A stretch of 64,000 nucleotides of DNA from Deltaproteobacteria bacterium HGW-Deltaproteobacteria-6 (GTDB lineage Bacteria; Desulfobacterota; Syntrophia; Syntrophales; Smithellaceae). Under the pieces are notes generated by a model. It saw nothing but the letters and a program-made list of their open reading frames with translations, was not told the origin of the DNA and made no database searches. The translations under genes were made by a program, and so were the position numbers. Shown here piece after piece: positions 1 to 64,000 of the stretch; the first letter of the stretch is position 1, and each line of letters starts with the position of its first letter. The stretch covers positions 62,001 through 126,000 of the forward strand of contig PHAT01000003.1 in assembly GCA_002840435.1 (NCBI GenBank), given 5' to 3'.

Positions 1-1
1 G

Positions 2-994
2 CCTGATTTTATAAAACTATCGTCTGATGTTGATTTCAACCTTCTTGCCCAGCGCTATCATTTTACCGGCGGGCTCATTAAAAACAGCATTTTTATAGCT
101 CTCACCACCGCTCTGATGTCCGGTAATAACGGATATTCGCTTGTCACCATGGACATGATTGAAAAGGCCGCCGAACTGCAGGTAGATCAGATGGTGGATA
201 TGAGTGATTTATATCAAACTTATACGCCTGCATGCAAAATCAATGATTTGCAGATTAACCCTCTGCAGAAAAACGAACTGGTTAATGTCGCAAAGGCTTA
301 TCGAGTCATTATGGAACAAAGCCTGGGGCTGAACATGCTGATTACGTCAAGTGATATTGAGACAGGGATCAAAGCTGCTGAAGCGCTGGCTTATGAATGT
401 GATCTGAAAATCAAGAAATACGATTACATGAACTTGTATCTCAAAAATGGTCACGATGATAAGGTTCTTGACCCCGTCACGCAAAAAAAGATTTCACCCA
501 TGAATTATGCCTTCGCGGAAAACACAGGGGAAACTTCATTGTTGCTGTTTGTCGATTATACCGGCGTTGTCAAGTGGACGAAAGACAACCAAACGACCAT
601 TGATGATCAAGATCGCAGAATCATGCATCTGGAGATGCGTTGTCATCTTCGCGAATATCAGGGGCTTTTCTGCATGGTTACAATCCAGCCACTCGAAGGG
701 ATACTGCCGGTTGAATTCAATCTTCATTTCAATATGGAATATCCGACAGAAGAAACACAAATACGACAATGGGAGAAATACCTGCCAAAAAGTAAAATCA
801 GCAGTGATCAGCTGTTGTCATTGGTGGAAAACAATCCCATGCATGCTGCCGAAATCGATTTTATTGCGCGGCAGGCAATCATTCAGGCAACGGTCAAATC
901 TGTTTCCGATGGGCCGGGTGTTAAAGATGTTAGTGATGTGATTTTCCGCTATCGTCCCAAACGCTTGACTCCGCTTTTGTTTGGAAACCCATAA
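2..994 (+). CDS. AAA+ ATPase, 3' part only, with a degenerate second AAA module
   Basis: The reading frame is open from the first bases of the window, so the gene begins upstream; 330 residues are visible. The first ~45 residues look like the end of an AAA+ module, with the sensor-2/lid pattern TGGLIKN at about residues 22-28. A second AAA-like module follows. The strand that should carry Walker A reads TSSDIETGIK (~115-124), without the GxxGxGK[ST] glycines or lysine context, and the Walker B equivalent reads LLLFVDYTG (~180-188) with no DE pair. The end still shows the AAA pattern FNLHFNMEYP...W.KYLP (~239-262). The second module is therefore probably a non-hydrolysing pseudo-ATPase, as in two-domain CDC48/FtsH-like AAA proteins of unknown target. 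An internal ATG at 116 exists but would cut off the lid, so it is unlikely to be the start. The following small genes lie on the same strand. Function unknown beyond AAA+. Confidence 0.72.
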   Translation, partial: PDFIKLSSDVDFNLLAQRYHFTGGLIKNSIFIALTTALMSGNNGYSLVTMDMIEKAAELQVDQMVDMSDLYQTYTPACKINDLQINPLQKNELVNVAKAYRVIMEQSLGLNMLITSSDIETGIKAAEALAYECDLKIKKYDYMNLYLKNGHDDKVLDPVTQKKISPMNYAFAENTGETSLLLFVDYTGVVKWTKDNQTTIDDQDRRIMHLEMRCHLREYQGLFCMVTIQPLEGILPVEFNLHFNMEYPTEETQIRQWEKYLPKSKISSDQLLSLVENNPMHAAEIDFIARQAIIQATVKSVSDGPGVKDVSDVIFRYRPKRLTPLLFGNP

Positions 995-1005
995 AGGAAT
1001 GACCG

Positions 1006-1056
1006 ATGCCGCTTGAAAATCATTTTGAGGGTTATGACGACCAGATTATCCTCTAA
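1006..1056 (+). pseudogene. 16-codon ORF resembling the start of the gene at 1593
   Basis: A short ORF (MPLENHFEGYDDQIIL) starts 11 bases after the AAA gene. Its first nine residues, MPLENHFEG, closely match the start of the 121-residue protein at 1593 (MSFENHYEG). The simplest reading is a truncated paralogous copy of that gene. It could also be a short leader peptide. It carries no recognisable domain. Confidence 0.3.
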
Positions 1057-1083
1057 GGCCATGACAAGGAGGCGATAACAATC

Positions 1084-1518
1084 ATGCGTGGATATTATAA
1101 AGAAAATGAATCTGGGGAACTTGTTTTTATTCCTTCCGGCGAAATGCCCAATCAGCAGGTTGGCATTTACTGGTTTATCGATAACGAAGTAATCAAGGAT
1201 GCTGTTCCCTTTAAAGATGGCGAGCCATATGGCGAAGTAATCCAGTATGGCAGTCACTTCGATTTTTGGCAAGCCCTGCAACCCACTACAGAAATCGAGA
1301 AGAAATTAAAGTCCCATGCTTACGACGCTTATCCGCGAGGCCGGATTGTATTCTTTCCAGCACGGAAGGTGTTTCGTATTTATTCGGATCATTGTTTAGA
1401 TACTGATGATTTAAACAAAGTTTTGGAATCATTTGAGATTGAAGATTTTGACATTGAAATTAAAGATGACGAGCATTACCGCTGTGCCGGGTGCAATCCT
1501 TTTTATGTTGATATTTAG
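1084..1518 (+). CDS. conserved-type hypothetical protein, 144 aa
   Basis: Acidic cytosolic protein with no signal peptide or membrane segment. The start ATG has a good Shine-Dalgarno (AAGGAGG, about 1066-1072). The first half has a compact beta-rich stretch ending in HFDFWQAL. The second half has a PRGRIVFFPARKVFRIYSDHCL segment (described here in part: PRGRIVF, then YSDHCL), followed by a C-terminal DEHYRC..C motif. I recognise this layout from uncharacterised bacterial proteins but cannot name the family. The cysteine pair near the C-terminus (HYRCAGC) could bind metal. It lies between the AAA gene and another small unknown gene, so it may be an accessory protein of the AAA ATPase. Function unknown. 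Confidence 0.65.
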   Translation: MRGYYKENESGELVFIPSGEMPNQQVGIYWFIDNEVIKDAVPFKDGEPYGEVIQYGSHFDFWQALQPTTEIEKKLKSHAYDAYPRGRIVFFPARKVFRIYSDHCLDTDDLNKVLESFEIEDFDIEIKDDEHYRCAGCNPFYVDI

Positions 1519-1592
1519 AAAAGATGAATGAACAGTTAACGGACAAATTGGTATTTAAGCCTTTTTGTCAATTAAATTGAAAGGAGCGACCT

Positions 1593-1958
1593 ATGTCATT
1601 TGAAAATCATTACGAGGGTTTCGCGAAAGAAAAAAAATTTAATTTAATTCTTGCGCAGTCTCTTTGTGAATGCCCGGTACTGCAAGCCCGTACTGTAAAA
1701 AGAATAATAGCCCATGTGGACGAAGGATTTGTCAAAGATCTATTCAAAAGAAGACCATGCATCAGAAGATTGGTTTATATCGGATGTGGCTGTGTTGAAT
1801 TCCCATGCCCTCATGGGGATTCAAAATATTTTAAGGAAGGAGAGATATACACATCAATCGATTTCAATGGTGGCACCTACACAATAGAAGGATATGAAGA
1901 CGGGAAAACGAGGATAGGCAGTGCGTATTTTGAATGGCTTAAAGATGACATTCAGTAA
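1593..1958 (+). CDS. hypothetical protein, 121 aa, cysteine-rich
   Basis: Starts at an ATG preceded by GAAAGGAGCG. The middle holds cysteines in the pattern C.C (ECPV), then GCGCVEFPCPHG at about residues 69-80, which could form a small metal site. The C-terminal part (EGEIYTSIDFNGGTYTIEGYEDG) looks like a short beta barrel of the type seen in SH3-like or single-strand-binding folds; this is a guess from the alternating pattern. The N-terminal nonapeptide resembles the orphan 16-codon ORF at 1006, suggesting a past duplication. Function unknown. Confidence 0.55.
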   Translation: MSFENHYEGFAKEKKFNLILAQSLCECPVLQARTVKRIIAHVDEGFVKDLFKRRPCIRRLVYIGCGCVEFPCPHGDSKYFKEGEIYTSIDFNGGTYTIEGYEDGKTRIGSAYFEWLKDDIQ

Positions 1959-2021
1959 TAAATATATATAATGCGCTGAAATTGCAATATGAGGAATGGC
2001 ATCAAAAGGAGGATAAGACTA

Positions 2022-3494
2022 ATGAGCACAAAAGATAATTCCTTTCTCAGTAAATCGCTTTTTGTTCGTGGTGCTCGCTGCCACAAATCCCTGTACCTTC
2101 ACAAATACATGCCCGAGCTGAAAGACGAGGTCTCAGAGGACACGGAAAAAAGTTTTTCGGTTGGATATGAAATCGGTGATCTGGCGCAGAACCTTTTCCC
2201 CGGCGGTGTAATTGTTCCGTATGAAGGATTATCACATGAGGAACAGATTGAAATGACCGCTTCACTAATTGCCCGGGGCTGCAAGACAATCTATGAAGCC
2301 ACTTTCTTTCACAATGATGTCTTCATTAAGGCCGATATCCTCCATATGGGCGATGACGGATGGGATGTCTATGAGGTCAAGGCTTCAACAGGCGTGAAGG
2401 ATTATCATCTTAAAGATGCCTCGGTTCAATATTATGTGATATCCGGTACTGGTTTATCCATATCAAGGCTGTTCATCGTTCACGTCAATAATCAGTATGT
2501 CCGGCAGGGCGAAATCGAAGTGGATAAAATCTTTCAGAAGAAAGATATCACGTCTATAGCAAAAGAGGAGCAGGCCGGCATCGTTGAAGAAATCGAAAGA
2601 CAAAGAGCAATGCTGAAAGGAAACGAACCGGTTATCGACATCGGTCCTCATTGCAATGAAAACTATCCGTGTGACTTCATCGGTCATTGCTGGTCCCATA
2701 TCCCTGAAAATTCCATATTTGATATCAAGGGCCGGATGGACAGCAGGTTCTTTCTTTACGAAAAGGGTATTTTGTCTATGTTCGATGTGCCACAGGAATA
2801 TCTTTCGAGCAATCAGTTCATTCAAGTTGACGCGGCAAAGAAACAGGAGGTTTACTATGATCATGCTGCCGTAAAGGAATTTATCGATTCACTCTGGTAT
2901 CCCATGTATTTTCTCGATTTTGAAACTTTTATTGAGGCAATCCCCCCTTATGACGGCATAAGGCCTTATCAGCAGGTTCCATTCCAGTATTCATTACACC
3001 ACGTGGATCAGAAATGGGGTGAATTGAAGCACGATGAGTATTTAGCCATGCCCCGCACAGACCCCAGAAAAGAACTGACAGAAAGGCTGGTGAATGAAAT
3101 ACCGGACAATGCCTGTGTCCTGGCTTATAACAGCGGTTTCGAGGCGGCGAGATTGAGAGATCTGGCGCAGTGGTTTCCGGAATATGATGAGAAGATTGAA
3201 CAGATCATAGGAAATATCCAGGATCTTGCCGATCCTTTCCGCCGGCATGTTATATATAACTGGCAGCAGCATGGTTCTTATTCATTGAAATATGTTCTGC
3301 CTGCAATGGTGCCTGATTTCAGCTACGATCATCTGGATGTGCAAAACGGCGGAATGGCCATGGATGCCTATGCAATAATGAATCAAACTGATGATCCGGC
3401 GGAGATTGCGAAGATCCGTAAATCCCTGCTGGAATATTGCAAACTCGACACCCTGGCCATGGTAAAGATTCTGGAGAGTATGTTAGTTGAATGA
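2022..3494 (+). CDS. DUF2779 family nuclease: Cas4-like PD-(D/E)XK joined to a DEDD exonuclease-like domain
   Basis: I chose ATG 2022 over the in-frame ATG at 1989 because AAAGGAGG (2005-2012) sits nine bases before it; this gives 490 aa. The N-terminus has the DUF2779 pattern SLFVRG..CHK..L and GYEIGDLAQNLFPGG (48-62). A PD-(D/E)XK core follows, with D105 in ADILHM and EVK at 118-120, then QYY. Three cysteines at 211, 217 and 223 (C-x5-C-x5-C) resemble the Cas4/AddB iron-sulphur staple. The C-terminal half starts with LDFET (D299, E301) and ends with EYCKLDTLAM, matching the acidic residues of DnaQ/DEDD 3'-5' exonucleases. The family is common in bacteria and its role is not settled; DNA processing is inferred. 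Next to a defence block it may be a stand-alone nuclease. Confidence 0.8.
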   Translation: MSTKDNSFLSKSLFVRGARCHKSLYLHKYMPELKDEVSEDTEKSFSVGYEIGDLAQNLFPGGVIVPYEGLSHEEQIEMTASLIARGCKTIYEATFFHNDVFIKADILHMGDDGWDVYEVKASTGVKDYHLKDASVQYYVISGTGLSISRLFIVHVNNQYVRQGEIEVDKIFQKKDITSIAKEEQAGIVEEIERQRAMLKGNEPVIDIGPHCNENYPCDFIGHCWSHIPENSIFDIKGRMDSRFFLYEKGILSMFDVPQEYLSSNQFIQVDAAKKQEVYYDHAAVKEFIDSLWYPMYFLDFETFIEAIPPYDGIRPYQQVPFQYSLHHVDQKWGELKHDEYLAMPRTDPRKELTERLVNEIPDNACVLAYNSGFEAARLRDLAQWFPEYDEKIEQIIGNIQDLADPFRRHVIYNWQQHGSYSLKYVLPAMVPDFSYDHLDVQNGGMAMDAYAIMNQTDDPAEIAKIRKSLLEYCKLDTLAMVKILESMLVE

Positions 3495-3550
3495 TCTCAA
3501 TTTCAGTTGTTTGCTATCAATCCATATTTTGGATTCTTAATTCAATACGT

Positions 3551-3579
3551 TTGATGAATATAAAAGTTAAAGATATGCT
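3551..3579 (+). promoter_or_regulatory. candidate promoter for the PLD-helicase operon
   Basis: TTGATG (3551-3556), a 17-base spacer and TATGCT (3574-3579) lie in a very AT-rich stretch (3495-3703) that I read as non-coding. The short ORF across it has no ribosome site. The operon start at 3704 is preceded by AAAAGG. Weak consensus, so low confidence. Confidence 0.35.
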
Positions 3580-3703
3580 ACTATGTTCTTTTTATTATAA
3601 CTTAAATACAGTATACTATTTTCATAATTTTAAAATACCAACCGATTATATTAATAGCAAGAATATTCACTGAACAAACAAAAGAAGAGAGCAAAAGGTA
3701 ATA

Positions 3704-5008
3704 ATGAAATTACCATACTTTACAAACCCTGATTCAGAACTTATACGTTCGGGTCGGGGACGAGATCCTCTTGGCCTACAACCCGTATGGAGTGCTTTCG
3801 GACGAGAGCTCGTTCCATATCTTGCATCACCGGTGACTCAAGTAAGTGGTATCAAGTCAATACTGCTTATTCACTGGCTGGCAGATTGTCCCCTGAAGGA
3901 TTTTTTCAATGCAGAAAAAAAGCCGAGTTTTCGTTCCTTCTTTCGCCTGATGGAAGGAGTGCTGGAATACTTTTTATATAAGTCACCTAAAAACAGCGTT
4001 CCGCAGTTATGTTACGGGATCCGAGCTTTAGCTGCTGACGCTAATAATTTTCGTGTTACATACGATGATGGACGCACTGCAGTAAATGGTCTCTATCAAT
4101 ATTACCGAGGAACATGCCGACGTGCGGGCCTGCTCAGCTCAGACTGGGTAGTTCCGGAACATATTAGTAAGGTTTTTAACAAAATATGGACGGCAGACCT
4201 GTCCCAAATATTAATTAATCATCTTGAGCCATCGCTTAAAATAAAAGGCGATCCTTTGTACCCTCATAATATTTTGCTGGACAATAAAATAAATAATGCT
4301 TTGAAACGATTCTTCCAGGACGAGGAAATCAATGAAATTCTTCGTCAGCAGATTTTCAAAGATCATCCCTACATATCATTTGCCAGGGAATGTGCTGCCT
4401 TATTGACTAATCTGACTGAACCAGAACCATCAGATGGATGGATTAAATGGCGAATTGATCAACTTTACAACAGTATCAATAATGAAACAAACACAGCTCA
4501 TTCGTTATGTTCATCATTACAACATATACAAAAATGCGAACCATTTGTCCTGTTATTACAGGATTGCTTTGATTATATGGCTGCTTCACAGGGTAGCAAA
4601 ATAGATACAGTGGCACAAGAAATACAAGATCTCGAAAACACACTGAGTCAGAGAGCACAGGGTCAGAATAATACCCTCAGGAAAAGAGCAGAGGCTTTTC
4701 TAACATTAGATGAAAAAAATGACAGGATGAGAGAATTAGTTGCTTTGGCTCAATCGCTGCTCAATAATGCAACATTCTCCGTTTTTCTGATCAATCTTCT
4801 AAACCACCATAAAAAATGCATGACAGATCGAGAACGAACTCCCTTGGTGTTGGAAGAAGGCGAAATCTTGGTTGTTACTGAAACTGCGGACCGAGACAAG
4901 AAAGCGATCATTGAACACATGGATAGTGGTGTGCCCTGGAGTAATGATTACTACTTTTCGACTGCCGGCACGATCTATCACCAACTATTTGGAGGTTCCA
5001 ATGGTTGA
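3704..5008 (+). CDS. unknown protein, first gene of PLD nuclease-SNF2 helicase operon, 434 aa
   Basis: Soluble protein with no signal peptide. The N-terminus (SGRGRDPLGLQPVWSAFGRE) precedes a largely helical body. A region near residues 305-340 (QDLENTLSQRA...LRKRAEAFL) has coiled-coil character. No catalytic motif was found. Its last codons overlap the start of the PLD gene by eight bases (5001-5008), so the two are translationally coupled. In position and size it resembles the small unknown proteins (for example DUF6361 types) that precede PLD and helicase genes in defence operons, but I see no clear sequence match to DUF6361. Likely role, by context only: a specificity or scaffold subunit for the nuclease-helicase pair. 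Codon use is AT-rich like its neighbours. Confidence 0.7.
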   Translation: MKLPYFTNPDSELIRSGRGRDPLGLQPVWSAFGRELVPYLASPVTQVSGIKSILLIHWLADCPLKDFFNAEKKPSFRSFFRLMEGVLEYFLYKSPKNSVPQLCYGIRALAADANNFRVTYDDGRTAVNGLYQYYRGTCRRAGLLSSDWVVPEHISKVFNKIWTADLSQILINHLEPSLKIKGDPLYPHNILLDNKINNALKRFFQDEEINEILRQQIFKDHPYISFARECAALLTNLTEPEPSDGWIKWRIDQLYNSINNETNTAHSLCSSLQHIQKCEPFVLLLQDCFDYMAASQGSKIDTVAQEIQDLENTLSQRAQGQNNTLRKRAEAFLTLDEKNDRMRELVALAQSLLNNATFSVFLINLLNHHKKCMTDRERTPLVLEEGEILVVTETADRDKKAIIEHMDSGVPWSNDYYFSTAGTIYHQLFGGSNG

Positions 5009-7055
5009 TCCCCCCAATAATCTGATGCGCAATGCTCTTGAAGAGATGTTGCCTAAATTTATAGATAGCAAGCCAGACTATGTTTTGTTTACCACCTTCA
5101 ATTTTTCTTCATCTTTTTTTGAATCAAATGTGCTTCCTTTGCTAGTTGGCAATTCCGTAGATGAACTGAAAGGCGGCGGTATTGTCCGCAAAGAACTCAA
5201 TGCAAGCCTGACACAAGTTAAGACCCTGGTGGCATGTGATCGCTCTGCTCATCCAGAACCTAAGGGCGATTTCCGTTATGGATTATTGCCTGTTGGTCTT
5301 GAAAAAGGTCGCTTTCACCCCAAGATTATCCTCATGTCAGGAAAACTTCTTTCTGGTGTGCATGGCCTGTATCTATCTGTTGGCAGTGGCAATATTTCTC
5401 TGTCGGGATGGGCAATAAATCGTGAAGTGGTTGGGGTTACACCGGTTGCGGAAAAGCATAGAGATGAATTGGGCTATCTATTGCAATGGCTGAAAAAGAA
5501 GGCAGATGAAAGCATACAACTCGTTGCCAATGCCACTGGGAATGCTTCAACATCTCTAAACGAGGAAGGAGAAACACGTAAGATAATTGAAGCGTTAATT
5601 GCATCACTTAAAGAAAACGCTATTCCGAGTAGAACAGAAGATCTTCCCGATCTCCACCTGGCATTACCCGCTGAATTGAACCCGGATACCGAAAAGCAGA
5701 AGGACTCGCTTATATCCAAACTTGCCGGAAAATCGAATTGGAGACATGCTACAGTTGTATCTCCTTTTTGGGCGGAGGTTCCAATACTTGTCAAAATGCT
5801 GCCGATAAGAAAGTGCTCCTTTGTCCCGTCCCTGCGGCACGACGGAAAGTACAGCTTCCCATTGAATACTCTTACCGAAGGAGATAAATCCGTCATTGAG
5901 TATTCCTTTATGCGTTTTAATGACGGTGCTGATCGTTATACTCACGCCAAGGCGCTTATTTTGGAAAATGATGAAGAAACAGCCTTGTGCATTGGATCGG
6001 CTAATTTTACTTCTGCAGCAATGCTGCAAGAATTTGGATCGTTGAATAACGTAGAGGCCATGCTCCGGTACCACATATTTGGCAATAACGCTTGGGTAGG
6101 ATTGTTCCAGGTTATGAACCAGGAACAGATAGCGCAAGTGGAAGATAACGAAAATGAAGAGGGAGCACCACAACTACCTCCATTTGATGCAGAAGTGGCT
6201 TGTGACTGGAAAAAGAATAAAATACTCTGTTACCTTAAAATTCACAAATCAGATCAGATCGATTCTATTGCCATGGAGGTGGCAGGGAAAAGAGTGGAAC
6301 TGACGCCTGATAACACATTGGGTCAAAGTGTTGAAATCCCTTTTCAAGGGCAAAAACGTGTCCGTAACTTTTATGTACATTACCTGCCAAAACATAAAGA
6401 CAAAATAATCCGCTTTGATGGGCTTGTTACTCAATACAATGCGGAGGATGACGATCTTGGCTATAACCCCCGGCCCCGTCTGAATTCCATCCTTGATTTT
6501 CTTCTGGGGCTGGACCCTGATTTATCTGAGCGCGAGGTGGAACAACGCGCAGCCAATAGGCAGGGCGGGACAGGAGACGGCGAGGATGCTCTTGAACCTA
6601 TCTATGATTATTTCATCTTTTTTCAAGCCATGTATAAACTAAGGCGATACTATACCGGTAAAGCCAAGCAAAATATGGATGGTCTTGACCCGTTTTCACC
6701 TTCAGCGCTGCAAGGAATTCCAATGCTCTATCGTGCAATTACCCTGCAACCTGTGGAATCCGGCGAAGCAAGAATCGGCCGCTATGTTCAGTTGACTGAA
6801 CTTCTGGAGACAATGGAATACCTGGAAAAGTTAATTCCACAACGGATCTGCGATAATAGTATTTTGTTAAAAAATAATCTTACGCAGGAAATAAAGGAAT
6901 TAAGGAAAGACGTTGAATGCAGTTTAGAAAACTCGGCGACGTTTAGTGAATTCTTCGGGCAAAAAACTTTAACAGAAAAAACAGAATCCTTTTTTAAGTG
7001 GTTTCACGATGAACTGAAAAGAGGTACATATGCATACCACCAAGGTCATTCCTGA
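5001..7055 (+). CDS. phospholipase D-superfamily nuclease-like protein, 684 aa
   Basis: The start at ATG 5001 has GGAGG five bases upstream (4991-4995); the longer open frame from 4872 is internal to the preceding gene. Two PLD half-sites are visible. The first is HPK (H106, K108) followed by VGSGNISLSGW (~128-138). The second is HAK (H315, K317) followed by IGSANFTSAAM (~332-342). Both have the HxK and GS.N elements, but neither has the classical aspartate of HxKx4D (S and E instead). This is common in PLD-type nucleases of defence systems and argues for nuclease rather than lipase activity. The C-terminal ~300 residues are unassigned. It overlaps the next gene by 26 bases, consistent with a nuclease-helicase complex. 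Confidence 0.78.
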   Translation: MVDPPNNLMRNALEEMLPKFIDSKPDYVLFTTFNFSSSFFESNVLPLLVGNSVDELKGGGIVRKELNASLTQVKTLVACDRSAHPEPKGDFRYGLLPVGLEKGRFHPKIILMSGKLLSGVHGLYLSVGSGNISLSGWAINREVVGVTPVAEKHRDELGYLLQWLKKKADESIQLVANATGNASTSLNEEGETRKIIEALIASLKENAIPSRTEDLPDLHLALPAELNPDTEKQKDSLISKLAGKSNWRHATVVSPFWAEVPILVKMLPIRKCSFVPSLRHDGKYSFPLNTLTEGDKSVIEYSFMRFNDGADRYTHAKALILENDEETALCIGSANFTSAAMLQEFGSLNNVEAMLRYHIFGNNAWVGLFQVMNQEQIAQVEDNENEEGAPQLPPFDAEVACDWKKNKILCYLKIHKSDQIDSIAMEVAGKRVELTPDNTLGQSVEIPFQGQKRVRNFYVHYLPKHKDKIIRFDGLVTQYNAEDDDLGYNPRPRLNSILDFLLGLDPDLSEREVEQRAANRQGGTGDGEDALEPIYDYFIFFQAMYKLRRYYTGKAKQNMDGLDPFSPSALQGIPMLYRAITLQPVESGEARIGRYVQLTELLETMEYLEKLIPQRICDNSILLKNNLTQEIKELRKDVECSLENSATFSEFFGQKTLTEKTESFFKWFHDELKRGTYAYHQGHS

Positions 7056-10000
7056 TTATTTGAATCCCCGGCAGATTCGTTCCTATATCAATTTTGATGG
7101 AAGGGATGAAATCTCTCTAGAAGGAAGTTCTCAGTCGTGCTTGCAAAGTGAAGGCGTAGCTGCATTATGGCACCTATTGAATACGAAGGGATACGCTTAT
7201 CTTGCGGACGAAGTGGGAATGGGCAAAACCCGTCAGGCCATGGGGGTAATCGCAACACAGTTTCTCAGCGATCCCAATTCACACGTTGTAATTGTATGCC
7301 CTAGAAGGACATTGCAGAATCAATGGGCCAGCGAATGGGACGCTTTTATCCGCACTTGCTATAAACCATTCGATAATCGTTTAAAAAATGCCTTAGATGG
7401 AAAAGCAGTGCAAGTTTTGGACTTGCATGAACGCCTTCGGGACTTTGCAGCTTCTCTTCTGCTCAATGAAAATAGAATCCATCTGCTTCGATACTCTTCC
7501 TTTAGTCGGCCGATTTGGTTTGGCGAGTCAAAAAAAGCCAAAACAACGGACGATATCTTCGAGGTTTATAAAGACTGCCTGCGCCAAATTGGCATTGCAG
7601 GGCCTTCAGAAGATGAAAATAATATTTTCACTAAGTACCAGGACCAAAAAAAGACTGAGTGGCGGCAGGAAATGACCAGCGACCTCAACGAAGCATACTC
7701 AATACGCGTAGGGCGGTTACTTAAGGCCCGCGATATTGATCTAGTTATCTTTGATGAAGCACAATATCTTCGGCATCTGGGAAATCGACAAAATATCAAT
7801 ATACGTCATGTATTTCAAGCCCACGTAAAGAAGTGGCTTTTTCTTAGCGCAACACCCCTCCATACGGGCCCTGATGATATTCAGAGTCTGGATGCTTATC
7901 TCTGTAGTGAAAAAGGGAATTATCAGGATAAATGTCCGAACTGCACTAATCGGTGTACGCGTGTTTCTTACCGTAGAAAGCACGAAAAAAAGGATGTCGT
8001 TGATTTGCTTAAAGATTTTCTGGTTCGCCGCCCGCGTACCTATCAGAATTACGACAAAACAATTAAGTACTCGAAAACGCAATACCGAAAATACGAAAAA
8101 CTTAAGATAACCGCATCATCAGATCCATTTTTGTCCCTGACAATGGCTATTGTCCAGAAACACTTGGTTAATGCTCTTTCGGGAGGAAACAACCGTTTCC
8201 GCCAGGGTGAATGTTCCTCATTTGAATCTTTGTCCTCTTCGATAAAACGAATATATAAAAATCATGATGGCAATAAGTGTGAAGAAAAAGAGTTCGAGAA
8301 GTCTGCCCTGCGCTCAGATGATGAAAAACAGCAAGAAAGTCCTGACCGCTCTTTCATTGATAATTTAAACGACAGCTTTCAAAAATCGATGTTTTCCAGC
8401 AAAGAGCCAGGTGAAATGAAAGGGGCTGAATATTGTCTGCCTCATGCAAAATTGAATGATGCAGCAGACAAACTTTTCAGGGAAAATCTCAGGCACGCAA
8501 TCAACCATAAAACACTGGTCTTTGTAAGGCGCTTAGATACTGTTGATGAATTAACTGCATTGATTCTATCATTATTTCAGAAAGAAGTAGATAAAAGACT
8601 GGAGTCCTGGCGGCAATTTTTCCTGGCAAATCAGGAAAACATGGAATGCAAACCCTTATGGGATAAAGACAACTTTTGGGCAAATTCCCCGGCTGATAGT
8701 CTAGAAGATGAAGAAGATTATCCCAACGAAGATATAGACGTCCACATTCTAGATGATGGTTCCATACTTGAACGGGCAGGGAAATTGGACTACTTTGAAT
8801 CACTCAAACGCTACAAGGACAAAAACAAAAAAAACGGAATGCTGACATCATTTCAGTCAAGTTTGTTAAATTACAGGGTTCTATCAAAAAACCCTTTGCG
8901 CGGCTTTCTGTTGACAAAAAAAGATGCCAGCAGTGACAATGACGATTGGGAAAAAGCAGAGGAATACTGGAAACGGTTTGCTTTTTTTATCCTTGGCAAA
9001 GATTACTCTGGTAATGCAGCTGCGTACGCCTGGCTTTTTTCCGGAAAACATGACGATTGGAAATTAGCCACTTTAAAACGCTGTCTTCTTCAGTCCATGC
9101 GGCAGACTGATTTTCTTGTCGATCTTTTTGTGCTGCATCGTTTTTTTAAGACGGTAATTCCTGAAGGAGATGAAAAATCATTGCCGGATAAGCTTCTCTG
9201 GTTTTTAGGGGAAAACCGACGGGAAGAGCTCAGTTCTGATCTGGAAACTTACGTGAATAACTGGAAGGAAAAATTCTACCTTTGGTTTTATCACTTTGAT
9301 CTTATTGTGGACAAATGCCTGCGCGGAGATGACGCCGGTAACTGGCAGGACATTTATAATAAAATGGACGGAACATTTGCCAGAATGTCACCGGTGATGG
9401 GGAGATCAGGTCGCCTGCAGGAACAGAATACAGTGCCACAATTTAAGTTTCCAACCCACCCAAACGTTCTTGTCTGCACTGACGTATTAAAGGAAGGAGT
9501 CGATCTTCACCTGTTTTGTGACAAAATATGCCACTACGGCGTGGCATGGACTTCGGGCGACCTGGAACAGAGAATTGGGCGGATAGACCGATTTGGAAGC
9601 CAGATAAGTCGAATGATTGAGCAATTCTCCCCGAATAATTCTGCCGCGCCACGACTGCAAGTGGAGTTTCCTTTTCTTGATGGTACGCTGGATAAATACC
9701 AGGTGGAACGGGTGATTCGTGAAAAGATCAAAAGCGATTACCGCATGGATTTGGGCAAACGCGAAGAGGATATGGGATTTATTTCTATTGATGATATCGG
9801 CATTTCAGATTCTTCTTCGCCAAATGAAACTCAATTGGTAATTGGTAATAACCATGATTTTAGATTTTATCCGAATGATGTGCCCGGGGATCCTGAGCCA
9901 AATTCTTCTGTCAATGAAATCTCTATAAATATGGAGATAAGTGAAAAGCTGACAAAACTCAAAGACAGAATCAAGTCGATATTTAATGGAGATATAAACT

Positions 10001-11307
10001 ACATTCCAACGATACAGGCTCTAGTGACACGGAGAACCGCAACCAGTCTAATTCATGCCAATATTTTGCGTGCATCTATAAAAAAAGAATCTCGTAAAGA
10101 AATAATTATTAAAGAACTCGAATATATTATAAATGAAATGACCCCACCAGAAACAATTGTTGAACCATTTCTACCCGGAGACAATTTGTTGGGAACAGAT
10201 TGCAATAATACTCCTGGCAAAGATTTCATTTTTTCTAATCAGTGGAACACTCTGTTTCGAGAGATCATAATCGATAACCCTTTTGCAGAGGAGAATGAAA
10301 AAATACGCAAGCAAACTGTTCTTCTGGAACAGATAGGAACCTTCTGGCTTTTACGCACACCCGTATTCGTTGAAAACAGAGATATTTATCATGGTGAAAA
10401 CGGTAATTGGGAATACTGGATTGCTAAACAAAACCGAGATCGCAAATGGGGCTATTTTTTGAAAGAACAGGGGATAATTTGGTTTGTTGTACTGGCATTT
10501 GCTGGGGAAAAGAAAGCGTCAAACAAATTTCTTGGCAACTTGGTCGAGCGCATTGGAAAAGCAGGAGATCGTTTTCAGCACCTGTATTATGCTTCAGACG
10601 ATCCAGATAATTGGGGTTACAAATCCTCAATGTCATTTCCCATATTTCCGGCCTTGAGAAAAGATCTCTGCGAATTACTCTCTAACAAGGATGAATTGAT
10701 TATGAAAGCTAATCAAGAAGATGTCAAAAATTATGGATTGCTTATTTCAGAGATACAATCATGGTTTCAAGATTCATTTAAGCAGATATTGAATGCAATT
10801 TACAATGACGAAAATCCCGATAAAAGAGGCCTGACCATATTGCCTGTAGTATTATTGGATAAAGGGATTCTGCATCTGAGGACCGAAGGAGCAGAACGTT
10901 TTTGTTTACAGGCATTTTTACAGTTGGATGATATGGATGGTCATACAGGTGTTTTTTCTGCGCCACGCATTATATGGGAGTTAGTGGCCAGCTCGAATAG
11001 CATGGGGCCAAAGCCAACATTGAAACTTACCGAATGGAATAACTTGCCCCATAATGATCTTGATAATGAGACAGATTGGCAAAACTACACAGATGAACAG
11101 AACAAATCGTACAGCCTTTATTTCTGGCGAGATGAGCGTGACCGATCTATGGTGATATATCATTCTCCTTCTGCTTTCGATATTTCACGAAACAGTATCC
11201 TAAATGCGTGGAAAAAGATTTTAGCAAAGCTGCAAGGAACGAATTTCATGAAAGAAGAATGCAGAAAAATTTTCACAGAAGCTCTGCAAACTATTGATCA
11301 ACAGTAA
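7030..11307 (+). CDS. large SNF2/SF2-type helicase, 1425 aa
   Basis: Superfamily 2 helicase motifs are clear. Walker A is EVGMGKT (61-67), motif Ia is VIVCPRRTLQNQW, motif II is DEAQ (242-245) and motif III is SATPLHTG (~272-279). After a very long insertion (~350-790) come motif V, VCTDVLKEGVDL (~815), and motif VI, QRIGRIDRFG (~845). A CPNC..RC cluster near residue 304 may bind zinc. The C-terminal ~500 residues carry no motif I recognise. AGAGG-type ribosome site just before ATG 7030, inside the PLD gene. DNA translocase activity is expected from the motifs. The size and PLD partner recall DISARM DrmD/DrmC-like or other helicase-PLD defence pairs, but the first gene of the operon does not fit any system I can name. 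The helicase gene ends 38 bases from the end of the convergent UvrD-like gene. Confidence 0.82.
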   Translation: MHTTKVIPDYLNPRQIRSYINFDGRDEISLEGSSQSCLQSEGVAALWHLLNTKGYAYLADEVGMGKTRQAMGVIATQFLSDPNSHVVIVCPRRTLQNQWASEWDAFIRTCYKPFDNRLKNALDGKAVQVLDLHERLRDFAASLLLNENRIHLLRYSSFSRPIWFGESKKAKTTDDIFEVYKDCLRQIGIAGPSEDENNIFTKYQDQKKTEWRQEMTSDLNEAYSIRVGRLLKARDIDLVIFDEAQYLRHLGNRQNINIRHVFQAHVKKWLFLSATPLHTGPDDIQSLDAYLCSEKGNYQDKCPNCTNRCTRVSYRRKHEKKDVVDLLKDFLVRRPRTYQNYDKTIKYSKTQYRKYEKLKITASSDPFLSLTMAIVQKHLVNALSGGNNRFRQGECSSFESLSSSIKRIYKNHDGNKCEEKEFEKSALRSDDEKQQESPDRSFIDNLNDSFQKSMFSSKEPGEMKGAEYCLPHAKLNDAADKLFRENLRHAINHKTLVFVRRLDTVDELTALILSLFQKEVDKRLESWRQFFLANQENMECKPLWDKDNFWANSPADSLEDEEDYPNEDIDVHILDDGSILERAGKLDYFESLKRYKDKNKKNGMLTSFQSSLLNYRVLSKNPLRGFLLTKKDASSDNDDWEKAEEYWKRFAFFILGKDYSGNAAAYAWLFSGKHDDWKLATLKRCLLQSMRQTDFLVDLFVLHRFFKTVIPEGDEKSLPDKLLWFLGENRREELSSDLETYVNNWKEKFYLWFYHFDLIVDKCLRGDDAGNWQDIYNKMDGTFARMSPVMGRSGRLQEQNTVPQFKFPTHPNVLVCTDVLKEGVDLHLFCDKICHYGVAWTSGDLEQRIGRIDRFGSQISRMIEQFSPNNSAAPRLQVEFPFLDGTLDKYQVERVIREKIKSDYRMDLGKREEDMGFISIDDIGISDSSSPNETQLVIGNNHDFRFYPNDVPGDPEPNSSVNEISINMEISEKLTKLKDRIKSIFNGDINYIPTIQALVTRRTATSLIHANILRASIKKESRKEIIIKELEYIINEMTPPETIVEPFLPGDNLLGTDCNNTPGKDFIFSNQWNTLFREIIIDNPFAEENEKIRKQTVLLEQIGTFWLLRTPVFVENRDIYHGENGNWEYWIAKQNRDRKWGYFLKEQGIIWFVVLAFAGEKKASNKFLGNLVERIGKAGDRFQHLYYASDDPDNWGYKSSMSFPIFPALRKDLCELLSNKDELIMKANQEDVKNYGLLISEIQSWFQDSFKQILNAIYNDENPDKRGLTILPVVLLDKGILHLRTEGAERFCLQAFLQLDDMDGHTGVFSAPRIIWELVASSNSMGPKPTLKLTEWNNLPHNDLDNETDWQNYTDEQNKSYSLYFWRDERDRSMVIYHSPSAFDISRNSILNAWKKILAKLQGTNFMKEECRKIFTEALQTIDQQ

Positions 11308-11345
11308 TTATCAAATATCCTCTTATGATAGTATATATAAATAAA

Positions 11346-14300
11346 TTATTGGATCACGAGAAATACACCATGAACCGGCAAATTCAGTACAATTTCAAAA
11401 ACATCACGGTTTGTTGCTTCATGTACTGCCCGACGATATAGATTGAGCTGCGAGGCAAAATTCTGCACCTTATCCTTCACCTGTTCCATACTTTCATGAA
11501 AAATTTTATGATCGAAAATGACGTAACCCTTTGGGGTATCAAGCAGAAGATCAATCCAGCCTGAAGCTTTCTGATTATCGATCCTGATATTTACGGGCCA
11601 CTCATGATACATCTTGATCTTCTCTCCATAGCGGTCCTTAATGAATACCTGCAGCCGGTCTGAAGCCGATAGAAAATCCTGTGGCTTGAGGAGTTTCACT
11701 TTCCAGTCCGCAAGCAAACGTACTGCGATTGCAAATCGTTTATCTTGTGGCATATCGCTACTGTCCGCAGCGAAAAAGCTATGAAAAGCATTGCCCAGAA
11801 TCTGCCAGTCGACGTTACCGCTGAATATCATGTGTTCACTAACCTTTATGGTTTCCACGATAGAAAAAGACGTTTTGGAGAATGCATCCTGACTGCTGGG
11901 TATGATGCGGGCTGGCAGATGCTGCTTTTTCCCGTCTTTGGAATCTGGTAAAAATACTGTCGCCTTTGTCTTTTTGGCAGTAATTTCGGTTGGCCTTGCA
12001 AAATGCATTTTGAACTTAAATTTATCAGTACCGACCTGCACAGTCTCAATACCGTCTCTTAAATTAACATCTTCTTTTTTGCCTTTATTATCTTCCGATG
12101 ACAACTTTTGTCCTCGCGAAATGACCGTTTGGCCTGTATTATCAATAAGTGAATCAAGCCATCCGGCATCACCTTTTTCGTTTGTCGCGAAGATAAGATA
12201 GTCACGAGCACGGGTCATCCCCACATACAATAGTCTGACGGACTCATTGCGTTCCCGTTGTTTTAGCTGTTTCTTCTCGGAAGAATTATCCGTCCTCTCA
12301 TCAAGCCCGACATCTTTTTTCTGTTTGTCAAAAGGCCATGGCCAGTAGCGTATCCAACGACCCGCAAGCGGGCTATTAACATCAAACTCCTTATCGGAGG
12401 GAATGACATAAACATCAAACGGATTGGCTCTTTCACCTGCGTCAAGGTCATAAAGAATCACCAAAGGCCATTCAAGGCCCTTCGCCCTGTGATAGGTCAA
12501 TACCTGCACGGCGTTCTTATCCCTGCCAATAGCCTGGGCATCATCGCCGTTTTTAAGCCCATTTAGAAAAAGCACGAGGCCGGACGGCGTTGCAGCATTC
12601 TGTTGCACGAGACAGTGACCCTCGTAAGTCGCGGCTAGACCACGCAAGGCCTCAAGGTTTGCAAGCCGGGTTGCACAGTCACCCCAGCCTAGAGCCTGCT
12701 CATGTGCCTTGCCAACGTGAAGGGCAAGTTCGATGGCCTCGATGGGTGTGAGGCTAAAGAGCTTTTGGCGTGCTTCATCAAGTGCATCAATGGCCGGATG
12801 TCCTTGCCATGGCTTACTATCTATGCTTTTGTTCTGAAAGTATTCAAACCACCCAAGGGGATCTGAGGCATCCCTGGTAAGATGGATAATTTCAGCCACC
12901 GCTATGGTGTTGGAGGGGTCCACAAGATAACTGAGGCATGCAAGCCCATAGATGCCCTCCGGCGTAGCCAAAAGGCCGCTTCTGGGAATTGCTGCCCTGA
13001 CACCGGACTCTTCCAACTTGTCGGCAACCATCGCACAGCGGTCATTTACACGGCAAAGAATCGCGATATCCCCTGCCCTGATATTTCGTATCGTCTTTGT
13101 TTCTGGATCTTCAACCTGAAAGGCCGCTCCGTCGGCAAGCAATTCTGCAATACCCCGAGCTAGAGCCTGTGCCCTCAGGTCATGATTTTTTCCCACAAGC
13201 CGCCACGCATGCAGTGCCGCATTAAATATTTTTTTGTCGGGCCGTTTAGCATTTAGCACGACGCATTTTGGAGAAATGCCCACAGGCTCGAAGGCTTTTG
13301 AAAATACAGCATTTGTAAAAGCCACAAGCTCAGGTCTTGATCGATAGGAATCTTTGAGGACAGCAGGTTCTCTAACCAGTCCCTCGACGACAGCATCCAT
13401 GAGCGAGGGATCAGTTCCCCGAAATCCGTAAATAGCCTGTTTCTGATCCCCGACCCAGATGGACCTGCCTGCGAGCGCCATCAACTCAAGAAACAAGGCA
13501 AGCTGAAGTGGGCTTGTGTCCTGAAACTCATCGACCAGAACAAGGTCAAGACGCGCCCGGAGGTTTTCCTGTACATCTTTACGGCTGAGCACATCAAGAC
13601 ACAGCCGTTCCTGATCTACAAAGTCTATAAGCCCGTATCGCGCTTTGAAGTCGGCAAATGCCTGCATGCCATCGGCAGCACAGACAAAGATACCTTTGAT
13701 GAATGATTCAATATCCCTGTGAAGACCGGGGTGTTCCAGTACTGCCGCTGCTGCTTTTACAACCGGTTCAAAATGCGCCTGACTGTTTTTGCCGGGAGCG
13801 AGTTTTGACAGCCTGGCCCAGTCCAGCCAGGTAAAATCATTCGCCGATTTCTTTATCTGCATGAGCTGCTTAATCGTTGAAAATGCTTCCGCCGTCCTTT
13901 TCGTCGTATCTGATATCAGATCAATGGTTTTTATGGCTTTTTTGATGGAATCAGTCAGACGTTCGTTTAGAACTTTTTCACTTCGGGCAGGTCCAGGCAA
14001 AAGTTTTTGATAGTCCCTCCAGGAGCGGATGGCAAAGCCACTAAGCTGTGCAGGCGCAATATTGTTGGTGCGGGCTGAATCGCTTATTTTTTTGACAATC
14101 GATTGCCACTCCGGGACAGTAAGACGCTGAGCTGCCGGTTCAATATCCGGGGCATAGCGCTCGATAACGTCCGCCAATGCCCTGTTATAGATTGCCTGAT
14201 CTTCACCATCGGGCATCACGGTCTGCACGGGCGGCAGACCAGCTTCAAAAGCAAAATCACGCAGAATGCTTCCGCACACGGAGTTAACAGTTCCGATATA

Positions 14301-14525
14301 CCCGTCTAGAATTCGTTGGGCATCATTGGACAGCCCCTGATTAAGTAACTTCAGGCGCACCCGTTCCGTGAGCTCCGCGGCTGCTTTATTGGTGAAAGTG
14401 GTTGCAAGCACTGCTTCAGGCCGCACGCCATCATTTTCTATGGCTTCTGCGAGCCTATCGGTCAACGTGTAAGTCTTGCCCGAACCGGCACTTGCACTGA
14501 TAAGTTCCAGCTCTTTTTTTCCCAT
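11346..14525 (-). CDS. UvrD/AddA-type helicase with C-terminal RecB-like nuclease domain, 1059 aa
   Basis: Start taken at the ATG ending at 14525, with GGGAGG upstream. It shares one base with the stop of the preceding gene (TAATG). Superfamily 1 motifs: Walker A ASAGSGKT (11-18), motif II LVDEFQDTSP, VGDQKQAIYGFRG, YRSRPEL, TYHRAKGLEWPLV and LYVGMTRARDYL. The last ~90 residues form a RecB-family nuclease: GWIDLLLD, then VIFDHK, then QLNLYRR, giving the D...DxK...QxxxY set. This matches AddA/RecB architecture. Together with the next gene it forms an AddAB-like heterodimer for ATP-driven end resection. A housekeeping AddAB is possible, but the location beside PLD-SNF2 genes and the small partner suggest a defence-type variant. 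Confidence 0.85.
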   Translation of the reverse strand: MGKKELELISASAGSGKTYTLTDRLAEAIENDGVRPEAVLATTFTNKAAAELTERVRLKLLNQGLSNDAQRILDGYIGTVNSVCGSILRDFAFEAGLPPVQTVMPDGEDQAIYNRALADVIERYAPDIEPAAQRLTVPEWQSIVKKISDSARTNNIAPAQLSGFAIRSWRDYQKLLPGPARSEKVLNERLTDSIKKAIKTIDLISDTTKRTAEAFSTIKQLMQIKKSANDFTWLDWARLSKLAPGKNSQAHFEPVVKAAAAVLEHPGLHRDIESFIKGIFVCAADGMQAFADFKARYGLIDFVDQERLCLDVLSRKDVQENLRARLDLVLVDEFQDTSPLQLALFLELMALAGRSIWVGDQKQAIYGFRGTDPSLMDAVVEGLVREPAVLKDSYRSRPELVAFTNAVFSKAFEPVGISPKCVVLNAKRPDKKIFNAALHAWRLVGKNHDLRAQALARGIAELLADGAAFQVEDPETKTIRNIRAGDIAILCRVNDRCAMVADKLEESGVRAAIPRSGLLATPEGIYGLACLSYLVDPSNTIAVAEIIHLTRDASDPLGWFEYFQNKSIDSKPWQGHPAIDALDEARQKLFSLTPIEAIELALHVGKAHEQALGWGDCATRLANLEALRGLAATYEGHCLVQQNAATPSGLVLFLNGLKNGDDAQAIGRDKNAVQVLTYHRAKGLEWPLVILYDLDAGERANPFDVYVIPSDKEFDVNSPLAGRWIRYWPWPFDKQKKDVGLDERTDNSSEKKQLKQRERNESVRLLYVGMTRARDYLIFATNEKGDAGWLDSLIDNTGQTVISRGQKLSSEDNKGKKEDVNLRDGIETVQVGTDKFKFKMHFARPTEITAKKTKATVFLPDSKDGKKQHLPARIIPSSQDAFSKTSFSIVETIKVSEHMIFSGNVDWQILGNAFHSFFAADSSDMPQDKRFAIAVRLLADWKVKLLKPQDFLSASDRLQVFIKDRYGEKIKMYHEWPVNIRIDNQKASGWIDLLLDTPKGYVIFDHKIFHESMEQVKDKVQNFASQLNLYRRAVHEATNRDVFEIVLNLPVHGVFLVIQ

Positions 14526-17257
14526 TATTGCCTCCCGTTGCCACAAAGATTGCCGAATGCACAAAAGTTGCATTTTGGCTCAAGAGGAAATGCTGCTGCA
14601 ACGATTTCTTTCTGTTCGGAATCTAATGCGCCGTTTATATCAGATGGTTCTGTGGCTGGCACTTCGGCAATACCTTCCGCAATAGCATGACCGTTTTGAA
14701 GCTGAGCTATCCGCTCCTTAAAAGCGGAGAAAACATTATCCCATACATCCTTAAGGTTTACATCACTGGCAATATGCTCTGGGGGAATCGTTTTACACGA
14801 GGTAAAAAGCAGTTCCTGCTGGGCAAGCATATAATAGCCACCCGGTGGATAATTGATCTTATCGCCCGACAGCAGCCACGAATACGCAGCAAGTTGCAGT
14901 GATAAGCCCTGCTCCATTTCTCCACGCCGGTATTTTGAGCTGCCCGACCACTTAAGGTCCATGAAAGGGGCATCGCCTTTAGTGTCCAGCAGAATCATGT
15001 CGAGCTTACCTTTGAGCTGAGCAACGCCGGGCATCCTCTTTTCACGGGAGGCTTCCGTCTCCATGACTGAAAGCATGGCCTCATTCAATATTTCTACCAG
15101 AGACTTAACTGCTCTTTCCGTTGTTATTCGATATCGTTGAAGATACAGTTCATAACCAGGGTGCAGAAGGATTGCGGCCATTTGCGGTACGTATTCGTCG
15201 AAGAGGATGAGAGACCTTTGCGCGGCGGCTTCCGGACCCCACTTCTTCTTTTCTGTAAAAATATTTGCTGCAATCCGATGGCACAGTGTGCCGATGATCT
15301 GTTTCAAATCAGGCAGGGAGGCAATACTTCCGCCAGAAAGCTTTATGATATGCGAGAAAGCCCATGACAACGGGCAAGAAATAAGTGTTTCCATACTGCT
15401 CACCGAATGACTGTCGGGAAGTACAAGTTCTTTTTTCATGATTGGCCATTCACGTCGTGGAGGTGGCAGATGGACAACCGCCTGCCGCTTCCGCTTTACT
15501 TGCACGCCTGCAAGAAGCGGTTTGTTCTCCTGCCACAAAGAGGATGCATCGACAATCAGCTTTTGCTCGTCGGTCTGCTCAATGCGAAGCAGGTGCCTTA
15601 TTTCATCCCAGAGCGGATGCAGTCCGCCATTATTTACAGCGGTTGTTTCACTAAATAATAAAATGAGTCGTTTTCTTGCAAACAGAACCGGTCTTTGCCA
15701 CCCGCAGGCCTCACGCATACGATTCCGACCGGGGCTTTCCAGAACGATACCTGATGCATTTAATGATTTTATTTCATCTTTGGTCCAGAACTGATGTTTC
15801 GAGGCAATACCTGGGTTTGTAAAGTTCCACCACACAACTGTATCGGCAGCACCCCAGATTTGTCCAGGCATGTTTACGCACGACCATGATGCCGCCTGAG
15901 TGTAAGATTCGGGATGCTCCAGTCCTTGTCCAATCACGGCATCAAGGATGCGTTCAAGCTGCGGCCGCGGAATCTTATCCATGCCTGTTACACTTATGGC
16001 GTCCGCAACGGCGTTAGCAAGGCTAGCAGATTCAATCAAAAGCTTATCATCATCATTGCCGCCCCGGCTAATGGCCCAGTCAGTAACACGCGAGCATACC
16101 TGCTGTATGAAATGTGCAGGCATCCCTTCTTCAGGGCGGCTGCGCTTTTCACCGAGCCAGAATCGAAGATCCGCACAAAATTCATCTTCTGTTTTATTTG
16201 TGCCATATTTATTATCGCGAAATACTTCCCGTGCTTTTTCCCAGGCCTTTTTCCATTCAGGACCGTCAAGCCCCGGATGCTCGCACAATGCGTTTATAAA
16301 ATAATTGCCATAATATCTTGAAACAGGAGACTTAGGGAGTGTCAAAAGCTCAAGCAACCGCGCTGGATCAAAAGGTGACCACAAATTTGAAAGCACAAGA
16401 GGAAGAACCTGCAAAGCTGCCCGCCAACGTGAGCGAGATTGACTGCCAAGGCCGGGGAGCCCATATTCATGAAGCCGGTCATCGAGAAACGCTCCCGTTG
16501 CACCGGCCACAAGAAGAATTTCCGGAAATAACTTTTCCTGCATTTCAAGCCATGAGGCAAGTGCGTCCGCTGACTCCCAATCAGTAGCGGCTTTTATCAT
16601 GCAGATGCTTCCGTCGCCTTTAAAGGATACCGAATCTGTGGGCCTCCCAACAGTCATTGTCTGCTGCAAGAGCGATAAATCAGTTGTACTCTTCGAAGAC
16701 AACGGATTTATCGGCCTGAACTCTACACCACGGTTCCGAAGTTGTAAAAAAAGGTTCTGACACCATTCTGGCAGTGCATCAAGATTTTCGGCGTGGTTGA
16801 TCTCAGCAATACCGCATGCCCGACCTTGCCGAAGCTCATCAAACACCTTCTGCAATCGTTCACCAATGCCACGACAATGTTCTGATTTTCCGAAAATTGC
16901 CTCTGCCGTTGTAAGGTCGGTAAGCCGTTTGCCCGGGACTTTGAAAGGATAGCCATTCCATCCGCCAATTACGAGATCATCGCGCAGATCAAGCAGCTGC
17001 TTTGCCGTTGACCAGGCATCTGCCTTGAAGGAGGCGGAATAGAAGCATTTGCCGTCATCAATCTGATGCAGGACATTTAGATACTGCGCAATGCGCACAG
17101 CGCCATGTTTTTGCTCTACTCTTAAACCCAACCTAGTTTCAAGAATATTGATCAACTGTAGCGGACCAGCGACTGTAATCCCTAGTGATGCCTTTTCGCC
17201 TTCAAGTGCATCAGGATAACACCCTGAATCAAAATCATAACCAAAAATGATTCTCAT
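14525..17257 (-). CDS. AddB-like PD-(D/E)XK nuclease with Fe-S cysteines, 910 aa
   Basis: Upstream gene of the AddA-like helicase on the minus strand, coupled by a one-base TAATG overlap. The N-terminal part resembles the degenerate helicase domain of AddB/RexB; no GxxGxGKT is present. The C-terminal nuclease is visible as GKLDMILLD, PFMDLKW and LQLAAYSW (D...DxK...QxxAY). A cysteine in LISCPLSW and three near the C-terminus (C896, C899, C905; C-x2-C-x5-C) reproduce the four-cysteine staple that holds a 4Fe-4S cluster in AddB. At 910 residues it is shorter than typical AddB (~1100-1200). A minus-strand promoter candidate lies at 17362-17390. Confident as AddB/RecB-family nuclease; less so as a true recombination enzyme. 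Confidence 0.8.
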   Translation of the reverse strand: MRIIFGYDFDSGCYPDALEGEKASLGITVAGPLQLINILETRLGLRVEQKHGAVRIAQYLNVLHQIDDGKCFYSASFKADAWSTAKQLLDLRDDLVIGGWNGYPFKVPGKRLTDLTTAEAIFGKSEHCRGIGERLQKVFDELRQGRACGIAEINHAENLDALPEWCQNLFLQLRNRGVEFRPINPLSSKSTTDLSLLQQTMTVGRPTDSVSFKGDGSICMIKAATDWESADALASWLEMQEKLFPEILLVAGATGAFLDDRLHEYGLPGLGSQSRSRWRAALQVLPLVLSNLWSPFDPARLLELLTLPKSPVSRYYGNYFINALCEHPGLDGPEWKKAWEKAREVFRDNKYGTNKTEDEFCADLRFWLGEKRSRPEEGMPAHFIQQVCSRVTDWAISRGGNDDDKLLIESASLANAVADAISVTGMDKIPRPQLERILDAVIGQGLEHPESYTQAASWSCVNMPGQIWGAADTVVWWNFTNPGIASKHQFWTKDEIKSLNASGIVLESPGRNRMREACGWQRPVLFARKRLILLFSETTAVNNGGLHPLWDEIRHLLRIEQTDEQKLIVDASSLWQENKPLLAGVQVKRKRQAVVHLPPPRREWPIMKKELVLPDSHSVSSMETLISCPLSWAFSHIIKLSGGSIASLPDLKQIIGTLCHRIAANIFTEKKKWGPEAAAQRSLILFDEYVPQMAAILLHPGYELYLQRYRITTERAVKSLVEILNEAMLSVMETEASREKRMPGVAQLKGKLDMILLDTKGDAPFMDLKWSGSSKYRRGEMEQGLSLQLAAYSWLLSGDKINYPPGGYYMLAQQELLFTSCKTIPPEHIASDVNLKDVWDNVFSAFKERIAQLQNGHAIAEGIAEVPATEPSDINGALDSEQKEIVAAAFPLEPKCNFCAFGNLCGNGRQ

Positions 17258-17361
17258 ATTTCCATCTCCGGCAATTGATTATTAATTGGCTTACATATTT
17301 AAATTCGCGCACAACGATCGCAAAATCTAAAAGGTGAAGTAAAAGTGTGAAACCTTTTTTA

Positions 17362-17390
17362 CAAATAGAACACCACATCGAGCTTGTCAA
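17362..17390 (-). promoter_or_regulatory. candidate promoter of the AddAB-like pair
   Basis: Reading on the minus strand, TTGACA (17385-17390), a 17-base spacer and TATTTG (17362-17367) lie about 105 bases upstream of the AddB-like start. The -35 box is perfect and the -10 is weak. No gene is visible in 17258-17546. Confidence 0.4.
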
Positions 17391-17546
17391 GTAACTAAGC
17401 ACTGGTCTGGCAATAGCGGCTCCGCGTTTATTTAAAGTGAAAATTGCTTTTTTATCAACTTTTCGAAATCTTCCATCTTTGCAACGCTTGATGATTTGTT
17501 TCTGTCAGGAAGGTAGCCGCATTCTACATATATGAAAATTAAGTAT

Positions 17547-18320
17547 TTATGCAATGTCGAGATTTTCCTTCATGGCCAATGGGTTCAGAGGAATTAGACG
17601 CTTCAGTAATTCACGATCTTCCACCATCTCCTTTAAACCATACCAATACAGAGCGACTCTTATTATTGGGTCTGCCAGTCGTTCATCAGAAACAATAATA
17701 GGGTTCTTCTGGCTTGCAAGAGCGATGACATCGATCAGAGCATTAACTTGTTGTGCTTTTAGTTTATTTTTCATTCCTGTCTTATACCAGTGATACATTT
17801 CATTCATAATTAAACACTCATTTACCGACAGTGAAATGGGTGCGGAATTCATTCCCGATAATCTGACTAACTTGCCCGGATCACACCCTTTAGCAATAAG
17901 TAATTTAAATATTTCCTTTCTGCCTAATATTGCCGCCACATTCAAGAAAGTATAGTTGTATATTTGCCGCCAGTTTCCCTTATCTAATCTCCATGCCACT
18001 GCCGTTTTGGACAGATCACGATCCAATTCAATTTCTGTCTTGTTTAGAATTCTCTCAGCCGTTTTTATCTTATTGAACATTATAGCATAGATAAGGTGGT
18101 AGGATGACAGGTCAGCTTCGATTTCGAGATGAAACATTCCCATCTTGTCGTATTCCTCCGGAGTATGCTTTTTATCCAATATTAAACTGAGAAGACGATA
18201 CATGCGATAGAGGTAATATATAGGCCAGAAAATGCGGACAACCTCACAGTCTTCATAGTTCATAGTTCTGCCAACCTGCTTCACAACATCATCGCTAAAA
18301 ATGAAATCAATTTCTTTCAT
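17547..18320 (-). CDS. hypothetical protein with one ankyrin-like repeat, 257 aa
   Basis: Last gene of a three-gene minus-strand group. Around residues 124-150 the protein reads TFLNVAAILGRKEIFKLLI, then AKGCDP, a good ankyrin-repeat pattern. The region just before (LIYAIMFNKIKTAERILNK) could be a second, weaker repeat. The rest is helical and rich in charged residues. There is no signal peptide. Ankyrin repeats mediate protein contacts, so it may bind a partner encoded nearby. It sits 14 bases after the Tat-signal gene. Function unknown. Confidence 0.55.
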   Translation of the reverse strand: MKEIDFIFSDDVVKQVGRTMNYEDCEVVRIFWPIYYLYRMYRLLSLILDKKHTPEEYDKMGMFHLEIEADLSSYHLIYAIMFNKIKTAERILNKTEIELDRDLSKTAVAWRLDKGNWRQIYNYTFLNVAAILGRKEIFKLLIAKGCDPGKLVRLSGMNSAPISLSVNECLIMNEMYHWYKTGMKNKLKAQQVNALIDVIALASQKNPIIVSDERLADPIIRVALYWYGLKEMVEDRELLKRLIPLNPLAMKENLDIA

Positions 18321-18334
18321 ATATTATCGAACCT

Positions 18335-18808
18335 TCAAAAGGGGAGTATATTGTCTTTTTTTGATTTGTATTCTTCAAAACGCTTTCTGACACCGGCTTC
18401 ATCTTTGAATAAATCTGTCGGTTGAAAAGATTCCAGCTCAACATGATAGACCATCACAATGTCAGCAGACAATGATATATACTTTCCATAGAATTTATAA
18501 AGTGACCCAATCTCTAAATATTCAGATGCCTTTTCAGTAAAACCAGTTAAAAATGTTAATTCAAATACGTCCATACAACCATCCATTGCAAGGCAATCAA
18601 CGAATATTTCCCCAGTATCATAACATCGATCAACATGAAGAATCTCAATTATGGTTGAGATTGACATTGTCGGTATATCATTCCGTCTTAGACTACCGGC
18701 GTTATCAGGATTTATCTTTTCGTAACCAGCTACTGCTAAATTGGGTACTCCCAAACCAATGCCAGCCGTGAAAACTATATTCTTTAAAAAATCTCTGCGA
18801 CTTTTCAT
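18335..18808 (-). CDS. exported protein with Tat signal, unknown function, 157 aa
   Basis: The N-terminus MKSRRDFLKN has the twin-arginine S-R-R-x-F-L-K motif. A hydrophobic stretch follows (IVFTAGIGLGVPNLAVAG), so export by the Tat route is expected. The mature part contains DRCYDTGEIFVDCLAMDG and other alternating beta-like segments; no known domain is recognised. Ribosome site GGAAG lies ~7 bases upstream. It overlaps nothing and follows the CxxC gene by 12 bases. An exported protein beside a cytosolic ankyrin-type protein recalls some effector/immunity pairs, but nothing here proves that. Confidence 0.6.
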   Translation of the reverse strand: MKSRRDFLKNIVFTAGIGLGVPNLAVAGYEKINPDNAGSLRRNDIPTMSISTIIEILHVDRCYDTGEIFVDCLAMDGCMDVFELTFLTGFTEKASEYLEIGSLYKFYGKYISLSADIVMVYHVELESFQPTDLFKDEAGVRKRFEEYKSKKDNILPF

Positions 18809-18820
18809 ATATTTCTTCCA

Positions 18821-19096
18821 TTATAAATAAAATTGACAACCATGCATTCCTGGTTTCGTCTTTATAATTGAGTGACCGCGAATAATGTAAAACCGATTCA
18901 GCATACCTTTGGAGCAATAAATAAATTTGAGCCGCGTTTTTTCAAGAGGTGTATTTTGCTTAAACGACTCTCTCGTGAGTCTTTTTTCATAACCTTCCGT
19001 CATAGAATCAGGCGAATAGATTTCATTCCATTTCTTCTTCAATTCTTCGTATGTAAATATTTTTACCTTTAGGTTAAGACAATTTTCACAGGTCAT
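18821..19096 (-). CDS. small CxxC protein, 91 aa
   Basis: First gene of the three-gene minus-strand group. It begins MTCENCLNLKVKIFTYEEL, with a CxxC pair at residues 3 and 6. A further cysteine lies in FIYCSKGML (~61) and another near the end (GCQFY). A CxxC...CxKG...C layout fits a small zinc or iron-sulphur protein of the kind seen in uncharacterised deltaproteobacterial genes. ATG has AAGGAAC upstream. Function unknown. Confidence 0.55.
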   Translation of the reverse strand: MTCENCLNLKVKIFTYEELKKKWNEIYSPDSMTEGYEKRLTRESFKQNTPLEKTRLKFIYCSKGMLNRFYIIRGHSIIKTKPGMHGCQFYL

Positions 19097-19150
19097 AATT
19101 AGTTCCTTGTATGTGCATTAAATAAACATCTGCATAAAATTAATTCATTT

Positions 19151-19187
19151 AATGCCTTTTTAATCAGGGGAAATGTGTAAAGGCATT
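19151..19187. promoter_or_regulatory. inverted repeat in the 19.1-19.26 kb intergenic region
   Basis: AATGCCTTT (19151-19159) and AAAGGCATT (19179-19187) form nine-base arms around a 19-base loop. It lies about 55 bases upstream of the CxxC gene start on the minus strand. It could be an operator or an RNA hairpin; it has no clean T-tract for a terminator in either direction. Confidence 0.3.
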
Positions 19188-19205
19188 TCTCTTGTTTGAT
19201 GAAAC

Positions 19206-19271
19206 TATAATATAATATCGTTCCATATTACGTAACGATTTAGCTAGGAGGATAAAGATGGGGGGGGGGGG
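19206..19271 (+). other. plus-strand promoter/RBS remnant running into a G12 tract
   Basis: Overlapping TATAAT boxes (19206-19216), an inverted repeat ATCGTT/AACGAT (19217-19222 and 19234-19239), AGGAGG (19246-19251) and ATG (19258) are followed at once by twelve G residues (19260-19271). The frame after it (69-77 codons) looks like antisense of the small minus-strand ORFs and is not protein-like. It reads as the 5' end of a lost gene joined to foreign DNA, or as a slippage-prone start. Confidence 0.4.
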
Positions 19272-19294
19272 AAGAAGAGCATGTTGAAAGCCAG

Positions 19295-19411
19295 TCAGCC
19301 CCATCCTGTTGCCTCTGTATCGTCGCCTCCTCCCCGGATATTGACAGGAAAGCCCAACTTCTGCACGTCCACCATAAATTTATCCCGCGCCTTCGTAACT
19401 TCGTCTTTCAT
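19295..19411 (-). CDS. small ORF 2 downstream of metK2, 38 aa
   Basis: Starts with a strong ribosome site (AGGAGG five bases before the ATG that ends at 19411). It encodes a charged N-terminus (MKDEVTKARDKFMVDVQKLG) and a glycine-rich tail. It lies 17 bases after small ORF 1 on the same strand. The perfect Shine-Dalgarno argues for translation, but the abrupt tail suggests the gene may have been truncated near the G12 junction. No homology recognised. Confidence 0.4.
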   Translation of the reverse strand: MKDEVTKARDKFMVDVQKLGFPVNIRGGGDDTEATGWG

Positions 19412-19428
19412 TTTCTCCTCCTATTATT

Positions 19429-19554
19429 TTATCCAGATCGCCTGTTTTCATCTTCAGTCCTTTCCCACATTGCGACACATCTGTTTTTAATTTTATCGAC
19501 ACCGGAAAGGAGTTTGCAGACATATTGTTGACCACTGTAGTCCCCGGTATTCAT
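19429..19554 (-). CDS. small ORF 1 coupled to metK2, 41 aa
   Basis: Its ATG overlaps the metK2 stop codon in the classic ATGA arrangement (19551-19554), so it would be translated by re-initiation. The predicted peptide begins MNTGDYSGQQYVCKLLSGVD and has two cysteines and a basic C-terminal half. No known domain. Every other junction in this operon except metK-AAA uses a short overlap (TTGA, ATGA or 14 bases), which supports a real gene. Confidence 0.45.
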   Translation of the reverse strand: MNTGDYSGQQYVCKLLSGVDKIKNRCVAMWERTEDENRRSG

Positions 19555-20630
19555 AATCTACTGTTCCAGACATACTCTGTATTCCAGAAGTGTGTTCCCT
19601 CTCCGATTTCCGGTGGTATTACAAGGCCATCGAAACGCGCCATGATGCTTTTATGTTGAAACCAGTCATTCGGCAGACGGGATCCACGTCCATCCATCTC
19701 GTAGATAACCTCCAGGGGGGCATCCACATTGGGGGCATAGACTGCCGTGATTTTACACTCCCTTGCGCCGCTGCACACCGCCTCAACAGCTGCCTGACGG
19801 GTGACATAGGCACCGACCCGGTCAATGTGCGACAGATGTTTGCCGCTCAGGGCGCCTCCACCGATCGGAACTCTTGGACCATAAAAATCCATAACCAGTT
19901 TCCTGCCGGTCTGCCCATTGTCCCCAAGGCTGCATCCCTCGATAAATGGTCCGTTGGGATTAATCATGACTTCAATATCATCGACAGGTGTCACCCAGCG
20001 GTGATCATCCTCCTGCAGCCGCATATAAATCCGATCGATTTCGGAATGCAGCGTGCCGCAGAAATCTATAAAGGAAGTTGATTTCCGCTGCTGCATCGTC
20101 GCAATTATATGCTCCAGGTGCCAGAGGTTTCCTTCCTCACGAACACGTACCAGCAATTTGCCGTCCGGCCCTTTTCCCTTCAGGTCACCCTCTTTTAATG
20201 ATTTCACTATCCCTTCACGAAGCGCATGGATCAGGAAATGCTCCGGCGGAAGGAACCTGATCTTTGCGTCGTATCCTGCCCAGCCGATGACTACAGCCTG
20301 GTCGTTCACGTGCCTAGTCCACTCGCGGGGGTCTTCGCAGGTAACCCCCACGTTGCAGCTGATGGTGTAATCATCTGCCGCGACCGTGTTACCACCGCGC
20401 AGTCCGATATTGCGCAATGCATCACGAACAATGTCATCTATCTGCCGCTCAAGTGGGACGGAAGCGGCAACCGAACCACTCAGCCAGATTGTGTCGCACC
20501 AGATTCCCGCCTCTACCTGTACATATGCATCTGGATCGACGAGTGACGCCTCGGCGACAATGGCGTCTGTGATAATGTCGCACACTTTGTCCGGGTGTCC
20601 CGGAAAAACTATTTCCGATACTCTGATCAT
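19551..20630 (-). CDS. divergent S-adenosylmethionine synthetase-like protein (MetK2), 359 aa
   Basis: Clearly related to methionine adenosyltransferase: GHPDKVCD (11-18), INPNGPFI, TGRK (241-244) and GGGALSGK (257-264) match the ATP, phosphate and metal-binding landmarks. It is only distantly similar to the canonical MetK encoded in the same operon, and several signature positions differ. The GAGDQG loop reads HVNDQA (107-112) and the SGKD motif reads SGKH (262-265). It may therefore use another substrate, be regulatory, or be inactive. It starts by an ATGA overlap with the VWA-peptidase gene and has GAGG upstream. A second, co-transcribed MAT homologue beside MoxR/VWA genes is unusual. Confidence 0.8.
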   Translation of the reverse strand: MIRVSEIVFPGHPDKVCDIITDAIVAEASLVDPDAYVQVEAGIWCDTIWLSGSVAASVPLERQIDDIVRDALRNIGLRGGNTVAADDYTISCNVGVTCEDPREWTRHVNDQAVVIGWAGYDAKIRFLPPEHFLIHALREGIVKSLKEGDLKGKGPDGKLLVRVREEGNLWHLEHIIATMQQRKSTSFIDFCGTLHSEIDRIYMRLQEDDHRWVTPVDDIEVMINPNGPFIEGCSLGDNGQTGRKLVMDFYGPRVPIGGGALSGKHLSHIDRVGAYVTRQAAVEAVCSGARECKITAVYAPNVDAPLEVIYEMDGRGSRLPNDWFQHKSIMARFDGLVIPPEIGEGTHFWNTEYVWNSRL

Positions 20631-21940
20631 AATGGCAGCCCCTCCAGTTGAGTGTATGGTATTCCAGCTCTTGACAGTTTTGAAGGATCCCCGTTTCTCG
20701 AAACAATGGCGTGGATTTTAGTGGCTCGGGCTCCGGACAGCAGTTTCATGTCAACCTGTTCGATGTAACCGTCGGTCACAATCACCGCCGACCTTGGCCT
20801 GGTCCTGATGATGTGCTCCAGCACGCAGTTTATGGATGTTCCTCCCGTTGTTTCAGATACCAGTTGCCCCTTATTGATGAATGCCCTGGCAACAATATCG
20901 CTGAATGCCCAGAACGGCATCCAGATGTATGCGCGGAGCCTAACAAGCAGGGCAATCAGGTGTGGCAATTCGCATTTCATGGAACCGCTGACGTCCAGAT
21001 AAATATTCGCCGCGCCGATTGGTTTTTTCACACTGGTATCCCAGGTTGCGTCCGGGATAAAGGGGGACCACATCCCCCGGAGATAAGCCCGTTTGTCATG
21101 CTCGTTCATAAGAGGTAGCCGGTAATCAAGCGGGACATCTTCATGCAGTCTGTTTTTTTTGTCGGGAACCAGACATGTGCGTAGCACGGTCATGGTCTTG
21201 CACATCCAGTTTTGCAGTTCCCCGCACTCCTCAGCGACTAAGCCGCCCGGGTACGCCTCCATGCCTACTCCTCTTAAACCCGGATTGCGCCAGATTCCGT
21301 GGCCGTTCATCTGGCGCAGGCAGTCATTGAGCACCTCACTAATCATCTCATCAATTTCAACAGGGTAACCGAAGTGGTTCCCCAGCATGTCATCAAGAGT
21401 AATGCCGCCAAATTTCTCTGTGGTTTTAGAAAGATCCTTCACCACATCGAGAATGTCATCAGCAATGAGGCTGCCCTGGTACAAACCATCCCACAGACTT
21501 TTCTGTGTATTATCTATTATTATCTCATTCTTTTCCGGCGGGCACAAAAGGCAGAGTGGAAATTTCCCCTTGGCATAGTATCTGGACATCATTGAACTAT
21601 AGTCCCAGCCCATGGTGCGGTGGATGATGGCGTTGATGACGGCGTCGAATGCGAGATTGTGCAGCGGCGTGACCAGTCTGTGGTGCTCGGTGTGGTGCAG
21701 GAGCACATGCAGGAATTCGTGGCAGATGAGCGCTTTGACATGGCGATCAGTCCGGCAGTGCTTATTCACGAATGACAGGTTGACCTTGAGAACAGGGCGT
21801 GCTTCACAGGTCACGGCCAGTGTTTTAACGGACTCCGTAAAGTTGATGTCCATAATTTTGAGGAGCGGCCTGACGGCAAACGGGTTTTCGTCAATCAGTT
21901 CATAAAGAATGGCGCGGAAATTTTCTTCACGCAGATGCAT
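20627..21940 (-). CDS. DUF2201-type metallopeptidase-VWA protein, 437 aa
   Basis: An N-terminal zinc-peptidase-like domain has HEFLH (74-78) followed by H82/H83, fitting HExxHxxxH-type metal sites. The C-terminal domain is von Willebrand factor A: IYLDVSGSM gives the MIDAS DxSxS (D316, S318, S320), with VIVTDGYI further on. This is the DUF2201/VWA-like arrangement that normally pairs with a MoxR-type AAA+ ATPase. MoxR acts as a chaperone-like motor and the VWA protein as metal-dependent adaptor. Start ATG 21940 has GGGAGG upstream and overlaps the preceding gene by 14 bases. A cytosolic location is expected (no signal peptide). Substrate unknown; the flanking MetK genes suggest a link to AdoMet, by context only. 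Confidence 0.82.
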   Translation of the reverse strand: MHLREENFRAILYELIDENPFAVRPLLKIMDINFTESVKTLAVTCEARPVLKVNLSFVNKHCRTDRHVKALICHEFLHVLLHHTEHHRLVTPLHNLAFDAVINAIIHRTMGWDYSSMMSRYYAKGKFPLCLLCPPEKNEIIIDNTQKSLWDGLYQGSLIADDILDVVKDLSKTTEKFGGITLDDMLGNHFGYPVEIDEMISEVLNDCLRQMNGHGIWRNPGLRGVGMEAYPGGLVAEECGELQNWMCKTMTVLRTCLVPDKKNRLHEDVPLDYRLPLMNEHDKRAYLRGMWSPFIPDATWDTSVKKPIGAANIYLDVSGSMKCELPHLIALLVRLRAYIWMPFWAFSDIVARAFINKGQLVSETTGGTSINCVLEHIIRTRPRSAVIVTDGYIEQVDMKLLSGARATKIHAIVSRNGDPSKLSRAGIPYTQLEGLPL

Positions 21941-22424
21941 AGAATCCTCCCGGGGAAAATAGCCGTATCTTTCGTGTGAGGCTCGTCTGTGTCCATATCA
22001 CGGGGCGCGCGGGGTCATAAAATGTCGCCGTGCAGAGTCCCAGTATCAATGCGGATGTGAGGAATAGAAAGTCTTTTTCCCGCCGTTTGTCAGGCGCCGT
22101 CGGAATAACCTTGTCCGACAGGACGCAGATCATCGGCCCTTCCGGCACGGAAGTATAACACCGCAGATCTTCGGGGCTGTATAATCCGGCGCGTTGCAGT
22201 ATTTCGTATGTCGCCGTGACTGGATCAGAACCGGCTTCAAACTTAAGGCCGACCGTCATGACATTGGACAGTTTGGCACCGCCACCTCGGCCGTGTTCTC
22301 CCAGAAGGGACCCGATGATTCTCTCGCTCTCACGCCGCGTCATGGGGCTTCCCATGTTGCACAGCCAGGGTACAATCGCCGGATTCCGCGTCAAGCCGCA
22401 ATTGCGATAATCTTCTGTAATCAA
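21927..22424 (-). CDS. unknown protein between MoxR and VWA genes, 165 aa
   Basis: No recognised domain. I prefer a TTG start at 22424-22422: it overlaps the stop of the MoxR-like gene as TTGA and follows GCGAGG by seven bases. The alternative ATG at 22457 gives 176 aa and a 37-base overlap with no ribosome site. The protein includes MTRRESERIIGSLLGEHG and a hydrophobic segment near DFLFLTSALILGLC. In MoxR-VWA operons a third gene is often the adaptor or target, so this may be the component specific to this operon. Confidence 0.6.
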   Translation of the reverse strand: MITEDYRNCGLTRNPAIVPWLCNMGSPMTRRESERIIGSLLGEHGRGGGAKLSNVMTVGLKFEAGSDPVTATYEILQRAGLYSPEDLRCYTSVPEGPMICVLSDKVIPTAPDKRREKDFLFLTSALILGLCTATFYDPARPVIWTQTSLTRKIRLFSPGGFYASA

Positions 22425-23896
22425 AGTTTTGCCTCGCGCTTGACGGTTTTTATGCACTCGTTCAACACTTGCTCAACTTTAACCGGATCTTTGTATACGA
22501 TCCCCTTGATAATTGACCAGAAGAAGAACTGCTGCGCCCGTTCCTGGCGGGCACCTTTCAGATCGGCAATGACTTTCCCGTAGCGGGTGTACTCGGGATG
22601 ATGCGCCGGGGAAGCCGTGTTGGGAACCTGCCAGGTGACGGTTCCATCCACTTCCAGAATCTCCTGCGCTATCCTGCCGAGTTCATTGACGGCATCCGAA
22701 CCGATGGGCGTTTTGCCCATGGCTGCCGCGGGATAAAGGGCAAGCGCCATAATAGCCGGTTTATCACCGTGTTTCTGCGAAGCCAGCATCTCACAGACTG
22801 CCATACTGGCGGCATCCTTTGATGGAGCATTCCGGAACAGCATTTCAATTTGCTTCGCCGGATCAGTCTCCAGATGAAATTTGTGTATCCACGCCTTGTC
22901 ACCCTTGTCAAAAGCCGCATCCCAGGCAAGGCGGTGAACCGCATGTATTTTGTTCTGATCCACTGATGCCCCCCATGCCGCAAAAGGGATGCTACATTCC
23001 AGAATCTGGCGGTAGGTCTCCTGCTTCGCCTGCTCGCCGTCGAGAATATATCCGGCAATAAGGCTGCGGCTGATCATCCGGGCACGCCGGGGGGAGACGC
23101 GGATTCCGGCGTTCAAAAGGCCCTTCATGGCCGCAATGACATATTCCAGCATACACTGATGGCGTATGGGTATCCCGTTATGGGGAGTTTCACCCTTCAC
23201 GGCGGCCTTGATGACAGGCCGACACTCCTCGACAAGCTGAAAAAATCGCTTCTGTGTTGACTCCAGCCATCCCTTCAGGACACCGGCATCGTCCGAAAGT
23301 TCCCCGTCCCCAGCGGGATTGGCAACCAGAAGCTGGTCTTCTTTGTTTAGGTCCTGCCAGTCCGCCACCTGGACGATCAGGCCAAAGCGGTCGGCCAGCG
23401 CCTGGTCCAGGGGTTCCGACCCGAGATAATCGCCGTCGGAATCGCCATCCATACCGCACGGGTTCATCGCCGCCCAGCGGTAACGCAGGATCTCCAGAGG
23501 GATGCCCTGGATGCGGCGCTCGTACACCAATGAGAACAGCCGGTTCTGGTGCTCGGGTTTGCACCGGCTGATTTCGTCCACCAGCACCGATTCCGCCCCC
23601 CAGACGGTGGCCGGGGTCTCCATGTAACGGATGGACGTTTTGTTTTCATCCGGGTACGGGAACCCGACCAGATCGTCGAAGGAAATCAGGCTGGCATTGT
23701 AATGGCGGTGAACCAGTCCGAGCGCCTCGCTGATGCTGTTCAGAAGGAATGTTTTTCCTGTCCCGCTTTTACCGATGAGGAGCAGGGGGTCCATAGTGAT
23801 GAGCGCGGCGAGGATGATTTTTTCCAGTGGTTCAAAACCATAGACGCCTAGCCGTTTCAAAAATCCCTGGTCTTTAAAGTTGCAAATAGCTCTCAT
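22421..23896 (-). CDS. MoxR-like AAA+ ATPase, 491 aa
   Basis: Start ATG at 23896, preceded by AAAGAGGTG eight bases upstream; the longer frame to 23935 lacks a ribosome site. Walker A is GKSGTGKT (42-49), Walker B is VLVDEISR (D107, E108), and MNPCGMDG with ALADRFG marks sensor 1 and the arginine-finger region of the MoxR/RavA branch. MoxR ATPases work with VWA-domain proteins to remodel or insert cofactors into targets, and also appear in biological-conflict operons. It follows canonical metK by 95 bases and is coupled to the next gene. Confidence 0.85.
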   Translation of the reverse strand: MRAICNFKDQGFLKRLGVYGFEPLEKIILAALITMDPLLLIGKSGTGKTFLLNSISEALGLVHRHYNASLISFDDLVGFPYPDENKTSIRYMETPATVWGAESVLVDEISRCKPEHQNRLFSLVYERRIQGIPLEILRYRWAAMNPCGMDGDSDGDYLGSEPLDQALADRFGLIVQVADWQDLNKEDQLLVANPAGDGELSDDAGVLKGWLESTQKRFFQLVEECRPVIKAAVKGETPHNGIPIRHQCMLEYVIAAMKGLLNAGIRVSPRRARMISRSLIAGYILDGEQAKQETYRQILECSIPFAAWGASVDQNKIHAVHRLAWDAAFDKGDKAWIHKFHLETDPAKQIEMLFRNAPSKDAASMAVCEMLASQKHGDKPAIMALALYPAAAMGKTPIGSDAVNELGRIAQEILEVDGTVTWQVPNTASPAHHPEYTRYGKVIADLKGARQERAQQFFFWSIIKGIVYKDPVKVEQVLNECIKTVKREAKL

Positions 23897-23991
23897 TGTT
23901 ACACCTCTTTTTGAGTTTATCGTCCTTAACAGCACATTATCAGATACGGTTTTGGTCCGAATCGTCGTCCCATCGTTTTCATTGCCCTTTC

Positions 23992-25176
23992 TTACTTCAA
24001 TCCTGCAGCTTCCCGCAGAGCAGCCACACGGTCAGTCTTTTCCCAGGGGAAGCCTTCACGCCCGAAGTGGCCGTAGTTGCAGCTCTTGCGGTAGTTCCAG
24101 CCTTTAGGCACGGTCAGTCCCAGATCATTGATCATCATTGCCGGGCGGAAGTCGAAGATTTTGCCAAACGCCAGGATCCGGGCGATTTTATCCTCATCAA
24201 TTATCCCCGTGCCAAAGGTGCTGACATTGATGCTAAGAGGTTTGGCAACACCTATCGCGTAGGCGATCTGGATTTCGCATTTGTCAGCCAGCTTCGCGGC
24301 AACAATGTTCTTGGCGGCATAACGGGCGTAATAAGCGGCGGAACGATCCACCTTTGACGGGTCTTTGCCGGAAAAAGCGCCTCCGCCATGCGATCCCACG
24401 CCACCATACGAATCCACGATGATCTTGCGGCCCGTGACACCCGAATCACCGGAGGGACCGCCGATCACAAACTTACCGGTCGGGTTGATAAAGAATTCAG
24501 TCCGGTTGGTCAGCAATCCTGTTTTGCCAAGCACTTCATGCGCAACCGCATTCAGATCCTTTTCAATCCTGTCCGGCGGGACATCGCGAGTCTGATGGGA
24601 AATTACGACTGTCGTGATTTCGACTGGTTTCCCGTTATCGTGCAGTACGCTGACCTGGGCCTTGGAGTCGGGTCGGAGGTATCCGATAACTTTCTCCCTG
24701 CGGAGACGGGTCAGTTCTTCCAGCAGGTTGTGCGCAAACACGATCGGGGCGGGCATGAACCGCAATGTGGCATTTGATGCGTAACCAAACATCATGCCTT
24801 GATCGCCCGCCCCCTGATCCTCAGCGGCCCCACGGTCAACACCCCTGTTTATATCCTCCGACTGGCCGTGGATGGCACAAAGGTAGTTGAACGTATCGTG
24901 GCTGAATCCTTCGGAGGGATCATCGTAACCGATGTCCTCCACAACCTTGCGAGCAATCGCCTGCGTATTGATCTTGTCCCACTTGTTGCAGGTGATTTCT
25001 CCAAGGTTGACCACAAGATTGGGACCGACAGCTGTCTCGCATCCGACATGCGCCACCGGATCCTGCTCAAGGCACGCATCCAGAATTGCGTCAGAGATCT
25101 GGTCGCATACCTTGTCCGGATGGCCTTCCGAAACTGATTCCGATGTGTAAATGTGCCTTGTCTTCAATTTGCTCAT
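23992..25176 (-). CDS. metK: S-adenosylmethionine synthetase
   Basis: Makes AdoMet from ATP and methionine in the cytosol. All family landmarks are present: SVSEGHPDKVCDQISDAILD near the N-terminus, GAGDQGMMFGYA, INPTGKFVIGGP, SGVTGRKIIVDSYGG and GGGAFSGKDPSKVDRSAAY (quoted in pieces). Length 394 aa is normal. AAAGGAAAA precedes the ATG at 25176. It is the first gene of the operon, and its ~500-base leader holds three SAM-II-like aptamers and two terminators, so expression should fall when AdoMet is plentiful. The same leader probably controls the MoxR/VWA/metK2 genes behind it. Confidence 0.96.
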   Translation of the reverse strand: MSKLKTRHIYTSESVSEGHPDKVCDQISDAILDACLEQDPVAHVGCETAVGPNLVVNLGEITCNKWDKINTQAIARKVVEDIGYDDPSEGFSHDTFNYLCAIHGQSEDINRGVDRGAAEDQGAGDQGMMFGYASNATLRFMPAPIVFAHNLLEELTRLRREKVIGYLRPDSKAQVSVLHDNGKPVEITTVVISHQTRDVPPDRIEKDLNAVAHEVLGKTGLLTNRTEFFINPTGKFVIGGPSGDSGVTGRKIIVDSYGGVGSHGGGAFSGKDPSKVDRSAAYYARYAAKNIVAAKLADKCEIQIAYAIGVAKPLSINVSTFGTGIIDEDKIARILAFGKIFDFRPAMMINDLGLTVPKGWNYRKSCNYGHFGREGFPWEKTDRVAALREAAGLK

Positions 25177-25347
25177 TTGATTTTCCTTTCCAATATCCGA
25201 TTGTTATAAAAGTTTCCGTAAATTCTTTCCTTTCCATGCGAAAGGAACTGCTAATACCAATTCGTTGGTTCATATGCTGCTCGTGCGACTGTAAGAAATC
25301 GTCCTTCATTTCTAGTCTCCATTTCTCCAACAAACTCCCCGCAATAT

Positions 25348-25375
25348 AAAAAACCCGTGCTTTGGAGGCACGGGC
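25348..25375 (-). terminator. intrinsic terminator T2 in the metK leader
   Basis: On the minus strand CCCGTGC and GCACGGG (plus coordinates 25354-25360 and 25368-25374) form a seven-base GC-rich stem with a seven-base loop, followed by six T residues. It lies between aptamer C and metK, where it can act as the expression platform. Part of its 3' arm (AAGCAC) is complementary to GTGCTT in aptamer C. Confidence 0.8.
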
Positions 25376-25398
25376 TAAGAATAGGATTATTCATTTTT

Positions 25399-25456
25399 CC
25401 GGTCTTTAAGCACATTTTTATAGCGGAGCAAGTAACTGGGATAAATCGCCGCTTGT
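25399..25456 (-). ncRNA. SAM-II-like riboswitch aptamer C (metK-proximal)
   Basis: On the minus strand P1 is AGCGG/CCGCT (25449-25453 with 25422-25426). The loop carries CGATTTAT and CTTGCT, and the 3' strand ATAAAAATGTGCTTAAAG. These match the conserved SAM-II core (TGATTTAA, TTGC, ATAAATGT.GCTAAA) in order and spacing. The loop segment TTTATCC can pair with GGAAAAA just downstream (one mismatch), the type of pseudoknot expected for SAM-II. Terminator T2 follows directly. Recognition is by eye from the known SAM-II consensus. Confidence 0.75.
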
Positions 25457-25504
25457 TTATTTATTGTTCGACTGGATTACCATCCTCCTATATGCCTAAA
25501 AAAC

Positions 25505-25534
25505 AAAAAACCCTGTGCTAAGATCAGCGCAGGG
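25505..25534 (-). terminator. intrinsic terminator T1 in the metK leader
   Basis: On the minus strand CCCTGCGCT and AGCACAGGG (plus 25526-25534 and 25511-25519) form a nine-base stem with one mismatch and a six-base loop, then TTTTTTGTTTTTT. It lies between aptamer B and aptamer C. Its 3' side TTAGCACA is exactly complementary to TGTGCTAA in aptamer A, so it may be switched by aptamer folding. Confidence 0.78.
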
Positions 25535-25542
25535 TTACTTCA

Positions 25543-25598
25543 ACCGGCGCTTTAGCAGTTTGGTAGGCGGTCTGCAAGTTACCATTAACTCACCGCCC
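25543..25598 (-). ncRNA. SAM-II-like riboswitch aptamer B (middle)
   Basis: P1 is six bases, GGCGGT/ACCGCC (25592-25597 with 25566-25571). The core shows GCGGTGAGTTAA, CTTGCA and a 3' GCTAAAG, in SAM-II order. Loop TGGTA (25580-25584) and TACCA directly after P1 (25561-25565) are perfectly complementary, giving a possible pseudoknot. It abuts aptamer A with no spacer. The ATAAATGT part of the consensus is altered to ACCAAACT, so ligand preference may differ. Confidence 0.68.
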
Positions 25599-25652
25599 GT
25601 CGCTTTAGCACATTTATAGAGCGGAGCAATTTGGCGCTTAACTCACCGCTTG
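25599..25652 (-). ncRNA. SAM-II-like riboswitch aptamer A (most upstream)
   Basis: P1 is AGCGG/CCGCT (25646-25650 with 25620-25624). The core GCGGTGAGTTAA, ATTGCT and ATAAATGTGCTAAAG is the closest of the three to known SAM-II aptamers. It lies head-to-tail against aptamer B and upstream of terminator T1. Its TGTGCTAA strand can pair with the T1 3' arm, a likely antiterminator. Confidence 0.75.
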
Positions 25653-25729
25653 ATTATTATTTTACGCCTATTTCAGATTTTGTCAAAACATATTTTCAAA
25701 CACAACAATTTCTGATGAAAGAATAATGT

Positions 25730-26145
25730 GGTCGCTTATTCCAGCACCCTGGCAAACAAGCCTGTCGCGAAGGTTATCGCATTCTTTACATCTGCACCCC
25801 GAAGTTCTCTTACCAAATGGCGCTGGCCAGGGTGACGGTAGCTACGGAAAAACGATATCTCAACTGTCCAAGGCCCATATGCTTGTGATTGACGACTTGG
25901 GACTTGCTCCCGTGACCGATCTGGAATGACGAGATCTTCTGGAGGTTATCGAAGAACGGCACGGTTATGGTTCGACTATTGTTACCCGTCAGCTGCCCAT
26001 AGAACATAGGTATAAACAGATCAGTGACCCGACGGTAGCTGATGCTATCCTGGACCACTTGCTACACAATGCACACAAAAAAAATTTGAAAGGAGGATCT
26101 CTGCAGAAAAAATATGCCGACTTGAGATCGAAGGATAAATTATGA
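25730..26145 (+). pseudogene. decayed istB (IS21-family helper ATPase)
   Basis: A continuous IstB-like protein can be rebuilt only by joining frames. CREGYRILYICTPKF is in one frame until about 25830. GDGSYGKTISQLSKAH and MLVIDDLGLAPVTDLE are in the next, and a stop (TGA, 25927-25929) sits where IstB has an arginine. RDLLEVIEERHGYGSTIVTR, LPIEHRYKQISDPTVADAIL and the KYADLRSKDKL end follow it. The N-terminal Walker A part and istA are missing. The element is dead. It marks past transposition at the boundary between the metK operon and the DISARM-like operon. The next ~270 bases (26146-26414) hold no gene that I can see. Confidence 0.8.
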
Positions 26146-26414
26146 AAAACAACTAAAAACCAGCGTCGCTTCGTTCCGACCCAAGGGGGGGCAACATCCC
26201 TCGGAACTGTATGGAGGATTCTTTCGGAATCACATGGCGAAATCAGCGGAATAGGCACTTTGGGGAAAAATGACAATTTCAATTATCAGCATAGTGAGAG
26301 AATGTCAGCTAAAAACAATTCTTTGAAGTGAATACAGAACATTTTTCCTATATGAATCTCAGCAGGAAGCGAAAACACGTTCCTTAATAAACAACACTGT
26401 TTCTCAATGATTAG

Positions 26415-28796
26415 TTAATATTGCTTTTCACTGATGATGTGCTGATAGTGCTCCGAGATATCTTCCCACTTTTTTGCAGCAAAAAGATCTTCGGCCAGGG
26501 TAAGACGGATACGAAAACTACGGATTCCACCTGTTTTGACCGGCGTCTGCAAATTCCGCGCGGCACCCAGTTTCAGCAGCCAGTAATCACTTTTATTATC
26601 CGGTTTTACACTGCCGGCCTGTTCAACGCTCAGTTTGCAGCGCGGCAGTAAATGAACCGAGATAACGTCATAAAGGTATTCGATCTTTCTCTCAGTTTCC
26701 CCGTGGTGATGAACGGCAATCGCACAGTAGCGCAACTCCCTCATAACTGTACGGGATATCCTCTTATCAGCTGTACTCACAGGCACATGATACCAGCCGG
26801 CATTACCACTAAGGTACCTGTCAATATACTGTTTATCTCTTTTAGCCACATTACCCAGGGAAGCGACCAATGTTAGGTCTTCATATCGGCTTAGTGACAA
26901 TCCGGACGGTGGTATTCTCACCGAATCATGTAGAAGATGCTCGTCAGGTTCCAATGCTCTGTCTGTTGACTTTTCATCCGACAGGTCACCAAATTTATTC
27001 TTCAGAAATACCTTCAGCCAACGGTTCTCGCGACCAGGCAGCAAAGGAAATCCACCGATCCCGACTGTTTCGATGCCCTTCTGATAAGGATTATGACCTT
27101 CTTCACTATTAAAGAATCCCGGATACAGAACGAACGCACCCACAATCGGGCGGCTTTTTTCATTGATTCCGTCGTCTGCCTTTTCAAGGTTGATTAAAGC
27201 GTCGCGGTAGCGGTGCATCTGGTTTATGGCATCATCGGGAATCTGGTCGTCACCATTCTCTTCCGCCGATATCCTGTACTTTGCATCAAAAATCCATCGG
27301 ATGCGTTCGCCGCCGCGGAAGGTGGCCTCCATCAGAATGTCCGGCTTCTGAGGTGTTGTCCAGGAAAAGATTCCACGGACATCGAAATTATCAGATACCC
27401 TGAAAGGAGGTTCATGGGCCAGTCTGATTCTGAGTCCATCGCGCCGTTCAAAACGGAAAGCCGTACCCATTCCGTCAATCAGATCTTTTTCCAGACCTTT
27501 CATTTTCAATGACGCCTTGCGGATTTCCTTTTCTTCAAAACCCAACCCAGGGTAGATCACTTTTCCTGCTTGATCCTTAATACCGATCAGCATCTTTCGG
27601 ATTTCAAGCAGGCACCAGACTTCGTAGAGGTCTGCTAAAGACTTCATTGAGACAGACGAATGACGGCCGAACAGTTCAAGGTATAATTTGAGTTGCTGCC
27701 AGATAGTGTATACCCTGGCATAGCCGGTACGTTGATGAAGAACCAGCGACTCCTGCGCCATCCCTTCAAAACTGCCCAATTCATGGAACAGCGGTTCAGA
27801 CAGACGCTGTTCTAAAGGCTTCTGCCAACTGTCCAACTCATCATAAAATGTCTGACTTAACCTGCTTTGCTCCGGTGCGCGGTCATGCTGACGGGCTCTG
27901 TTGACAAAGTTTGACAAATTCCGCGTACAGCGGGTCAGAACCATTTTTACGAAGCGGTTTTCCGGCGTATCTACTGACAGACGGCGGCTCTCCACCTTGT
28001 GACGAATATTTTGATCACCGTTGCGGCACTGTTCACGCACACGTTCTTCAAGTCGCGGCGTCAGCCGCCCTTTTAGACAGTCGGGACGCAGATATCTTTC
28101 CTGCGGCAGCAACCTGGCATGAGGTGAACGGCAGATCAGTTTTACCGCATCCTCGAGTTCCGTTCTCAGGCTTCTGAAGAGGGCAAGCCAGAGCAGGGGG
28201 AAATGTTCAAAAGCTTTGCGCGATGCCCCCTGTTCCTGCTCGGTCTTTCCAGCAAATGAAAAGCGCCAGAGAGGATAAGCCGAGTCAATATCTCTATTTA
28301 TTTGATCGAAGTCTCCGGCCATATCCATTTTGGTCGGCAGAACCTCAAAAGACATATTCTGTTTAATCCGTGTTGTTCCGTTATTGAAGCTGATGCCAAG
28401 GCGGAACCAGCCGATGTCATTGCCAAAGTTGATACTCCCGCGCAGACTTTGACCGGCTAGATGGAAAACGTCCTGAACATCGTTCCGCCAGTGTTCGACT
28501 TTTGGGGCCAATGCAGCAACATCGCCTTTTATCCGGAAATCAAACTCATACAGACGGTTTTCAAAAAAGACAGGAGCAGGAATAGTGAACCCCGTTGCCG
28601 GTTCTGGGATTGCGACTATCGGCCCTGGCGCAATATCTTTTATTTTCAGTGGCGGACAAAAGTAGACAGCACTGCAGGGGAGCTGCTTCCCCCTGGAGCG
28701 CATAGTTTTGGCCAGAAGAATACAAGGCTTTTTAATGTCTTTTGTCCAAACCGACAGGTCCCAGACGTCTGTTTCTATCTTTAATACTTCAGGCAT
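26415..28796 (-). CDS. DUF2357 protein with C-terminal PD-(D/E)XK nuclease, McrC-like, 793 aa
   Basis: Last gene of the nine-gene minus-strand operon. The N-terminal half fits DUF2357; the middle carries ESRRLSVDTPENRFVKMVL, which is typical of this family. Around residues 485-520 a nuclease core reads KPDILMEATF, then RWIFDAKYR, the PD...DxK pattern used by McrC. Such proteins pair with a McrB-like AAA+ GTPase/ATPase, encoded directly upstream (13 bases away). Together they should translocate along and cut DNA, often modified DNA. The final ~250 residues are unassigned and may bind target DNA. It is not called mcrC because overall similarity to classical McrC cannot be verified. Confidence 0.8.
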   Translation of the reverse strand: MPEVLKIETDVWDLSVWTKDIKKPCILLAKTMRSRGKQLPCSAVYFCPPLKIKDIAPGPIVAIPEPATGFTIPAPVFFENRLYEFDFRIKGDVAALAPKVEHWRNDVQDVFHLAGQSLRGSINFGNDIGWFRLGISFNNGTTRIKQNMSFEVLPTKMDMAGDFDQINRDIDSAYPLWRFSFAGKTEQEQGASRKAFEHFPLLWLALFRSLRTELEDAVKLICRSPHARLLPQERYLRPDCLKGRLTPRLEERVREQCRNGDQNIRHKVESRRLSVDTPENRFVKMVLTRCTRNLSNFVNRARQHDRAPEQSRLSQTFYDELDSWQKPLEQRLSEPLFHELGSFEGMAQESLVLHQRTGYARVYTIWQQLKLYLELFGRHSSVSMKSLADLYEVWCLLEIRKMLIGIKDQAGKVIYPGLGFEEKEIRKASLKMKGLEKDLIDGMGTAFRFERRDGLRIRLAHEPPFRVSDNFDVRGIFSWTTPQKPDILMEATFRGGERIRWIFDAKYRISAEENGDDQIPDDAINQMHRYRDALINLEKADDGINEKSRPIVGAFVLYPGFFNSEEGHNPYQKGIETVGIGGFPLLPGRENRWLKVFLKNKFGDLSDEKSTDRALEPDEHLLHDSVRIPPSGLSLSRYEDLTLVASLGNVAKRDKQYIDRYLSGNAGWYHVPVSTADKRISRTVMRELRYCAIAVHHHGETERKIEYLYDVISVHLLPRCKLSVEQAGSVKPDNKSDYWLLKLGAARNLQTPVKTGGIRSFRIRLTLAEDLFAAKKWEDISEHYQHIISEKQY

Positions 28797-28809
28797 GGCT
28801 CATCACCGG

Positions 28810-30894
28810 CTATGGCCAGAAAGTTGTAAAACCGTTTTTTTCCAGACGTTTCTGCATCCACTCCAGTTTTTTTATGGAACGGCAGGATGCCTGTACAACC
28901 GTGCCGTCAGTTGCTGAAACACACAGAAGGTCAGGCCGTCCAACATTACAGATATCAGTTAAACTGTCTTTCAGAATATCCGATAGACGGGTCAGCAGGC
29001 TGAAATTGTCCTGATAATCAAGTTTTTCCGCATCTCCTTCGATTCTTGGCAGCACCTTCATCATAAGGAAGTCGTCCCAGACCGCCTGAAGCAGTTTGTC
29101 ATCAGAAGGATTGAAACATACCACCGAGAGCAAAGCCTCGTTCAGGGCACGGTAGGCGAGTTCAAATGGAGTTCCCCTGAGGATCCCGTTGACTGTTTCT
29201 AGGAAGTTAATTGTTTTCTGTCCGTCAGGGTCTATAGCCACCGATATCAGATCGTCCCGTTCAATCTGCGACAGAAGGGGGAAGCCCAGTGTTTTTGAAC
29301 AGGTTTCGGGAATGAAAAACTCATTATAACGGTTGGGGTAGAATTCACCAAAATCAATTGTCAAGGCGCGGTCAATCACCTTACGCGAAAATCCATGAGT
29401 TGTTTCATCCATGTTTACCGTGCCGGCAACTATCAGGTTTGGAGGTAGTGGAATGCCTACAACCGAAAAATATTTTTTCAGTCCGATAGACTGTTCATCG
29501 TCCCCTCCAATGTCAAGTTTCCGCCAGAGTTCATCCTGTGCAGCCGACTCCAGCTCTCTGATCACATCTCCTTTGAGAAGAGGATCGCATTTATAGATAC
29601 CCGCCTTCCATACTCGTGTTTCGACAACTGATAGATAATCGGCGAAATACTGCTCGACCGGCGCCAGATTCATCTCATCCAAGCATAGCCAGAAGGGGCA
29701 TATTTCATCGGAAGCTTTGCAGACAATATTTTCACCGGTTGCCGATGCTGCAGAGTGTTTCCAGGCCTTGACAATGAATCTCAGAAGATCGGTTGCCACG
29801 TACCGAGGACCGTCAGAGCCGATCCGGGAAATGTAACCGAGTAAATCTGACGGTTCATGCCAGTCGGGGCGGACGGGTACAAGACAATAGTTACTACCTG
29901 CAGCCATAGCATGAATGGCGGCTGATGCTTTTGCCTGTTCGCGGACAAATCGGGTTTTGCCTGTCCCCGATATTCCAGCCAGCAGAAGGAAGGGTTTAGG
30001 CAGATGAGAACCATTTATTGCATTATGAGTATTTGTCTTGAATAGATGATAAATTTCATCTGTTTTGATAATCTCGAGATTAAATTCCTTGAGGAACACA
30101 TTAATGTCTTTGATAGATCTGCCGTTAGCTGAATCATAGGTCCATTGATCTGATAAAAAATATTTTATTCCTTTAAATTCAAACGGTTTATCCAAAAATA
30201 CTCTTGAATCCAGTTTCTTTTCTTCTAACCCTCTTTCACTGGCCCATAAATAAACACCGGCGCTATTTATTTTGGCCTTAAATTCATCAATAATTAAGTT
30301 GTTTTCAAATTTCTCCTTAAAGTTTTCATAGCAATAAAATAAACTTCTTAATGCAGCTGATTTTGCTGTTTCAAAAGGGCCGAGGAGAATTAGTTTATTC
30401 TGTTTTTCGTGCAATATCTCTGATGATTTCGTGCCATAGCTTAATAATATTTTTTGAAAACTTTCAAGATTTTCCAAATCAAAACTAAAATTATCATTAT
30501 TGGGATTTTCATTGAGAATGAAACATATATAGGCATTAATAGCGTTATACACCCCGCTTGTCTGTGACCCTATCAGCGGATTAATAGTGGGGAAATTAAC
30601 TAAAGGAAAGAATTTGTCAGCTAAACTCCGATAGGGTTTCTCTTGATAGTTCCATGGTGACCTTGTCTGCGTGTATAAAGGATGAGAGACTATTGCCTGA
30701 GATATCTCACGGTTTTTGTCTTTCAAAACATTTATGAATTCATTTATTTCTTTAAGATTTACGTCAAACTTTTTACCTGCATTGTTTGTGAATGTGACAA
30801 AAACCCCTTTGTTAAGCTCAGTATTTGCACTGATCTTAACCGCTGAACTGTTTTTTATGTAGTCAAGAAATTTCCCATTTTCTTTAATTCCCAT
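28810..30894 (-). CDS. McrB-like AAA+ motor, 694 aa
   Basis: Start placed at ATG 30894, one base after the methyltransferase stop, with AAAGGTGA upstream; the longer frame to 30942 lies inside that gene. Walker A is GISGTGKT (307-314). WLCLDEMNLAPVEQYF is the McrB Walker B signature, and VAGTVNMDETTHGFSRKV is the sensor/GTP-type motif found in DUF2357-linked McrB proteins. The ~300-residue N-terminal domain is not one I recognise; in McrB proteins this region reads the target (modified base or sequence). Works with the DUF2357 nuclease downstream. Confidence 0.82.
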   Translation of the reverse strand: MGIKENGKFLDYIKNSSAVKISANTELNKGVFVTFTNNAGKKFDVNLKEINEFINVLKDKNREISQAIVSHPLYTQTRSPWNYQEKPYRSLADKFFPLVNFPTINPLIGSQTSGVYNAINAYICFILNENPNNDNFSFDLENLESFQKILLSYGTKSSEILHEKQNKLILLGPFETAKSAALRSLFYCYENFKEKFENNLIIDEFKAKINSAGVYLWASERGLEEKKLDSRVFLDKPFEFKGIKYFLSDQWTYDSANGRSIKDINVFLKEFNLEIIKTDEIYHLFKTNTHNAINGSHLPKPFLLLAGISGTGKTRFVREQAKASAAIHAMAAGSNYCLVPVRPDWHEPSDLLGYISRIGSDGPRYVATDLLRFIVKAWKHSAASATGENIVCKASDEICPFWLCLDEMNLAPVEQYFADYLSVVETRVWKAGIYKCDPLLKGDVIRELESAAQDELWRKLDIGGDDEQSIGLKKYFSVVGIPLPPNLIVAGTVNMDETTHGFSRKVIDRALTIDFGEFYPNRYNEFFIPETCSKTLGFPLLSQIERDDLISVAIDPDGQKTINFLETVNGILRGTPFELAYRALNEALLSVVCFNPSDDKLLQAVWDDFLMMKVLPRIEGDAEKLDYQDNFSLLTRLSDILKDSLTDICNVGRPDLLCVSATDGTVVQASCRSIKKLEWMQKRLEKNGFTTFWP

Positions 30895-30895
30895 T

Positions 30896-32122
30896 TCATT
30901 CACCTTTCTTATTGTTAAGTTGTTGTACAATCGTATATGCAATTTTTCTTATTACAGGGACAACAACAGCATTACCAAACTGGTGATATGCCGGCGTTCT
31001 TGCGTCAGGAAATATAAACTTTTCGTGAAAGCCCTGAAGGCGTGCACATTCGCGCGGTGTAAGCATGCGGGGGTTTTTACCATCTTGAGGAATTAAGCAT
31101 TCTTTTCCATCTTTTCCATATCGGGCAACAAGGGTATTAGATGGTCTATTTAAATCAACTGCGTAAGCTGTGAAGCCAGTTCCACGGGCAACATTTCTAG
31201 CCGATCTATCTATGTGGCCTTTCCATAATCGATCGGAAATTGTATATTTTTCAGATACATTATCTTCCAATATCTCTTTCAGCTTTTTTTTCTTGTCAGG
31301 GAATTTAGGAAATTCAAATTTAATCTTTAATTCCTTTCTAAAGCAAACCATGTAACAGCGTTCGCGATGTTGAGGCACTTCACATGAAGCATCAATCACA
31401 TCAGAACTAAAATCATATCCCAGTTTATCAATTGATTCTTTGATTGTATCAAAAGTTCTTCCAGAATCATGGCTTTGAAGATTTTTAACATTTTCTAAAA
31501 ATAAAACCTTTGGTTCTTTCTCTTTAACAATTCTGCATATATCAAAAAAAAGTGTTCCCTGTGTTTTACATTCAAAACCATGACTTTTACCGATAGAAGA
31601 ACGCGCTGAAACACCAGCATGACTGAATGGTTGACACGGGAATCCAGCGGCTAAGATTTCATGATCTGGAATCAACTTTTTTAGCCGTTGATCAGAGACT
31701 TCTGTGGATGTAAATTCCCTTATGTCACCAAATGGGAATTCGCCAAAGTTTCTAAAATAAGTCTGTTGTGCTGCCGCATTCCATTCACTGCTGAAAACGC
31801 ATTTGCCGCCAAGTTCTTGAAGAGCAATTCTAAAGCCGCCAATCCCTGCAAATAAATCTATAAACCTGAATTGAGGAGTTACATTTACGGGAATTGGGGG
31901 AAATGGGACTGCACTATAAATCACGATAGGTTTTTTATCAAAGCCCAAACAATCACACCAATGACGCTGTGTTTCCTTATTAGCCCAGGCATTTGGTATT
32001 TCACCATGAAGCCAGTGTGTGATAACAGCTTTCTTGAATACATTTTCTTTTGTTTTTTGGTTCAATTTTATATTATCAAGATGTGCTATTGTGTTAAACG
32101 CCTCGTTAATATCAATAAACAT
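30896..32122 (-). CDS. DNA (cytosine-5) methyltransferase (candidate DrmMII)
   Basis: AdoMet-dependent C5 methyltransferase. Motif I is FIDLFAGIGGFRIAL, motif IV AGFPCQPFS with the catalytic cysteine, motif VI FLENVKNL, motif VIII QHRERCYMV, and motifs IX/X RECARLQGF and YHQFGNAVVVPV. The target-recognition region between VIII and IX is short and Dcm-like. A ~75-residue N-terminal extension precedes motif I. It overlaps the vsr start region by 11 bases; Vsr pairs with Dcm-type enzymes to repair T:G mismatches from m5C deamination. In class 2 DISARM the methyltransferase marks host DNA as self. That role is inferred from the adjacent drmA and drmB. Confidence 0.88.
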   Translation of the reverse strand: MFIDINEAFNTIAHLDNIKLNQKTKENVFKKAVITHWLHGEIPNAWANKETQRHWCDCLGFDKKPIVIYSAVPFPPIPVNVTPQFRFIDLFAGIGGFRIALQELGGKCVFSSEWNAAAQQTYFRNFGEFPFGDIREFTSTEVSDQRLKKLIPDHEILAAGFPCQPFSHAGVSARSSIGKSHGFECKTQGTLFFDICRIVKEKEPKVLFLENVKNLQSHDSGRTFDTIKESIDKLGYDFSSDVIDASCEVPQHRERCYMVCFRKELKIKFEFPKFPDKKKKLKEILEDNVSEKYTISDRLWKGHIDRSARNVARGTGFTAYAVDLNRPSNTLVARYGKDGKECLIPQDGKNPRMLTPRECARLQGFHEKFIFPDARTPAYHQFGNAVVVPVIRKIAYTIVQQLNNKKGE

Positions 32123-32534
32123 TTTTCACTATCCTTCTATAGAGCCTTTCTTTTAATAATTCATCATTCTGGTTCGTTTCGCATTCCCAGACCACAAGCA
32201 CTTTCCAGTCCAATTCTTCAAGGGCTTGGCGTTTTTTTTGATCGTTTGTAACATTCTTCTTGAATTTTTCCAGCCACCATTCAGTTTTTGTTTTGGGTGT
32301 GGTCGTATCTTTGCATCCTTTGTGACGATGCCAGAAACAGCCGTGGACAAATATTACCGTATTCCATTTCTTCAATACAATATCCGGTTTGCCCGGAAGG
32401 GTCTTCACATTAATCCTGTAGCGAAATCCCATTGAAAAAAGCAGTCTCCTGACTTTCATTTCAGGACCGGTGTCTTTGGATCTGACTCTGCTCATATTCC
32501 ATGAGCGTTTTTCCGGGGAAAGATGATCAACCAT
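32112..32534 (-). CDS. vsr: very short patch repair endonuclease
   Basis: Nicks DNA 5' of T in T:G mismatches created by deamination of 5-methylcytosine. The sequence has the family landmarks SPEKRSWNMSRVRSKDTGPE at the N-terminus, PGKPDIVL with the metal-binding aspartate, and FVHGCFWHRHKGC with zinc ligands. The ATG at 32534 gives 140 aa, and its MVDHLSPEKRS start fits other Vsr proteins. A TTG at 32576, just after the drmB stop, would add 14 residues. It directly precedes the C5 methyltransferase, its usual functional partner. Confidence 0.92.
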   Translation of the reverse strand: MVDHLSPEKRSWNMSRVRSKDTGPEMKVRRLLFSMGFRYRINVKTLPGKPDIVLKKWNTVIFVHGCFWHRHKGCKDTTTPKTKTEWWLEKFKKNVTNDQKKRQALEELDWKVLVVWECETNQNDELLKERLYRRIVKNVY

Positions 32535-32572
32535 AAAATATTTCAGTTCAATAAAACAGCCTGTATTTGCAT

Positions 32573-34465
32573 TCAATTAATAATCAAAAACCCATGCTTA
32601 TTATCCGCAGCCTTAGGTACGACAAGACAGCGATCAAGAAACCGGTTAAATTCCTCGCAGGAGGTTTCAGGTACAAGGCAGCAGTTATGACAGGCGGCCA
32701 GATTGCATGAGTCGGGGCCCTGTCCACCGTAATCACCCGTTTCACCGCAAACGGGGTCTGCAGAACACCATGTTGCATTTTCGAGTGCGCGTCTGAAAAG
32801 AGGCTCAAAATTTTCCGTCTTCCCCATTCTGACCAGTCCGCCCATCGTACCTTCGGCGTCTCCCGATGAGGTATAAATCAGGAATCCCGCCATAGGCGCA
32901 TCCGCATTATCCGAAACATACAGACGTTCCCTTAGCGATGCGGAACTGTACCCGCATTCAAAGGTTAACCGGTTGATTAAAAGATGTGATAGTGTATGGA
33001 TGAGGATAAAGCGAGCTGTTATTGCTTTGGGGTTAAACCCCCGTTCAGCGCAGACCTTTAAGTACTGCCTGTTGAGGATTTCAGACCTGTTTTTTACAGA
33101 TTCGAGAAACTCCCATTGTCTGAGAACATCTTCACGGAGTGTTATAAAAATACCTTCCCCGTAAACCTTACAGGCGGGAAGCCAGTTTTTTCCTTCTTCT
33201 GGCTTATTTCTGCGAAGCAGAGCTTTTTTCTGATCCTGAGCCAGGCCGCTTTCAGGGATAACCCGGCTGAATCCCGCCAGTACTCTTGTTTCACGAAGTC
33301 TTTCAACAAGCATAATCTTATCTATATATTTCTTGAGTACCGTAGATAACCCGGTTGTATCCGCTTGAACGGTTAAAAGATCATCTTCATTATGAGGTGC
33401 GGACAGCACACTGAATTCCAGCCGCCGGAATGATGTCCACCGGTCCTCGCCTTCAATTATTTTCTGTTTATTTTTACCCGTCCCCTCGATCCGCAGGCCG
33501 CGGATAATTTCAATTGCTTCTGCGATTTCACCGTCGGATAAATCCTGCAGCAGGTCTTTATACTTTTTCCGTAGCGGCTTAAGAAGGTCATCAGGTTCGT
33601 CTTCCGCTCTTATATTAAGAAAGGTTTTTATCTGCGGTGTCTTCAAAATATCAGTAGCATTATTTTTTTCAGAGAACAATACAAAGGGTAAATAAATCGA
33701 GCTTTTGATATCCGAATAGTAAACATTCGTAGCACTGCGCAGAGCCGCCCGGAGAGGCCGGTTGCAGTCGCCTCCGTTTTCAGTACCCAGCCAGGGTGTG
33801 ACTCCTTTACAAAAATAAACATTTCCCGTCTCACGAAGAAGATTTGAACTCAAATAGGTTGACTGTCCTGTCGGATCCGCAGCGGTAACATTTTCCAGTG
33901 TTCTTTTTTCGCCGCAGGCACGACAGCTTATTTTGATTGCGTTCAAAGAACCGCCGCCCGTTGCTGTATATCTGAGCGGCCCGATACATGCCGGTTCAGC
34001 GGACCTGTGGACCCATTCAAGCCACGGGAAATCCTGCACGTGTCCCTGATCGCACATGGCGATAAAACGCACCTGTATCATTCTTCGTTTGCAATCCATG
34101 CAATTCACATAACCTGCGCAATGCAATACATCTTTTTTCATAAGTCCACATTTAGGACATACATACCATTCGGGAAATCTCAAAACTGGTATTTTCAGCA
34201 GCGTATTTTTTAAATCCCCTGATTTGGACGGAATTCTGAACTCGGGCGGTGCCATAAAATGATTAACATTCAGTTCACGACTCAGACGCCACTCGTCAAT
34301 TCTGAATTCAGCAGTATCGACATCCTGTATTTTCGTTCCGTCATTGGTTTCAAACCAATGGTCAAGCCCCGCTGTTATAACGGAAATGCCGTTTCTCAAA
34401 ACATGTAGTGCTCCCGGTCCGAAAGGTGTTATAAGCTGGCCGCGACGTATTGGATTAAGTTTCAT
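32573..34465 (-). CDS. drmB: DISARM DrmB-like DUF1998 protein, 630 aa
   Basis: The start, RRGQLITPFGPGAL, is the typical DrmB opening. A zinc-type cluster (CPKCG, then NCMDCKRR) lies around residues 105-130. The C-terminal DUF1998 region (from about 480) contains HTLSHLLIN, IYTSSGDAEGTMGGL and a cysteine-rich end (CHNCCLVPETSC). DrmB partners the DrmA helicase in all DISARM systems and forms the core complex that recognises incoming phage DNA. It overlaps the end of drmA by 11 bases. Note that 14 codons of extra sequence separate it from the preferred vsr start. Confidence 0.88.
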   Translation of the reverse strand: MKLNPIRRGQLITPFGPGALHVLRNGISVITAGLDHWFETNDGTKIQDVDTAEFRIDEWRLSRELNVNHFMAPPEFRIPSKSGDLKNTLLKIPVLRFPEWYVCPKCGLMKKDVLHCAGYVNCMDCKRRMIQVRFIAMCDQGHVQDFPWLEWVHRSAEPACIGPLRYTATGGGSLNAIKISCRACGEKRTLENVTAADPTGQSTYLSSNLLRETGNVYFCKGVTPWLGTENGGDCNRPLRAALRSATNVYYSDIKSSIYLPFVLFSEKNNATDILKTPQIKTFLNIRAEDEPDDLLKPLRKKYKDLLQDLSDGEIAEAIEIIRGLRIEGTGKNKQKIIEGEDRWTSFRRLEFSVLSAPHNEDDLLTVQADTTGLSTVLKKYIDKIMLVERLRETRVLAGFSRVIPESGLAQDQKKALLRRNKPEEGKNWLPACKVYGEGIFITLREDVLRQWEFLESVKNRSEILNRQYLKVCAERGFNPKAITARFILIHTLSHLLINRLTFECGYSSASLRERLYVSDNADAPMAGFLIYTSSGDAEGTMGGLVRMGKTENFEPLFRRALENATWCSADPVCGETGDYGGQGPDSCNLAACHNCCLVPETSCEEFNRFLDRCLVVPKAADNKHGFLIIN

Positions 34466-37400
34466 CTGTCAGAGTTTCCCTAATTTCATTTATATTGTCT
34501 ACCAGATACAACTGGGTTATCTCGGGCATACATTCTGCGTCAACGGAACGCATAGACGTGGGCGTAGGCCATGACACACGTTCCCACATGTCGGGATAAT
34601 ACATGCCGGCGTATCTCAGTAAAGACGGCATTTCTGCTGCAGGGCCGGAGCTCCATTCAGTTGAATTCCAGGCCTGCCACTCGGCAATTCTTTCATTAAT
34701 CGCGTTAATAAGATTAATGTTTTCCTGCGGGTCAACAATGCTAATTCTGAACTTCATCAGTTCAATAATTTTTTCTATCAATGCGGCGGGATAAGGACTC
34801 GGCTTCTCTTTTTCCTGAATACCGCCCGCCTGCCGGACATAAGCTACCATTACAGCATGTAATGCACGTTTCAAGGCGGGTGATGTAAACGGAGTGACAC
34901 TGGAAGGCTCCACCTGTGCATACAACCGTTCGTGATAACTCCGGAACTTTTCAAAATGCGACCGGTCTCTGGGCTTTCCCGGACTGTAAATTGTAACAAC
35001 AAGACCCGGCCTTTCCCGCCATTTTCTGCCAATGCGGCCCGTAACCTGTATGTACTGTGCGGTCGTTTTCGGCTGACCGGCAACACAAATAAGAGAAAGT
35101 CTGTCAACATCAATACCTACCTCTATTATATTTGACGCAAGGCATACGTCGACAGGGTACGGATCTTTTCCTGGCACCTTCTCAAGTTCCTGAAGCGCCC
35201 CAGGGATTTCGCTGCTTGAAATGCGGCCGGTCAATTCTTTAATATTATTTAGAAAACGCCTTTTCGCGGCTAGAGTCTGATTGCTGAGTCGGAATATTTT
35301 TTCAGGCACATCGGCTTGAAAAAGCGTCAAGTTTGATCCCAGCTCTCTTAAACTGTTGAAAAAAACAAGCAGTGTCATCCATGGATCTTTACCGGCATCA
35401 TCAAACTGTTCACAGGCCTGAAGCAGCGATGAATATACTCTGACATTAGTAGTAAGCACCGATCCGAGTCCCGGAGCATTTATGCCTGCATATAACCTTC
35501 CACGATGTAACGTGCCGTCTGATTTTCTGGCATATGTACCGAAAAATGAATCACCGGCATCGAGTCCGGGCGGCGGGAAAAGCGCGGCATCCTTTCGTGC
35601 ATAAAGTCCTTTTATCTGCTCTTTGTATCTGCGGGTGGTTGCTGTAGAACTGATAATCTTCGGCCGGACCGGCCGCGCGGGGTTACGGCGGTCGATACAG
35701 AGTTGTTCTATTACTGTTTCATAGAGTCCGGCCATGGAACCGAGAGGACCTGTTATAAGATGCAATTCATCCTGAATGATGAGTCCGGGCGGTGATGTCA
35801 TCCGTTTACCGTCAGGCCCGATACCGAATAACGCAGAGGCTTCCGGCTTCCATGCAAGCATGGCAAATTTATCGACAGTACCGATAACGAGAGATGGAGG
35901 TTTTTCATAAATATCTTCATCAATAACATATACAGGGAGTTTTTTGCTGAAACTGCAGTCAGGATCGGCACAGTGCAGTACAATTGTATTGTTTCTCTGA
36001 TCGAGCCCGAGCAGCTGTGTGTTTTGCTGATTCCGGCCGCGGCTGCCTCTTCCTCGCCCGGTATTCTGTCTGATATCAAAAGAACCTATTTGCGCACCGC
36101 ACCATGGACAGCGGAGAAGAACAAAATTATATTCCGCATCTGTCCATCCCTGGATGAGCTTTCTATACTGCTGTATTGCCTCCTGCCGGGTGTTCGGCGT
36201 TGTATCCCCTCCCAGCCAGATGCCGATCGAATATTCATGCGGCCCCAGCAGGTCTTCATTGTCACGCCGTAATGCTTCCATCGCACATATCAGGCCTGCG
36301 GCACGTTGAAACTGCTGTGCGGTAAGAAGACGCAGGGTATAACGCATCAGAACATGTGTGCCGGTATCTTCTTTATTTTTCATGCGGCGCATGAAAAGTG
36401 CAAAAGCTGTCAATCCCAGATAGGCTTCTGTTTTACCACCGCCTGTAGGAAACCAAATAAGCTCAACCGTATTTCTATTGTCATATCCTTTAATGAAAGG
36501 ATCAGGAGATGAATCGTCACTACATGACCTGACCGTCATCAGAATAAAAGCGATTTGAAAAGGACGCCATGTCCCCCGACCGTATTCGGGATTACACGGG
36601 TCGGGACTGATGAATTTATTTTTAAAAAGAATCCTTTTTTGCCCTTCATTCCATTCAGGAGTGCGACTTTCTCGGAATGAACGGATCTGTTGCAGCAAAA
36701 TGGCATGATTTGCGAGCTGAAAAGCTTTTGCCGCCTCTTTATCTGTTTTAAGATAGCTTAGTCCGTCGAGCATTCGTTCGTGACAGCGCCTGCATTGTTC
36801 AAGATGCAGGCGTGCTGCACTTGTATATTCAGCAGGAAGTCCCTGAACCTCTTTTTCCTTTTTAACAATCCATAAACCGTAACGTTCAACCACTTCCTCA
36901 AGAGATGACATGCCGTTATCTTTTTCGCCAAGGCCTGCAAGAGGCGTCATGGAAACAAGCAATTCTGATCCGTCCTCTCTGAAAATCTGAGGTGTAATGC
37001 TGGCAGTTTCAAAAACGGGGAACGGCACGGCTTTGACAGCGGATGCGTGTATTGCACCTTCCTGTGAATCCCAGTCAGCAGCACAGCCGTGTCCGGTGGC
37101 AAATGTCAGGGATTTACGGTAAAGGAGCCTCAGGGACTGCTCCTCTTCGTTGGCGGAACGCAGTTCCGGCTCCGGATACGGATGTATTACATCGGCGCCA
37201 TGACAGTCAAGCGCTTTAACAATAAATCTGGATTGAAAGAGACAGTTTTCATCCAGAGAATCACCCTGTTTCATACAGGTTCTATTGACAATGCATGCAG
37301 TCAGCAGTCGCAGATGTGAACTCCCCTCGCCATCCGACGGTGCAGGCCTGGAAAAAAGTTCTATGCGGATATTGAGACCATCGCAATTAACTGCGACGGG

Positions 37401-38090
37401 CATAACATCGGGTTGTATAATACCATTTTTTTTCAGGATTGATTCCGACTTGAACGAAGCGGTGATTTTGACGTTACTGCGCAACCACCAGAGGGCTGTT
37501 TTACCTGATCGAGTATGCACAGCTTCCCTGCGCCTGTACCGTCCCCCCTTTGCTGTTATTGTAATAGAACAATCATCCTTCAATTCGGCAAGGAAACTGA
37601 TACCCATACTGCAGGGTCTTGCAAGATTTGCGAGTGAGATATCAAAATCTTCCGTTTCTTTTTCAGGTCCGCCTGATCCTATTGTGTCGATAATTTTTTC
37701 CAGGTTTTTAAGGCATTCTTTCGCTATTCCCTCTTCACCGGGTGTCTCCGCCATAGTTCCGGATTCATCAGGATCCTCATCCTCGACATTAAGTTTACCG
37801 GCAGGATAAAGGACACCTACCCCGTAACGCCTGTGAGGGCTTTCACCTTTCAATATTTCATTGTACGGTTTCGTCTGTACGTTCGGGTTATATAGACTTT
37901 CTATATTTTCACAGATGATTTTGTCTCCGCTGCAGTCGACCGGTCGGCCGAAGGGCGCGGGTCCCATCATCTCACGTCTGAGAGCAAGCACCATCCTGTT
38001 ACGGTTTGCAATGTGGTCAGTCTTCGGTGTGTCGGGCTGTGCTGTATTGATCTGTGGGGTTATCTTTTTTATCTTTTTTATCGTTTTCAT
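34455..38090 (-). CDS. drmA: DISARM DrmA-like SF2 helicase, 1211 aa
   Basis: Helicase motifs: Walker A WFPTGGGKTEAYLGL (about residue 550), motif II IIQDELHLITG (DELH, ~772), SSTATT, LASNIIEVGIDVDRL (motif V) and QVTGRIGRKW (motif VI). A zinc-like LRCPWCG follows motif II's upstream linker. The TGGGKTEAYL and DELH.I.GPLGS signatures are those of DrmA. The ~500-residue N-terminal extension is unassigned, as in other DrmA proteins. Starts by an ATGA overlap with the NERD-helicase gene. With DrmB it should load on and remodel phage DNA. Confidence 0.88.
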   Translation of the reverse strand: MKTIKKIKKITPQINTAQPDTPKTDHIANRNRMVLALRREMMGPAPFGRPVDCSGDKIICENIESLYNPNVQTKPYNEILKGESPHRRYGVGVLYPAGKLNVEDEDPDESGTMAETPGEEGIAKECLKNLEKIIDTIGSGGPEKETEDFDISLANLARPCSMGISFLAELKDDCSITITAKGGRYRRREAVHTRSGKTALWWLRSNVKITASFKSESILKKNGIIQPDVMPVAVNCDGLNIRIELFSRPAPSDGEGSSHLRLLTACIVNRTCMKQGDSLDENCLFQSRFIVKALDCHGADVIHPYPEPELRSANEEEQSLRLLYRKSLTFATGHGCAADWDSQEGAIHASAVKAVPFPVFETASITPQIFREDGSELLVSMTPLAGLGEKDNGMSSLEEVVERYGLWIVKKEKEVQGLPAEYTSAARLHLEQCRRCHERMLDGLSYLKTDKEAAKAFQLANHAILLQQIRSFRESRTPEWNEGQKRILFKNKFISPDPCNPEYGRGTWRPFQIAFILMTVRSCSDDSSPDPFIKGYDNRNTVELIWFPTGGGKTEAYLGLTAFALFMRRMKNKEDTGTHVLMRYTLRLLTAQQFQRAAGLICAMEALRRDNEDLLGPHEYSIGIWLGGDTTPNTRQEAIQQYRKLIQGWTDAEYNFVLLRCPWCGAQIGSFDIRQNTGRGRGSRGRNQQNTQLLGLDQRNNTIVLHCADPDCSFSKKLPVYVIDEDIYEKPPSLVIGTVDKFAMLAWKPEASALFGIGPDGKRMTSPPGLIIQDELHLITGPLGSMAGLYETVIEQLCIDRRNPARPVRPKIISSTATTRRYKEQIKGLYARKDAALFPPPGLDAGDSFFGTYARKSDGTLHRGRLYAGINAPGLGSVLTTNVRVYSSLLQACEQFDDAGKDPWMTLLVFFNSLRELGSNLTLFQADVPEKIFRLSNQTLAAKRRFLNNIKELTGRISSSEIPGALQELEKVPGKDPYPVDVCLASNIIEVGIDVDRLSLICVAGQPKTTAQYIQVTGRIGRKWRERPGLVVTIYSPGKPRDRSHFEKFRSYHERLYAQVEPSSVTPFTSPALKRALHAVMVAYVRQAGGIQEKEKPSPYPAALIEKIIELMKFRISIVDPQENINLINAINERIAEWQAWNSTEWSSGPAAEMPSLLRYAGMYYPDMWERVSWPTPTSMRSVDAECMPEITQLYLVDNINEIRETLTDET

Positions 38091-39808
38091 AGCATTATCT
38101 TGTCTATATCCTTTTTTGCGCTATTCGATACAAATACTGCAAGACGCTGCAGAGCCCTCGTTACACCTATATAAAAAATATCCTGCCGGTTTTGAGAATC
38201 AAGATGCTCAATATCGGTTAATATAATTACCGGAGCTTCAAGCCCCTTGAAAGTGTGAACTGTACAAAACCCCGCGCAGCCTGCCACAGATTTATCTGCA
38301 GGAGAAAGACGATGCTTCCATTCAACATCTTCTGCCAGTAATTGTGCACAGGAGTCTTTTTTGGTTGAAAGCAATATAATATCCTTTAACTGGAATCCCT
38401 CCTGCAGCAGACATGTAACGAACTGTATAACTTTCTGCTTCTGCTCCGTCAGGTTCCTGTAATAGTGGAATTCAGGATCAATACGGTCATCCGGCCTGAG
38501 TATTCTACTGTAAAAAGGTTCAAGACCGCCCAGTTGTTTGGCATATTCGGCAACCCGCGGCGTATTCCTACAGTTCTCTCTTAAAGCACACACAGGTGGA
38601 AGGTGTATTCTTTTTTCAAGAAAAGCTTCCATTGTTATATGGCCCGAGTTAAAGATGTTCTGCTTTTCAAAGTCACCAAAAATACGCCAGCGTCCGGCCG
38701 CAAGACCTCCCCTTAGAAGAAGATCCATAAAATCAAGGTAGGGGTTCTTCAACATGTCCTGCGCTTCGTCAATAATAATTTCTTCAAACTGACAATCTGT
38801 GTACCCTGGGTTTTCCAATAGGACATCAATTGCCTTTGCAGGAAGTTCTGAATGCCAGAAATGATCAGATGAAGAAACATAATCTTCATGTTTGAGACCG
38901 GCTGTTTCGAGCATAATACTATGAAGAGTTGATGTTTTAATCTTCGGGGTAAAAACGGAGGTCTGTTCTTTCAGCCACCGGCCGAGAAGATTATTAAAAC
39001 AGACGAAAAGAGTTTTCCGTCCGGCGTTATATGCGCGTCGTGCAGCCTCCAGGGCAAGAAGTGTTTTCCCTGTACCGGCAGGTCCCGTGAAGACAACACG
39101 TGGATTGGGCTCCATATAGTCAATGGCTCTTATTTGTTCATCTGTGTAAATCTTTAACTCCTCCTCCAGTCGCTTCACCCTGCTTCGCGGGGCCTCAAAA
39201 TATTCAAAGGAAGGGCGTAATATTTCAGCAATAATTTTACATTGCTCTGCATATGGCTCGGTTGATTCACCGCAAAACCAGCCGGCACATTTGGTAGCAA
39301 GAAAGTTACGTGCATTATCAATAACTGAATTCAGAACCCTGCTTAAAGGTTGCGCACAAAAACGCGCTTTGTCAATCTGCTGCCAGCTGTGCCATTCACC
39401 TGTATTTGCAACACCGGATGCATAAGGAAAAACCACTGCCGACCAGAAAACGATGCGGCTGAAATCAGGTCTTTTCTGAATGAGGTAGTTCCTGATCGAA
39501 TGCATTGCCGAGGATGCCTGTTTAAAAGGACCACGTGTTTCTGGGGTTGAATCTTTTCCGTAATACCAGCTGCCGTCTTTCCTGGATATCTTTGAATGGG
39601 ATTTAACCTCAAGGCATAGAACACCCTTTCCCGGAATTATAACCACAAAATCGGCTTCGCCACTTACCTGGCTGATATGATTGGCAATATCCAGTGAATG
39701 TAATACTATCCAGTCTGCTGTTTCAGGATCATTCTTTAAACGTCTGAAAATTTCCGTTTCACCGGGCGGGCTTCCCGCGGATATTGTCGACGGATACATT
39801 ATTGCCAT
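38087..39808 (-). CDS. NERD nuclease domain fused to UvrD-like helicase, 573 aa
   Basis: Residues ~10-115 form a NERD domain: GETEIFRRL, GEADFVVIIPGKGVLCLEVKSH (here in parts), with the D...ExK nuclease-like set. A superfamily 1 helicase follows: Walker A TGPAGTGKT (~240), IIIDEAQDM (~343), LRENCRNTPRVAEY and a UvrD-like C-terminal motif, TVHTFKGLEAPVIIL plus YIGVTRALQRL. Start ATG 39808 has GGAG seven bases upstream and overlaps the previous gene by 10 bases. It is not one of the described core DISARM genes; its place between the drmE candidate and drmA makes it an added module of this operon. Confidence 0.82.
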   Translation of the reverse strand: MAIMYPSTISAGSPPGETEIFRRLKNDPETADWIVLHSLDIANHISQVSGEADFVVIIPGKGVLCLEVKSHSKISRKDGSWYYGKDSTPETRGPFKQASSAMHSIRNYLIQKRPDFSRIVFWSAVVFPYASGVANTGEWHSWQQIDKARFCAQPLSRVLNSVIDNARNFLATKCAGWFCGESTEPYAEQCKIIAEILRPSFEYFEAPRSRVKRLEEELKIYTDEQIRAIDYMEPNPRVVFTGPAGTGKTLLALEAARRAYNAGRKTLFVCFNNLLGRWLKEQTSVFTPKIKTSTLHSIMLETAGLKHEDYVSSSDHFWHSELPAKAIDVLLENPGYTDCQFEEIIIDEAQDMLKNPYLDFMDLLLRGGLAAGRWRIFGDFEKQNIFNSGHITMEAFLEKRIHLPPVCALRENCRNTPRVAEYAKQLGGLEPFYSRILRPDDRIDPEFHYYRNLTEQKQKVIQFVTCLLQEGFQLKDIILLSTKKDSCAQLLAEDVEWKHRLSPADKSVAGCAGFCTVHTFKGLEAPVIILTDIEHLDSQNRQDIFYIGVTRALQRLAVFVSNSAKKDIDKIML

Positions 39809-41445
39809 GATTCAACTCCGATCTCCACAGGATGACCAAGCTTGTAATAAGGTATTTCATGGATCTCTTCAAGAATACGCTCTATGCGATAAGCAGTCAT
39901 ACTTGCGCTTGTATCAATATCCAGGAGATTGAAACGCATTACGCCCTCTTCGATAAGAGTTTTCATATCCGCCTTTTTTATCTGTTCAAGAAGAAGACGC
40001 CGTATGTATCTTCCCGCCTTCCTATGCGCGGTAAGAATTATTTCTGCATTTTCATTGTATTTATTAAATTCATTTCCAAGTCCAAGTATATGCAGAAGGG
40101 CTTTAAAGTTTTGAGACGTACCGGGGCGTATGTTTCTTTCATTGGCCCAGTTCTTTATTGTTGCCGCATGTACCTTTGTACCGCCGGCGCGGATAATCAT
40201 TTTTTGAACTTCTACTATCCCATGCTTATGCATTTTGCTTTTCATCAGATCCTTCCAGTGTTTCTGCATTTCCCTGCATGCTGTTTTGCGGCTTCCTAAT
40301 ACTTTGTCCGCGACCGGTACAATTAAATCACCTCCCCCGCCGGTTCTCAAAAGCAGAAACATGCCCTCCTGAAGATCTTCATTGAGGTACCGGCCGAGCA
40401 TATTGCCGCTTTCGTCGTTATCCTCGTCTTCTTCAGCCTCTTCGACGTCTTGACCGTTAATATTAGTATTGTAGTCCTCGTTATTAAGATTGATGGTGAA
40501 ACTCTTGGAGTCTTTTTCAGACTCTACAAATACAGCCTTGTTACCCGCAAGAATGATAATACGGGCATTTACTATTTCTTCAATATCATCGTCACCTGAA
40601 CTTCCCGTGGACTGAATAAGATGTTTTTTCAGGTATGAAATGTCAGGAACCGGTAGATAAAGATCGGCATCTTCTATCTCCTGCCTGTCAGTATGTTTAT
40701 CGCTCTCAAATTCAATTCTTGACTCTTCTACATTCAGTATGCCCCTGTCAGAATCAGCACAGTCAAAAGCCGACCCCCTGTTTACTGTGTTATTAACCCA
40801 TGAATAGCTTATCAAATCTAGTGCGGAAGAACGCGGTGCGGAAAAAAGAAATGAATACCCCTTATTATCGAGCCAGGCCGGAGCTCCGAATAAAATAATA
40901 TTTTTAAATGCTTTAACTCTCTTGAGTTCATGAATAGAAATAACTTCAAAAGAATTATGGGGTCGTACTTTGTCAAAATAATCTTTTACCGGTTTAACAA
41001 GACTGTGCTCCAGAAGTGTAATTGTGATATCTGAAGATAAACCTTTATCGGTAAGTGATCTAAATTTGTCATACAATTTATTAATACTCTCTGAACTTAG
41101 ATTCTGAAAAAGATTAAGAAGATTATGTGCGGCAACAATAATCGGACTGTCGTCGACCGATCCTGACTGCTGTAGATTTAAAAAATTATTTAAATTTTCA
41201 TATATTGATGACGGGTTAAATACAGCATTGTCAGGCGGCAGTGGTGATATGCTAATCAAATATCGATACCGTTTTAAGCTGCCCGTAAATTTCTTCCATA
41301 TTTCAATCTGGTCGGAAGCATATAACATTGCCTGAAACTTCTTAAGAGCAATTGAAAATTGATACGTCTGTTGATCAAATACTTCATGCACTTTGATTTT
41401 GTAAGCTGAACAGTATTTATATATCCGGTCGATATCTCTTAACAT
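39799..41445 (-). CDS. DrmE-like protein, C-terminal part candidate, 548 aa
   Basis: No catalytic motif is evident. A highly acidic linker (EEAEEDEDNDES) sits near the middle. The C-terminal ~200 residues contain TKVHAATIKNWANERNIRP, which resembles a helix-turn-helix, followed by a helical tail. It follows the 342-aa gene by two bases and lies directly upstream of NERD-helicase and drmA, where class 2 DISARM has drmE. I therefore suggest it is the second half of a split DrmE (342 + 548 aa). This is positional inference; a direct match to DrmE was not verified. Weak ribosome site. Confidence 0.55.
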   Translation of the reverse strand: MLRDIDRIYKYCSAYKIKVHEVFDQQTYQFSIALKKFQAMLYASDQIEIWKKFTGSLKRYRYLISISPLPPDNAVFNPSSIYENLNNFLNLQQSGSVDDSPIIVAAHNLLNLFQNLSSESINKLYDKFRSLTDKGLSSDITITLLEHSLVKPVKDYFDKVRPHNSFEVISIHELKRVKAFKNIILFGAPAWLDNKGYSFLFSAPRSSALDLISYSWVNNTVNRGSAFDCADSDRGILNVEESRIEFESDKHTDRQEIEDADLYLPVPDISYLKKHLIQSTGSSGDDDIEEIVNARIIILAGNKAVFVESEKDSKSFTINLNNEDYNTNINGQDVEEAEEDEDNDESGNMLGRYLNEDLQEGMFLLLRTGGGGDLIVPVADKVLGSRKTACREMQKHWKDLMKSKMHKHGIVEVQKMIIRAGGTKVHAATIKNWANERNIRPGTSQNFKALLHILGLGNEFNKYNENAEIILTAHRKAGRYIRRLLLEQIKKADMKTLIEEGVMRFNLLDIDTSASMTAYRIERILEEIHEIPYYKLGHPVEIGVESWQ

Positions 41446-41447
41446 GA

Positions 41448-42476
41448 TTAATTCTCGTTAAAACAAATTGTTTCGATGCCTGTTAAAGTTGGCAGAAAAC
41501 CCCTGATAAAAGCCGGCAGTGAATCCGCCCTGTTATAGTACCTCTGGTTGATATGCGCCGCCGCCTCTTTAAAACGTTTTTCGGCACGGTCCAATATTAC
41601 TATCTGATGTGAGTTTTCAAAAAGTTGATGCCATTTAAGATATCCATCCGCAGAATCGAAAATGATACACCATGGTTGTATGCCATCAGGCTCCGGCGGC
41701 TTTTTCATGTTTACAGGGCAGATTAATGACCGGTATGACCCACTGTATAGAGTATTATTCCGTGGTCTGATAATATCTTTTAATGTTCCCTGCAAAAACG
41801 TTTTGCTTTTAGTTTTTTTCAAGCTAAAATTAAAATCAAGCTCAAAGGAAAGTCTTTTTTTGGTACTGACCAAAAGACAGTCAAAGCGGGAGGTGAGCGC
41901 CAGAATTGAAACATTTACGTCAGGAACAAATGCGGAAAGAAAATCCTGACTTTTGATTACAGACTGGCCTTTTTTACGATAGTTACTTATATCAATAATA
42001 GAATCCTGACTGAGTATCGAAATGTCATGACAATTATAAGTATAGAAACACCTGGTAAGTTGCAATTTCTTTTTTCTATCATCTGCATAACGTACTTTAA
42101 TCGCTTTCCGGCCGCTACTGTCTGCAAAAATACCCGAAAGGTTTCCTACCCGTTGCCGCAATTTTTCTTTATCCTTCATCAAGAATGTAACGTTTGTTGA
42201 AGTTGGCAAATTTTCGAGATATTCAAAATATTCTGAATTGTCGGGACTCTGTACATTAGTGCTTGATTCTCGCCCCTTGATAATGCCAAGGGCAAGAAAA
42301 AGAGCGGCAAACGGTCTCACCGGTAAGGCCAGACCAAGAACAAAACGGTTGTTCTCTATTGAAGAGCCAATAGCTTCACCGGCCGTGTCAAACCATCCGG
42401 CCCATTCACCTATTTGATCAACTCTGCCATCATTGTTAGTATAATAAAGATCAGGCGACATAACGAATTCCACCAT
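41448..42476 (-). CDS. DrmE-like protein, N-terminal part candidate, 342 aa
   Basis: First gene of the nine-gene operon. Soluble protein with no motif I recognise; mixed alpha/beta pattern. The segment RFVLGLALPVRPFAALFLALG is hydrophobic but glycine- and proline-containing, so probably buried rather than membrane-spanning. A nucleotide-type HQIVILDRAEKRF segment lies near the end. The gene ends two bases before the 548-aa gene starts. A minus-strand reading frame switch here could have split a single ancestral drmE of about 890 codons; alternatively these are two true subunits. Confidence 0.55.
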   Translation of the reverse strand: MVEFVMSPDLYYTNNDGRVDQIGEWAGWFDTAGEAIGSSIENNRFVLGLALPVRPFAALFLALGIIKGRESSTNVQSPDNSEYFEYLENLPTSTNVTFLMKDKEKLRQRVGNLSGIFADSSGRKAIKVRYADDRKKKLQLTRCFYTYNCHDISILSQDSIIDISNYRKKGQSVIKSQDFLSAFVPDVNVSILALTSRFDCLLVSTKKRLSFELDFNFSLKKTKSKTFLQGTLKDIIRPRNNTLYSGSYRSLICPVNMKKPPEPDGIQPWCIIFDSADGYLKWHQLFENSHQIVILDRAEKRFKEAAAHINQRYYNRADSLPAFIRGFLPTLTGIETICFNEN

Positions 42477-42566
42477 AATGATGAACCGGCCTGTTTCTTA
42501 TCAGTGTTTACCGGTTTTTAATTTTACGGTGCCACCAACTTTCATACTTATTTCAACGATTACAAT

Positions 42567-42899
42567 TTATATCCTATTCTGATTTGGCAATGTCCCCGTT
42601 TTCCCCGACATGTATATCTCATCCCGATGAATCTCATCGACAACCGCATCAAATGTATGATTTTCCAATTCCGTATCATCCTTACAGGGCGGATCAAGGT
42701 TCGCATTGGCGTCCAGCATCAGTTTATCCAGCGCCTCTTTATGCGCCCTCAGCTGGAAAAAGGCTTCTTCGACAATTGCTTCCGCAGCTTCCCGCAGAGG
42801 AATTTTCTTGTTGTAAATCTCGTCATCAACCGTCTTGATCAGGAACTCTATGTAGTTTTCGTAATCGCATTCCAATGCTCTTTTTATGTAATCAGTCAT
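42567..42899 (-). CDS. small acidic helical protein, 110 aa, unknown
   Basis: Acidic, mostly helical (DYENYIEFLIKTVDDEIYNKK, here cited in part as DYENYIEFLIKTVDD). No domain recognised. It has GGATAATCC-type weak ribosome signal upstream. It follows DUF932 and a 76-aa gene on the same strand and may be part of that small accessory group. Confidence 0.5.
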   Translation of the reverse strand: MTDYIKRALECDYENYIEFLIKTVDDEIYNKKIPLREAAEAIVEEAFFQLRAHKEALDKLMLDANANLDPPCKDDTELENHTFDAVVDEIHRDEIYMSGKTGTLPNQNRI

Positions 42900-42978
42900 C
42901 AGGATTATCCTCCGTTCTGATTCCCATTTTATTGCTGGTTGTTATTGTTTGATAATGAATTCATTGTAGTCTGTAAAC

Positions 42979-43209
42979 TCAATGGAAAATGCCTGTTCTG
43001 CTTCTCCGTTTTTTATTCAATGCAATATGATATGGTCCAATCTTCTCTTCAATTGCCGTATACTTGCCGTTAAAGAAGTATTCAAATGTCACTTGCATGC
43101 CATCTATGATGACGGAATACCCTTGATTTTCCAGTTCACCGCATATGATACCAAGTACAGAGTTGTCATCATCCGCGCTTAACGAATGGTATATTTTCTG
43201 TACGTTCAT
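42979..43209 (-). CDS. small hypothetical protein, 76 aa
   Basis: Starts MNVQKIYHSLSADDD and contains alternating beta-like segments (GYSVIIDGMQVTFEYFF). ATG preceded by GGGGGAATAG. No domain recognised. Lies between DUF932 and the 110-aa gene. Real but uncertain. Confidence 0.45.
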   Translation of the reverse strand: MNVQKIYHSLSADDDNSVLGIICGELENQGYSVIIDGMQVTFEYFFNGKYTAIEEKIGPYHIALNKKRRSRTGIFH

Positions 43210-43323
43210 GCTATTCCCCCACTGGTCAAAAGATGTGTGTTGAGTAATTCTTCATAATTTATTTTTATTGTCAAGATAAAACCATAAAAATACAGATTAA
43301 ATTCAATTCTTTTCAAGTACATA

Positions 43324-44286
43324 TCAATTTTTTTTCTCATCGCCGGCCAGTTTGACCAGGTAATCGGACAGGCTGAAATCCTTTTGACCGCATTCATCGT
43401 GAAACCGGCTCAGCCATGTGCCCGCAAGCTGCTGGTAACTGTGGCGGTCCCGGTAAATGCAGCGGTTTTCGGGAGGATGTGATGCAAAATCGGTGATCGC
43501 GTTGAACGCGGAATAGGCGTTTTCTCCAAGCTCCTGTATGTATTGGTAACACGTGGCCTCCAGATAACTGGAGAGTGATTTCCATGCATCCGCGATTTTC
43601 CGGTCTGTCGTAATGTTCTTGGGTTCGTTGATATGCAGGACACCCTGGAGCAGCGGCAGGAAATAGGCGCGCGGCAAGGCACATTCACGCAGAACATCCA
43701 TATAGTCATTAAAAACTGTTTTGACCTTTTCAAGGCGCGCATGATCGATCTCAAAAGTGATCTCCCTGCCAATGTCCCTGAACAGGTGAGCATACTTGAA
43801 ACGGATGATAGCGTCGGGAACGATCATGCCGTTTTTGCAGACCTTGCGATATAAACCGATGTCGAACGTCAGCGCCCGCAATCCGTTATAGCTATTTGTC
43901 ACACGGACAAACGGGCCGAATGCTTCAGGACGGCTTTGCGGGGACACCAGGGAAAAGTCAAGCACGGTGGTGTTGTGCATCAGGTCAATATTGCAATAGC
44001 TGCCGGTATGCGGCGCGTCGCTGGCAGTCACCTGCCATTCACCGGGTTGGGTTTCCGGAAAAGCCAGGCAGCAGCACTGGTATGCCCAGTCCAGCGCCTT
44101 GCTGTTTGGAACCATCCGGTAGCCCCGGCCCACGACACCCAGCACGCGGCCGCTTACGGAATTCACCAGCGCCTTCTTGTCCGGGACGGGCAGCCGGCGC
44201 TCGCCCGATTTCGTGGACATGCTGACGAAAACCGGATGTTCTTCCACCGGGAACATGATGTCAGCCAAATTTGTCAAACGCGGCAT
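43324..44286 (-). CDS. DUF932 phage/plasmid-type protein, 320 aa
   Basis: Fits DUF932: GRVLGVVGRGYRMVPNSKAL (N-terminal), FGPFVRVTNSYNGLRAL (centre) and CKNGMIVPDA lie in the usual order. DUF932 proteins occur on plasmids, phages and integrative elements beside defence genes; their function is unknown. A good ribosome site (GGAGGGAAACC) precedes the ATG at 44286. The 91-bp duplicated element (44354-44444) sits 68 bases upstream, at nearly the same distance as its second copy sits from the ARPP-1 gene. Shared regulation by the WYL protein is a reasonable inference. Confidence 0.85.
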   Translation of the reverse strand: MPRLTNLADIMFPVEEHPVFVSMSTKSGERRLPVPDKKALVNSVSGRVLGVVGRGYRMVPNSKALDWAYQCCCLAFPETQPGEWQVTASDAPHTGSYCNIDLMHNTTVLDFSLVSPQSRPEAFGPFVRVTNSYNGLRALTFDIGLYRKVCKNGMIVPDAIIRFKYAHLFRDIGREITFEIDHARLEKVKTVFNDYMDVLRECALPRAYFLPLLQGVLHINEPKNITTDRKIADAWKSLSSYLEATCYQYIQELGENAYSAFNAITDFASHPPENRCIYRDRHSYQQLAGTWLSRFHDECGQKDFSLSDYLVKLAGDEKKN

Positions 44287-44353
44287 GGTTTCCCTCCTTA
44301 TGTCCTGTTTTAATTTGACTGTATTCTTCAGTATCTGTTAATTCAACGGAACA

Positions 44354-44444
44354 ACGACAGACGGGTGTCGCATTATTTTGACTCAACAGCTTTTTTCACA
44401 ATTTGCACTGGTAAACGTTCATAGAATATCGAAGGAGGGACAGG
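44354..44444. repeat. duplicated regulatory element, copy 1
   Basis: About 91 bases nearly identical to 49559-49650, in the same orientation. It contains an inverted repeat (CGACAGACGGGTGTCG), TTGACTCAAC, a T-tract, GGTAAACGTTCATAGAATATC and GAAGGAGGGACAGG. It lies upstream of DUF932 (minus strand). Its plus-strand ribosome site leads only to a five-codon ORF, so on the plus strand it is an orphan. Confidence 0.85.
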
Positions 44445-44455
44445 ATGTATCTTGA

Positions 44456-44635
44456 CTATTAATCAGCCATGTGCCGCTGCTCGCGATACCAGCACGCGCG
44501 ATTGCACCTTTAAGCTTTTTAGTTTCTTCAAATTGTTTTCCACGGCTGTCGTGCCGATGCCAACTTTTTCCTACAAGCCATTGATTGTAAGGCGCGGATC
44601 GGCGGCGATTGCATCCGGAATTTTTGTTTGATTCC
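44456..44635 (-). pseudogene. winged-helix HTH domain fragment, frameshifted
   Basis: Reading on the minus strand, TKIPDAIAADPRLTINGL is followed by a TAG stop, then EKVGIGTTAVENNLKKLKSL. The end (GAIARAGIASSGTWLIN) is in a different frame. Joined, this is the C-terminal winged-helix typical of Fic or AlbA_2/RecG-like regulators (LTI..LAEKVGI...TVE..LKKLK...R.G...GGHWLI). Both a nonsense codon and a frameshift mean it is dead. It ends 11 bases from the duplicated element. Confidence 0.6.
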
Positions 44636-44698
44636 GGCTCAAATCTTCTCCTCGCTTTCACCCCGCTTTTCAACCAACTTATCATTTACGGAAAACTT

Positions 44699-46336
44699 TT
44701 AAAATCCGGGGTACTTGTTCCGCCACTCATCCTTATCTTTAAAAAGCACAAGCAAGTCGCTCGCTACTTCTTCAATGACATTTTTCAGCTCCAATTCTTC
44801 AAGCCATTGCGATGGAATGGCATTCTGACCGAGCGCCGCTCCCAGAATATTGCCGGTAATCGAGCCGGTGCTGTCCGAATCCCCGCTATGATTGACGGCA
44901 AGGCAAATACCTTTTTCGAAATCCCCTTCCGCCGCAAGTGCACAATAAAGAGAAATGGCCAGGGCTTCTTCACCCACCCAGCCTCCGCCCATCATTTCAA
45001 TTGTTTCCGGGCAGGGCATGAGTTTTTTCTTCTTCCATAAATCCAGTGCCAGTTGAATGTTGTTTTGTGTTTCTTCATGCCCCTTGTATTTTCTGAGCAC
45101 TGGAAGAATCTGTTTTATCGCTTCCTCGATACTTTGCCGGGAAATGATGTTAGCGATAATTCCTGCCAGACAGCCGGCGGGAAGGTATCCCGATGGATGA
45201 CCGTGTGTGATCGCAGCAGTTTCACAACCCAGTTTGAAAATGGCTTTAAGCTTATCTTTCGGTGTGGTGAAATGGCTATCCACCGCACCAAACAGCCCCG
45301 CCGGTGCAGCCCGCATAACACCGCCGCAACCCTTACTGTCATTGATCGGCTCTTTGATTGTGCCCATCTTGTCGCTTCGCAAAGCAGAAAGACAAGTATT
45401 GCCCGGCGCTCGCCGGGCGTGAAGTTCTTTGACCGTCAACAGCCACCCGTTTTGGGACACATCATAATTTTCATGCGCAGATTTTATGTTTTGAGTTGCC
45501 AGCCATCGCAGATAGGCACGATGAACCATATCATCATATGATGCAGAAATGCCGTGCTGAACTTCCCGGCAATGGGCACGAAGGAATCCTTCCACTGTGA
45601 AGAGAGTCATCTGGGTATCATCCGTAATCGCTCCTTTTCGCCCATAACAGGTCACGAAATTACTGATGCCGGTTTGACCGTATTTCCCCCTGATCGTCTG
45701 GATGGAATCAAATTCGACGGCAGCACCCAGCGCGTCGCCTGCAGCGCCTCCCAGCAGACAACCCGAGAAATGGGCTACACTCATTCGGTTATGGACCGGT
45801 CTGCACTGCAAAACATACTTTTCCTGATTGACTGTTTCTATCGTGCCTTTACGTGCTTTGCGCACTGTATGGATCGCCTCCTGTTGAGGCATGCCCATCT
45901 CGACCAGCAGCTGCGCCGCCACCATGCCTGTCCTTCCCAGACCGCCGCGGCAATGTATCAGAATCTTGCCGCCGTCCATCAGGATTTGACGCAACTTCGG
46001 CCCAGCACTTTCCCATAGTGTAATAAACCTTTCATCGGGCGGATGCACATCAACTATCGGCAGATGAAAATATTCCATCGGATAAAAACAGATTTTATTT
46101 GGATAATCCGGAATGCGTAACAGATCATATTCGTGTTCTTCCATCAGGTTGACCAGCGCCCGCGCACCCCACACCTGAATCGCTTGCAGATCCATATCCA
46201 GATCACGATTCCATACCCCGGACAATGCACTGTTAATTTTTTTGCCGGGACACAGCGTCATTCCGATGACACCCGATCCCCCGGGGATCTTCAATTCATC
46301 AATCCGCAATGGATGCAAAACACTCGTTTTAACCAT
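44699..46336 (-). CDS. dual-specificity phosphatase fused to ADP-ribosylglycohydrolase, 545 aa
   Basis: The N-terminal ~185 residues are a rhodanese/cysteine-phosphatase-like domain with the P-loop HCRGGLGRTG (HCx5R, around residue 125). The C-terminal ~350 residues are an ADP-ribosylglycohydrolase (DraG) domain: GCLLGGAAGDALGAAVEF, AITDDTQMTLFT with the metal-binding TDDT, and GDSDSTGSITGNILGAALG with DSDST. The predicted activity is removal of ADP-ribose from a macromolecule plus phosphate removal from ADP-ribose products or proteins. The fusion defines the ARG/phosphatase partners after which ARPP proteins are named; such a protein is encoded four genes upstream. Cytosolic. Confidence 0.88.
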   Translation of the reverse strand: MVKTSVLHPLRIDELKIPGGSGVIGMTLCPGKKINSALSGVWNRDLDMDLQAIQVWGARALVNLMEEHEYDLLRIPDYPNKICFYPMEYFHLPIVDVHPPDERFITLWESAGPKLRQILMDGGKILIHCRGGLGRTGMVAAQLLVEMGMPQQEAIHTVRKARKGTIETVNQEKYVLQCRPVHNRMSVAHFSGCLLGGAAGDALGAAVEFDSIQTIRGKYGQTGISNFVTCYGRKGAITDDTQMTLFTVEGFLRAHCREVQHGISASYDDMVHRAYLRWLATQNIKSAHENYDVSQNGWLLTVKELHARRAPGNTCLSALRSDKMGTIKEPINDSKGCGGVMRAAPAGLFGAVDSHFTTPKDKLKAIFKLGCETAAITHGHPSGYLPAGCLAGIIANIISRQSIEEAIKQILPVLRKYKGHEETQNNIQLALDLWKKKKLMPCPETIEMMGGGWVGEEALAISLYCALAAEGDFEKGICLAVNHSGDSDSTGSITGNILGAALGQNAIPSQWLEELELKNVIEEVASDLLVLFKDKDEWRNKYPGF

Positions 46337-46401
46337 ATTCCTCTATTACTCGCTGATTCAACATAACAACCATGGACAGCAAGATGATTAATTCAGATAC
46401 C

Positions 46402-47607
46402 TCACACGTATGAAATCCCTTTTTCTTCAAGAGCTATGCAGAAATCCTCACAGGTAATCCACTCCGAGCTCTTTTTTTCTGAACTTAATTGCCATACTGT
46501 TCTTGATCGTATTTGTTCAGATGTCATGTTTTTAAGCGCTTTTAATCCGCCCTTTACCCCAATGTACATTTGTGGATTTCCGTATTTGGCTACCCTGTAA
46601 AGGTTTTCAGTTGCAAAAGGGCTATTACACCAGGTAAGCTCTTCCAGTGAATGATTATACGGTTCAATGCTCCAGTTTGTTAACGCAATGAAATCGTTGA
46701 TTGGTAAATACTGCCACCCCCTGCTTTCTTTTGACACAGTCACTTCCGTGTTCAGAAAATCATGATTTTTCCATCCGCCACTCACAACACCACCTCTGCC
46801 GTATTGCACGCCTATGTAATAATCGCCCGACATGCTCAATACATCAGCAACCTTGTGTTTTGGGGCTCCATCTTTTTTAGCGGTTGCTTTTTCATAGTAG
46901 TAACCTTGGAATTCACCGATGGCAAAATCAACAAGTGACAAAAGGGCATGCCTCACCTCCATATTTATGGGAGCAATCATGCCACTTGCTTCATCTCTTA
47001 AGATTTCGCGTATGATTGAAACGATCGATACGGCATCCGCATCCTCGTATGTTGACGGTTGCCAGGACACCAGGGCTTTGAAGTCGTGTTCGCGTAAATC
47101 AATTTTATCTATTTCATCATAGAAGCCAGGAGAGACCGACCAGCCGCCTTCAGACTGAGTTGCCGGCACCAGGTAAATAATCAACACCCTGTAGTCGTCA
47201 ACATCTTTACGATTTTCCAGGACTTCCTGAAGCCCCTTATATTGTTCCCTGATCTGATTATCTTTTTTTGAGGACTGAATGATTTTGTTCTCAATCACAA
47301 TAAACCAATTATCAATTCTTATAAGAATGTCTATGAATCCCCCCTGATAAGAAAATTCAAGCTCGACTGCCGGCAGGGAATACTCATCATCAAAGATGTT
47401 TTCCCACAACCTGCTCTTAAATTTAGCAGCCAATTCATTTAATGGCTTCGCGTGATATTTTTCCGCCACATGAGATAATAATCTGGACAGTACAGTAAAT
47501 CCCAGGCCATGATCCATCTTGGGAGAAAGAAGGTATGCCAGAAACGCTGAAACAAATTCTTCACGGAACGCATGTTTACCGGATGCAATGGTTCTAAATA
47601 TATTCAC
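46402..47607 (-). CDS. PD-(D/E)XK nuclease-superfamily protein, 401 aa
   Basis: The opening FREEFVSAFLAYLLSP and the core GFIDILIRIDNWFIVIENKI (D...E-x-K) followed by QIREQYKGL match PDDEXK_4-type proteins of mobile-element and defence loci. The C-terminal ~170 residues (with GWQYLPINDF) are unassigned and could recognise the target. Same strand as the phosphatase-ARG gene, 65 bases upstream of it. Biochemical target unknown. Confidence 0.75.
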   Translation of the reverse strand: MNIFRTIASGKHAFREEFVSAFLAYLLSPKMDHGLGFTVLSRLLSHVAEKYHAKPLNELAAKFKSRLWENIFDDEYSLPAVELEFSYQGGFIDILIRIDNWFIVIENKIIQSSKKDNQIREQYKGLQEVLENRKDVDDYRVLIIYLVPATQSEGGWSVSPGFYDEIDKIDLREHDFKALVSWQPSTYEDADAVSIVSIIREILRDEASGMIAPINMEVRHALLSLVDFAIGEFQGYYYEKATAKKDGAPKHKVADVLSMSGDYYIGVQYGRGGVVSGGWKNHDFLNTEVTVSKESRGWQYLPINDFIALTNWSIEPYNHSLEELTWCNSPFATENLYRVAKYGNPQMYIGVKGGLKALKNMTSEQIRSRTVWQLSSEKKSSEWITCEDFCIALEEKGISYV

Positions 47608-47750
47608 TCGATCTCTCCCTGTTTAAGTTGTAGATAGAATCTTTAATTTTAATGAATGCGCAGCGGGCTATGCAACAGCAAACCCAACTATTAGCGTAAG
47701 GCTATACTTACCTTAAGTCTTCCTGTCCAATTGTGTATGATAAAGAATAA

Positions 47751-47858
47751 TCATTCCTCCTTCGCTTCCTCAACTTTGATTTTGCCGATATACTGGTACT
47801 TGTACTTGAGCGGGCAATGCTCATACGTATTTAGTTTCGAATTGGAAAAAGTGTGCAT
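47751..47858 (-). pseudogene. 5' fragment of a RecB/Cas4-like nuclease gene, 35 codons
   Basis: From ATG 47858 (with CGAGG upstream) the frame reads HTFSNSKLNTYEHCPLKYKY and then QYIGKIKVEEAKEE before a stop. SxSKLxTYExCPLKYKYxY is the N-terminal signature of PD-(D/E)XK (PDDEXK_1/RecB-Cas4) proteins with an Fe-S cysteine, normally 200 aa or more. Only the first 35 codons remain. Confidence 0.6.
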
Positions 47859-47883
47859 AGTTGCCTCGATGAAATTAAATAGC

Positions 47884-48486
47884 TTAGTAGTTAACACTGT
47901 CGGTAGCGAGAGGAGATACCTTATCTCTTCCCTCTTCATAAATATGCGCCGTCCAGTAGTCCGCCCAGTGAAGGAGAACCGTTAAAGGTTCCTCTTTGTG
48001 GGCGATGATCTTGTTATCATCAATATATTGTCCATCATGATAGGCAATGGCCTGCGCTTCAGCGTCTGTAAGCTGGATGTGTTGTGCCACAAGGTAAAGA
48101 CTGCGAACAGCCAGCCCCATCGCCACCACGTCAGGACTGACCTTATAGTGTATCCCCCGGTTTTTTACCATCCATTCATTATCGTTGGGCAAATATAGTG
48201 GGTTGCCGGGCATCCCCAGTTTCCCCGCATCATGAAACAGGCCAACGATGACACAGCTTTCTTCTGTTATTGCCGGGGCAAGACATTCGCGGAACCGCAG
48301 GAGGTTTTCGGTGACGCCGATACTATGTTTCAGGAGTCCCTGCTTCTCTGCCAGATGAAACCTCGTGCTCGCCGGAGAGGTGAACCAGGTGGTCTCACTC
48401 TCCATGATATTGAGGAATCTGTTAAAAGAAGTCTTCCTCTCCACGACTTTTTGTTTTAACGCTTCATAACGATCAAGTAAGTCCAT
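47884..48486 (-). CDS. HD-domain phosphohydrolase, 200 aa
   Basis: KHSIGV (first H), LFHDAGKLG (HD pair) and AIAYHDG, then LLHWADYW, give the H...HD...H...D metal-binding set. HD proteins hydrolyse nucleotides, cyclic nucleotides or phosphoesters; the exact substrate is unknown. It lies between ARPP-1 and the nuclease in the ADP-ribose-type locus and would fit nucleotide or ADP-ribose processing. Weak ribosome site, so probably coupled to the ARPP-1 gene 24 bases upstream. Confidence 0.82.
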   Translation of the reverse strand: MDLLDRYEALKQKVVERKTSFNRFLNIMESETTWFTSPASTRFHLAEKQGLLKHSIGVTENLLRFRECLAPAITEESCVIVGLFHDAGKLGMPGNPLYLPNDNEWMVKNRGIHYKVSPDVVAMGLAVRSLYLVAQHIQLTDAEAQAIAYHDGQYIDDNKIIAHKEEPLTVLLHWADYWTAHIYEEGRDKVSPLATDSVNY

Positions 48487-48510
48487 TAAAATTTATTCTG
48501 CCCTCACTTG

Positions 48511-49497
48511 TTATTGGTTGGTCCGGTATGCCCGTCTCCGGGATACTGATGACATGTGGCCGGCCTTTTCCGCTGCGGAGATCTGAAAGAAGGCCATGTG
48601 GATCACGGTGCTGTCATGAAGCAGCATGGAACCGACGATCTTCTTCCCTTCATAGCGGTAGTCTCGGCCATAGCCGATAGAATCGAATTTATTTTCAGTG
48701 CATTGCTTGATTTCAGCGAGAAAAGCATCAGCCTTTTCCCGTGAAGCGGTCTTACCCGTTGCCGGCTTTTCGGTCAGGGCATCCATGACATAGCTCCGAA
48801 TGAGTTTCGGATGGAGTGCTGCGAATGCCTCAGTCCTGGAAACTATATCCATGCCGATGACTTTTCCGTTCACCATAACGATAAGGCCATTCTGACCGGG
48901 GATAATCGGAAAGTGGGAGAGAAATTCATCCATGTCTTCCTGTTTCGCTTCCAAGGTGTCTCTCATGGCCCCGGTAGGGGCATTCACTTTATTGGCTCTT
49001 GCCTGAAATGCAATTCCATCCCAGACGGCCCCCTGATCAGAACGGAAAGTGCGATCTGATTTCAGGTTCTCATGTACGGATGCGTTTTTGACACTTCTGA
49101 GCCTGGCCGACATGATGTAGCCTGATTCCTCAAAGTGCGATGAACCGTAAGACCAGCGGCCATGCTCAGTACAGCTCACCGGGATGGTTGTTTCCGATTT
49201 TTCCCTAAGCAGGATGGTGGTATTGAGCACCCGGTTCTGTTTGACCCCTGAGAGTTCTTCACCATCCAGCAGCAAAACGGGCTTGTCCCCCATGTTACTA
49301 ACTTTCAGCTCGGGAACGTGTCCACCCTCACTGACCTCTGAAACCGTCAGAAGATTGCGTTCCATCGCCTCTTTCATAGTCCAGTAGTCCGGTCCGGAAC
49401 CATTGATATTAATGATCGGAATGAGAGCCACATGTTTGTGAATTTGAATATCCCCGAACTTCAGCCCTTCCATGTGTACTTTTATGATCTCTTCCAT
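48511..49497 (-). CDS. ARPP-1/DUF6569-like protein, 328 aa
   Basis: The patterns HVALIPI and DKPVLLLDGEELSGVKQNRVLNTTILL (given in parts: LLLDGEELSGVKQNR), then IPVSCTEHGRWSY, match ARPP-1 (ARG and Rhodanese-Phosphatase-superfamily-associated Protein). Its middle has GLIVMVNGKVIGMDI. The family is known from genome context with ADP-ribosylglycohydrolase and phosphatase genes, exactly as here; biochemical function is unknown. Ribosome site AGGAGGTATAAAAA precedes the ATG at 49497. First gene of the minus-strand locus, divergent from the WYL regulator with the duplicated element between them. Confidence 0.78.
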   Translation of the reverse strand: MEEIIKVHMEGLKFGDIQIHKHVALIPIININGSGPDYWTMKEAMERNLLTVSEVSEGGHVPELKVSNMGDKPVLLLDGEELSGVKQNRVLNTTILLREKSETTIPVSCTEHGRWSYGSSHFEESGYIMSARLRSVKNASVHENLKSDRTFRSDQGAVWDGIAFQARANKVNAPTGAMRDTLEAKQEDMDEFLSHFPIIPGQNGLIVMVNGKVIGMDIVSRTEAFAALHPKLIRSYVMDALTEKPATGKTASREKADAFLAEIKQCTENKFDSIGYGRDYRYEGKKIVGSMLLHDSTVIHMAFFQISAAEKAGHMSSVSRRRAYRTNQ

Positions 49498-49558
49498 TTT
49501 TTATACCTCCTCTTTGGCATTGACTTTAGTTGCTTTCATCTGATAGTTCTATGACATG

Positions 49559-49650
49559 ACGACAGACGTGCGTCGCATTATTTTGACTCAACGGCTTTTT
49601 TTCACAATTTGCTCTGGTAAATGTTCATAGAATATCGAAGGAGGGACAGG
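49559..49650. repeat. duplicated regulatory element, copy 2, between ARPP-1 and WYL genes
   Basis: Near-identical to 44354-44444. It has an inverted repeat (GACGTGCGTC), TTGACTCAAC, a T-tract and the WYL ribosome site GGAGGG. It lies 62 bases upstream of ARPP-1 and directly before the WYL gene, so it probably holds both divergent promoters and the regulator's binding site. Confidence 0.85.
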
Positions 49651-49655
49651 CAACC

Positions 49656-50606
49656 ATGGCCCATGAGAAGAAATTGCAGTCGAAAATGATCCGGCTAGGG
49701 CAGATCCTCAGGATCTTCATGGAGAAGGAAAAAGTTTCCAGCACCTGGCTGAGTGATTATTTCCGAACGACTCCCCGGACGATCCAGCGCGACTTGCTGC
49801 TTTTGAAGAATTCCGGTTTTCCGGTTCATGAAATCCAGAAAGGCCAGTATAAGTTAAGCAAGGACCTGATCAAGAACCTGGAAGTTTTCGATGATACTGA
49901 ACTGGCACTGATGGTGGCCCTGAAGAATATTGTTGGACAATTAGGACAGCCTTTCCAGAAAGCCGCGGATGACATTCTTGACCATCTTTATGACTGTGTG
50001 ACGACCATGCCGGTGTTTGTAAAGATCGACGACGCCATTCCCATGGACACTTCTTTCATTAACCGGATGGTGAAGGCCATTCGGGAGAAAAGGCAGGTCG
50101 GTTTTCAGTATGGAGGCAATAAAGGGTCACATGCCGTCCAGATGGAGCCTTACCGGGTCGTCTATTACGGCGGGTTCTGGTACCTGATCGGCAATGAACC
50201 CTCAACAGGGCTCCTCAAGCGTTACGCCCTGGATAGGATCAGGGATTTAAAGCTGTTAAAATCCGGGTTCAAGTCAATTCCGGAGAATTTGGACGCTGTC
50301 CTTAGGGGTAGCGCCAATATCTGGTTTTCCGGAAAGGCAAACCTGGAAGTCAAAGTCCTGATTGACTCAAAGGTCAGCCATTATTTTAAGCGTCGGAAGA
50401 TGTTCCCGACCCAGGAGATCAAAGAGGAAAGGCCGGACGGATCATTGGTCGTCACTTTCCATGTGGGACATTACGAGGCCATCCGCGATATCCTTAAATC
50501 CTGGATTCCGCATATCATAATACTTGAACCAGAGGAGTTCAAAAGATCGCTGATAGAGAATGTTTCGGACTGGCTGAAACATCAGACTAATGAAAGTTCC
50601 GCATAA
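49656..50606 (+). CDS. HTH-WYL transcriptional regulator, 316 aa
   Basis: The N-terminal helix-turn-helix (SSTWLSDYFRTTPRTIQRDL) is of the DeoR/YafY type. The WYL domain starts near residue 145 with KRQVGFQYGG, MEPYRVVYYGGFWYLIG and LKRYALDRIRDL, followed by the C-terminal extension. WYL regulators (BrxR/CapW type) commonly sense phage- or damage-related ligands and repress defence operons. Ribosome site GAAGGAGGGA sits inside the duplicated element, so self-regulation is likely, and control of ARPP-1 and DUF932 follows by inference. Confidence 0.88.
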   Translation: MAHEKKLQSKMIRLGQILRIFMEKEKVSSTWLSDYFRTTPRTIQRDLLLLKNSGFPVHEIQKGQYKLSKDLIKNLEVFDDTELALMVALKNIVGQLGQPFQKAADDILDHLYDCVTTMPVFVKIDDAIPMDTSFINRMVKAIREKRQVGFQYGGNKGSHAVQMEPYRVVYYGGFWYLIGNEPSTGLLKRYALDRIRDLKLLKSGFKSIPENLDAVLRGSANIWFSGKANLEVKVLIDSKVSHYFKRRKMFPTQEIKEERPDGSLVVTFHVGHYEAIRDILKSWIPHIIILEPEEFKRSLIENVSDWLKHQTNESSA

Positions 50607-50691
50607 ACCCTTTTACATGTATGGCTTGTACATATTTCGCACTGACTTATCGTGTGCATTAGAATAGGGTAGTTATCTACGTTATACTAAT

Positions 50692-50714
50692 TTTGGGGGT
50701 ATATTTGGGGGTAT
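50692..50714 (+). repeat. short tandem repeat near the island end
   Basis: TTTGGGGGTAT occurs twice with one base between (50692-50702, 50704-50714). It lies between the last island gene and a terminator, where base composition changes. It could be an attachment-site relic; no integrase or tRNA gene is visible beside it. Confidence 0.3.
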
Positions 50715-50790
50715 CATGAAAAATCGAATAGACGAATAATAAATTATTACTATCAGTTAAATAAAATATTCGATCCTCCTCATCCCGTAG

Positions 50791-50829
50791 CCATCAAAAA
50801 ACCCGCTCAGAAGGCGGGTTTTTTGATGG
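50791..50829. terminator. bidirectional intrinsic terminator
   Basis: A perfect 16-base inverted repeat (CCATCAAAAAACCCGC with its complement) around a seven-base loop. The A/T runs on both sides make it work in either direction. It lies between the WYL gene and the efflux operon; the remainder of 50607-50990 holds only the TetR promoter-operator and the short repeat. Confidence 0.88.
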
Positions 50830-50926
50830 CGCCTGCTCCGCTTTCATTTTGTGAAATCCCGACGCATCCATCCTTCTTTCCCGGAGAGATGATGGATGTG
50901 AGAAGACATTAACCGTTATTTTTTTC

Positions 50927-50969
50927 TTGACAAAACAATTCCCCCTGGTATACCTACCGGTAGGTATAC
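50927..50969 (+). promoter_or_regulatory. TetR-type promoter with palindromic operator
   Basis: TTGACA (50927-50932), 16-base spacer, TATACC (50949-50954). The -10 lies within a perfect 22-base palindrome (50948-50969, centred on ACCGGT). This is 22 bases before the TetR start, the usual position for autorepression and control of the following efflux genes. Confidence 0.8.
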
Positions 50970-50990
50970 AAAGAACCGCGGGAGGATAAA

Positions 50991-51620
50991 ATGGCTGAAC
51001 AAAAAAAACAACCGTCAGTGGATGCTGCGCCGGACATTAGAGAGAAGCTGCTGCAATCGGCTCTCCGTCTCTTTACCCAAAAGGGATATGCCTCGACCAC
51101 CGTTCGGGAGATTGTGGCTGAAACGGGGGTCTCCAAGCCGGTCCTGTATTACTATTTTGAGAACAAGGAAGGGATTTACCGGGAGTTGATGCAGCGATTT
51201 CTGACCAGCATGGATTCCATCTTCGACAACGCGCCCGCGGCAGATAAGCCCATTCGCGAACAGCTCTTTCAACTGGCCGAAAAAATGTTTGTCATTGCGG
51301 TGCAAAACAGGGATGCTCTCAGGCTTCTGCATGCGATTTACTATGGTCCACCGCAGGGTGCTCCTGTTTTCGATTTCGACGCCCATTATCTGCATTCCTT
51401 TGAACATGTCCGGAAAATTGTCAGAAAGGGTATCCGCTCGGGCGAACTTGCACCGGGCCGCGAGGAGGATATCGCCTGGCTCCTCATGGCCGCAGCGCAA
51501 ATCGCGATCGAGGAACAGATTTGCGACCGTCCGCCCCTCATTGACCGTCATCAACTGAAGCGTATCCTGGAAGTTCTTTTCCGGGGGATAGGAAGGAAAT
51601 ATGAAAAAAAGAAAAGATGA
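50991..51620 (+). CDS. TetR/AcrR family repressor, 209 aa
   Basis: The N-terminal HTH is typical: SALRLFTQKGYASTTVREI, then VAETGVSKPVLYYYFENKEG. The C-terminal ligand domain is helical. GGGAGG lies six bases before the ATG. It is followed by three efflux genes with 4-20 base overlaps, so it is the first gene of a four-gene operon. It probably binds the 22-base palindrome upstream and releases it on binding a toxic substrate. Confidence 0.9.
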   Translation: MAEQKKQPSVDAAPDIREKLLQSALRLFTQKGYASTTVREIVAETGVSKPVLYYYFENKEGIYRELMQRFLTSMDSIFDNAPAADKPIREQLFQLAEKMFVIAVQNRDALRLLHAIYYGPPQGAPVFDFDAHYLHSFEHVRKIVRKGIRSGELAPGREEDIAWLLMAAAQIAIEEQICDRPPLIDRHQLKRILEVLFRGIGRKYEKKKR

Positions 51621-52770
51621 CCGGAATCCGTTTTTTTCGGGATGGCTCTTCATCCTTTTGCTTCTCATCACCGCCTGCTCCGAAGAGAAGGAACCCGCAT
51701 CCCCGCGGCCCGCGGTTGCCGTGGAAGCTCTCCAGGCTGCGGCAGGCCGGTGGACGGAAGGAATCAGGGTCACGGGAAATCTGACGCCGAAATATGAGGT
51801 GGCGGTCAAGTCGGAGATCATGGGCGCAGTTAGTCAGGTCTATGTGAACGAATGGACCCGCGTCGGAAAAGGCACGCCGCTTGCCCGCATCGACGACCGC
51901 GAGCAGGAGTCCGTTCTCAGGAAGGCTGAAGCGGCCGCAGCCGCCGCCAGGGCCTCTGAACTCCAGGCCCGGGTCACGGACAACCGCGCCCGTCGGGAAA
52001 TGGAGCGAATGCAGAAACTTAAAGAAGCGGGGCTGGCCACCAGGCAGCAGGTCGAGGACAGCGAAACCGAGGCCGAGGCGTCCGTATCCCGCGTGGAGGC
52101 GGCAAAGGCCCAGACCCGAGCGGCGGGGGAAGATCTGCGGCAGGCAAAAATCCGTTTCACGAAATGCCTCATCACGTCTCCGATTGATGGGGTCGTTTCC
52201 TTAAGAAAAGTCAGCCCCGGAGATCTTGTCGGCGAAACGGGAACAGACAAGACTCTGTTCCACGTGGTGGACAACCGCATTCTCAATCTGACCGCATCGG
52301 TGCCCTCCACCGAGATGGCCGGTCTCCGGACGGGACAGCAAATACATTTTACGACCGACGCCTTTCCCGGCCGGACCTTCACCGGAAAAATCAAATTCAT
52401 CAATCCCTCGGTGAGTGAATCGGACCGTTCCGTCAAGATCATCGCCGAAGTGAAAAACGAGCCACAGGTCCTGAAAGGCGGCCTGTTCGTCAAGGGATAC
52501 ATCATCACCAGCATCCGCGAAAATGTACTTCAGGTCCAGCACTCCGCCCTGATCGGGAGGAAGGATGCGCCCGGAGGAAAACTGGGAATATTGGTCGTGG
52601 AAGGAGAAACCGCACGGCTGAGGCCCGTAACGGTGGGCGGGCGCTCCGGAGATGCCGTGGAGATTCAAAGCGGCTTAAAGGCAGGTGAATGGTACATCGT
52701 GCGCGGCGGATTCAATGTGAAAGACAACGATCGCCTGGCGGTCACCCGCAGGACCGGGAGGACGCCATGA
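51601..52770 (+). CDS. RND efflux periplasmic adaptor (HlyD/MFP family), lipoprotein, 389 aa
   Basis: A hydrophobic signal ends in LLLITAC with a lipobox cysteine, so it is anchored to the inner membrane as a lipoprotein. A biotinyl-lipoyl half (GAVSQVYVNEWTRVGKGTPL) and a helical hairpin rich in Ala/Glu/Arg (~100-175) follow. Then come ITSPIDGVVSLRKVSPGDLV and the beta-barrel and membrane-proximal domains. Overlaps tetR by 20 bases and the pump gene by four (ATGA). It links the RND pump to the TolC-type channel. Confidence 0.9.
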   Translation: MKKRKDDRNPFFSGWLFILLLLITACSEEKEPASPRPAVAVEALQAAAGRWTEGIRVTGNLTPKYEVAVKSEIMGAVSQVYVNEWTRVGKGTPLARIDDREQESVLRKAEAAAAAARASELQARVTDNRARREMERMQKLKEAGLATRQQVEDSETEAEASVSRVEAAKAQTRAAGEDLRQAKIRFTKCLITSPIDGVVSLRKVSPGDLVGETGTDKTLFHVVDNRILNLTASVPSTEMAGLRTGQQIHFTTDAFPGRTFTGKIKFINPSVSESDRSVKIIAEVKNEPQVLKGGLFVKGYIITSIRENVLQVQHSALIGRKDAPGGKLGILVVEGETARLRPVTVGGRSGDAVEIQSGLKAGEWYIVRGGFNVKDNDRLAVTRRTGRTP

Positions 52771-55700
52771 TCCTGTCCGATCTGTCCATTCGCCGGCCGG
52801 TTTTTGCGACGGTGATCATGCTGGTCCTGGTGACCTTGGGCATCTTCTCGTACCGGTGGCTGTCCGTGGAAATGTATCCGAATGTCGAAATTCCATATCT
52901 TTCCATTGTCACAAAATTTCCGGGGGCCTCTCCCGAGAGCGTCGAGCGGGAGGTTTCCAAGCGCATTGAAGAGGCGGTGAATACCATTTCCGGCGTCAAG
53001 CATGTTTATTCGTTTTCACGCGAAGGCGTTTCAACGGTGATGGTCGAATTCCGCCTTGAGGAAAAGATCAACGAGGTAGCCCAGGAGACCCGGTCGAAAA
53101 TCAGTGAAATCCGCAGCCAGTTTCCAAAAGGCATCGAAGAGCCGATCATCCAGAAATACGATTTCAACGCGATGCCCGTGGTGTCTCTTGCCCTGCAATC
53201 TCCCAACCTGTCTTCCCGGGAATTGACCATCCTGGCGGAGAAAAAGGTCAAGAGAAGGATCGAGAGCATCCCCGGCGTGGGCAAGGTGGATCTTGTAGGC
53301 CAGGCAAAGCGGGAAGTCAATGTCATCATTGATCCGGCGAGGCTCCAGGCGCTGGGACTGGGCATCGAATCGATCGTCAACGGACTTCGTTCCGAAAATG
53401 TCAACACGCCGCTGGGCAGACTGAACAACAAGGGAACGGAATACACGATCCGGGTATCGGGCAAACCTGCCCGGGCGGAAGACTTTAAAACCATGGTGGT
53501 GGCCCAGAGGTCCGGACGCCCCATTGCGCTTTCCGAAGTAGCCGATGTTCGGGACGGAACCGAGGAGCGACGCTCGCTCGGGATGGTCAACGGCGTCCCG
53601 GCTGTGGCTTTTGATATCCGGAAACAATCGGGAGCCAATGTCGTCCAACTGGTAGACGAGATCAAAAAGAGGATCTCCGCCATTCAGGCCGAACTTCCCC
53701 CCGGCGTCACGCTGACCCTGGTGCGCGATGCCTCGATCGCCACCCGGGAATCTCTCAAAGACGTGCAGCAGTCGCTGCTGATCGGCGCGGTCCTGACGAT
53801 CCTGATCGTCTTTTGCTTTATCAACTCTTGGCGCTCTACCGTGATCACGGGCCTGACGCTTCCGATATCCGTGATTTCGTCATTCATCGTCATGAAGTTC
53901 ATGGGAATGTCGCTCAACATGATGACAATGATGGCACTTTCGCTGGCCATCGGCCTCCTGATCGACGACGCGATTGTTGTCCGGGAGAATATCGTGCGCC
54001 ATCTCGAAAACGGGGAAGATCACTTCACCGCGGCGCGCAACGGAACGAGCGAAATCGGTCTGGCGGTTTTTGCCACCTCGATGTCGATTGTGGCCGTCTT
54101 CGTTCCGGTCGCTTTCATGAAGGGCATCGTCGGGCGGTTCTTCTTCCAGTTCGGAATCACCGTGGCATTTGCCGTCCTGGTTTCTCTCCTGGTTTCGTTC
54201 ACGCTTGATCCGATGCTTTCATCCCGCTGGCACGATCCGGCCATCGAAATGAAAGGTCGCCGGCGGGGGCTTGCCGCTTACCTTGACCGTTTCAACCGTG
54301 GTTTTGATCACATCGCGGACCGGTATCAAAGCCTGATCGGCTGGGTCCTGGACCGGCGAAAAAAGGTCATGATCACGGCCGGGGCGGCTTTTGTGGCGGG
54401 CCTGGCCGTCTTCGCCCTGCTTGAATCGAATTTCATGCCGACGTTCGACACGTCGGAATTTCAGGTCTTCTTCAAAACGGCGCCCGACGCATCCATCACC
54501 GAAAGCGAAGACAGGCTCAATGCCATGCTGGCTGTGGTCCGGGAATTCCCGGAAGTCGCGCATACCTATGCGTCAATCGGGGCCGGGGACAACGGCACGG
54601 TCCGCAGCGGCATCCTGTATGTCAAGCTCAAGGAGCAGAGGGAGCGCAACTTAAGCCAGGCCGAGCTTCAGCGCCTCGTCCGGGAACGGATGCAGAAAAT
54701 CTCCGGAATTCTGATTGCGGTCACGGAGGCCGACCGGCTGGATGGAGAGCAAAAAGTACTGAATGTCACCATCCGGGGCGCCGATATCGATCGCCTCAAA
54801 GACTACGCGAGAAGGCTCCGGGACGAAATGTACGGCATCCGGGGGATTGTGGATCTGGAGATCAGCATGGAACACGATATCCCGGAATACCGCCTGACGG
54901 TGGACCGGGACAAGGCCTTAAACGCAGGCGTTGTAACCGATGATGTCGTGAAAACGGTCGGAGCTTTAGTGGGGGGCGAAGTTGTTTCCACCTACGAGGA
55001 CGAGGACGGCGACGCTGTGGATATCCGGGTGCGGCTGCCCGAAGATCTCCGCCGGAATCCGGATCAGGTCAAAAATCTGCAACTGGTCCTGGCAGGACAG
55101 GGCGCAGGTCCGGTCCTCCTGCCTCTGGAAAACATCGTGACCTATGAATCTCATGAAACCCCGTCGGAGATCAACCGTCAGGACATGACGCGCCAGATTA
55201 CCATCAGCGGCAACCTGGAGGGACTTCCTCTCGGGACCGCCGTGGAACGCATCAAAGCAGCGTCCAAAAAAATTAACTTTGAACCGGGATACAGCGTAGG
55301 ATTTGTCGGGGAATCGGAAGACATGAGGGAATCCTTCGCCTACCTGGGAGAAGCCCTGATCCTTGCCGTCCTGTTTGTTTATTTTATCCTGGCGGCCCAG
55401 TTTGAATCATTTCTTGAACCGCTCGCCATCATGTTTTCGCTGCCGTTGTCGATCATCGGCATGGCCGGCATGCTTTTCCTGACGGGGGATACGATCAATA
55501 TCATGTCGCTCATTGGTCTCATCATGCTGATGGGCCTGGTAACAAAAAATGCGATCCTGCTTGTGGATTACATCAAGGTCCTGCGTAGCCGCGGCATGGA
55601 CCGGCGGGAGGCCGTTGCAACGGCCGGACGCACGAGGCTGAGGCCGATATTAATGACCACACTGGCCATGATTTTCGGGATGCTTCCACTGGCCTTCAAA

Positions 55701-55868
55701 ATCGGGACCGGCGCCGAGATGAGGGCGCCCATGGCCCGCGCCGTCATCGGGGGTCTTCTGACCTCGACACTCCTGACGCTGGTGGTCGTTCCGGTCATGT
55801 ACACGCTGGTGGACGATGCCGCCGTCCGGATGAGAAAACTTTTTGGTAAAAAGGAGTCCATGTCATGA
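52767..55868 (+). CDS. RND multidrug efflux transporter (HAE1 family), 1033 aa
   Basis: I chose ATG 52767 (GGGAGG upstream, ATGA overlap with the adaptor gene) over the in-frame extension at 52689. [18 protein letters not shown] is the typical HAE1 start. The proton-relay pair DD is in [12 protein letters not shown]. Two sets of membrane helices and two large periplasmic loops ([16 protein letters not shown] type) are present. The pump exports drugs or other toxic compounds by proton antiport as a trimer in the inner membrane. Substrate not predictable. Confidence 0.93.
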
Positions 55869-57169
55869 AGAAAGTGCACTTCCTGCTGTTTTTCATCGGG
55901 GCGGTTCTGCTTGCGGCACCCCAGGCGGGAGCCCAGGTTCGCGTTCTGACCATCGAGGAAGCCGTCGCCATCGCCACCGACAGCAACCGGGATCTCCAGA
56001 AGGCCCGGGAAAACATCAACTGGGCGAAGGGAAAGTACATCGAGGAGCGGGCGGCCGCGCTGCCGCAGGTCACGATTACCGGACTGGCTGCGCGCGAAAA
56101 AGACGACAGCCAGAGCCTTTATGCGCCGATCATGGCCGAACGGGTTCAGAAGTTCATGGGCGATGTCGGCGTCACACAGCCCCTTTTCACGTGGGGACAG
56201 GTCAGCTCCGCCATAAGGGCGGCAGGCGCGGGCTTCGAGTCTGCCAAAGAGCAGGTGCGATTCTATGCGCAGGCCGCAAGAAGGGACACGACCGCCGCTT
56301 TTTACGACGTTCTCCTTGCCCGTGAGCTTCATCTCCTGGCAAAACAGAATGAAGAACAGAAGAAGCGGCATTTGAACGAGGCCGGCCGCAAACATGAATT
56401 GGGCACGGCGACCGACTATGACGTGCTCGCCGCAGATGTCGCCGTCCGGAACGCCCGTCCTGAAGTCATCCGGACGGAAAACCAAGTTCACATTGCGCGG
56501 GAGAGGCTCCGCCACCTTCTGGCCCTGAGCGAAGAGGTGGATGTCGCGGGCAGCCTCGATGCCCGGTTTGTACCCCGCCCAGCTTACGAAGACGTGGTTG
56601 ACCGGGCGCAAAAGCAGCGTCCGGAGCTTACCGATCTGCGTCACCGCATCAACATGTCCGCCGATCTGGTCAGGGTAGCCAATGCCGGCAACAAGCCCCG
56701 CCTGGATGCCCGGGGCGGATACGGGTGGCGAAGCCTGGAAGTACTGGACCAGAAGTCCGACGGGCCTGCGTGGAGCATCGGCGTTCAACTCAGTTTCCCG
56801 ATCTTTGACGGACTACGGACCAGGGGACGCGTCGCCCAAGCCACAAGCGACCATCGACGCCTCCAGATTGAAGAGGCAAAGCAGACGGACACCATCGCGC
56901 TCGAAGCAAGGGATGCCCTGAATGCGGTGAAGGAAGCGGAAGAAATCGTCCGGTCGATGTCGGGCACGGTAACCCTTGCCGAACGCCTTCTGGCGATGTC
57001 CGAAAAGGGTTACGTCCTGGGTGTCAAGATTCGTCTGGAGGTTGATGATGCGGAGTTCAATCTCCTCCAGGCGAAAGGCAACCTGAGCCGTGCGAAACGA
57101 AACTACCTGTTGTCTTTGACGCAGCTGGATTGGGTGATGGGTGTTCTCGGGGAAAAACCTGAGCCGTAA
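55865..57169 (+). CDS. TolC family outer-membrane channel, 434 aa
   Basis: Begins with a signal peptide ([19 protein letters not shown]). Mature protein shows the two-fold TolC/OEP layout: VLTIEEAVAIATDSN near the start, long alpha-helical barrels and two beta segments (GVTQPLFTWGQ, GVQLSFPIFDGL). ATGA overlap with the pump gene completes the tripartite efflux operon. Exports across the outer membrane. Nothing obvious in 57170-57350 except a short hairpin-like GACCGG...CCGGTC. Confidence 0.9.
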   Translation: MKKVHFLLFFIGAVLLAAPQAGAQVRVLTIEEAVAIATDSNRDLQKARENINWAKGKYIEERAAALPQVTITGLAAREKDDSQSLYAPIMAERVQKFMGDVGVTQPLFTWGQVSSAIRAAGAGFESAKEQVRFYAQAARRDTTAAFYDVLLARELHLLAKQNEEQKKRHLNEAGRKHELGTATDYDVLAADVAVRNARPEVIRTENQVHIARERLRHLLALSEEVDVAGSLDARFVPRPAYEDVVDRAQKQRPELTDLRHRINMSADLVRVANAGNKPRLDARGGYGWRSLEVLDQKSDGPAWSIGVQLSFPIFDGLRTRGRVAQATSDHRRLQIEEAKQTDTIALEARDALNAVKEAEEIVRSMSGTVTLAERLLAMSEKGYVLGVKIRLEVDDAEFNLLQAKGNLSRAKRNYLLSLTQLDWVMGVLGEKPEP

Positions 57170-57350
57170 ATGCCCTGAAGACTCCTTTGAAAATTGCATA
57201 AAGATTTGACCGGCGCCCCGGATAAGGCCCGGTCAGTCTCCGGCATCCGGAATGAAGAATGGACGGCTGTTCCCGGCCGGCTCCTGATCATGAAATGCTT
57301 CCGTTTCCACACGCGCTCATCCCCGCGGCCGTGTGTTTTGTGGTGCTTCA

Positions 57351-57899
57351 TTACCGGGCGTGTTCATATTTGTTTTCATGGACGTGGTAGGTGACCCGGG
57401 CATCCGGTCCCCGTGTCCGCGAAAAGACAAATCGCGCTTCCCCCTTGCGAACCTCGTAAGTGATCTTCTTGTACGCATCCTCTTTACCGTCGTTGACCAG
57501 TTCGGGTGGAACCGTACGCAGGTACAGGGGAACAAGGTCCTGGAGCCTGTCGGGAAAGTTTCCCCGTTCTGTCTTGTACTTGATGAGGACGGGACGAAGC
57601 GCGCTTAATGTCTGCATCCTCTGTTTGGTCAGTTCCTGCAATCCCTGATCACTGACGGAAACGGCGTGAAACATGATGAAGAAGGCGACGATGCAGCCCA
57701 GTCCGATGATCAGGTTGTCGCCGGTTTCCTTGGTTCTGACCATCTGAATGACCGCCTTGAGGCCGGTCACGCCAAAATAAACCATCGCGATAAACGTGAC
57801 AATGCCGGTGGCAAACGTATCGAGTTTCAACGCCGCAGCGTAAGCCGCAATAATGAAGATGGCCGAAACGATCAGAAAAATTTTTACTCTTTTGTCCAT
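57351..57899 (-). CDS. small membrane protein with pilin/GspG-like tail, 182 aa
   Basis: Three hydrophobic segments lie near the N-terminus (KIFLIVSAIFIIAAYAA, FATGIVTFIAMVYFGVTG, LIIGLGCIVAFFIMF). A soluble C-terminal domain follows, with YKTERGNFPDRLQDLVPLYL and a PPEL motif, as in pseudopilin/GspG-like calcium-type domains. ATG 57899 (AAGGTGAG upstream) is preferred over GTG 57911. Membrane anchored; function unknown. Confidence 0.6.
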   Translation of the reverse strand: MDKRVKIFLIVSAIFIIAAYAAALKLDTFATGIVTFIAMVYFGVTGLKAVIQMVRTKETGDNLIIGLGCIVAFFIMFHAVSVSDQGLQELTKQRMQTLSALRPVLIKYKTERGNFPDRLQDLVPLYLRTVPPELVNDGKEDAYKKITYEVRKGEARFVFSRTRGPDARVTYHVHENKYEHAR

Positions 57900-58275
57900 G
57901 CGAGTTCTCACCTTTTATTTTCTGCACTGCCGAATTTGAAAATCAAATGCAACGAAAGACGTGCAAACGCTTTTTCAATCCCCGCTTTTTTCATCACCGG
58001 GAACATTGTATCAACCGCGGAAAAGAAATTCAACCGTCATTGATTATCGTTTACATCAAAACCTGTGAAAGTCTATATGACAGATGAATGACTACTATTT
58101 TTTCTTCAATTCCAGTTTTTTCACGAAGGAAGCAAAAATGTTCTTGAAGACTTGCCGAAATTGCGGGAAAGGTTTATAGGAATACATAAACTATCTCTTA
58201 GTTTTGACCCCGGCCCAAAACCATTTGAAGACATACGCCTTGCCGCGTATCGGCACAGACCGGAAGCAGGACAAC
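57900..58275. other. gene-free stretch
   Basis: No protein-like ORF, RNA gene or clear terminator is visible in these ~376 bases. It separates the divergent membrane-protein gene from the amidohydrolase fragment. Confidence 0.5.
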
Positions 58276-58608
58276 ATGATTATCGATTCCCATTACCACT
58301 ATATGACCGGTATGACCGAAAAAGCAGCCGCTGAGATGGTTGGTATGATTGCCCATGAAGCGAAAATAATAGGGACGAATCCGGACTATGACGCTCTGTT
58401 AAAAACCGCCGGGGAGACCTGGGGAGATCCGCTGGCAGACCGGCTCATCGACAGAATGGACGAAGGGGGCATTGACATCACCGTTGCCGTGAATGTGGAC
58501 AACATACAAATTAAATATTTTACTCCCGAAATAATGCAAAAGCAAAACCGGATGCTGGGCGGCAACGCCCGGGCGCTTTTCGGACTGGCGGATGCTTCAC
58601 CCAATTGA
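58276..58608 (+). pseudogene. N-terminal fragment of an amidohydrolase-2 family enzyme
   Basis: From ATG 58276 the frame reads MIIDSHYHYMTGM, the HxH metal-binding start of an amidohydrolase_2 TIM barrel. It then gives RMDEGGIDITVAVNVDN and QKQNRMLGG. It stops after 110 codons where the family normally has ~270-300 residues. The remaining metal ligands and C-terminal half are missing. No continuation was found in the next 128 bases. Confidence 0.6.
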
Positions 58609-58736
58609 TGACGGGGACATCATCATTTTCCGGATTTGGCATGAATAATATTTATCGTTTGCAGGGAACGGTTTAAAACCGTAACCCTGCAATTGGAAAT
58701 TGAATACGTCTTTACCCACCCCAAAGGAGATATTCA

Positions 58737-60659
58737 ATGTTCAAAAATATATTTTCACCCATCCGCATCGGTCAGCTGGAAATCCCCAACAGACTGGTCG
58801 TCCCGGCCATGGTCATGAACTTTTGCAATGCCGATGGCACGGCCACGGAGCGATACACGGCCTATCATGAGTCGAAGGCCAGAGGCGGCTGGGGCCTGAT
58901 CATTACGGAAGATTATGCGGTGTCCCCTACCGGAAAAGGTTTTCCGAATATCCCGGGGCTCTGGTGCGACGACCAGATCGTAAGCCACGCAAAATTCACC
59001 GAAAGGATCCATGAAAAAGGCGGCCGGATTTTCGCCCAGATCTATCATGCCGGACGACAGACTTCCCGGTTTTGCATCGGCAGCCAGCCTGTCGCGCCGT
59101 CACCTATTGCCTGCCCGATGATGCAGGAGATTCCCCGCGAACTCGATCATGACGGCATTGCCGAAATTGTTGAACAATTCGGTCAGTGCGCGCGCCGGGC
59201 AAAAGAAGCGGGATTTGACGGTATTGAAATCCACGGCGGCCACGGCTATTTGATTGCCCAGTTCATGTCTCTGTATTCCAACAAGAGAACCGACGCATAC
59301 GGAGGAAGCTTGCCAAACAGGATGCGTTTCCCCTTGGAAATTCTGGCCAACATCCGCGCCCGGGTCCGGAAAGACTTCCCGGTCATTTTCAGAATATCGG
59401 GTGACGAACTGGTGCCCGGAGGACGGAATATTGAAGACACAAAGGCCATCACGCGGATGCTGGAAGAGGCGGGAATCGATGCCCTCCACATCTCCGCCGG
59501 CACGTATGGCAGCTTTTACAGCATTGCGCCGCCTGCCGCGGTCAGCCATGGCTGGATTACCGATTATGCCCGGGAGGTAAAAAGCGTTGTTCAAATTCCG
59601 GTCATCACGGTCGGGCGGATCAACGATCCTTTTCTTGCCGAAGAAGTTCTCGCCTCCGGCAAAGCCGATTTGGTGGCCATGGGCAGGGCTTCTCTTGCCG
59701 ATCCCGAGTTTCCCAGCAAAGCCGCAAAAGGTGAGATTGCCGATATCAACACGTGCATCGGCTGCCTGCAGGGCTGCATTGGCCGAATATCCCTTTACCA
59801 GCCCGCCACCTGCATGGTCAATCCCACGCTGGGAAAAGAAACAGAGCTTCGGATCAAACAGGCCAATACACGCAAGAAAGTTTTCATTGCCGGTGGAGGC
59901 CCTGCCGGCATGGAGGCCGCCATGGTCGCAGCTATTCGCGGGCATGAAGTTCACCTTTTTGAAAAATCCCCAAAGCTTGGCGGACAATTTGATACCGCCG
60001 CCATCCCGCCGCATAAAGGTGAAATTGCCCAATTCATCATCTGGCAAAAAAAGCAACTGGCCGATCACCGTGTTTCCATCCATCTTCAAACAGAATTGAC
60101 GGAGAGCATTGTCAGTGAGCAGAAACCCGATGTGGTGGTGATCGCCACGGGAAGCAAGCCGCTTTCTATGGCTCTATCCTGCCCTCCCAAAGTCAACCTT
60201 GTGCATGCCCGGGATATTCTGGAAGGAAAAGCCAATGCCAAAGGCCGTGTGGCCATCATCGGCGGCGGAATGATCGGCACGGAAACCGCTAACCATCTGG
60301 CCCATCACGGTAAACAGGTAACGATTGTAGAAATGCTGGCCGAGATCGCCAGCGACGTGACACTCTCGGCCAGAGCGTTTTTAATGAAAGATCTGGCGGC
60401 AAAAAACGTCCGGATCTGCGTCAACGCCAGGGTCAAAGCCCTTGGGCCCGACGGCCTGATGATTGAAAAAGACGGCCGCGAAGAAAACATCGGTTCCTAC
60501 GATACGATTGTTCTGGCCATGGGTGTTGAGCCAGAAAACGAACTTTCCGGAATATTGGCCGGAAAAGTCCCGGAACTGATCACGATCGGCGATGCCTCAA
60601 AAATCCGCAAAGCCCTGGATGCCATTGCCGAAGGATACATGACCGGGTTGAAGATTTAA
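58737..60659 (+). CDS. NADH:flavin oxidoreductase / 2,4-dienoyl-CoA reductase-like enzyme, 640 aa
   Basis: N-terminal old-yellow-enzyme barrel (FSPIRIGQLEIPNRLVVPAM; FDGIEIHGGHGYLIAQF), binding FMN. A C-x2-C-x3-C...C set (CIGCLQGC...ATC, about 340-360) matches the 4Fe-4S site of FadH/BaiCD-like enzymes. A FAD-binding GGGPAGMEAA (~380) and an NAD(P)-binding IIGGGMIGTETANHL (~500) follow. It reduces enoyl/dienoyl-CoA or other alpha,beta-unsaturated carbonyls; exact substrate unknown. AAAGGAG lies eight bases upstream of the ATG. Confidence 0.9.
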   Translation: MFKNIFSPIRIGQLEIPNRLVVPAMVMNFCNADGTATERYTAYHESKARGGWGLIITEDYAVSPTGKGFPNIPGLWCDDQIVSHAKFTERIHEKGGRIFAQIYHAGRQTSRFCIGSQPVAPSPIACPMMQEIPRELDHDGIAEIVEQFGQCARRAKEAGFDGIEIHGGHGYLIAQFMSLYSNKRTDAYGGSLPNRMRFPLEILANIRARVRKDFPVIFRISGDELVPGGRNIEDTKAITRMLEEAGIDALHISAGTYGSFYSIAPPAAVSHGWITDYAREVKSVVQIPVITVGRINDPFLAEEVLASGKADLVAMGRASLADPEFPSKAAKGEIADINTCIGCLQGCIGRISLYQPATCMVNPTLGKETELRIKQANTRKKVFIAGGGPAGMEAAMVAAIRGHEVHLFEKSPKLGGQFDTAAIPPHKGEIAQFIIWQKKQLADHRVSIHLQTELTESIVSEQKPDVVVIATGSKPLSMALSCPPKVNLVHARDILEGKANAKGRVAIIGGGMIGTETANHLAHHGKQVTIVEMLAEIASDVTLSARAFLMKDLAAKNVRICVNARVKALGPDGLMIEKDGREENIGSYDTIVLAMGVEPENELSGILAGKVPELITIGDASKIRKALDAIAEGYMTGLKI

Positions 60660-60870
60660 GAGCGTGAAGCGTAAGAGAAATCCGGTTACCCGGCGCCAAT
60701 TTTCGATCGCCAGTATTTTTTTAACTCAGAGAAAAGATAATTCATTTGCTTTTGCCCATTAATGAAATCGTCTCTTTATTCCTCTTGCTTGCCCATTGCG
60801 GGTCTTATAAAATCTGATAAATTATAGAGGCTTTCTAACATCCGCTCTGCATATGGTGACTCATATTTCA

Positions 60871-60900
60871 TTGACATATCAATCTATTGTTGCTTATACT
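60871..60900 (+). promoter_or_regulatory. sigma-70-type promoter of the glycosyltransferase operon
   Basis: TTGACA (60871-60876), 18-base spacer, TATACT (60895-60900), 54 bases before the first gene. Close to consensus. The rest of 60660-60953 appears non-coding. Confidence 0.65.
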
Positions 60901-60953
60901 CCCTCCCGCCAAAAGTAACATCCCATTAAGCCAAGAGCCACAGGTTACGGGGA

Positions 60954-61673
60954 ATGACTGAACAGGAATCCATATCGGCCCAAAAGGCGCCACTGAAGCT
61001 TTCGGTCATCATCCCTTCGTACAACGAGGGGATGACACTGCTGGTTCTCCTGCAAAAAGTGCTGGCCGTATCCGTCGTGCAGGAAGTGATCGTTGTGGAC
61101 GACGGCTCCACGGACCTTACTCCCCGGCTCCTCGACCCTTTCCGGAATAAGGAAGGAATCAAGATTATCCACTGTGGAAGAAATGTCGGAAAGGGAGCGG
61201 CCATCCGGCTTGCCCTTCCGGAAGTAACGGGGGACCTCGTTATCATCCAGGACGCGGATCTGGAACTCGACCCGCAGGATTACCTGAAAATGATCGCCTG
61301 TCACGAGGCGACCGGCTGTCCCGTCGTTTACGGCTCAAGGAAAGTCAACGGCGACATCCCACCTCTCATCCGCTTTCGCCTAGCGCGGAAAGTACTGAGC
61401 CTGCTCGCCAACATCCTGTATGGGCAGCGGATAACGGACGAACCCGTCTGCTACAAAATGTTTGAAACGAGCCTGCTGAAGTCCATTCCTCTGACGTGCG
61501 AAGGATTTGAATTCTGCCCGGAGGTCACCGCGAAAATCGCCAGACGCGGCATCCGGATCGAGGAGGTCCCCATCCGTTATTATCCCCGATCCTATAAAGA
61601 AGGTAAAAAAATAAGCTGGAAAGACGGTCTGGTCGCCGTGTGGACACTGCTCAAGTACCGCTCCGTCGGTTGA
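60954..61673 (+). CDS. family 2 glycosyltransferase, dolichol-phosphate-mannose-synthase-like, 239 aa
   Basis: [12 protein letters not shown] and [11 protein letters not shown] begin the GT-A fold. [12 protein letters not shown] and [11 protein letters not shown] carry the donor and metal sites (DAD), and a later [14 protein letters not shown] segment fits DPM1/GtrB-like enzymes. It lacks the C-terminal membrane helices of GtrB, so it is a soluble or peripheral enzyme. It transfers a sugar, often to a polyprenyl phosphate. First of at least four closely spaced genes in the same direction. Confidence 0.88.
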
Positions 61674-61694
61674 TCTCCATCAAGGATCACTTTT

Positions 61695-62405
61695 ATGGAT
61701 ATGGATAAGATTATCGTCCGCCCCTTCGAGGAAAAGGACCGGGAGTCGATCCGCCGGATCGCCCGGGAAACCGGCCTCAAGGGAAATCCAACCCGTCTTT
61801 TTTTCGAGGATGAGGAAATCATCCCCCTTCTCTACGTTGATTATTATCTCGACTATGAGCCCGATGCCTGCTTCGTTGCCGAGGACGGCGGCCGGATTGT
61901 GGGTTATGAAGTCGGCAGCCTGAATCCCCGGCTGCGGCGACGGATCATGTGGACCCGTATCTACCCGCGTGTCGCCCTGCGCATTGCAGGAAAGATCCTG
62001 ACCCTGCAATACCGGGAAAAGGAAACCTTCCGGACCCTGTGGTGGATCGTTTCTGGTTCCTGGAAAGAAGCCCTGCCCGACCCCCCGGAACGATACTGTG
62101 CCCACCCCCATTTCAATATGGCAAAAGATTACCGCAGCCGGAACGTGGGACGGAGGCTCGCGTTAACATTCCGCCGATACGTCATATCGAAGGGGGTTAA
62201 AGGGCTCCACACGATCATCCGTGAACCGGAAGGACAGGAGGCCCTTTCGGCCTTCCTCTGCCGGGAAATGGGCTATCGGATCGTTGCCGTCCGGCGCAAC
62301 ACATTATGGGAAAAGTCAACCGGTTGCAAATGGTATGCGCGGCTGCTGCTCTGCGACGTGAAACCGCTTACCGGAGAGGAGGAGCATGAAACTCGCCTCC
62401 GCTGA
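61695..62405 (+). CDS. GNAT acetyltransferase, 236 aa
   Basis: Residues KIIVRPFEEKDRESIRRIA open a GNAT fold. CFVAEDGGRIVGYEVG is the beta-4 region and KDYRSRNVGRRLALTFRRYV contains the acetyl-CoA-binding R-x-x-[GN]-x-[GA]-like motif (RSRNVGRRL). AAGGA lies upstream of ATG 61695. Overlaps the next gene by 20 bases. The acceptor may be an amino sugar, given the PIG-L deacetylase next door. Confidence 0.8.
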   Translation: MDMDKIIVRPFEEKDRESIRRIARETGLKGNPTRLFFEDEEIIPLLYVDYYLDYEPDACFVAEDGGRIVGYEVGSLNPRLRRRIMWTRIYPRVALRIAGKILTLQYREKETFRTLWWIVSGSWKEALPDPPERYCAHPHFNMAKDYRSRNVGRRLALTFRRYVISKGVKGLHTIIREPEGQEALSAFLCREMGYRIVAVRRNTLWEKSTGCKWYARLLLCDVKPLTGEEEHETRLR

Positions 62406-63363
62406 TGCAATCTGCCGGTACTACCCCCACATCTATATATCACCGCACATGGACGACGCCGTCCTGTCCTGCGGCGGCAGAATTGCCATGCAGTCGGCGC
62501 AGGGAGAAAGCGTTCTGGTGGTCACCATCTTCTCCGAAATCGACGAAGCAAAGGCGGCTGCCATGATGCCGGGAATGCCGCCTTGCGGCCTTCGGGAAAT
62601 GCAGGACAATGATGAGACCGCACTGGAACGCCTGGGGGTCGATCATCTCCGGTTGAATTACCAGGATGGCGCCTTCCGGCAAAACTTTCCTGTCCTGCGT
62701 TACGGCTCCCACCTGCGCTCGGCAAGACGGTTTGCCGGCGTCCTGAAAATGATCCGGACCGACCTGGAACGGATTTGCTCCGCCGCCGCCTGCCGGAATC
62801 TTTACTTCCCCCTCGGCATCGGCCAGCATATTGATCATCACCTTGCCTACCTGATTGGCGATCAGTTCAGGCAATATCCGGGTGACCATCCCTCTGTCTT
62901 CTTCTACGAGGACATCCCCTATGTATTCATTCCCCACGCCCTGGACTACCGCCTCCGTTTAACCGGTCTTGCCGCTTTGCCGGAATCTGGCGGACCGGTA
63001 TCCGTCCGCAAGAAAATCATGGCCATTTACCGGTCGGTCCGCAATCTCCCCACGCTGACCGGAAACCGGATCGGCCGGAAAGCGGCGCTTCTTGCCGCGC
63101 TTTCGGCGGGGATCATCTGCATGGAAACCGCCGGGAAGCTAAACCGATACCAAAGCAGCAACCGCCTACAGCCGGAGGTCATTGATGCCGCCTCTTTTTT
63201 TGAAAAAAAGACGGCAGCCATCCGGGACTATCAGTCGCAGATCAATATTTTTTTCGAAAACGAAGCGGCGCTCAGACGGTCACTTAAGGAGTACTCGCGG
63301 AACATCGGCGGATCGGCGGAACAATATCTGGAACGCTGCTGGAAAAAAGTCGGGAGAGACTGA
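62386..63363 (+). CDS. PIG-L family deacetylase, 325 aa
   Basis: ISPHMDDAVLSCGG (zinc-binding HxDD) and GQHIDHHLAY (third ligand) define the PIG-L/LmbE fold. It removes acetyl groups from GlcNAc-type substrates. GGAGGAGC lies directly before the ATG. With the GT2, GNAT and membrane GT39-like genes it probably modifies a cell-surface or secondary-metabolite sugar. The C-terminal half is a helical extension beyond the catalytic core. Confidence 0.88.
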   Translation: MKLASADAICRYYPHIYISPHMDDAVLSCGGRIAMQSAQGESVLVVTIFSEIDEAKAAAMMPGMPPCGLREMQDNDETALERLGVDHLRLNYQDGAFRQNFPVLRYGSHLRSARRFAGVLKMIRTDLERICSAAACRNLYFPLGIGQHIDHHLAYLIGDQFRQYPGDHPSVFFYEDIPYVFIPHALDYRLRLTGLAALPESGGPVSVRKKIMAIYRSVRNLPTLTGNRIGRKAALLAALSAGIICMETAGKLNRYQSSNRLQPEVIDAASFFEKKTAAIRDYQSQINIFFENEAALRRSLKEYSRNIGGSAEQYLERCWKKVGRD

Positions 63364-64000
63364 ATGAACAAAAAAAAGAAACCCGCAGCAATATCTAAAA
63401 CACCGGCGCAGGCGCCTGCGGTAAAACAGGAATCCTTCATCGAACAATATGCCTGGTTGCTCCTCGTCCTGATTCTACTTTGCGCCCTTGTCCTGCGGAT
63501 TGCCGCCTTGTTTGATCTGAGCCAAACCATCTACGTCGACTATATGCTCTGGGATGAGCGGCCCTATCATGATCTTGCCGTTCAGATCGCCAACGGAACC
63601 TTTGCCAGCCGGGAGGTTTACGCATTCGCGCCGTTGTTTGCCTACCTCCTGGCCGGTATCTACGGTCTTTTCTCACCGGAGATCTTCTATATCCGTATCT
63701 TGAACATCATTTTCGGAGTCCTCACCTGCTGGGTTATCTATGGAATAGGCGCGAGGCTGGGCGGGAAAAAAATCGGCTTATTGGCCTGTCTCCTGGCCGC
63801 CCTCTACAAAACTTTTATTTTATACAGCATCGTGCCCCTTAAGGAATCTTTGACTGTCCTGCTGTTCGCCCTGACAGCCTTATTGCTCCTGGCGTCCATT
63901 GAAAATAAAAAGGCCCTGATGTCCACAGGTCTTTTGGGTCTGGTTTCAGGACTGCTGTTTAACGTCAGACCGAATGCCGTGATCCTCGTCCCCGTTCTGA
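63364..64000 (+). CDS. GT39/ArnT-like integral membrane glycosyltransferase, 5' part
   Basis: Starts right after the PIG-L stop (TGAATG) and runs off the window; 212 codons visible. A lysine-rich cytosolic leader precedes a first membrane helix (YAWLLLVLILLCALVLRIAAL). A loop with DERPYHDLAVQIANG, containing the DE motif of GT-C enzymes, and further helices with APLFAYLLAGIYGLF follow. It would transfer a sugar from a lipid carrier at the membrane. Confidence 0.8.
   Translation, partial: MNKKKKPAAISKTPAQAPAVKQESFIEQYAWLLLVLILLCALVLRIAALFDLSQTIYVDYMLWDERPYHDLAVQIANGTFASREVYAFAPLFAYLLAGIYGLFSPEIFYIRILNIIFGVLTCWVIYGIGARLGGKKIGLLACLLAALYKTFILYSIVPLKESLTVLLFALTALLLLASIENKKALMSTGLLGLVSGLLFNVRPNAVILVPVL

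What the first reader, a model, noticed from the sequence alone, without database searches (positions are those of the whole stretch)
25399..25652. Three SAM-II-like aptamers in series upstream of metK
The metK leader (minus strand) holds three copies of the SAM-II core in the same order and spacing: P1 stem, TGA[GT]TTA, TTGC, second P1 arm, ATAAA/ACCAA and GCT(T)AAAG. Two lie back to back with no spacer (A and B); a terminator follows, then the third (C) and another terminator. SAM-II normally occurs singly and mostly in Alphaproteobacteria, so a triple array with intrinsic terminators, ahead of an operon with two MAT homologues, is unusual.
Basis: partly seen in the sequence, partly recalled or inferred. 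Interest (0 to 1): 0.88.

Follow-up and report, generated by a model that had tools for sequence, protein, structure and literature searches.

The report
Triple SAM-II riboswitch array before metK
The start of this gene's message carries three copies of an RNA sensor related to the known SAM-II riboswitch, arranged as two copies sharing one stop signal and a third with its own, which very probably shut off the cell's SAM-making gene when SAM is plentiful; single copies are common in this bacterial group but three in a row is new for this sensor class in the literature I could search.

Summary
Three SAM-II-like cores lie at 25650-25596 (A), 25597-25543 (B) and 25453-25398 (C) on the minus strand, with terminators after B and after C. 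A model that excludes the window scores them 52.8, 23.0 and 48.5 bits; the best of 150 shuffled windows reaches 14.9. Rfam alone misses all three. However, the homologous copy C in another genome passes the SAM-II threshold (43.6 vs 36 bits). The organism is Syntrophales (Desulfobacterota). Single copies of this SAM-II subfamily, followed by a terminator, precede metK across that order (87/155 genomes). The aptamer 3' end is complementary to its own terminator far beyond chance, which fits SAM-induced transcription termination. Doublets recur (16 found); triples occur here, in one distant Syntrophales genome, and on one more contig. The first two triples head the same rare metK-MoxR-VWA-MAT cassette inside defence islands (2 of 155 genomes). 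Published surveys list SAM-II doublets but no triplets, and no SAM-II pair sharing one terminator (PMC9481103). Verdict: new variant of a known kind. SAM binding is untested, and A, B and C each deviate in or near the binding core.

The parts
25659..25686 (-). promoter: TTGACA, 16 nt, TAAAAT; predicted transcription start about 25652, just before P1 of copy A
   Evidence: 11 of 12 consensus bases; in the family 54 of 110 leaders have a promoter-like site, -10 mostly ending 6-10 nt before P1
25596..25650 (-). aptamer copy A (A/C subtype; third strand GAGUUA instead of GAUUUA)
   Evidence: leave-window-out HMM 52.8 bits, E=1.5e-15; CM R1 68.4 bits; 89% identical to single metK leaders of the same genus
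25543..25597 (-). aptamer copy B, no spacer after A (divergent, near the B subtype; GAGUUA)
   Evidence: leave-window-out HMM 23.0 bits, E=2.9e-6; CM R2 52.3 bits with the window copy in the model; RF01726 15.3 bits, below cut-off
25497..25536 (-). intrinsic terminator T1 (AACCCTGCGCTGATCTTAGCACAGGGTT + T-run), shared by A and B; its arms are complementary to GCUAAAGCG of both
   Evidence: hairpin -15.2 kcal/mol; duplex with A tail -14.2, with B tail -13.4; homologous T1 in G154
25398..25453 (-). aptamer copy C (A/C subtype; GCUUAAA, one extra U in the core)
   Evidence: leave-window-out HMM 48.5 bits, E=3.3e-14; CM R1 63.7 bits; aligned homologues in G154 and L103 pass Rfam SAM_alpha
25345..25376 (-). 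intrinsic terminator T2 (AGCCCGTGCCTCCAAAGCACGGGTTTTTT); 3' arm AAGCAC complementary to GUGCUU of copy C
   Evidence: conserved with T2 in G154 and L103
23992..25176 (-). metK, S-adenosylmethionine synthetase (394 aa), the controlled gene
   Evidence: Pfam S-AdoMet_synt N/M/C, 4.8e-61 for C
22421..23935 (-). MoxR-like AAA+ ATPase (AAA_5), operon gene
   Evidence: Pfam 2.9e-8; homologue in the G154 cassette, 6.9e-144
21927..22457 (-). 176-aa protein of unknown family, operon gene
   Evidence: homologue in the G154 cassette, 2.4e-14
20627..21940 (-). VWA-like protein (weak DUF2201), operon gene
   Evidence: found in only 2 of 155 order genomes
19551..20630 (-). second, diverged MAT homologue (359 aa); keeps GHPDK and PDGK, GKDPSKVDRS changed to GKHLSHIDRV
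   Evidence: Pfam S-AdoMet_synt C 3.2e-17, N 1.5e-13; alignment; PDB MetK matches to 9.8e-31

Best explanation
A triple SAM-sensing transcription attenuator of the SAM-II fold. RNA polymerase starts a few bases before copy A. When SAM is low, the 3' end of an aptamer (GCUAAAG...) is free to pair with the arm of the following terminator, so transcription continues into metK and the MoxR-VWA-MAT genes. When SAM is high, SAM locks the P1/P2 pseudoknot, GCUAAAG is sequestered, and the terminator forms. A and B act on one terminator (T1); transcripts that pass it are checked again by C and T2. Serial checks make the OFF state tight and the response steeper than a single aptamer gives. Shown here: the sequences, conservation, P2 pairing, aptamer-terminator complementarity and gene context. 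Inferred: SAM as ligand, the kinetic switch, and the steeper response.
For: Three copies far above chance. Homologous copies pass Rfam SAM_alpha: 43.6 and 36.4 bits against a cut-off of 36; the whole C-T2 unit aligns with them. The subfamily occurs in 87 of 155 Syntrophales genomes and in none of the sampled non-Syntrophales genomes of the phylum. 63 of 76 single-copy leaders precede metK; an Omnitrophota doublet precedes metY-metX-metW; another precedes an mtnA-like gene (IF-2B family) followed by metK. One copy lies about 135 nt before an Rfam SAM-I riboswitch on the same strand. Pseudoknot P2b: 90 of 96 unique loop/tail pairs form at least 3 bp, against a mean of 76 and maximum of 85 in 500 partner shuffles. 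96 of 112 copies are followed by a terminator, and the aptamer tail pairs better with its own terminator (-15.8 vs -12.9 kcal/mol swapped, 0 of 2000 shuffles). The promoter starts the transcript at P1, as described for SAM-II (PMC1273637).
Against: No copy in the window passes Rfam. A and B have G instead of the first U of the third strand and C has an extra U next to the residue that in SAM-II/SAM-V contacts the SAM adenine (PMC6061858), so one or more copies may bind weakly. Equilibrium folding of the window units favours the terminator with or without the P2 segments masked, so switching would have to be kinetic; only 28 of 91 family units flip in that simple model. The shuffle controls do not correct for relatedness between sequences.
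Confidence: 0.85

Rival explanations
1. Only part of the array is a working SAM sensor: one or two copies are decayed or no longer bind SAM, and the array is a remnant of repeated gain and loss of units.
For: B is weak (23 bits); A and B carry U-to-G in the third strand and C carries GCUUAAA, seen in only 2 of 112 copies; antiterminator pairing of the window units is weaker than in single leaders; the order of units differs between the window and G154.
Against: GAGUUA recurs in 16 of 112 copies ahead of metK, metY and mtnA-like genes, so it is tolerated; GCUUAAA occurs in both Syntrophales triple arrays, arguing against random decay; P1 and TTGC/GCU are intact in all three copies; T1 and T2 are conserved across families.
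Confidence: 0.3
2. The copies sense different ligands (for example SAM in one, SAH or another adenosyl compound in another), so the array computes a ratio or a logic gate.
For: The three copies belong to different subtypes and are 63-73% identical to each other while up to 91% identical to copies elsewhere; core positions differ between A/B and C.
Against: No context links a subtype to another ligand: A/C-type copies precede metK, metY and mtnA-like genes alike. SAH riboswitches have unrelated structures (own knowledge).
Confidence: 0.08
3. Not a riboswitch: conserved leader repeats bound by a protein regulator, or chance resemblance.
For: Rfam gives no significant hit in the window; no binding data exist.
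Against: Strand and position relative to promoter and terminator are constant, the pseudoknot and antiterminator pair preferentially with their own partners, homologues pass Rfam, and target genes are SAM/methionine genes.
Confidence: 0.04

Closest known systems
SAM-II (SAM_alpha) riboswitch, Rfam RF00521 / RF01726
   Same: H-type pseudoknot with P1, GAUUUA third strand, UUGC paired to GCUAA, A-rich strand before GCUAAA, P2b helix, promoter just upstream, terminator downstream, methionine/SAM genes (PMC1273637)
   Different: Subfamily below the Rfam cut-off with a near-fixed AGCGG/CCGCU P1 and AAAUGUGCUAAAG; found in Syntrophales and patchily in Omnitrophota, Zixibacteria and others; main target metK, whereas the alphaproteobacterial family mainly controls metY, metA and metX (PMC4239095)
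Tandem SAM-II riboswitches (44 doublets, PMC9481103)
   Same: Serial SAM-II units with terminators, expected to act pseudo-cooperatively
   Different: Here three units, two of them abutting and sharing one terminator; the survey lists SAM-II only among multiple-expression-platform pairs and reports no SAM-II triplet
[quoted passage not shown]
   Same: Two pseudoknot SAM aptamers of related fold in series
   Different: The second unit there acts on translation; here all terminators are intrinsic transcription terminators
Triple-tandem c-di-GMP-I riboswitch of Bacillus thuringiensis (PMC4759541)
   Same: Three aptamers of one class in series giving a more digital response
   Different: Different ligand class; not a SAM sensor

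Membership tests
SAM-II riboswitch (RF00521/RF01726) | score above the Rfam gathering cut-off | tested here: not met
   window copies 13.7 bits (A, RF00521) and 15.3 bits (B, RF01726) against 36 and 44; C no hit. Homologous copies in G154 and L103: 43.6 and 36.4 bits against 36, met. The cut-off is a detection threshold, not a structural feature, so I file the window copies as a divergent SAM-II subfamily, not as Rfam members
SAM-II riboswitch (RF00521/RF01726) | P1 stem plus pseudoknot P2 (UUGC with GCUAA) and P2b helix | tested here: met
   P1 and UUGC/GCU present in A, B and C; P2b at least 3 bp in 90 of 96 unique family members, above all 500 shuffles
SAM-II riboswitch (RF00521/RF01726) | SAM-contact residues: third-strand UUU, UU of UUGC, U and A residues of GCUAAA (SAM-V/SAM-II contacts, PMC6061858) | tested here: inconclusive
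   A and B have G for the first third-strand U; C has an inserted U (GCUUAAA); the other positions are kept. Position mapping from SAM-V to SAM-II numbering rests partly on own knowledge
SAM-II riboswitch (RF00521/RF01726) | upstream of methionine/SAM genes with terminator or RBS expression platform | tested here: met
   metK in the window; 63 of 76 single-copy leaders precede metK; 96 of 112 copies followed by a terminator
SAM-II riboswitch (RF00521/RF01726) | binds SAM and discriminates against SAH | not testable with these tools
   needs in-line probing or ITC
SAM-V riboswitch | P3 hairpin between P1 and P2 and Shine-Dalgarno in P2a (translational control) | tested here: not met
   only 9-10 nt, A-rich, between P1 and GCUAAA, no hairpin; terminators follow instead
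Tandem (pseudo-cooperative) riboswitch | two or more complete aptamers of one class, each with its own expression platform, on one mRNA | tested here: met
   A-B with T1 and C with T2 on one strand after one promoter; A and B share one platform, which departs from the usual form

The most novel reading that the evidence does not exclude
The triple array is the trigger of a SAM-depletion-sensing defence or conflict cassette. In both Syntrophales genomes with a triple array the controlled operon is metK plus MoxR ATPase, a 170-aa protein, a VWA protein and a diverged MAT, lying among DISARM, McrBC-like, Hhe or Dsr1 genes. A fall in SAM (for example from a phage SAM-degrading enzyme) would release all terminators at once and switch the cassette on, refilling SAM and producing the effector proteins.
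Probability: 0.12. Interest if true: 0.85.

Novelty: new variant of a known kind. Interest (0 to 1): 0.55.

Why it matters
It extends the SAM-II fold to a subfamily that the Rfam models miss and that appears to be the standard metK control of an order of syntrophic bacteria. It also gives natural single, double and triple arrays of one aptamer class ahead of homologous genes, so the effect of copy number and of a shared terminator on the sharpness of gene control can be measured directly. The repeated link of the triple array to a rare MAT-MoxR-VWA cassette in defence islands raises a testable question about SAM sensing in immunity.

Tried and rejected
Rfam cmscan alone: no window copy reaches the cut-off; other weak hits there (manA-II, RsaE, Hrs10 and so on) are terminator-like chance matches. 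Recent tandem duplication: rejected, because A, B and C are 63-73% identical to each other while A is 89% and C 91% identical to copies elsewhere. A simple equilibrium antiterminator for the window units: not supported, hence a kinetic switch is proposed. SAM-V membership: no P3, no RBS platform. A search for the cassette in viral contigs found nothing; in 395 genomes of the phylum only the window genome had it; the order search found G154. A literature search for MoxR + VWA + SAM synthetase + defense gave no paper.

Full report
OBSERVATION. The minus strand of 25200-25800 was read directly. A strong promoter (TTGACA-16-TAAAAT, 25686-25659) is followed 8 nt later by copy A (25650-25596). Copy B (25597-25543) follows with no spacer, then terminator T1 (25536-25509 and a T-run), copy C (25453-25398), terminator T2 (25376-25352 and a T-run), and metK at 25176. 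Every copy has a 5-bp P1, a GA[G/T]UUA strand, UUGC, the second P1 arm, an A-rich strand and GCU(U)AAA.

MORE THAN CHANCE. Rfam finds nothing above its cut-offs in the window; in permissive mode copy B gives RF01726 15.3 bits and copy A RF00521 13.7 bits. BLASTN of the leader against 99 relatives gave matches in 62 genomes, nearly all confined to copies A and C and their flanks. HMMs built from those relatives, with the three window copies removed, score A 52.8 (E=1.5e-15), C 48.5 (3.3e-14) and B 23.0 (2.9e-6); 150 dinucleotide shuffles of the window reach at most 14.9 bits.

WHAT THE FAMILY IS. A pattern scan of named genomes places most copies in Syntrophales (Smithella, Syntrophaceae), with others labelled Omnitrophota, Zixibacteria, Cryosericum, Cloacimonadota and PVC. 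Two subtypes exist: A/C (AGCGG...CCGCU, AAAUGUGCUAAAG) and B (GGCGG...CCGCC, often GCUAAACAGCC). Covariance model R1 hits 87 of 155 genomes of the order; in an even sample of 297 genomes of the phylum, hits at E up to 1e-4 fall only within the order. None of 18 loci with these RNAs passed Rfam. In a second set of 18 loci, two copies pass the SAM_alpha cut-off of 36 bits: the third copy of the G154 array (L178 3777-3702, 43.6 bits) and the second copy of L103 (36.4 bits); searched on its own stretch the G154 copy has E = 1.3e-8. These two units align with window copy C and T2 along their length, linker included. One copy (L066) stands about 135 nt before an Rfam SAM-I riboswitch on the same strand.

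GENES. Of 76 single-copy leaders, 63 precede metK of one of two types. An Omnitrophota doublet (L070) precedes MetY-like, alpha/beta-hydrolase (MetX-like) and MetW genes. A doublet in G047 precedes an IF-2B-family (mtnA-like) gene, with metK next. Other doublets precede small proteins without a Pfam family.

STRUCTURE AND SWITCH. P2b: 90 of 96 unique loop/tail combinations can form at least 3 bp at the expected spacing, against 76.3 on average and 85 at most in 500 shuffles of partners. 96 of 112 copies have an intrinsic terminator downstream. The aptamer end (for example GUGCUAAAGCAC) is complementary to the arm of its own terminator (GUGCUUUAGC): mean duplex energy -15.8 kcal/mol against -12.9 (sd 0.26) for swapped terminators, 0 of 2000 shuffles as good. 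In the window, A and B both pair with T1 (-14.2 and -13.4; hairpin -15.2) and C with T2 (-11.4; hairpin -13.7). Equilibrium folding without pseudoknots leaves the window units in the terminated form in either state; 28 of 91 family units flip. The window array is therefore predicted to be biased to OFF and to depend on folding during transcription. These controls do not remove the effect of shared ancestry.

ARRAYS. Besides the window, 16 doublets are found by HMM, mostly A/C-type, terminator, B-type, terminator (one of the 16 is the abutting pair of the G154 triple). G154 (a different family of the order) has [B-like]-T1-[A-like][C-like]-T2, the last two abutting (its first copy scores 31.2 bits with R1). 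L103, a short contig labelled Ignavibacteria, has three units each with a terminator. T1 of G154 is homologous to T1 of the window. Abutting SAM-II pairs that share one terminator are thus seen twice. The window copies are 63-73% identical to each other, less than A and C are to copies elsewhere, so the array was assembled from older subtypes.

CASSETTE. Downstream are metK, a MoxR-type AAA ATPase, a 176-aa protein, a VWA-like protein and a second, diverged MAT. G154 carries the same set with metK 84% identical, below its own triple array, with further genes between the array and metK and between metK and moxR. The VWA protein occurs in exactly two of 155 order genomes, the same two with triple arrays. 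Both cassettes lie in defence islands: DISARM (DrmA, DrmB, DrmMII, DrmE_C) and McrBC-like genes in the window; Hhe, Dsr1 and an HKD+SNF2 helicase in G154. Whether the cassette is a defence system is unknown. The diverged MAT keeps GHPDK and PDGK but has lost parts of the GKDPSKVDRS motif.

KNOWN OR NEW. SAM-II was described in Alphaproteobacteria with a few occurrences elsewhere (PMC1273637); a regulon survey of Proteobacteria saw SAM_alpha only in Rhizobiales and Rhodobacterales (PMC4239095). A survey of tandem riboswitches lists 44 SAM-II doublets, in the class of multiple expression platforms, and no SAM-II triplet (PMC9481103). A 2025 survey mentions up to three SAM riboswitches in tandem ahead of metal transporter genes without naming SAM-II (PMC12452182). 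The literature library is incomplete, so absence there is not proof. Verdict: new variant of a known kind; the ligand is inferred, not shown.

Noticed in passing
window 26415-42476 (-): Defence island directly upstream of the metK operon: DrmA, DrmB, DrmMII, DrmE_C (DISARM), Vsr, McrB-like AAA plus DUF2357/PDDEXK_7 (PDC-M26), and a NERD-helicase.
   Followed up: partly
window 19551-25176 (-) and L204 4376-13514 (-): Rare cassette metK-MoxR-p176-VWA-diverged MAT, in 2 of 155 order genomes, both in defence islands and both under triple SAM-II arrays.
   Followed up: partly
L198 16627-17097, L199 13332-13931, L077 1616-1984, L202 3549-3947: A family of small proteins (TVV.RIETVE..YPGG) without a Pfam match follows the SAM-II doublets in several Smithellaceae genomes; function unknown.
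   Followed up: partly
L066 5161-4873 (-): SAM-II-like copy followed about 135 nt downstream by an Rfam SAM-I riboswitch on the same strand, in Candidatus Tritonobacter.
   Followed up: no
L207 10838-12013 and many single leaders: Syntrophales carry a second, distinct MetK type (MQISSESVKVGHPDLVADII...), 40% identical to the window MetK, which also has its own single SAM-II leader.
   Followed up: no
L006/L198, just downstream of the G000:C2 doublet: A CRISPR array and cas-like genes lie close to the doublet leader in the window's own genome.
   Followed up: no
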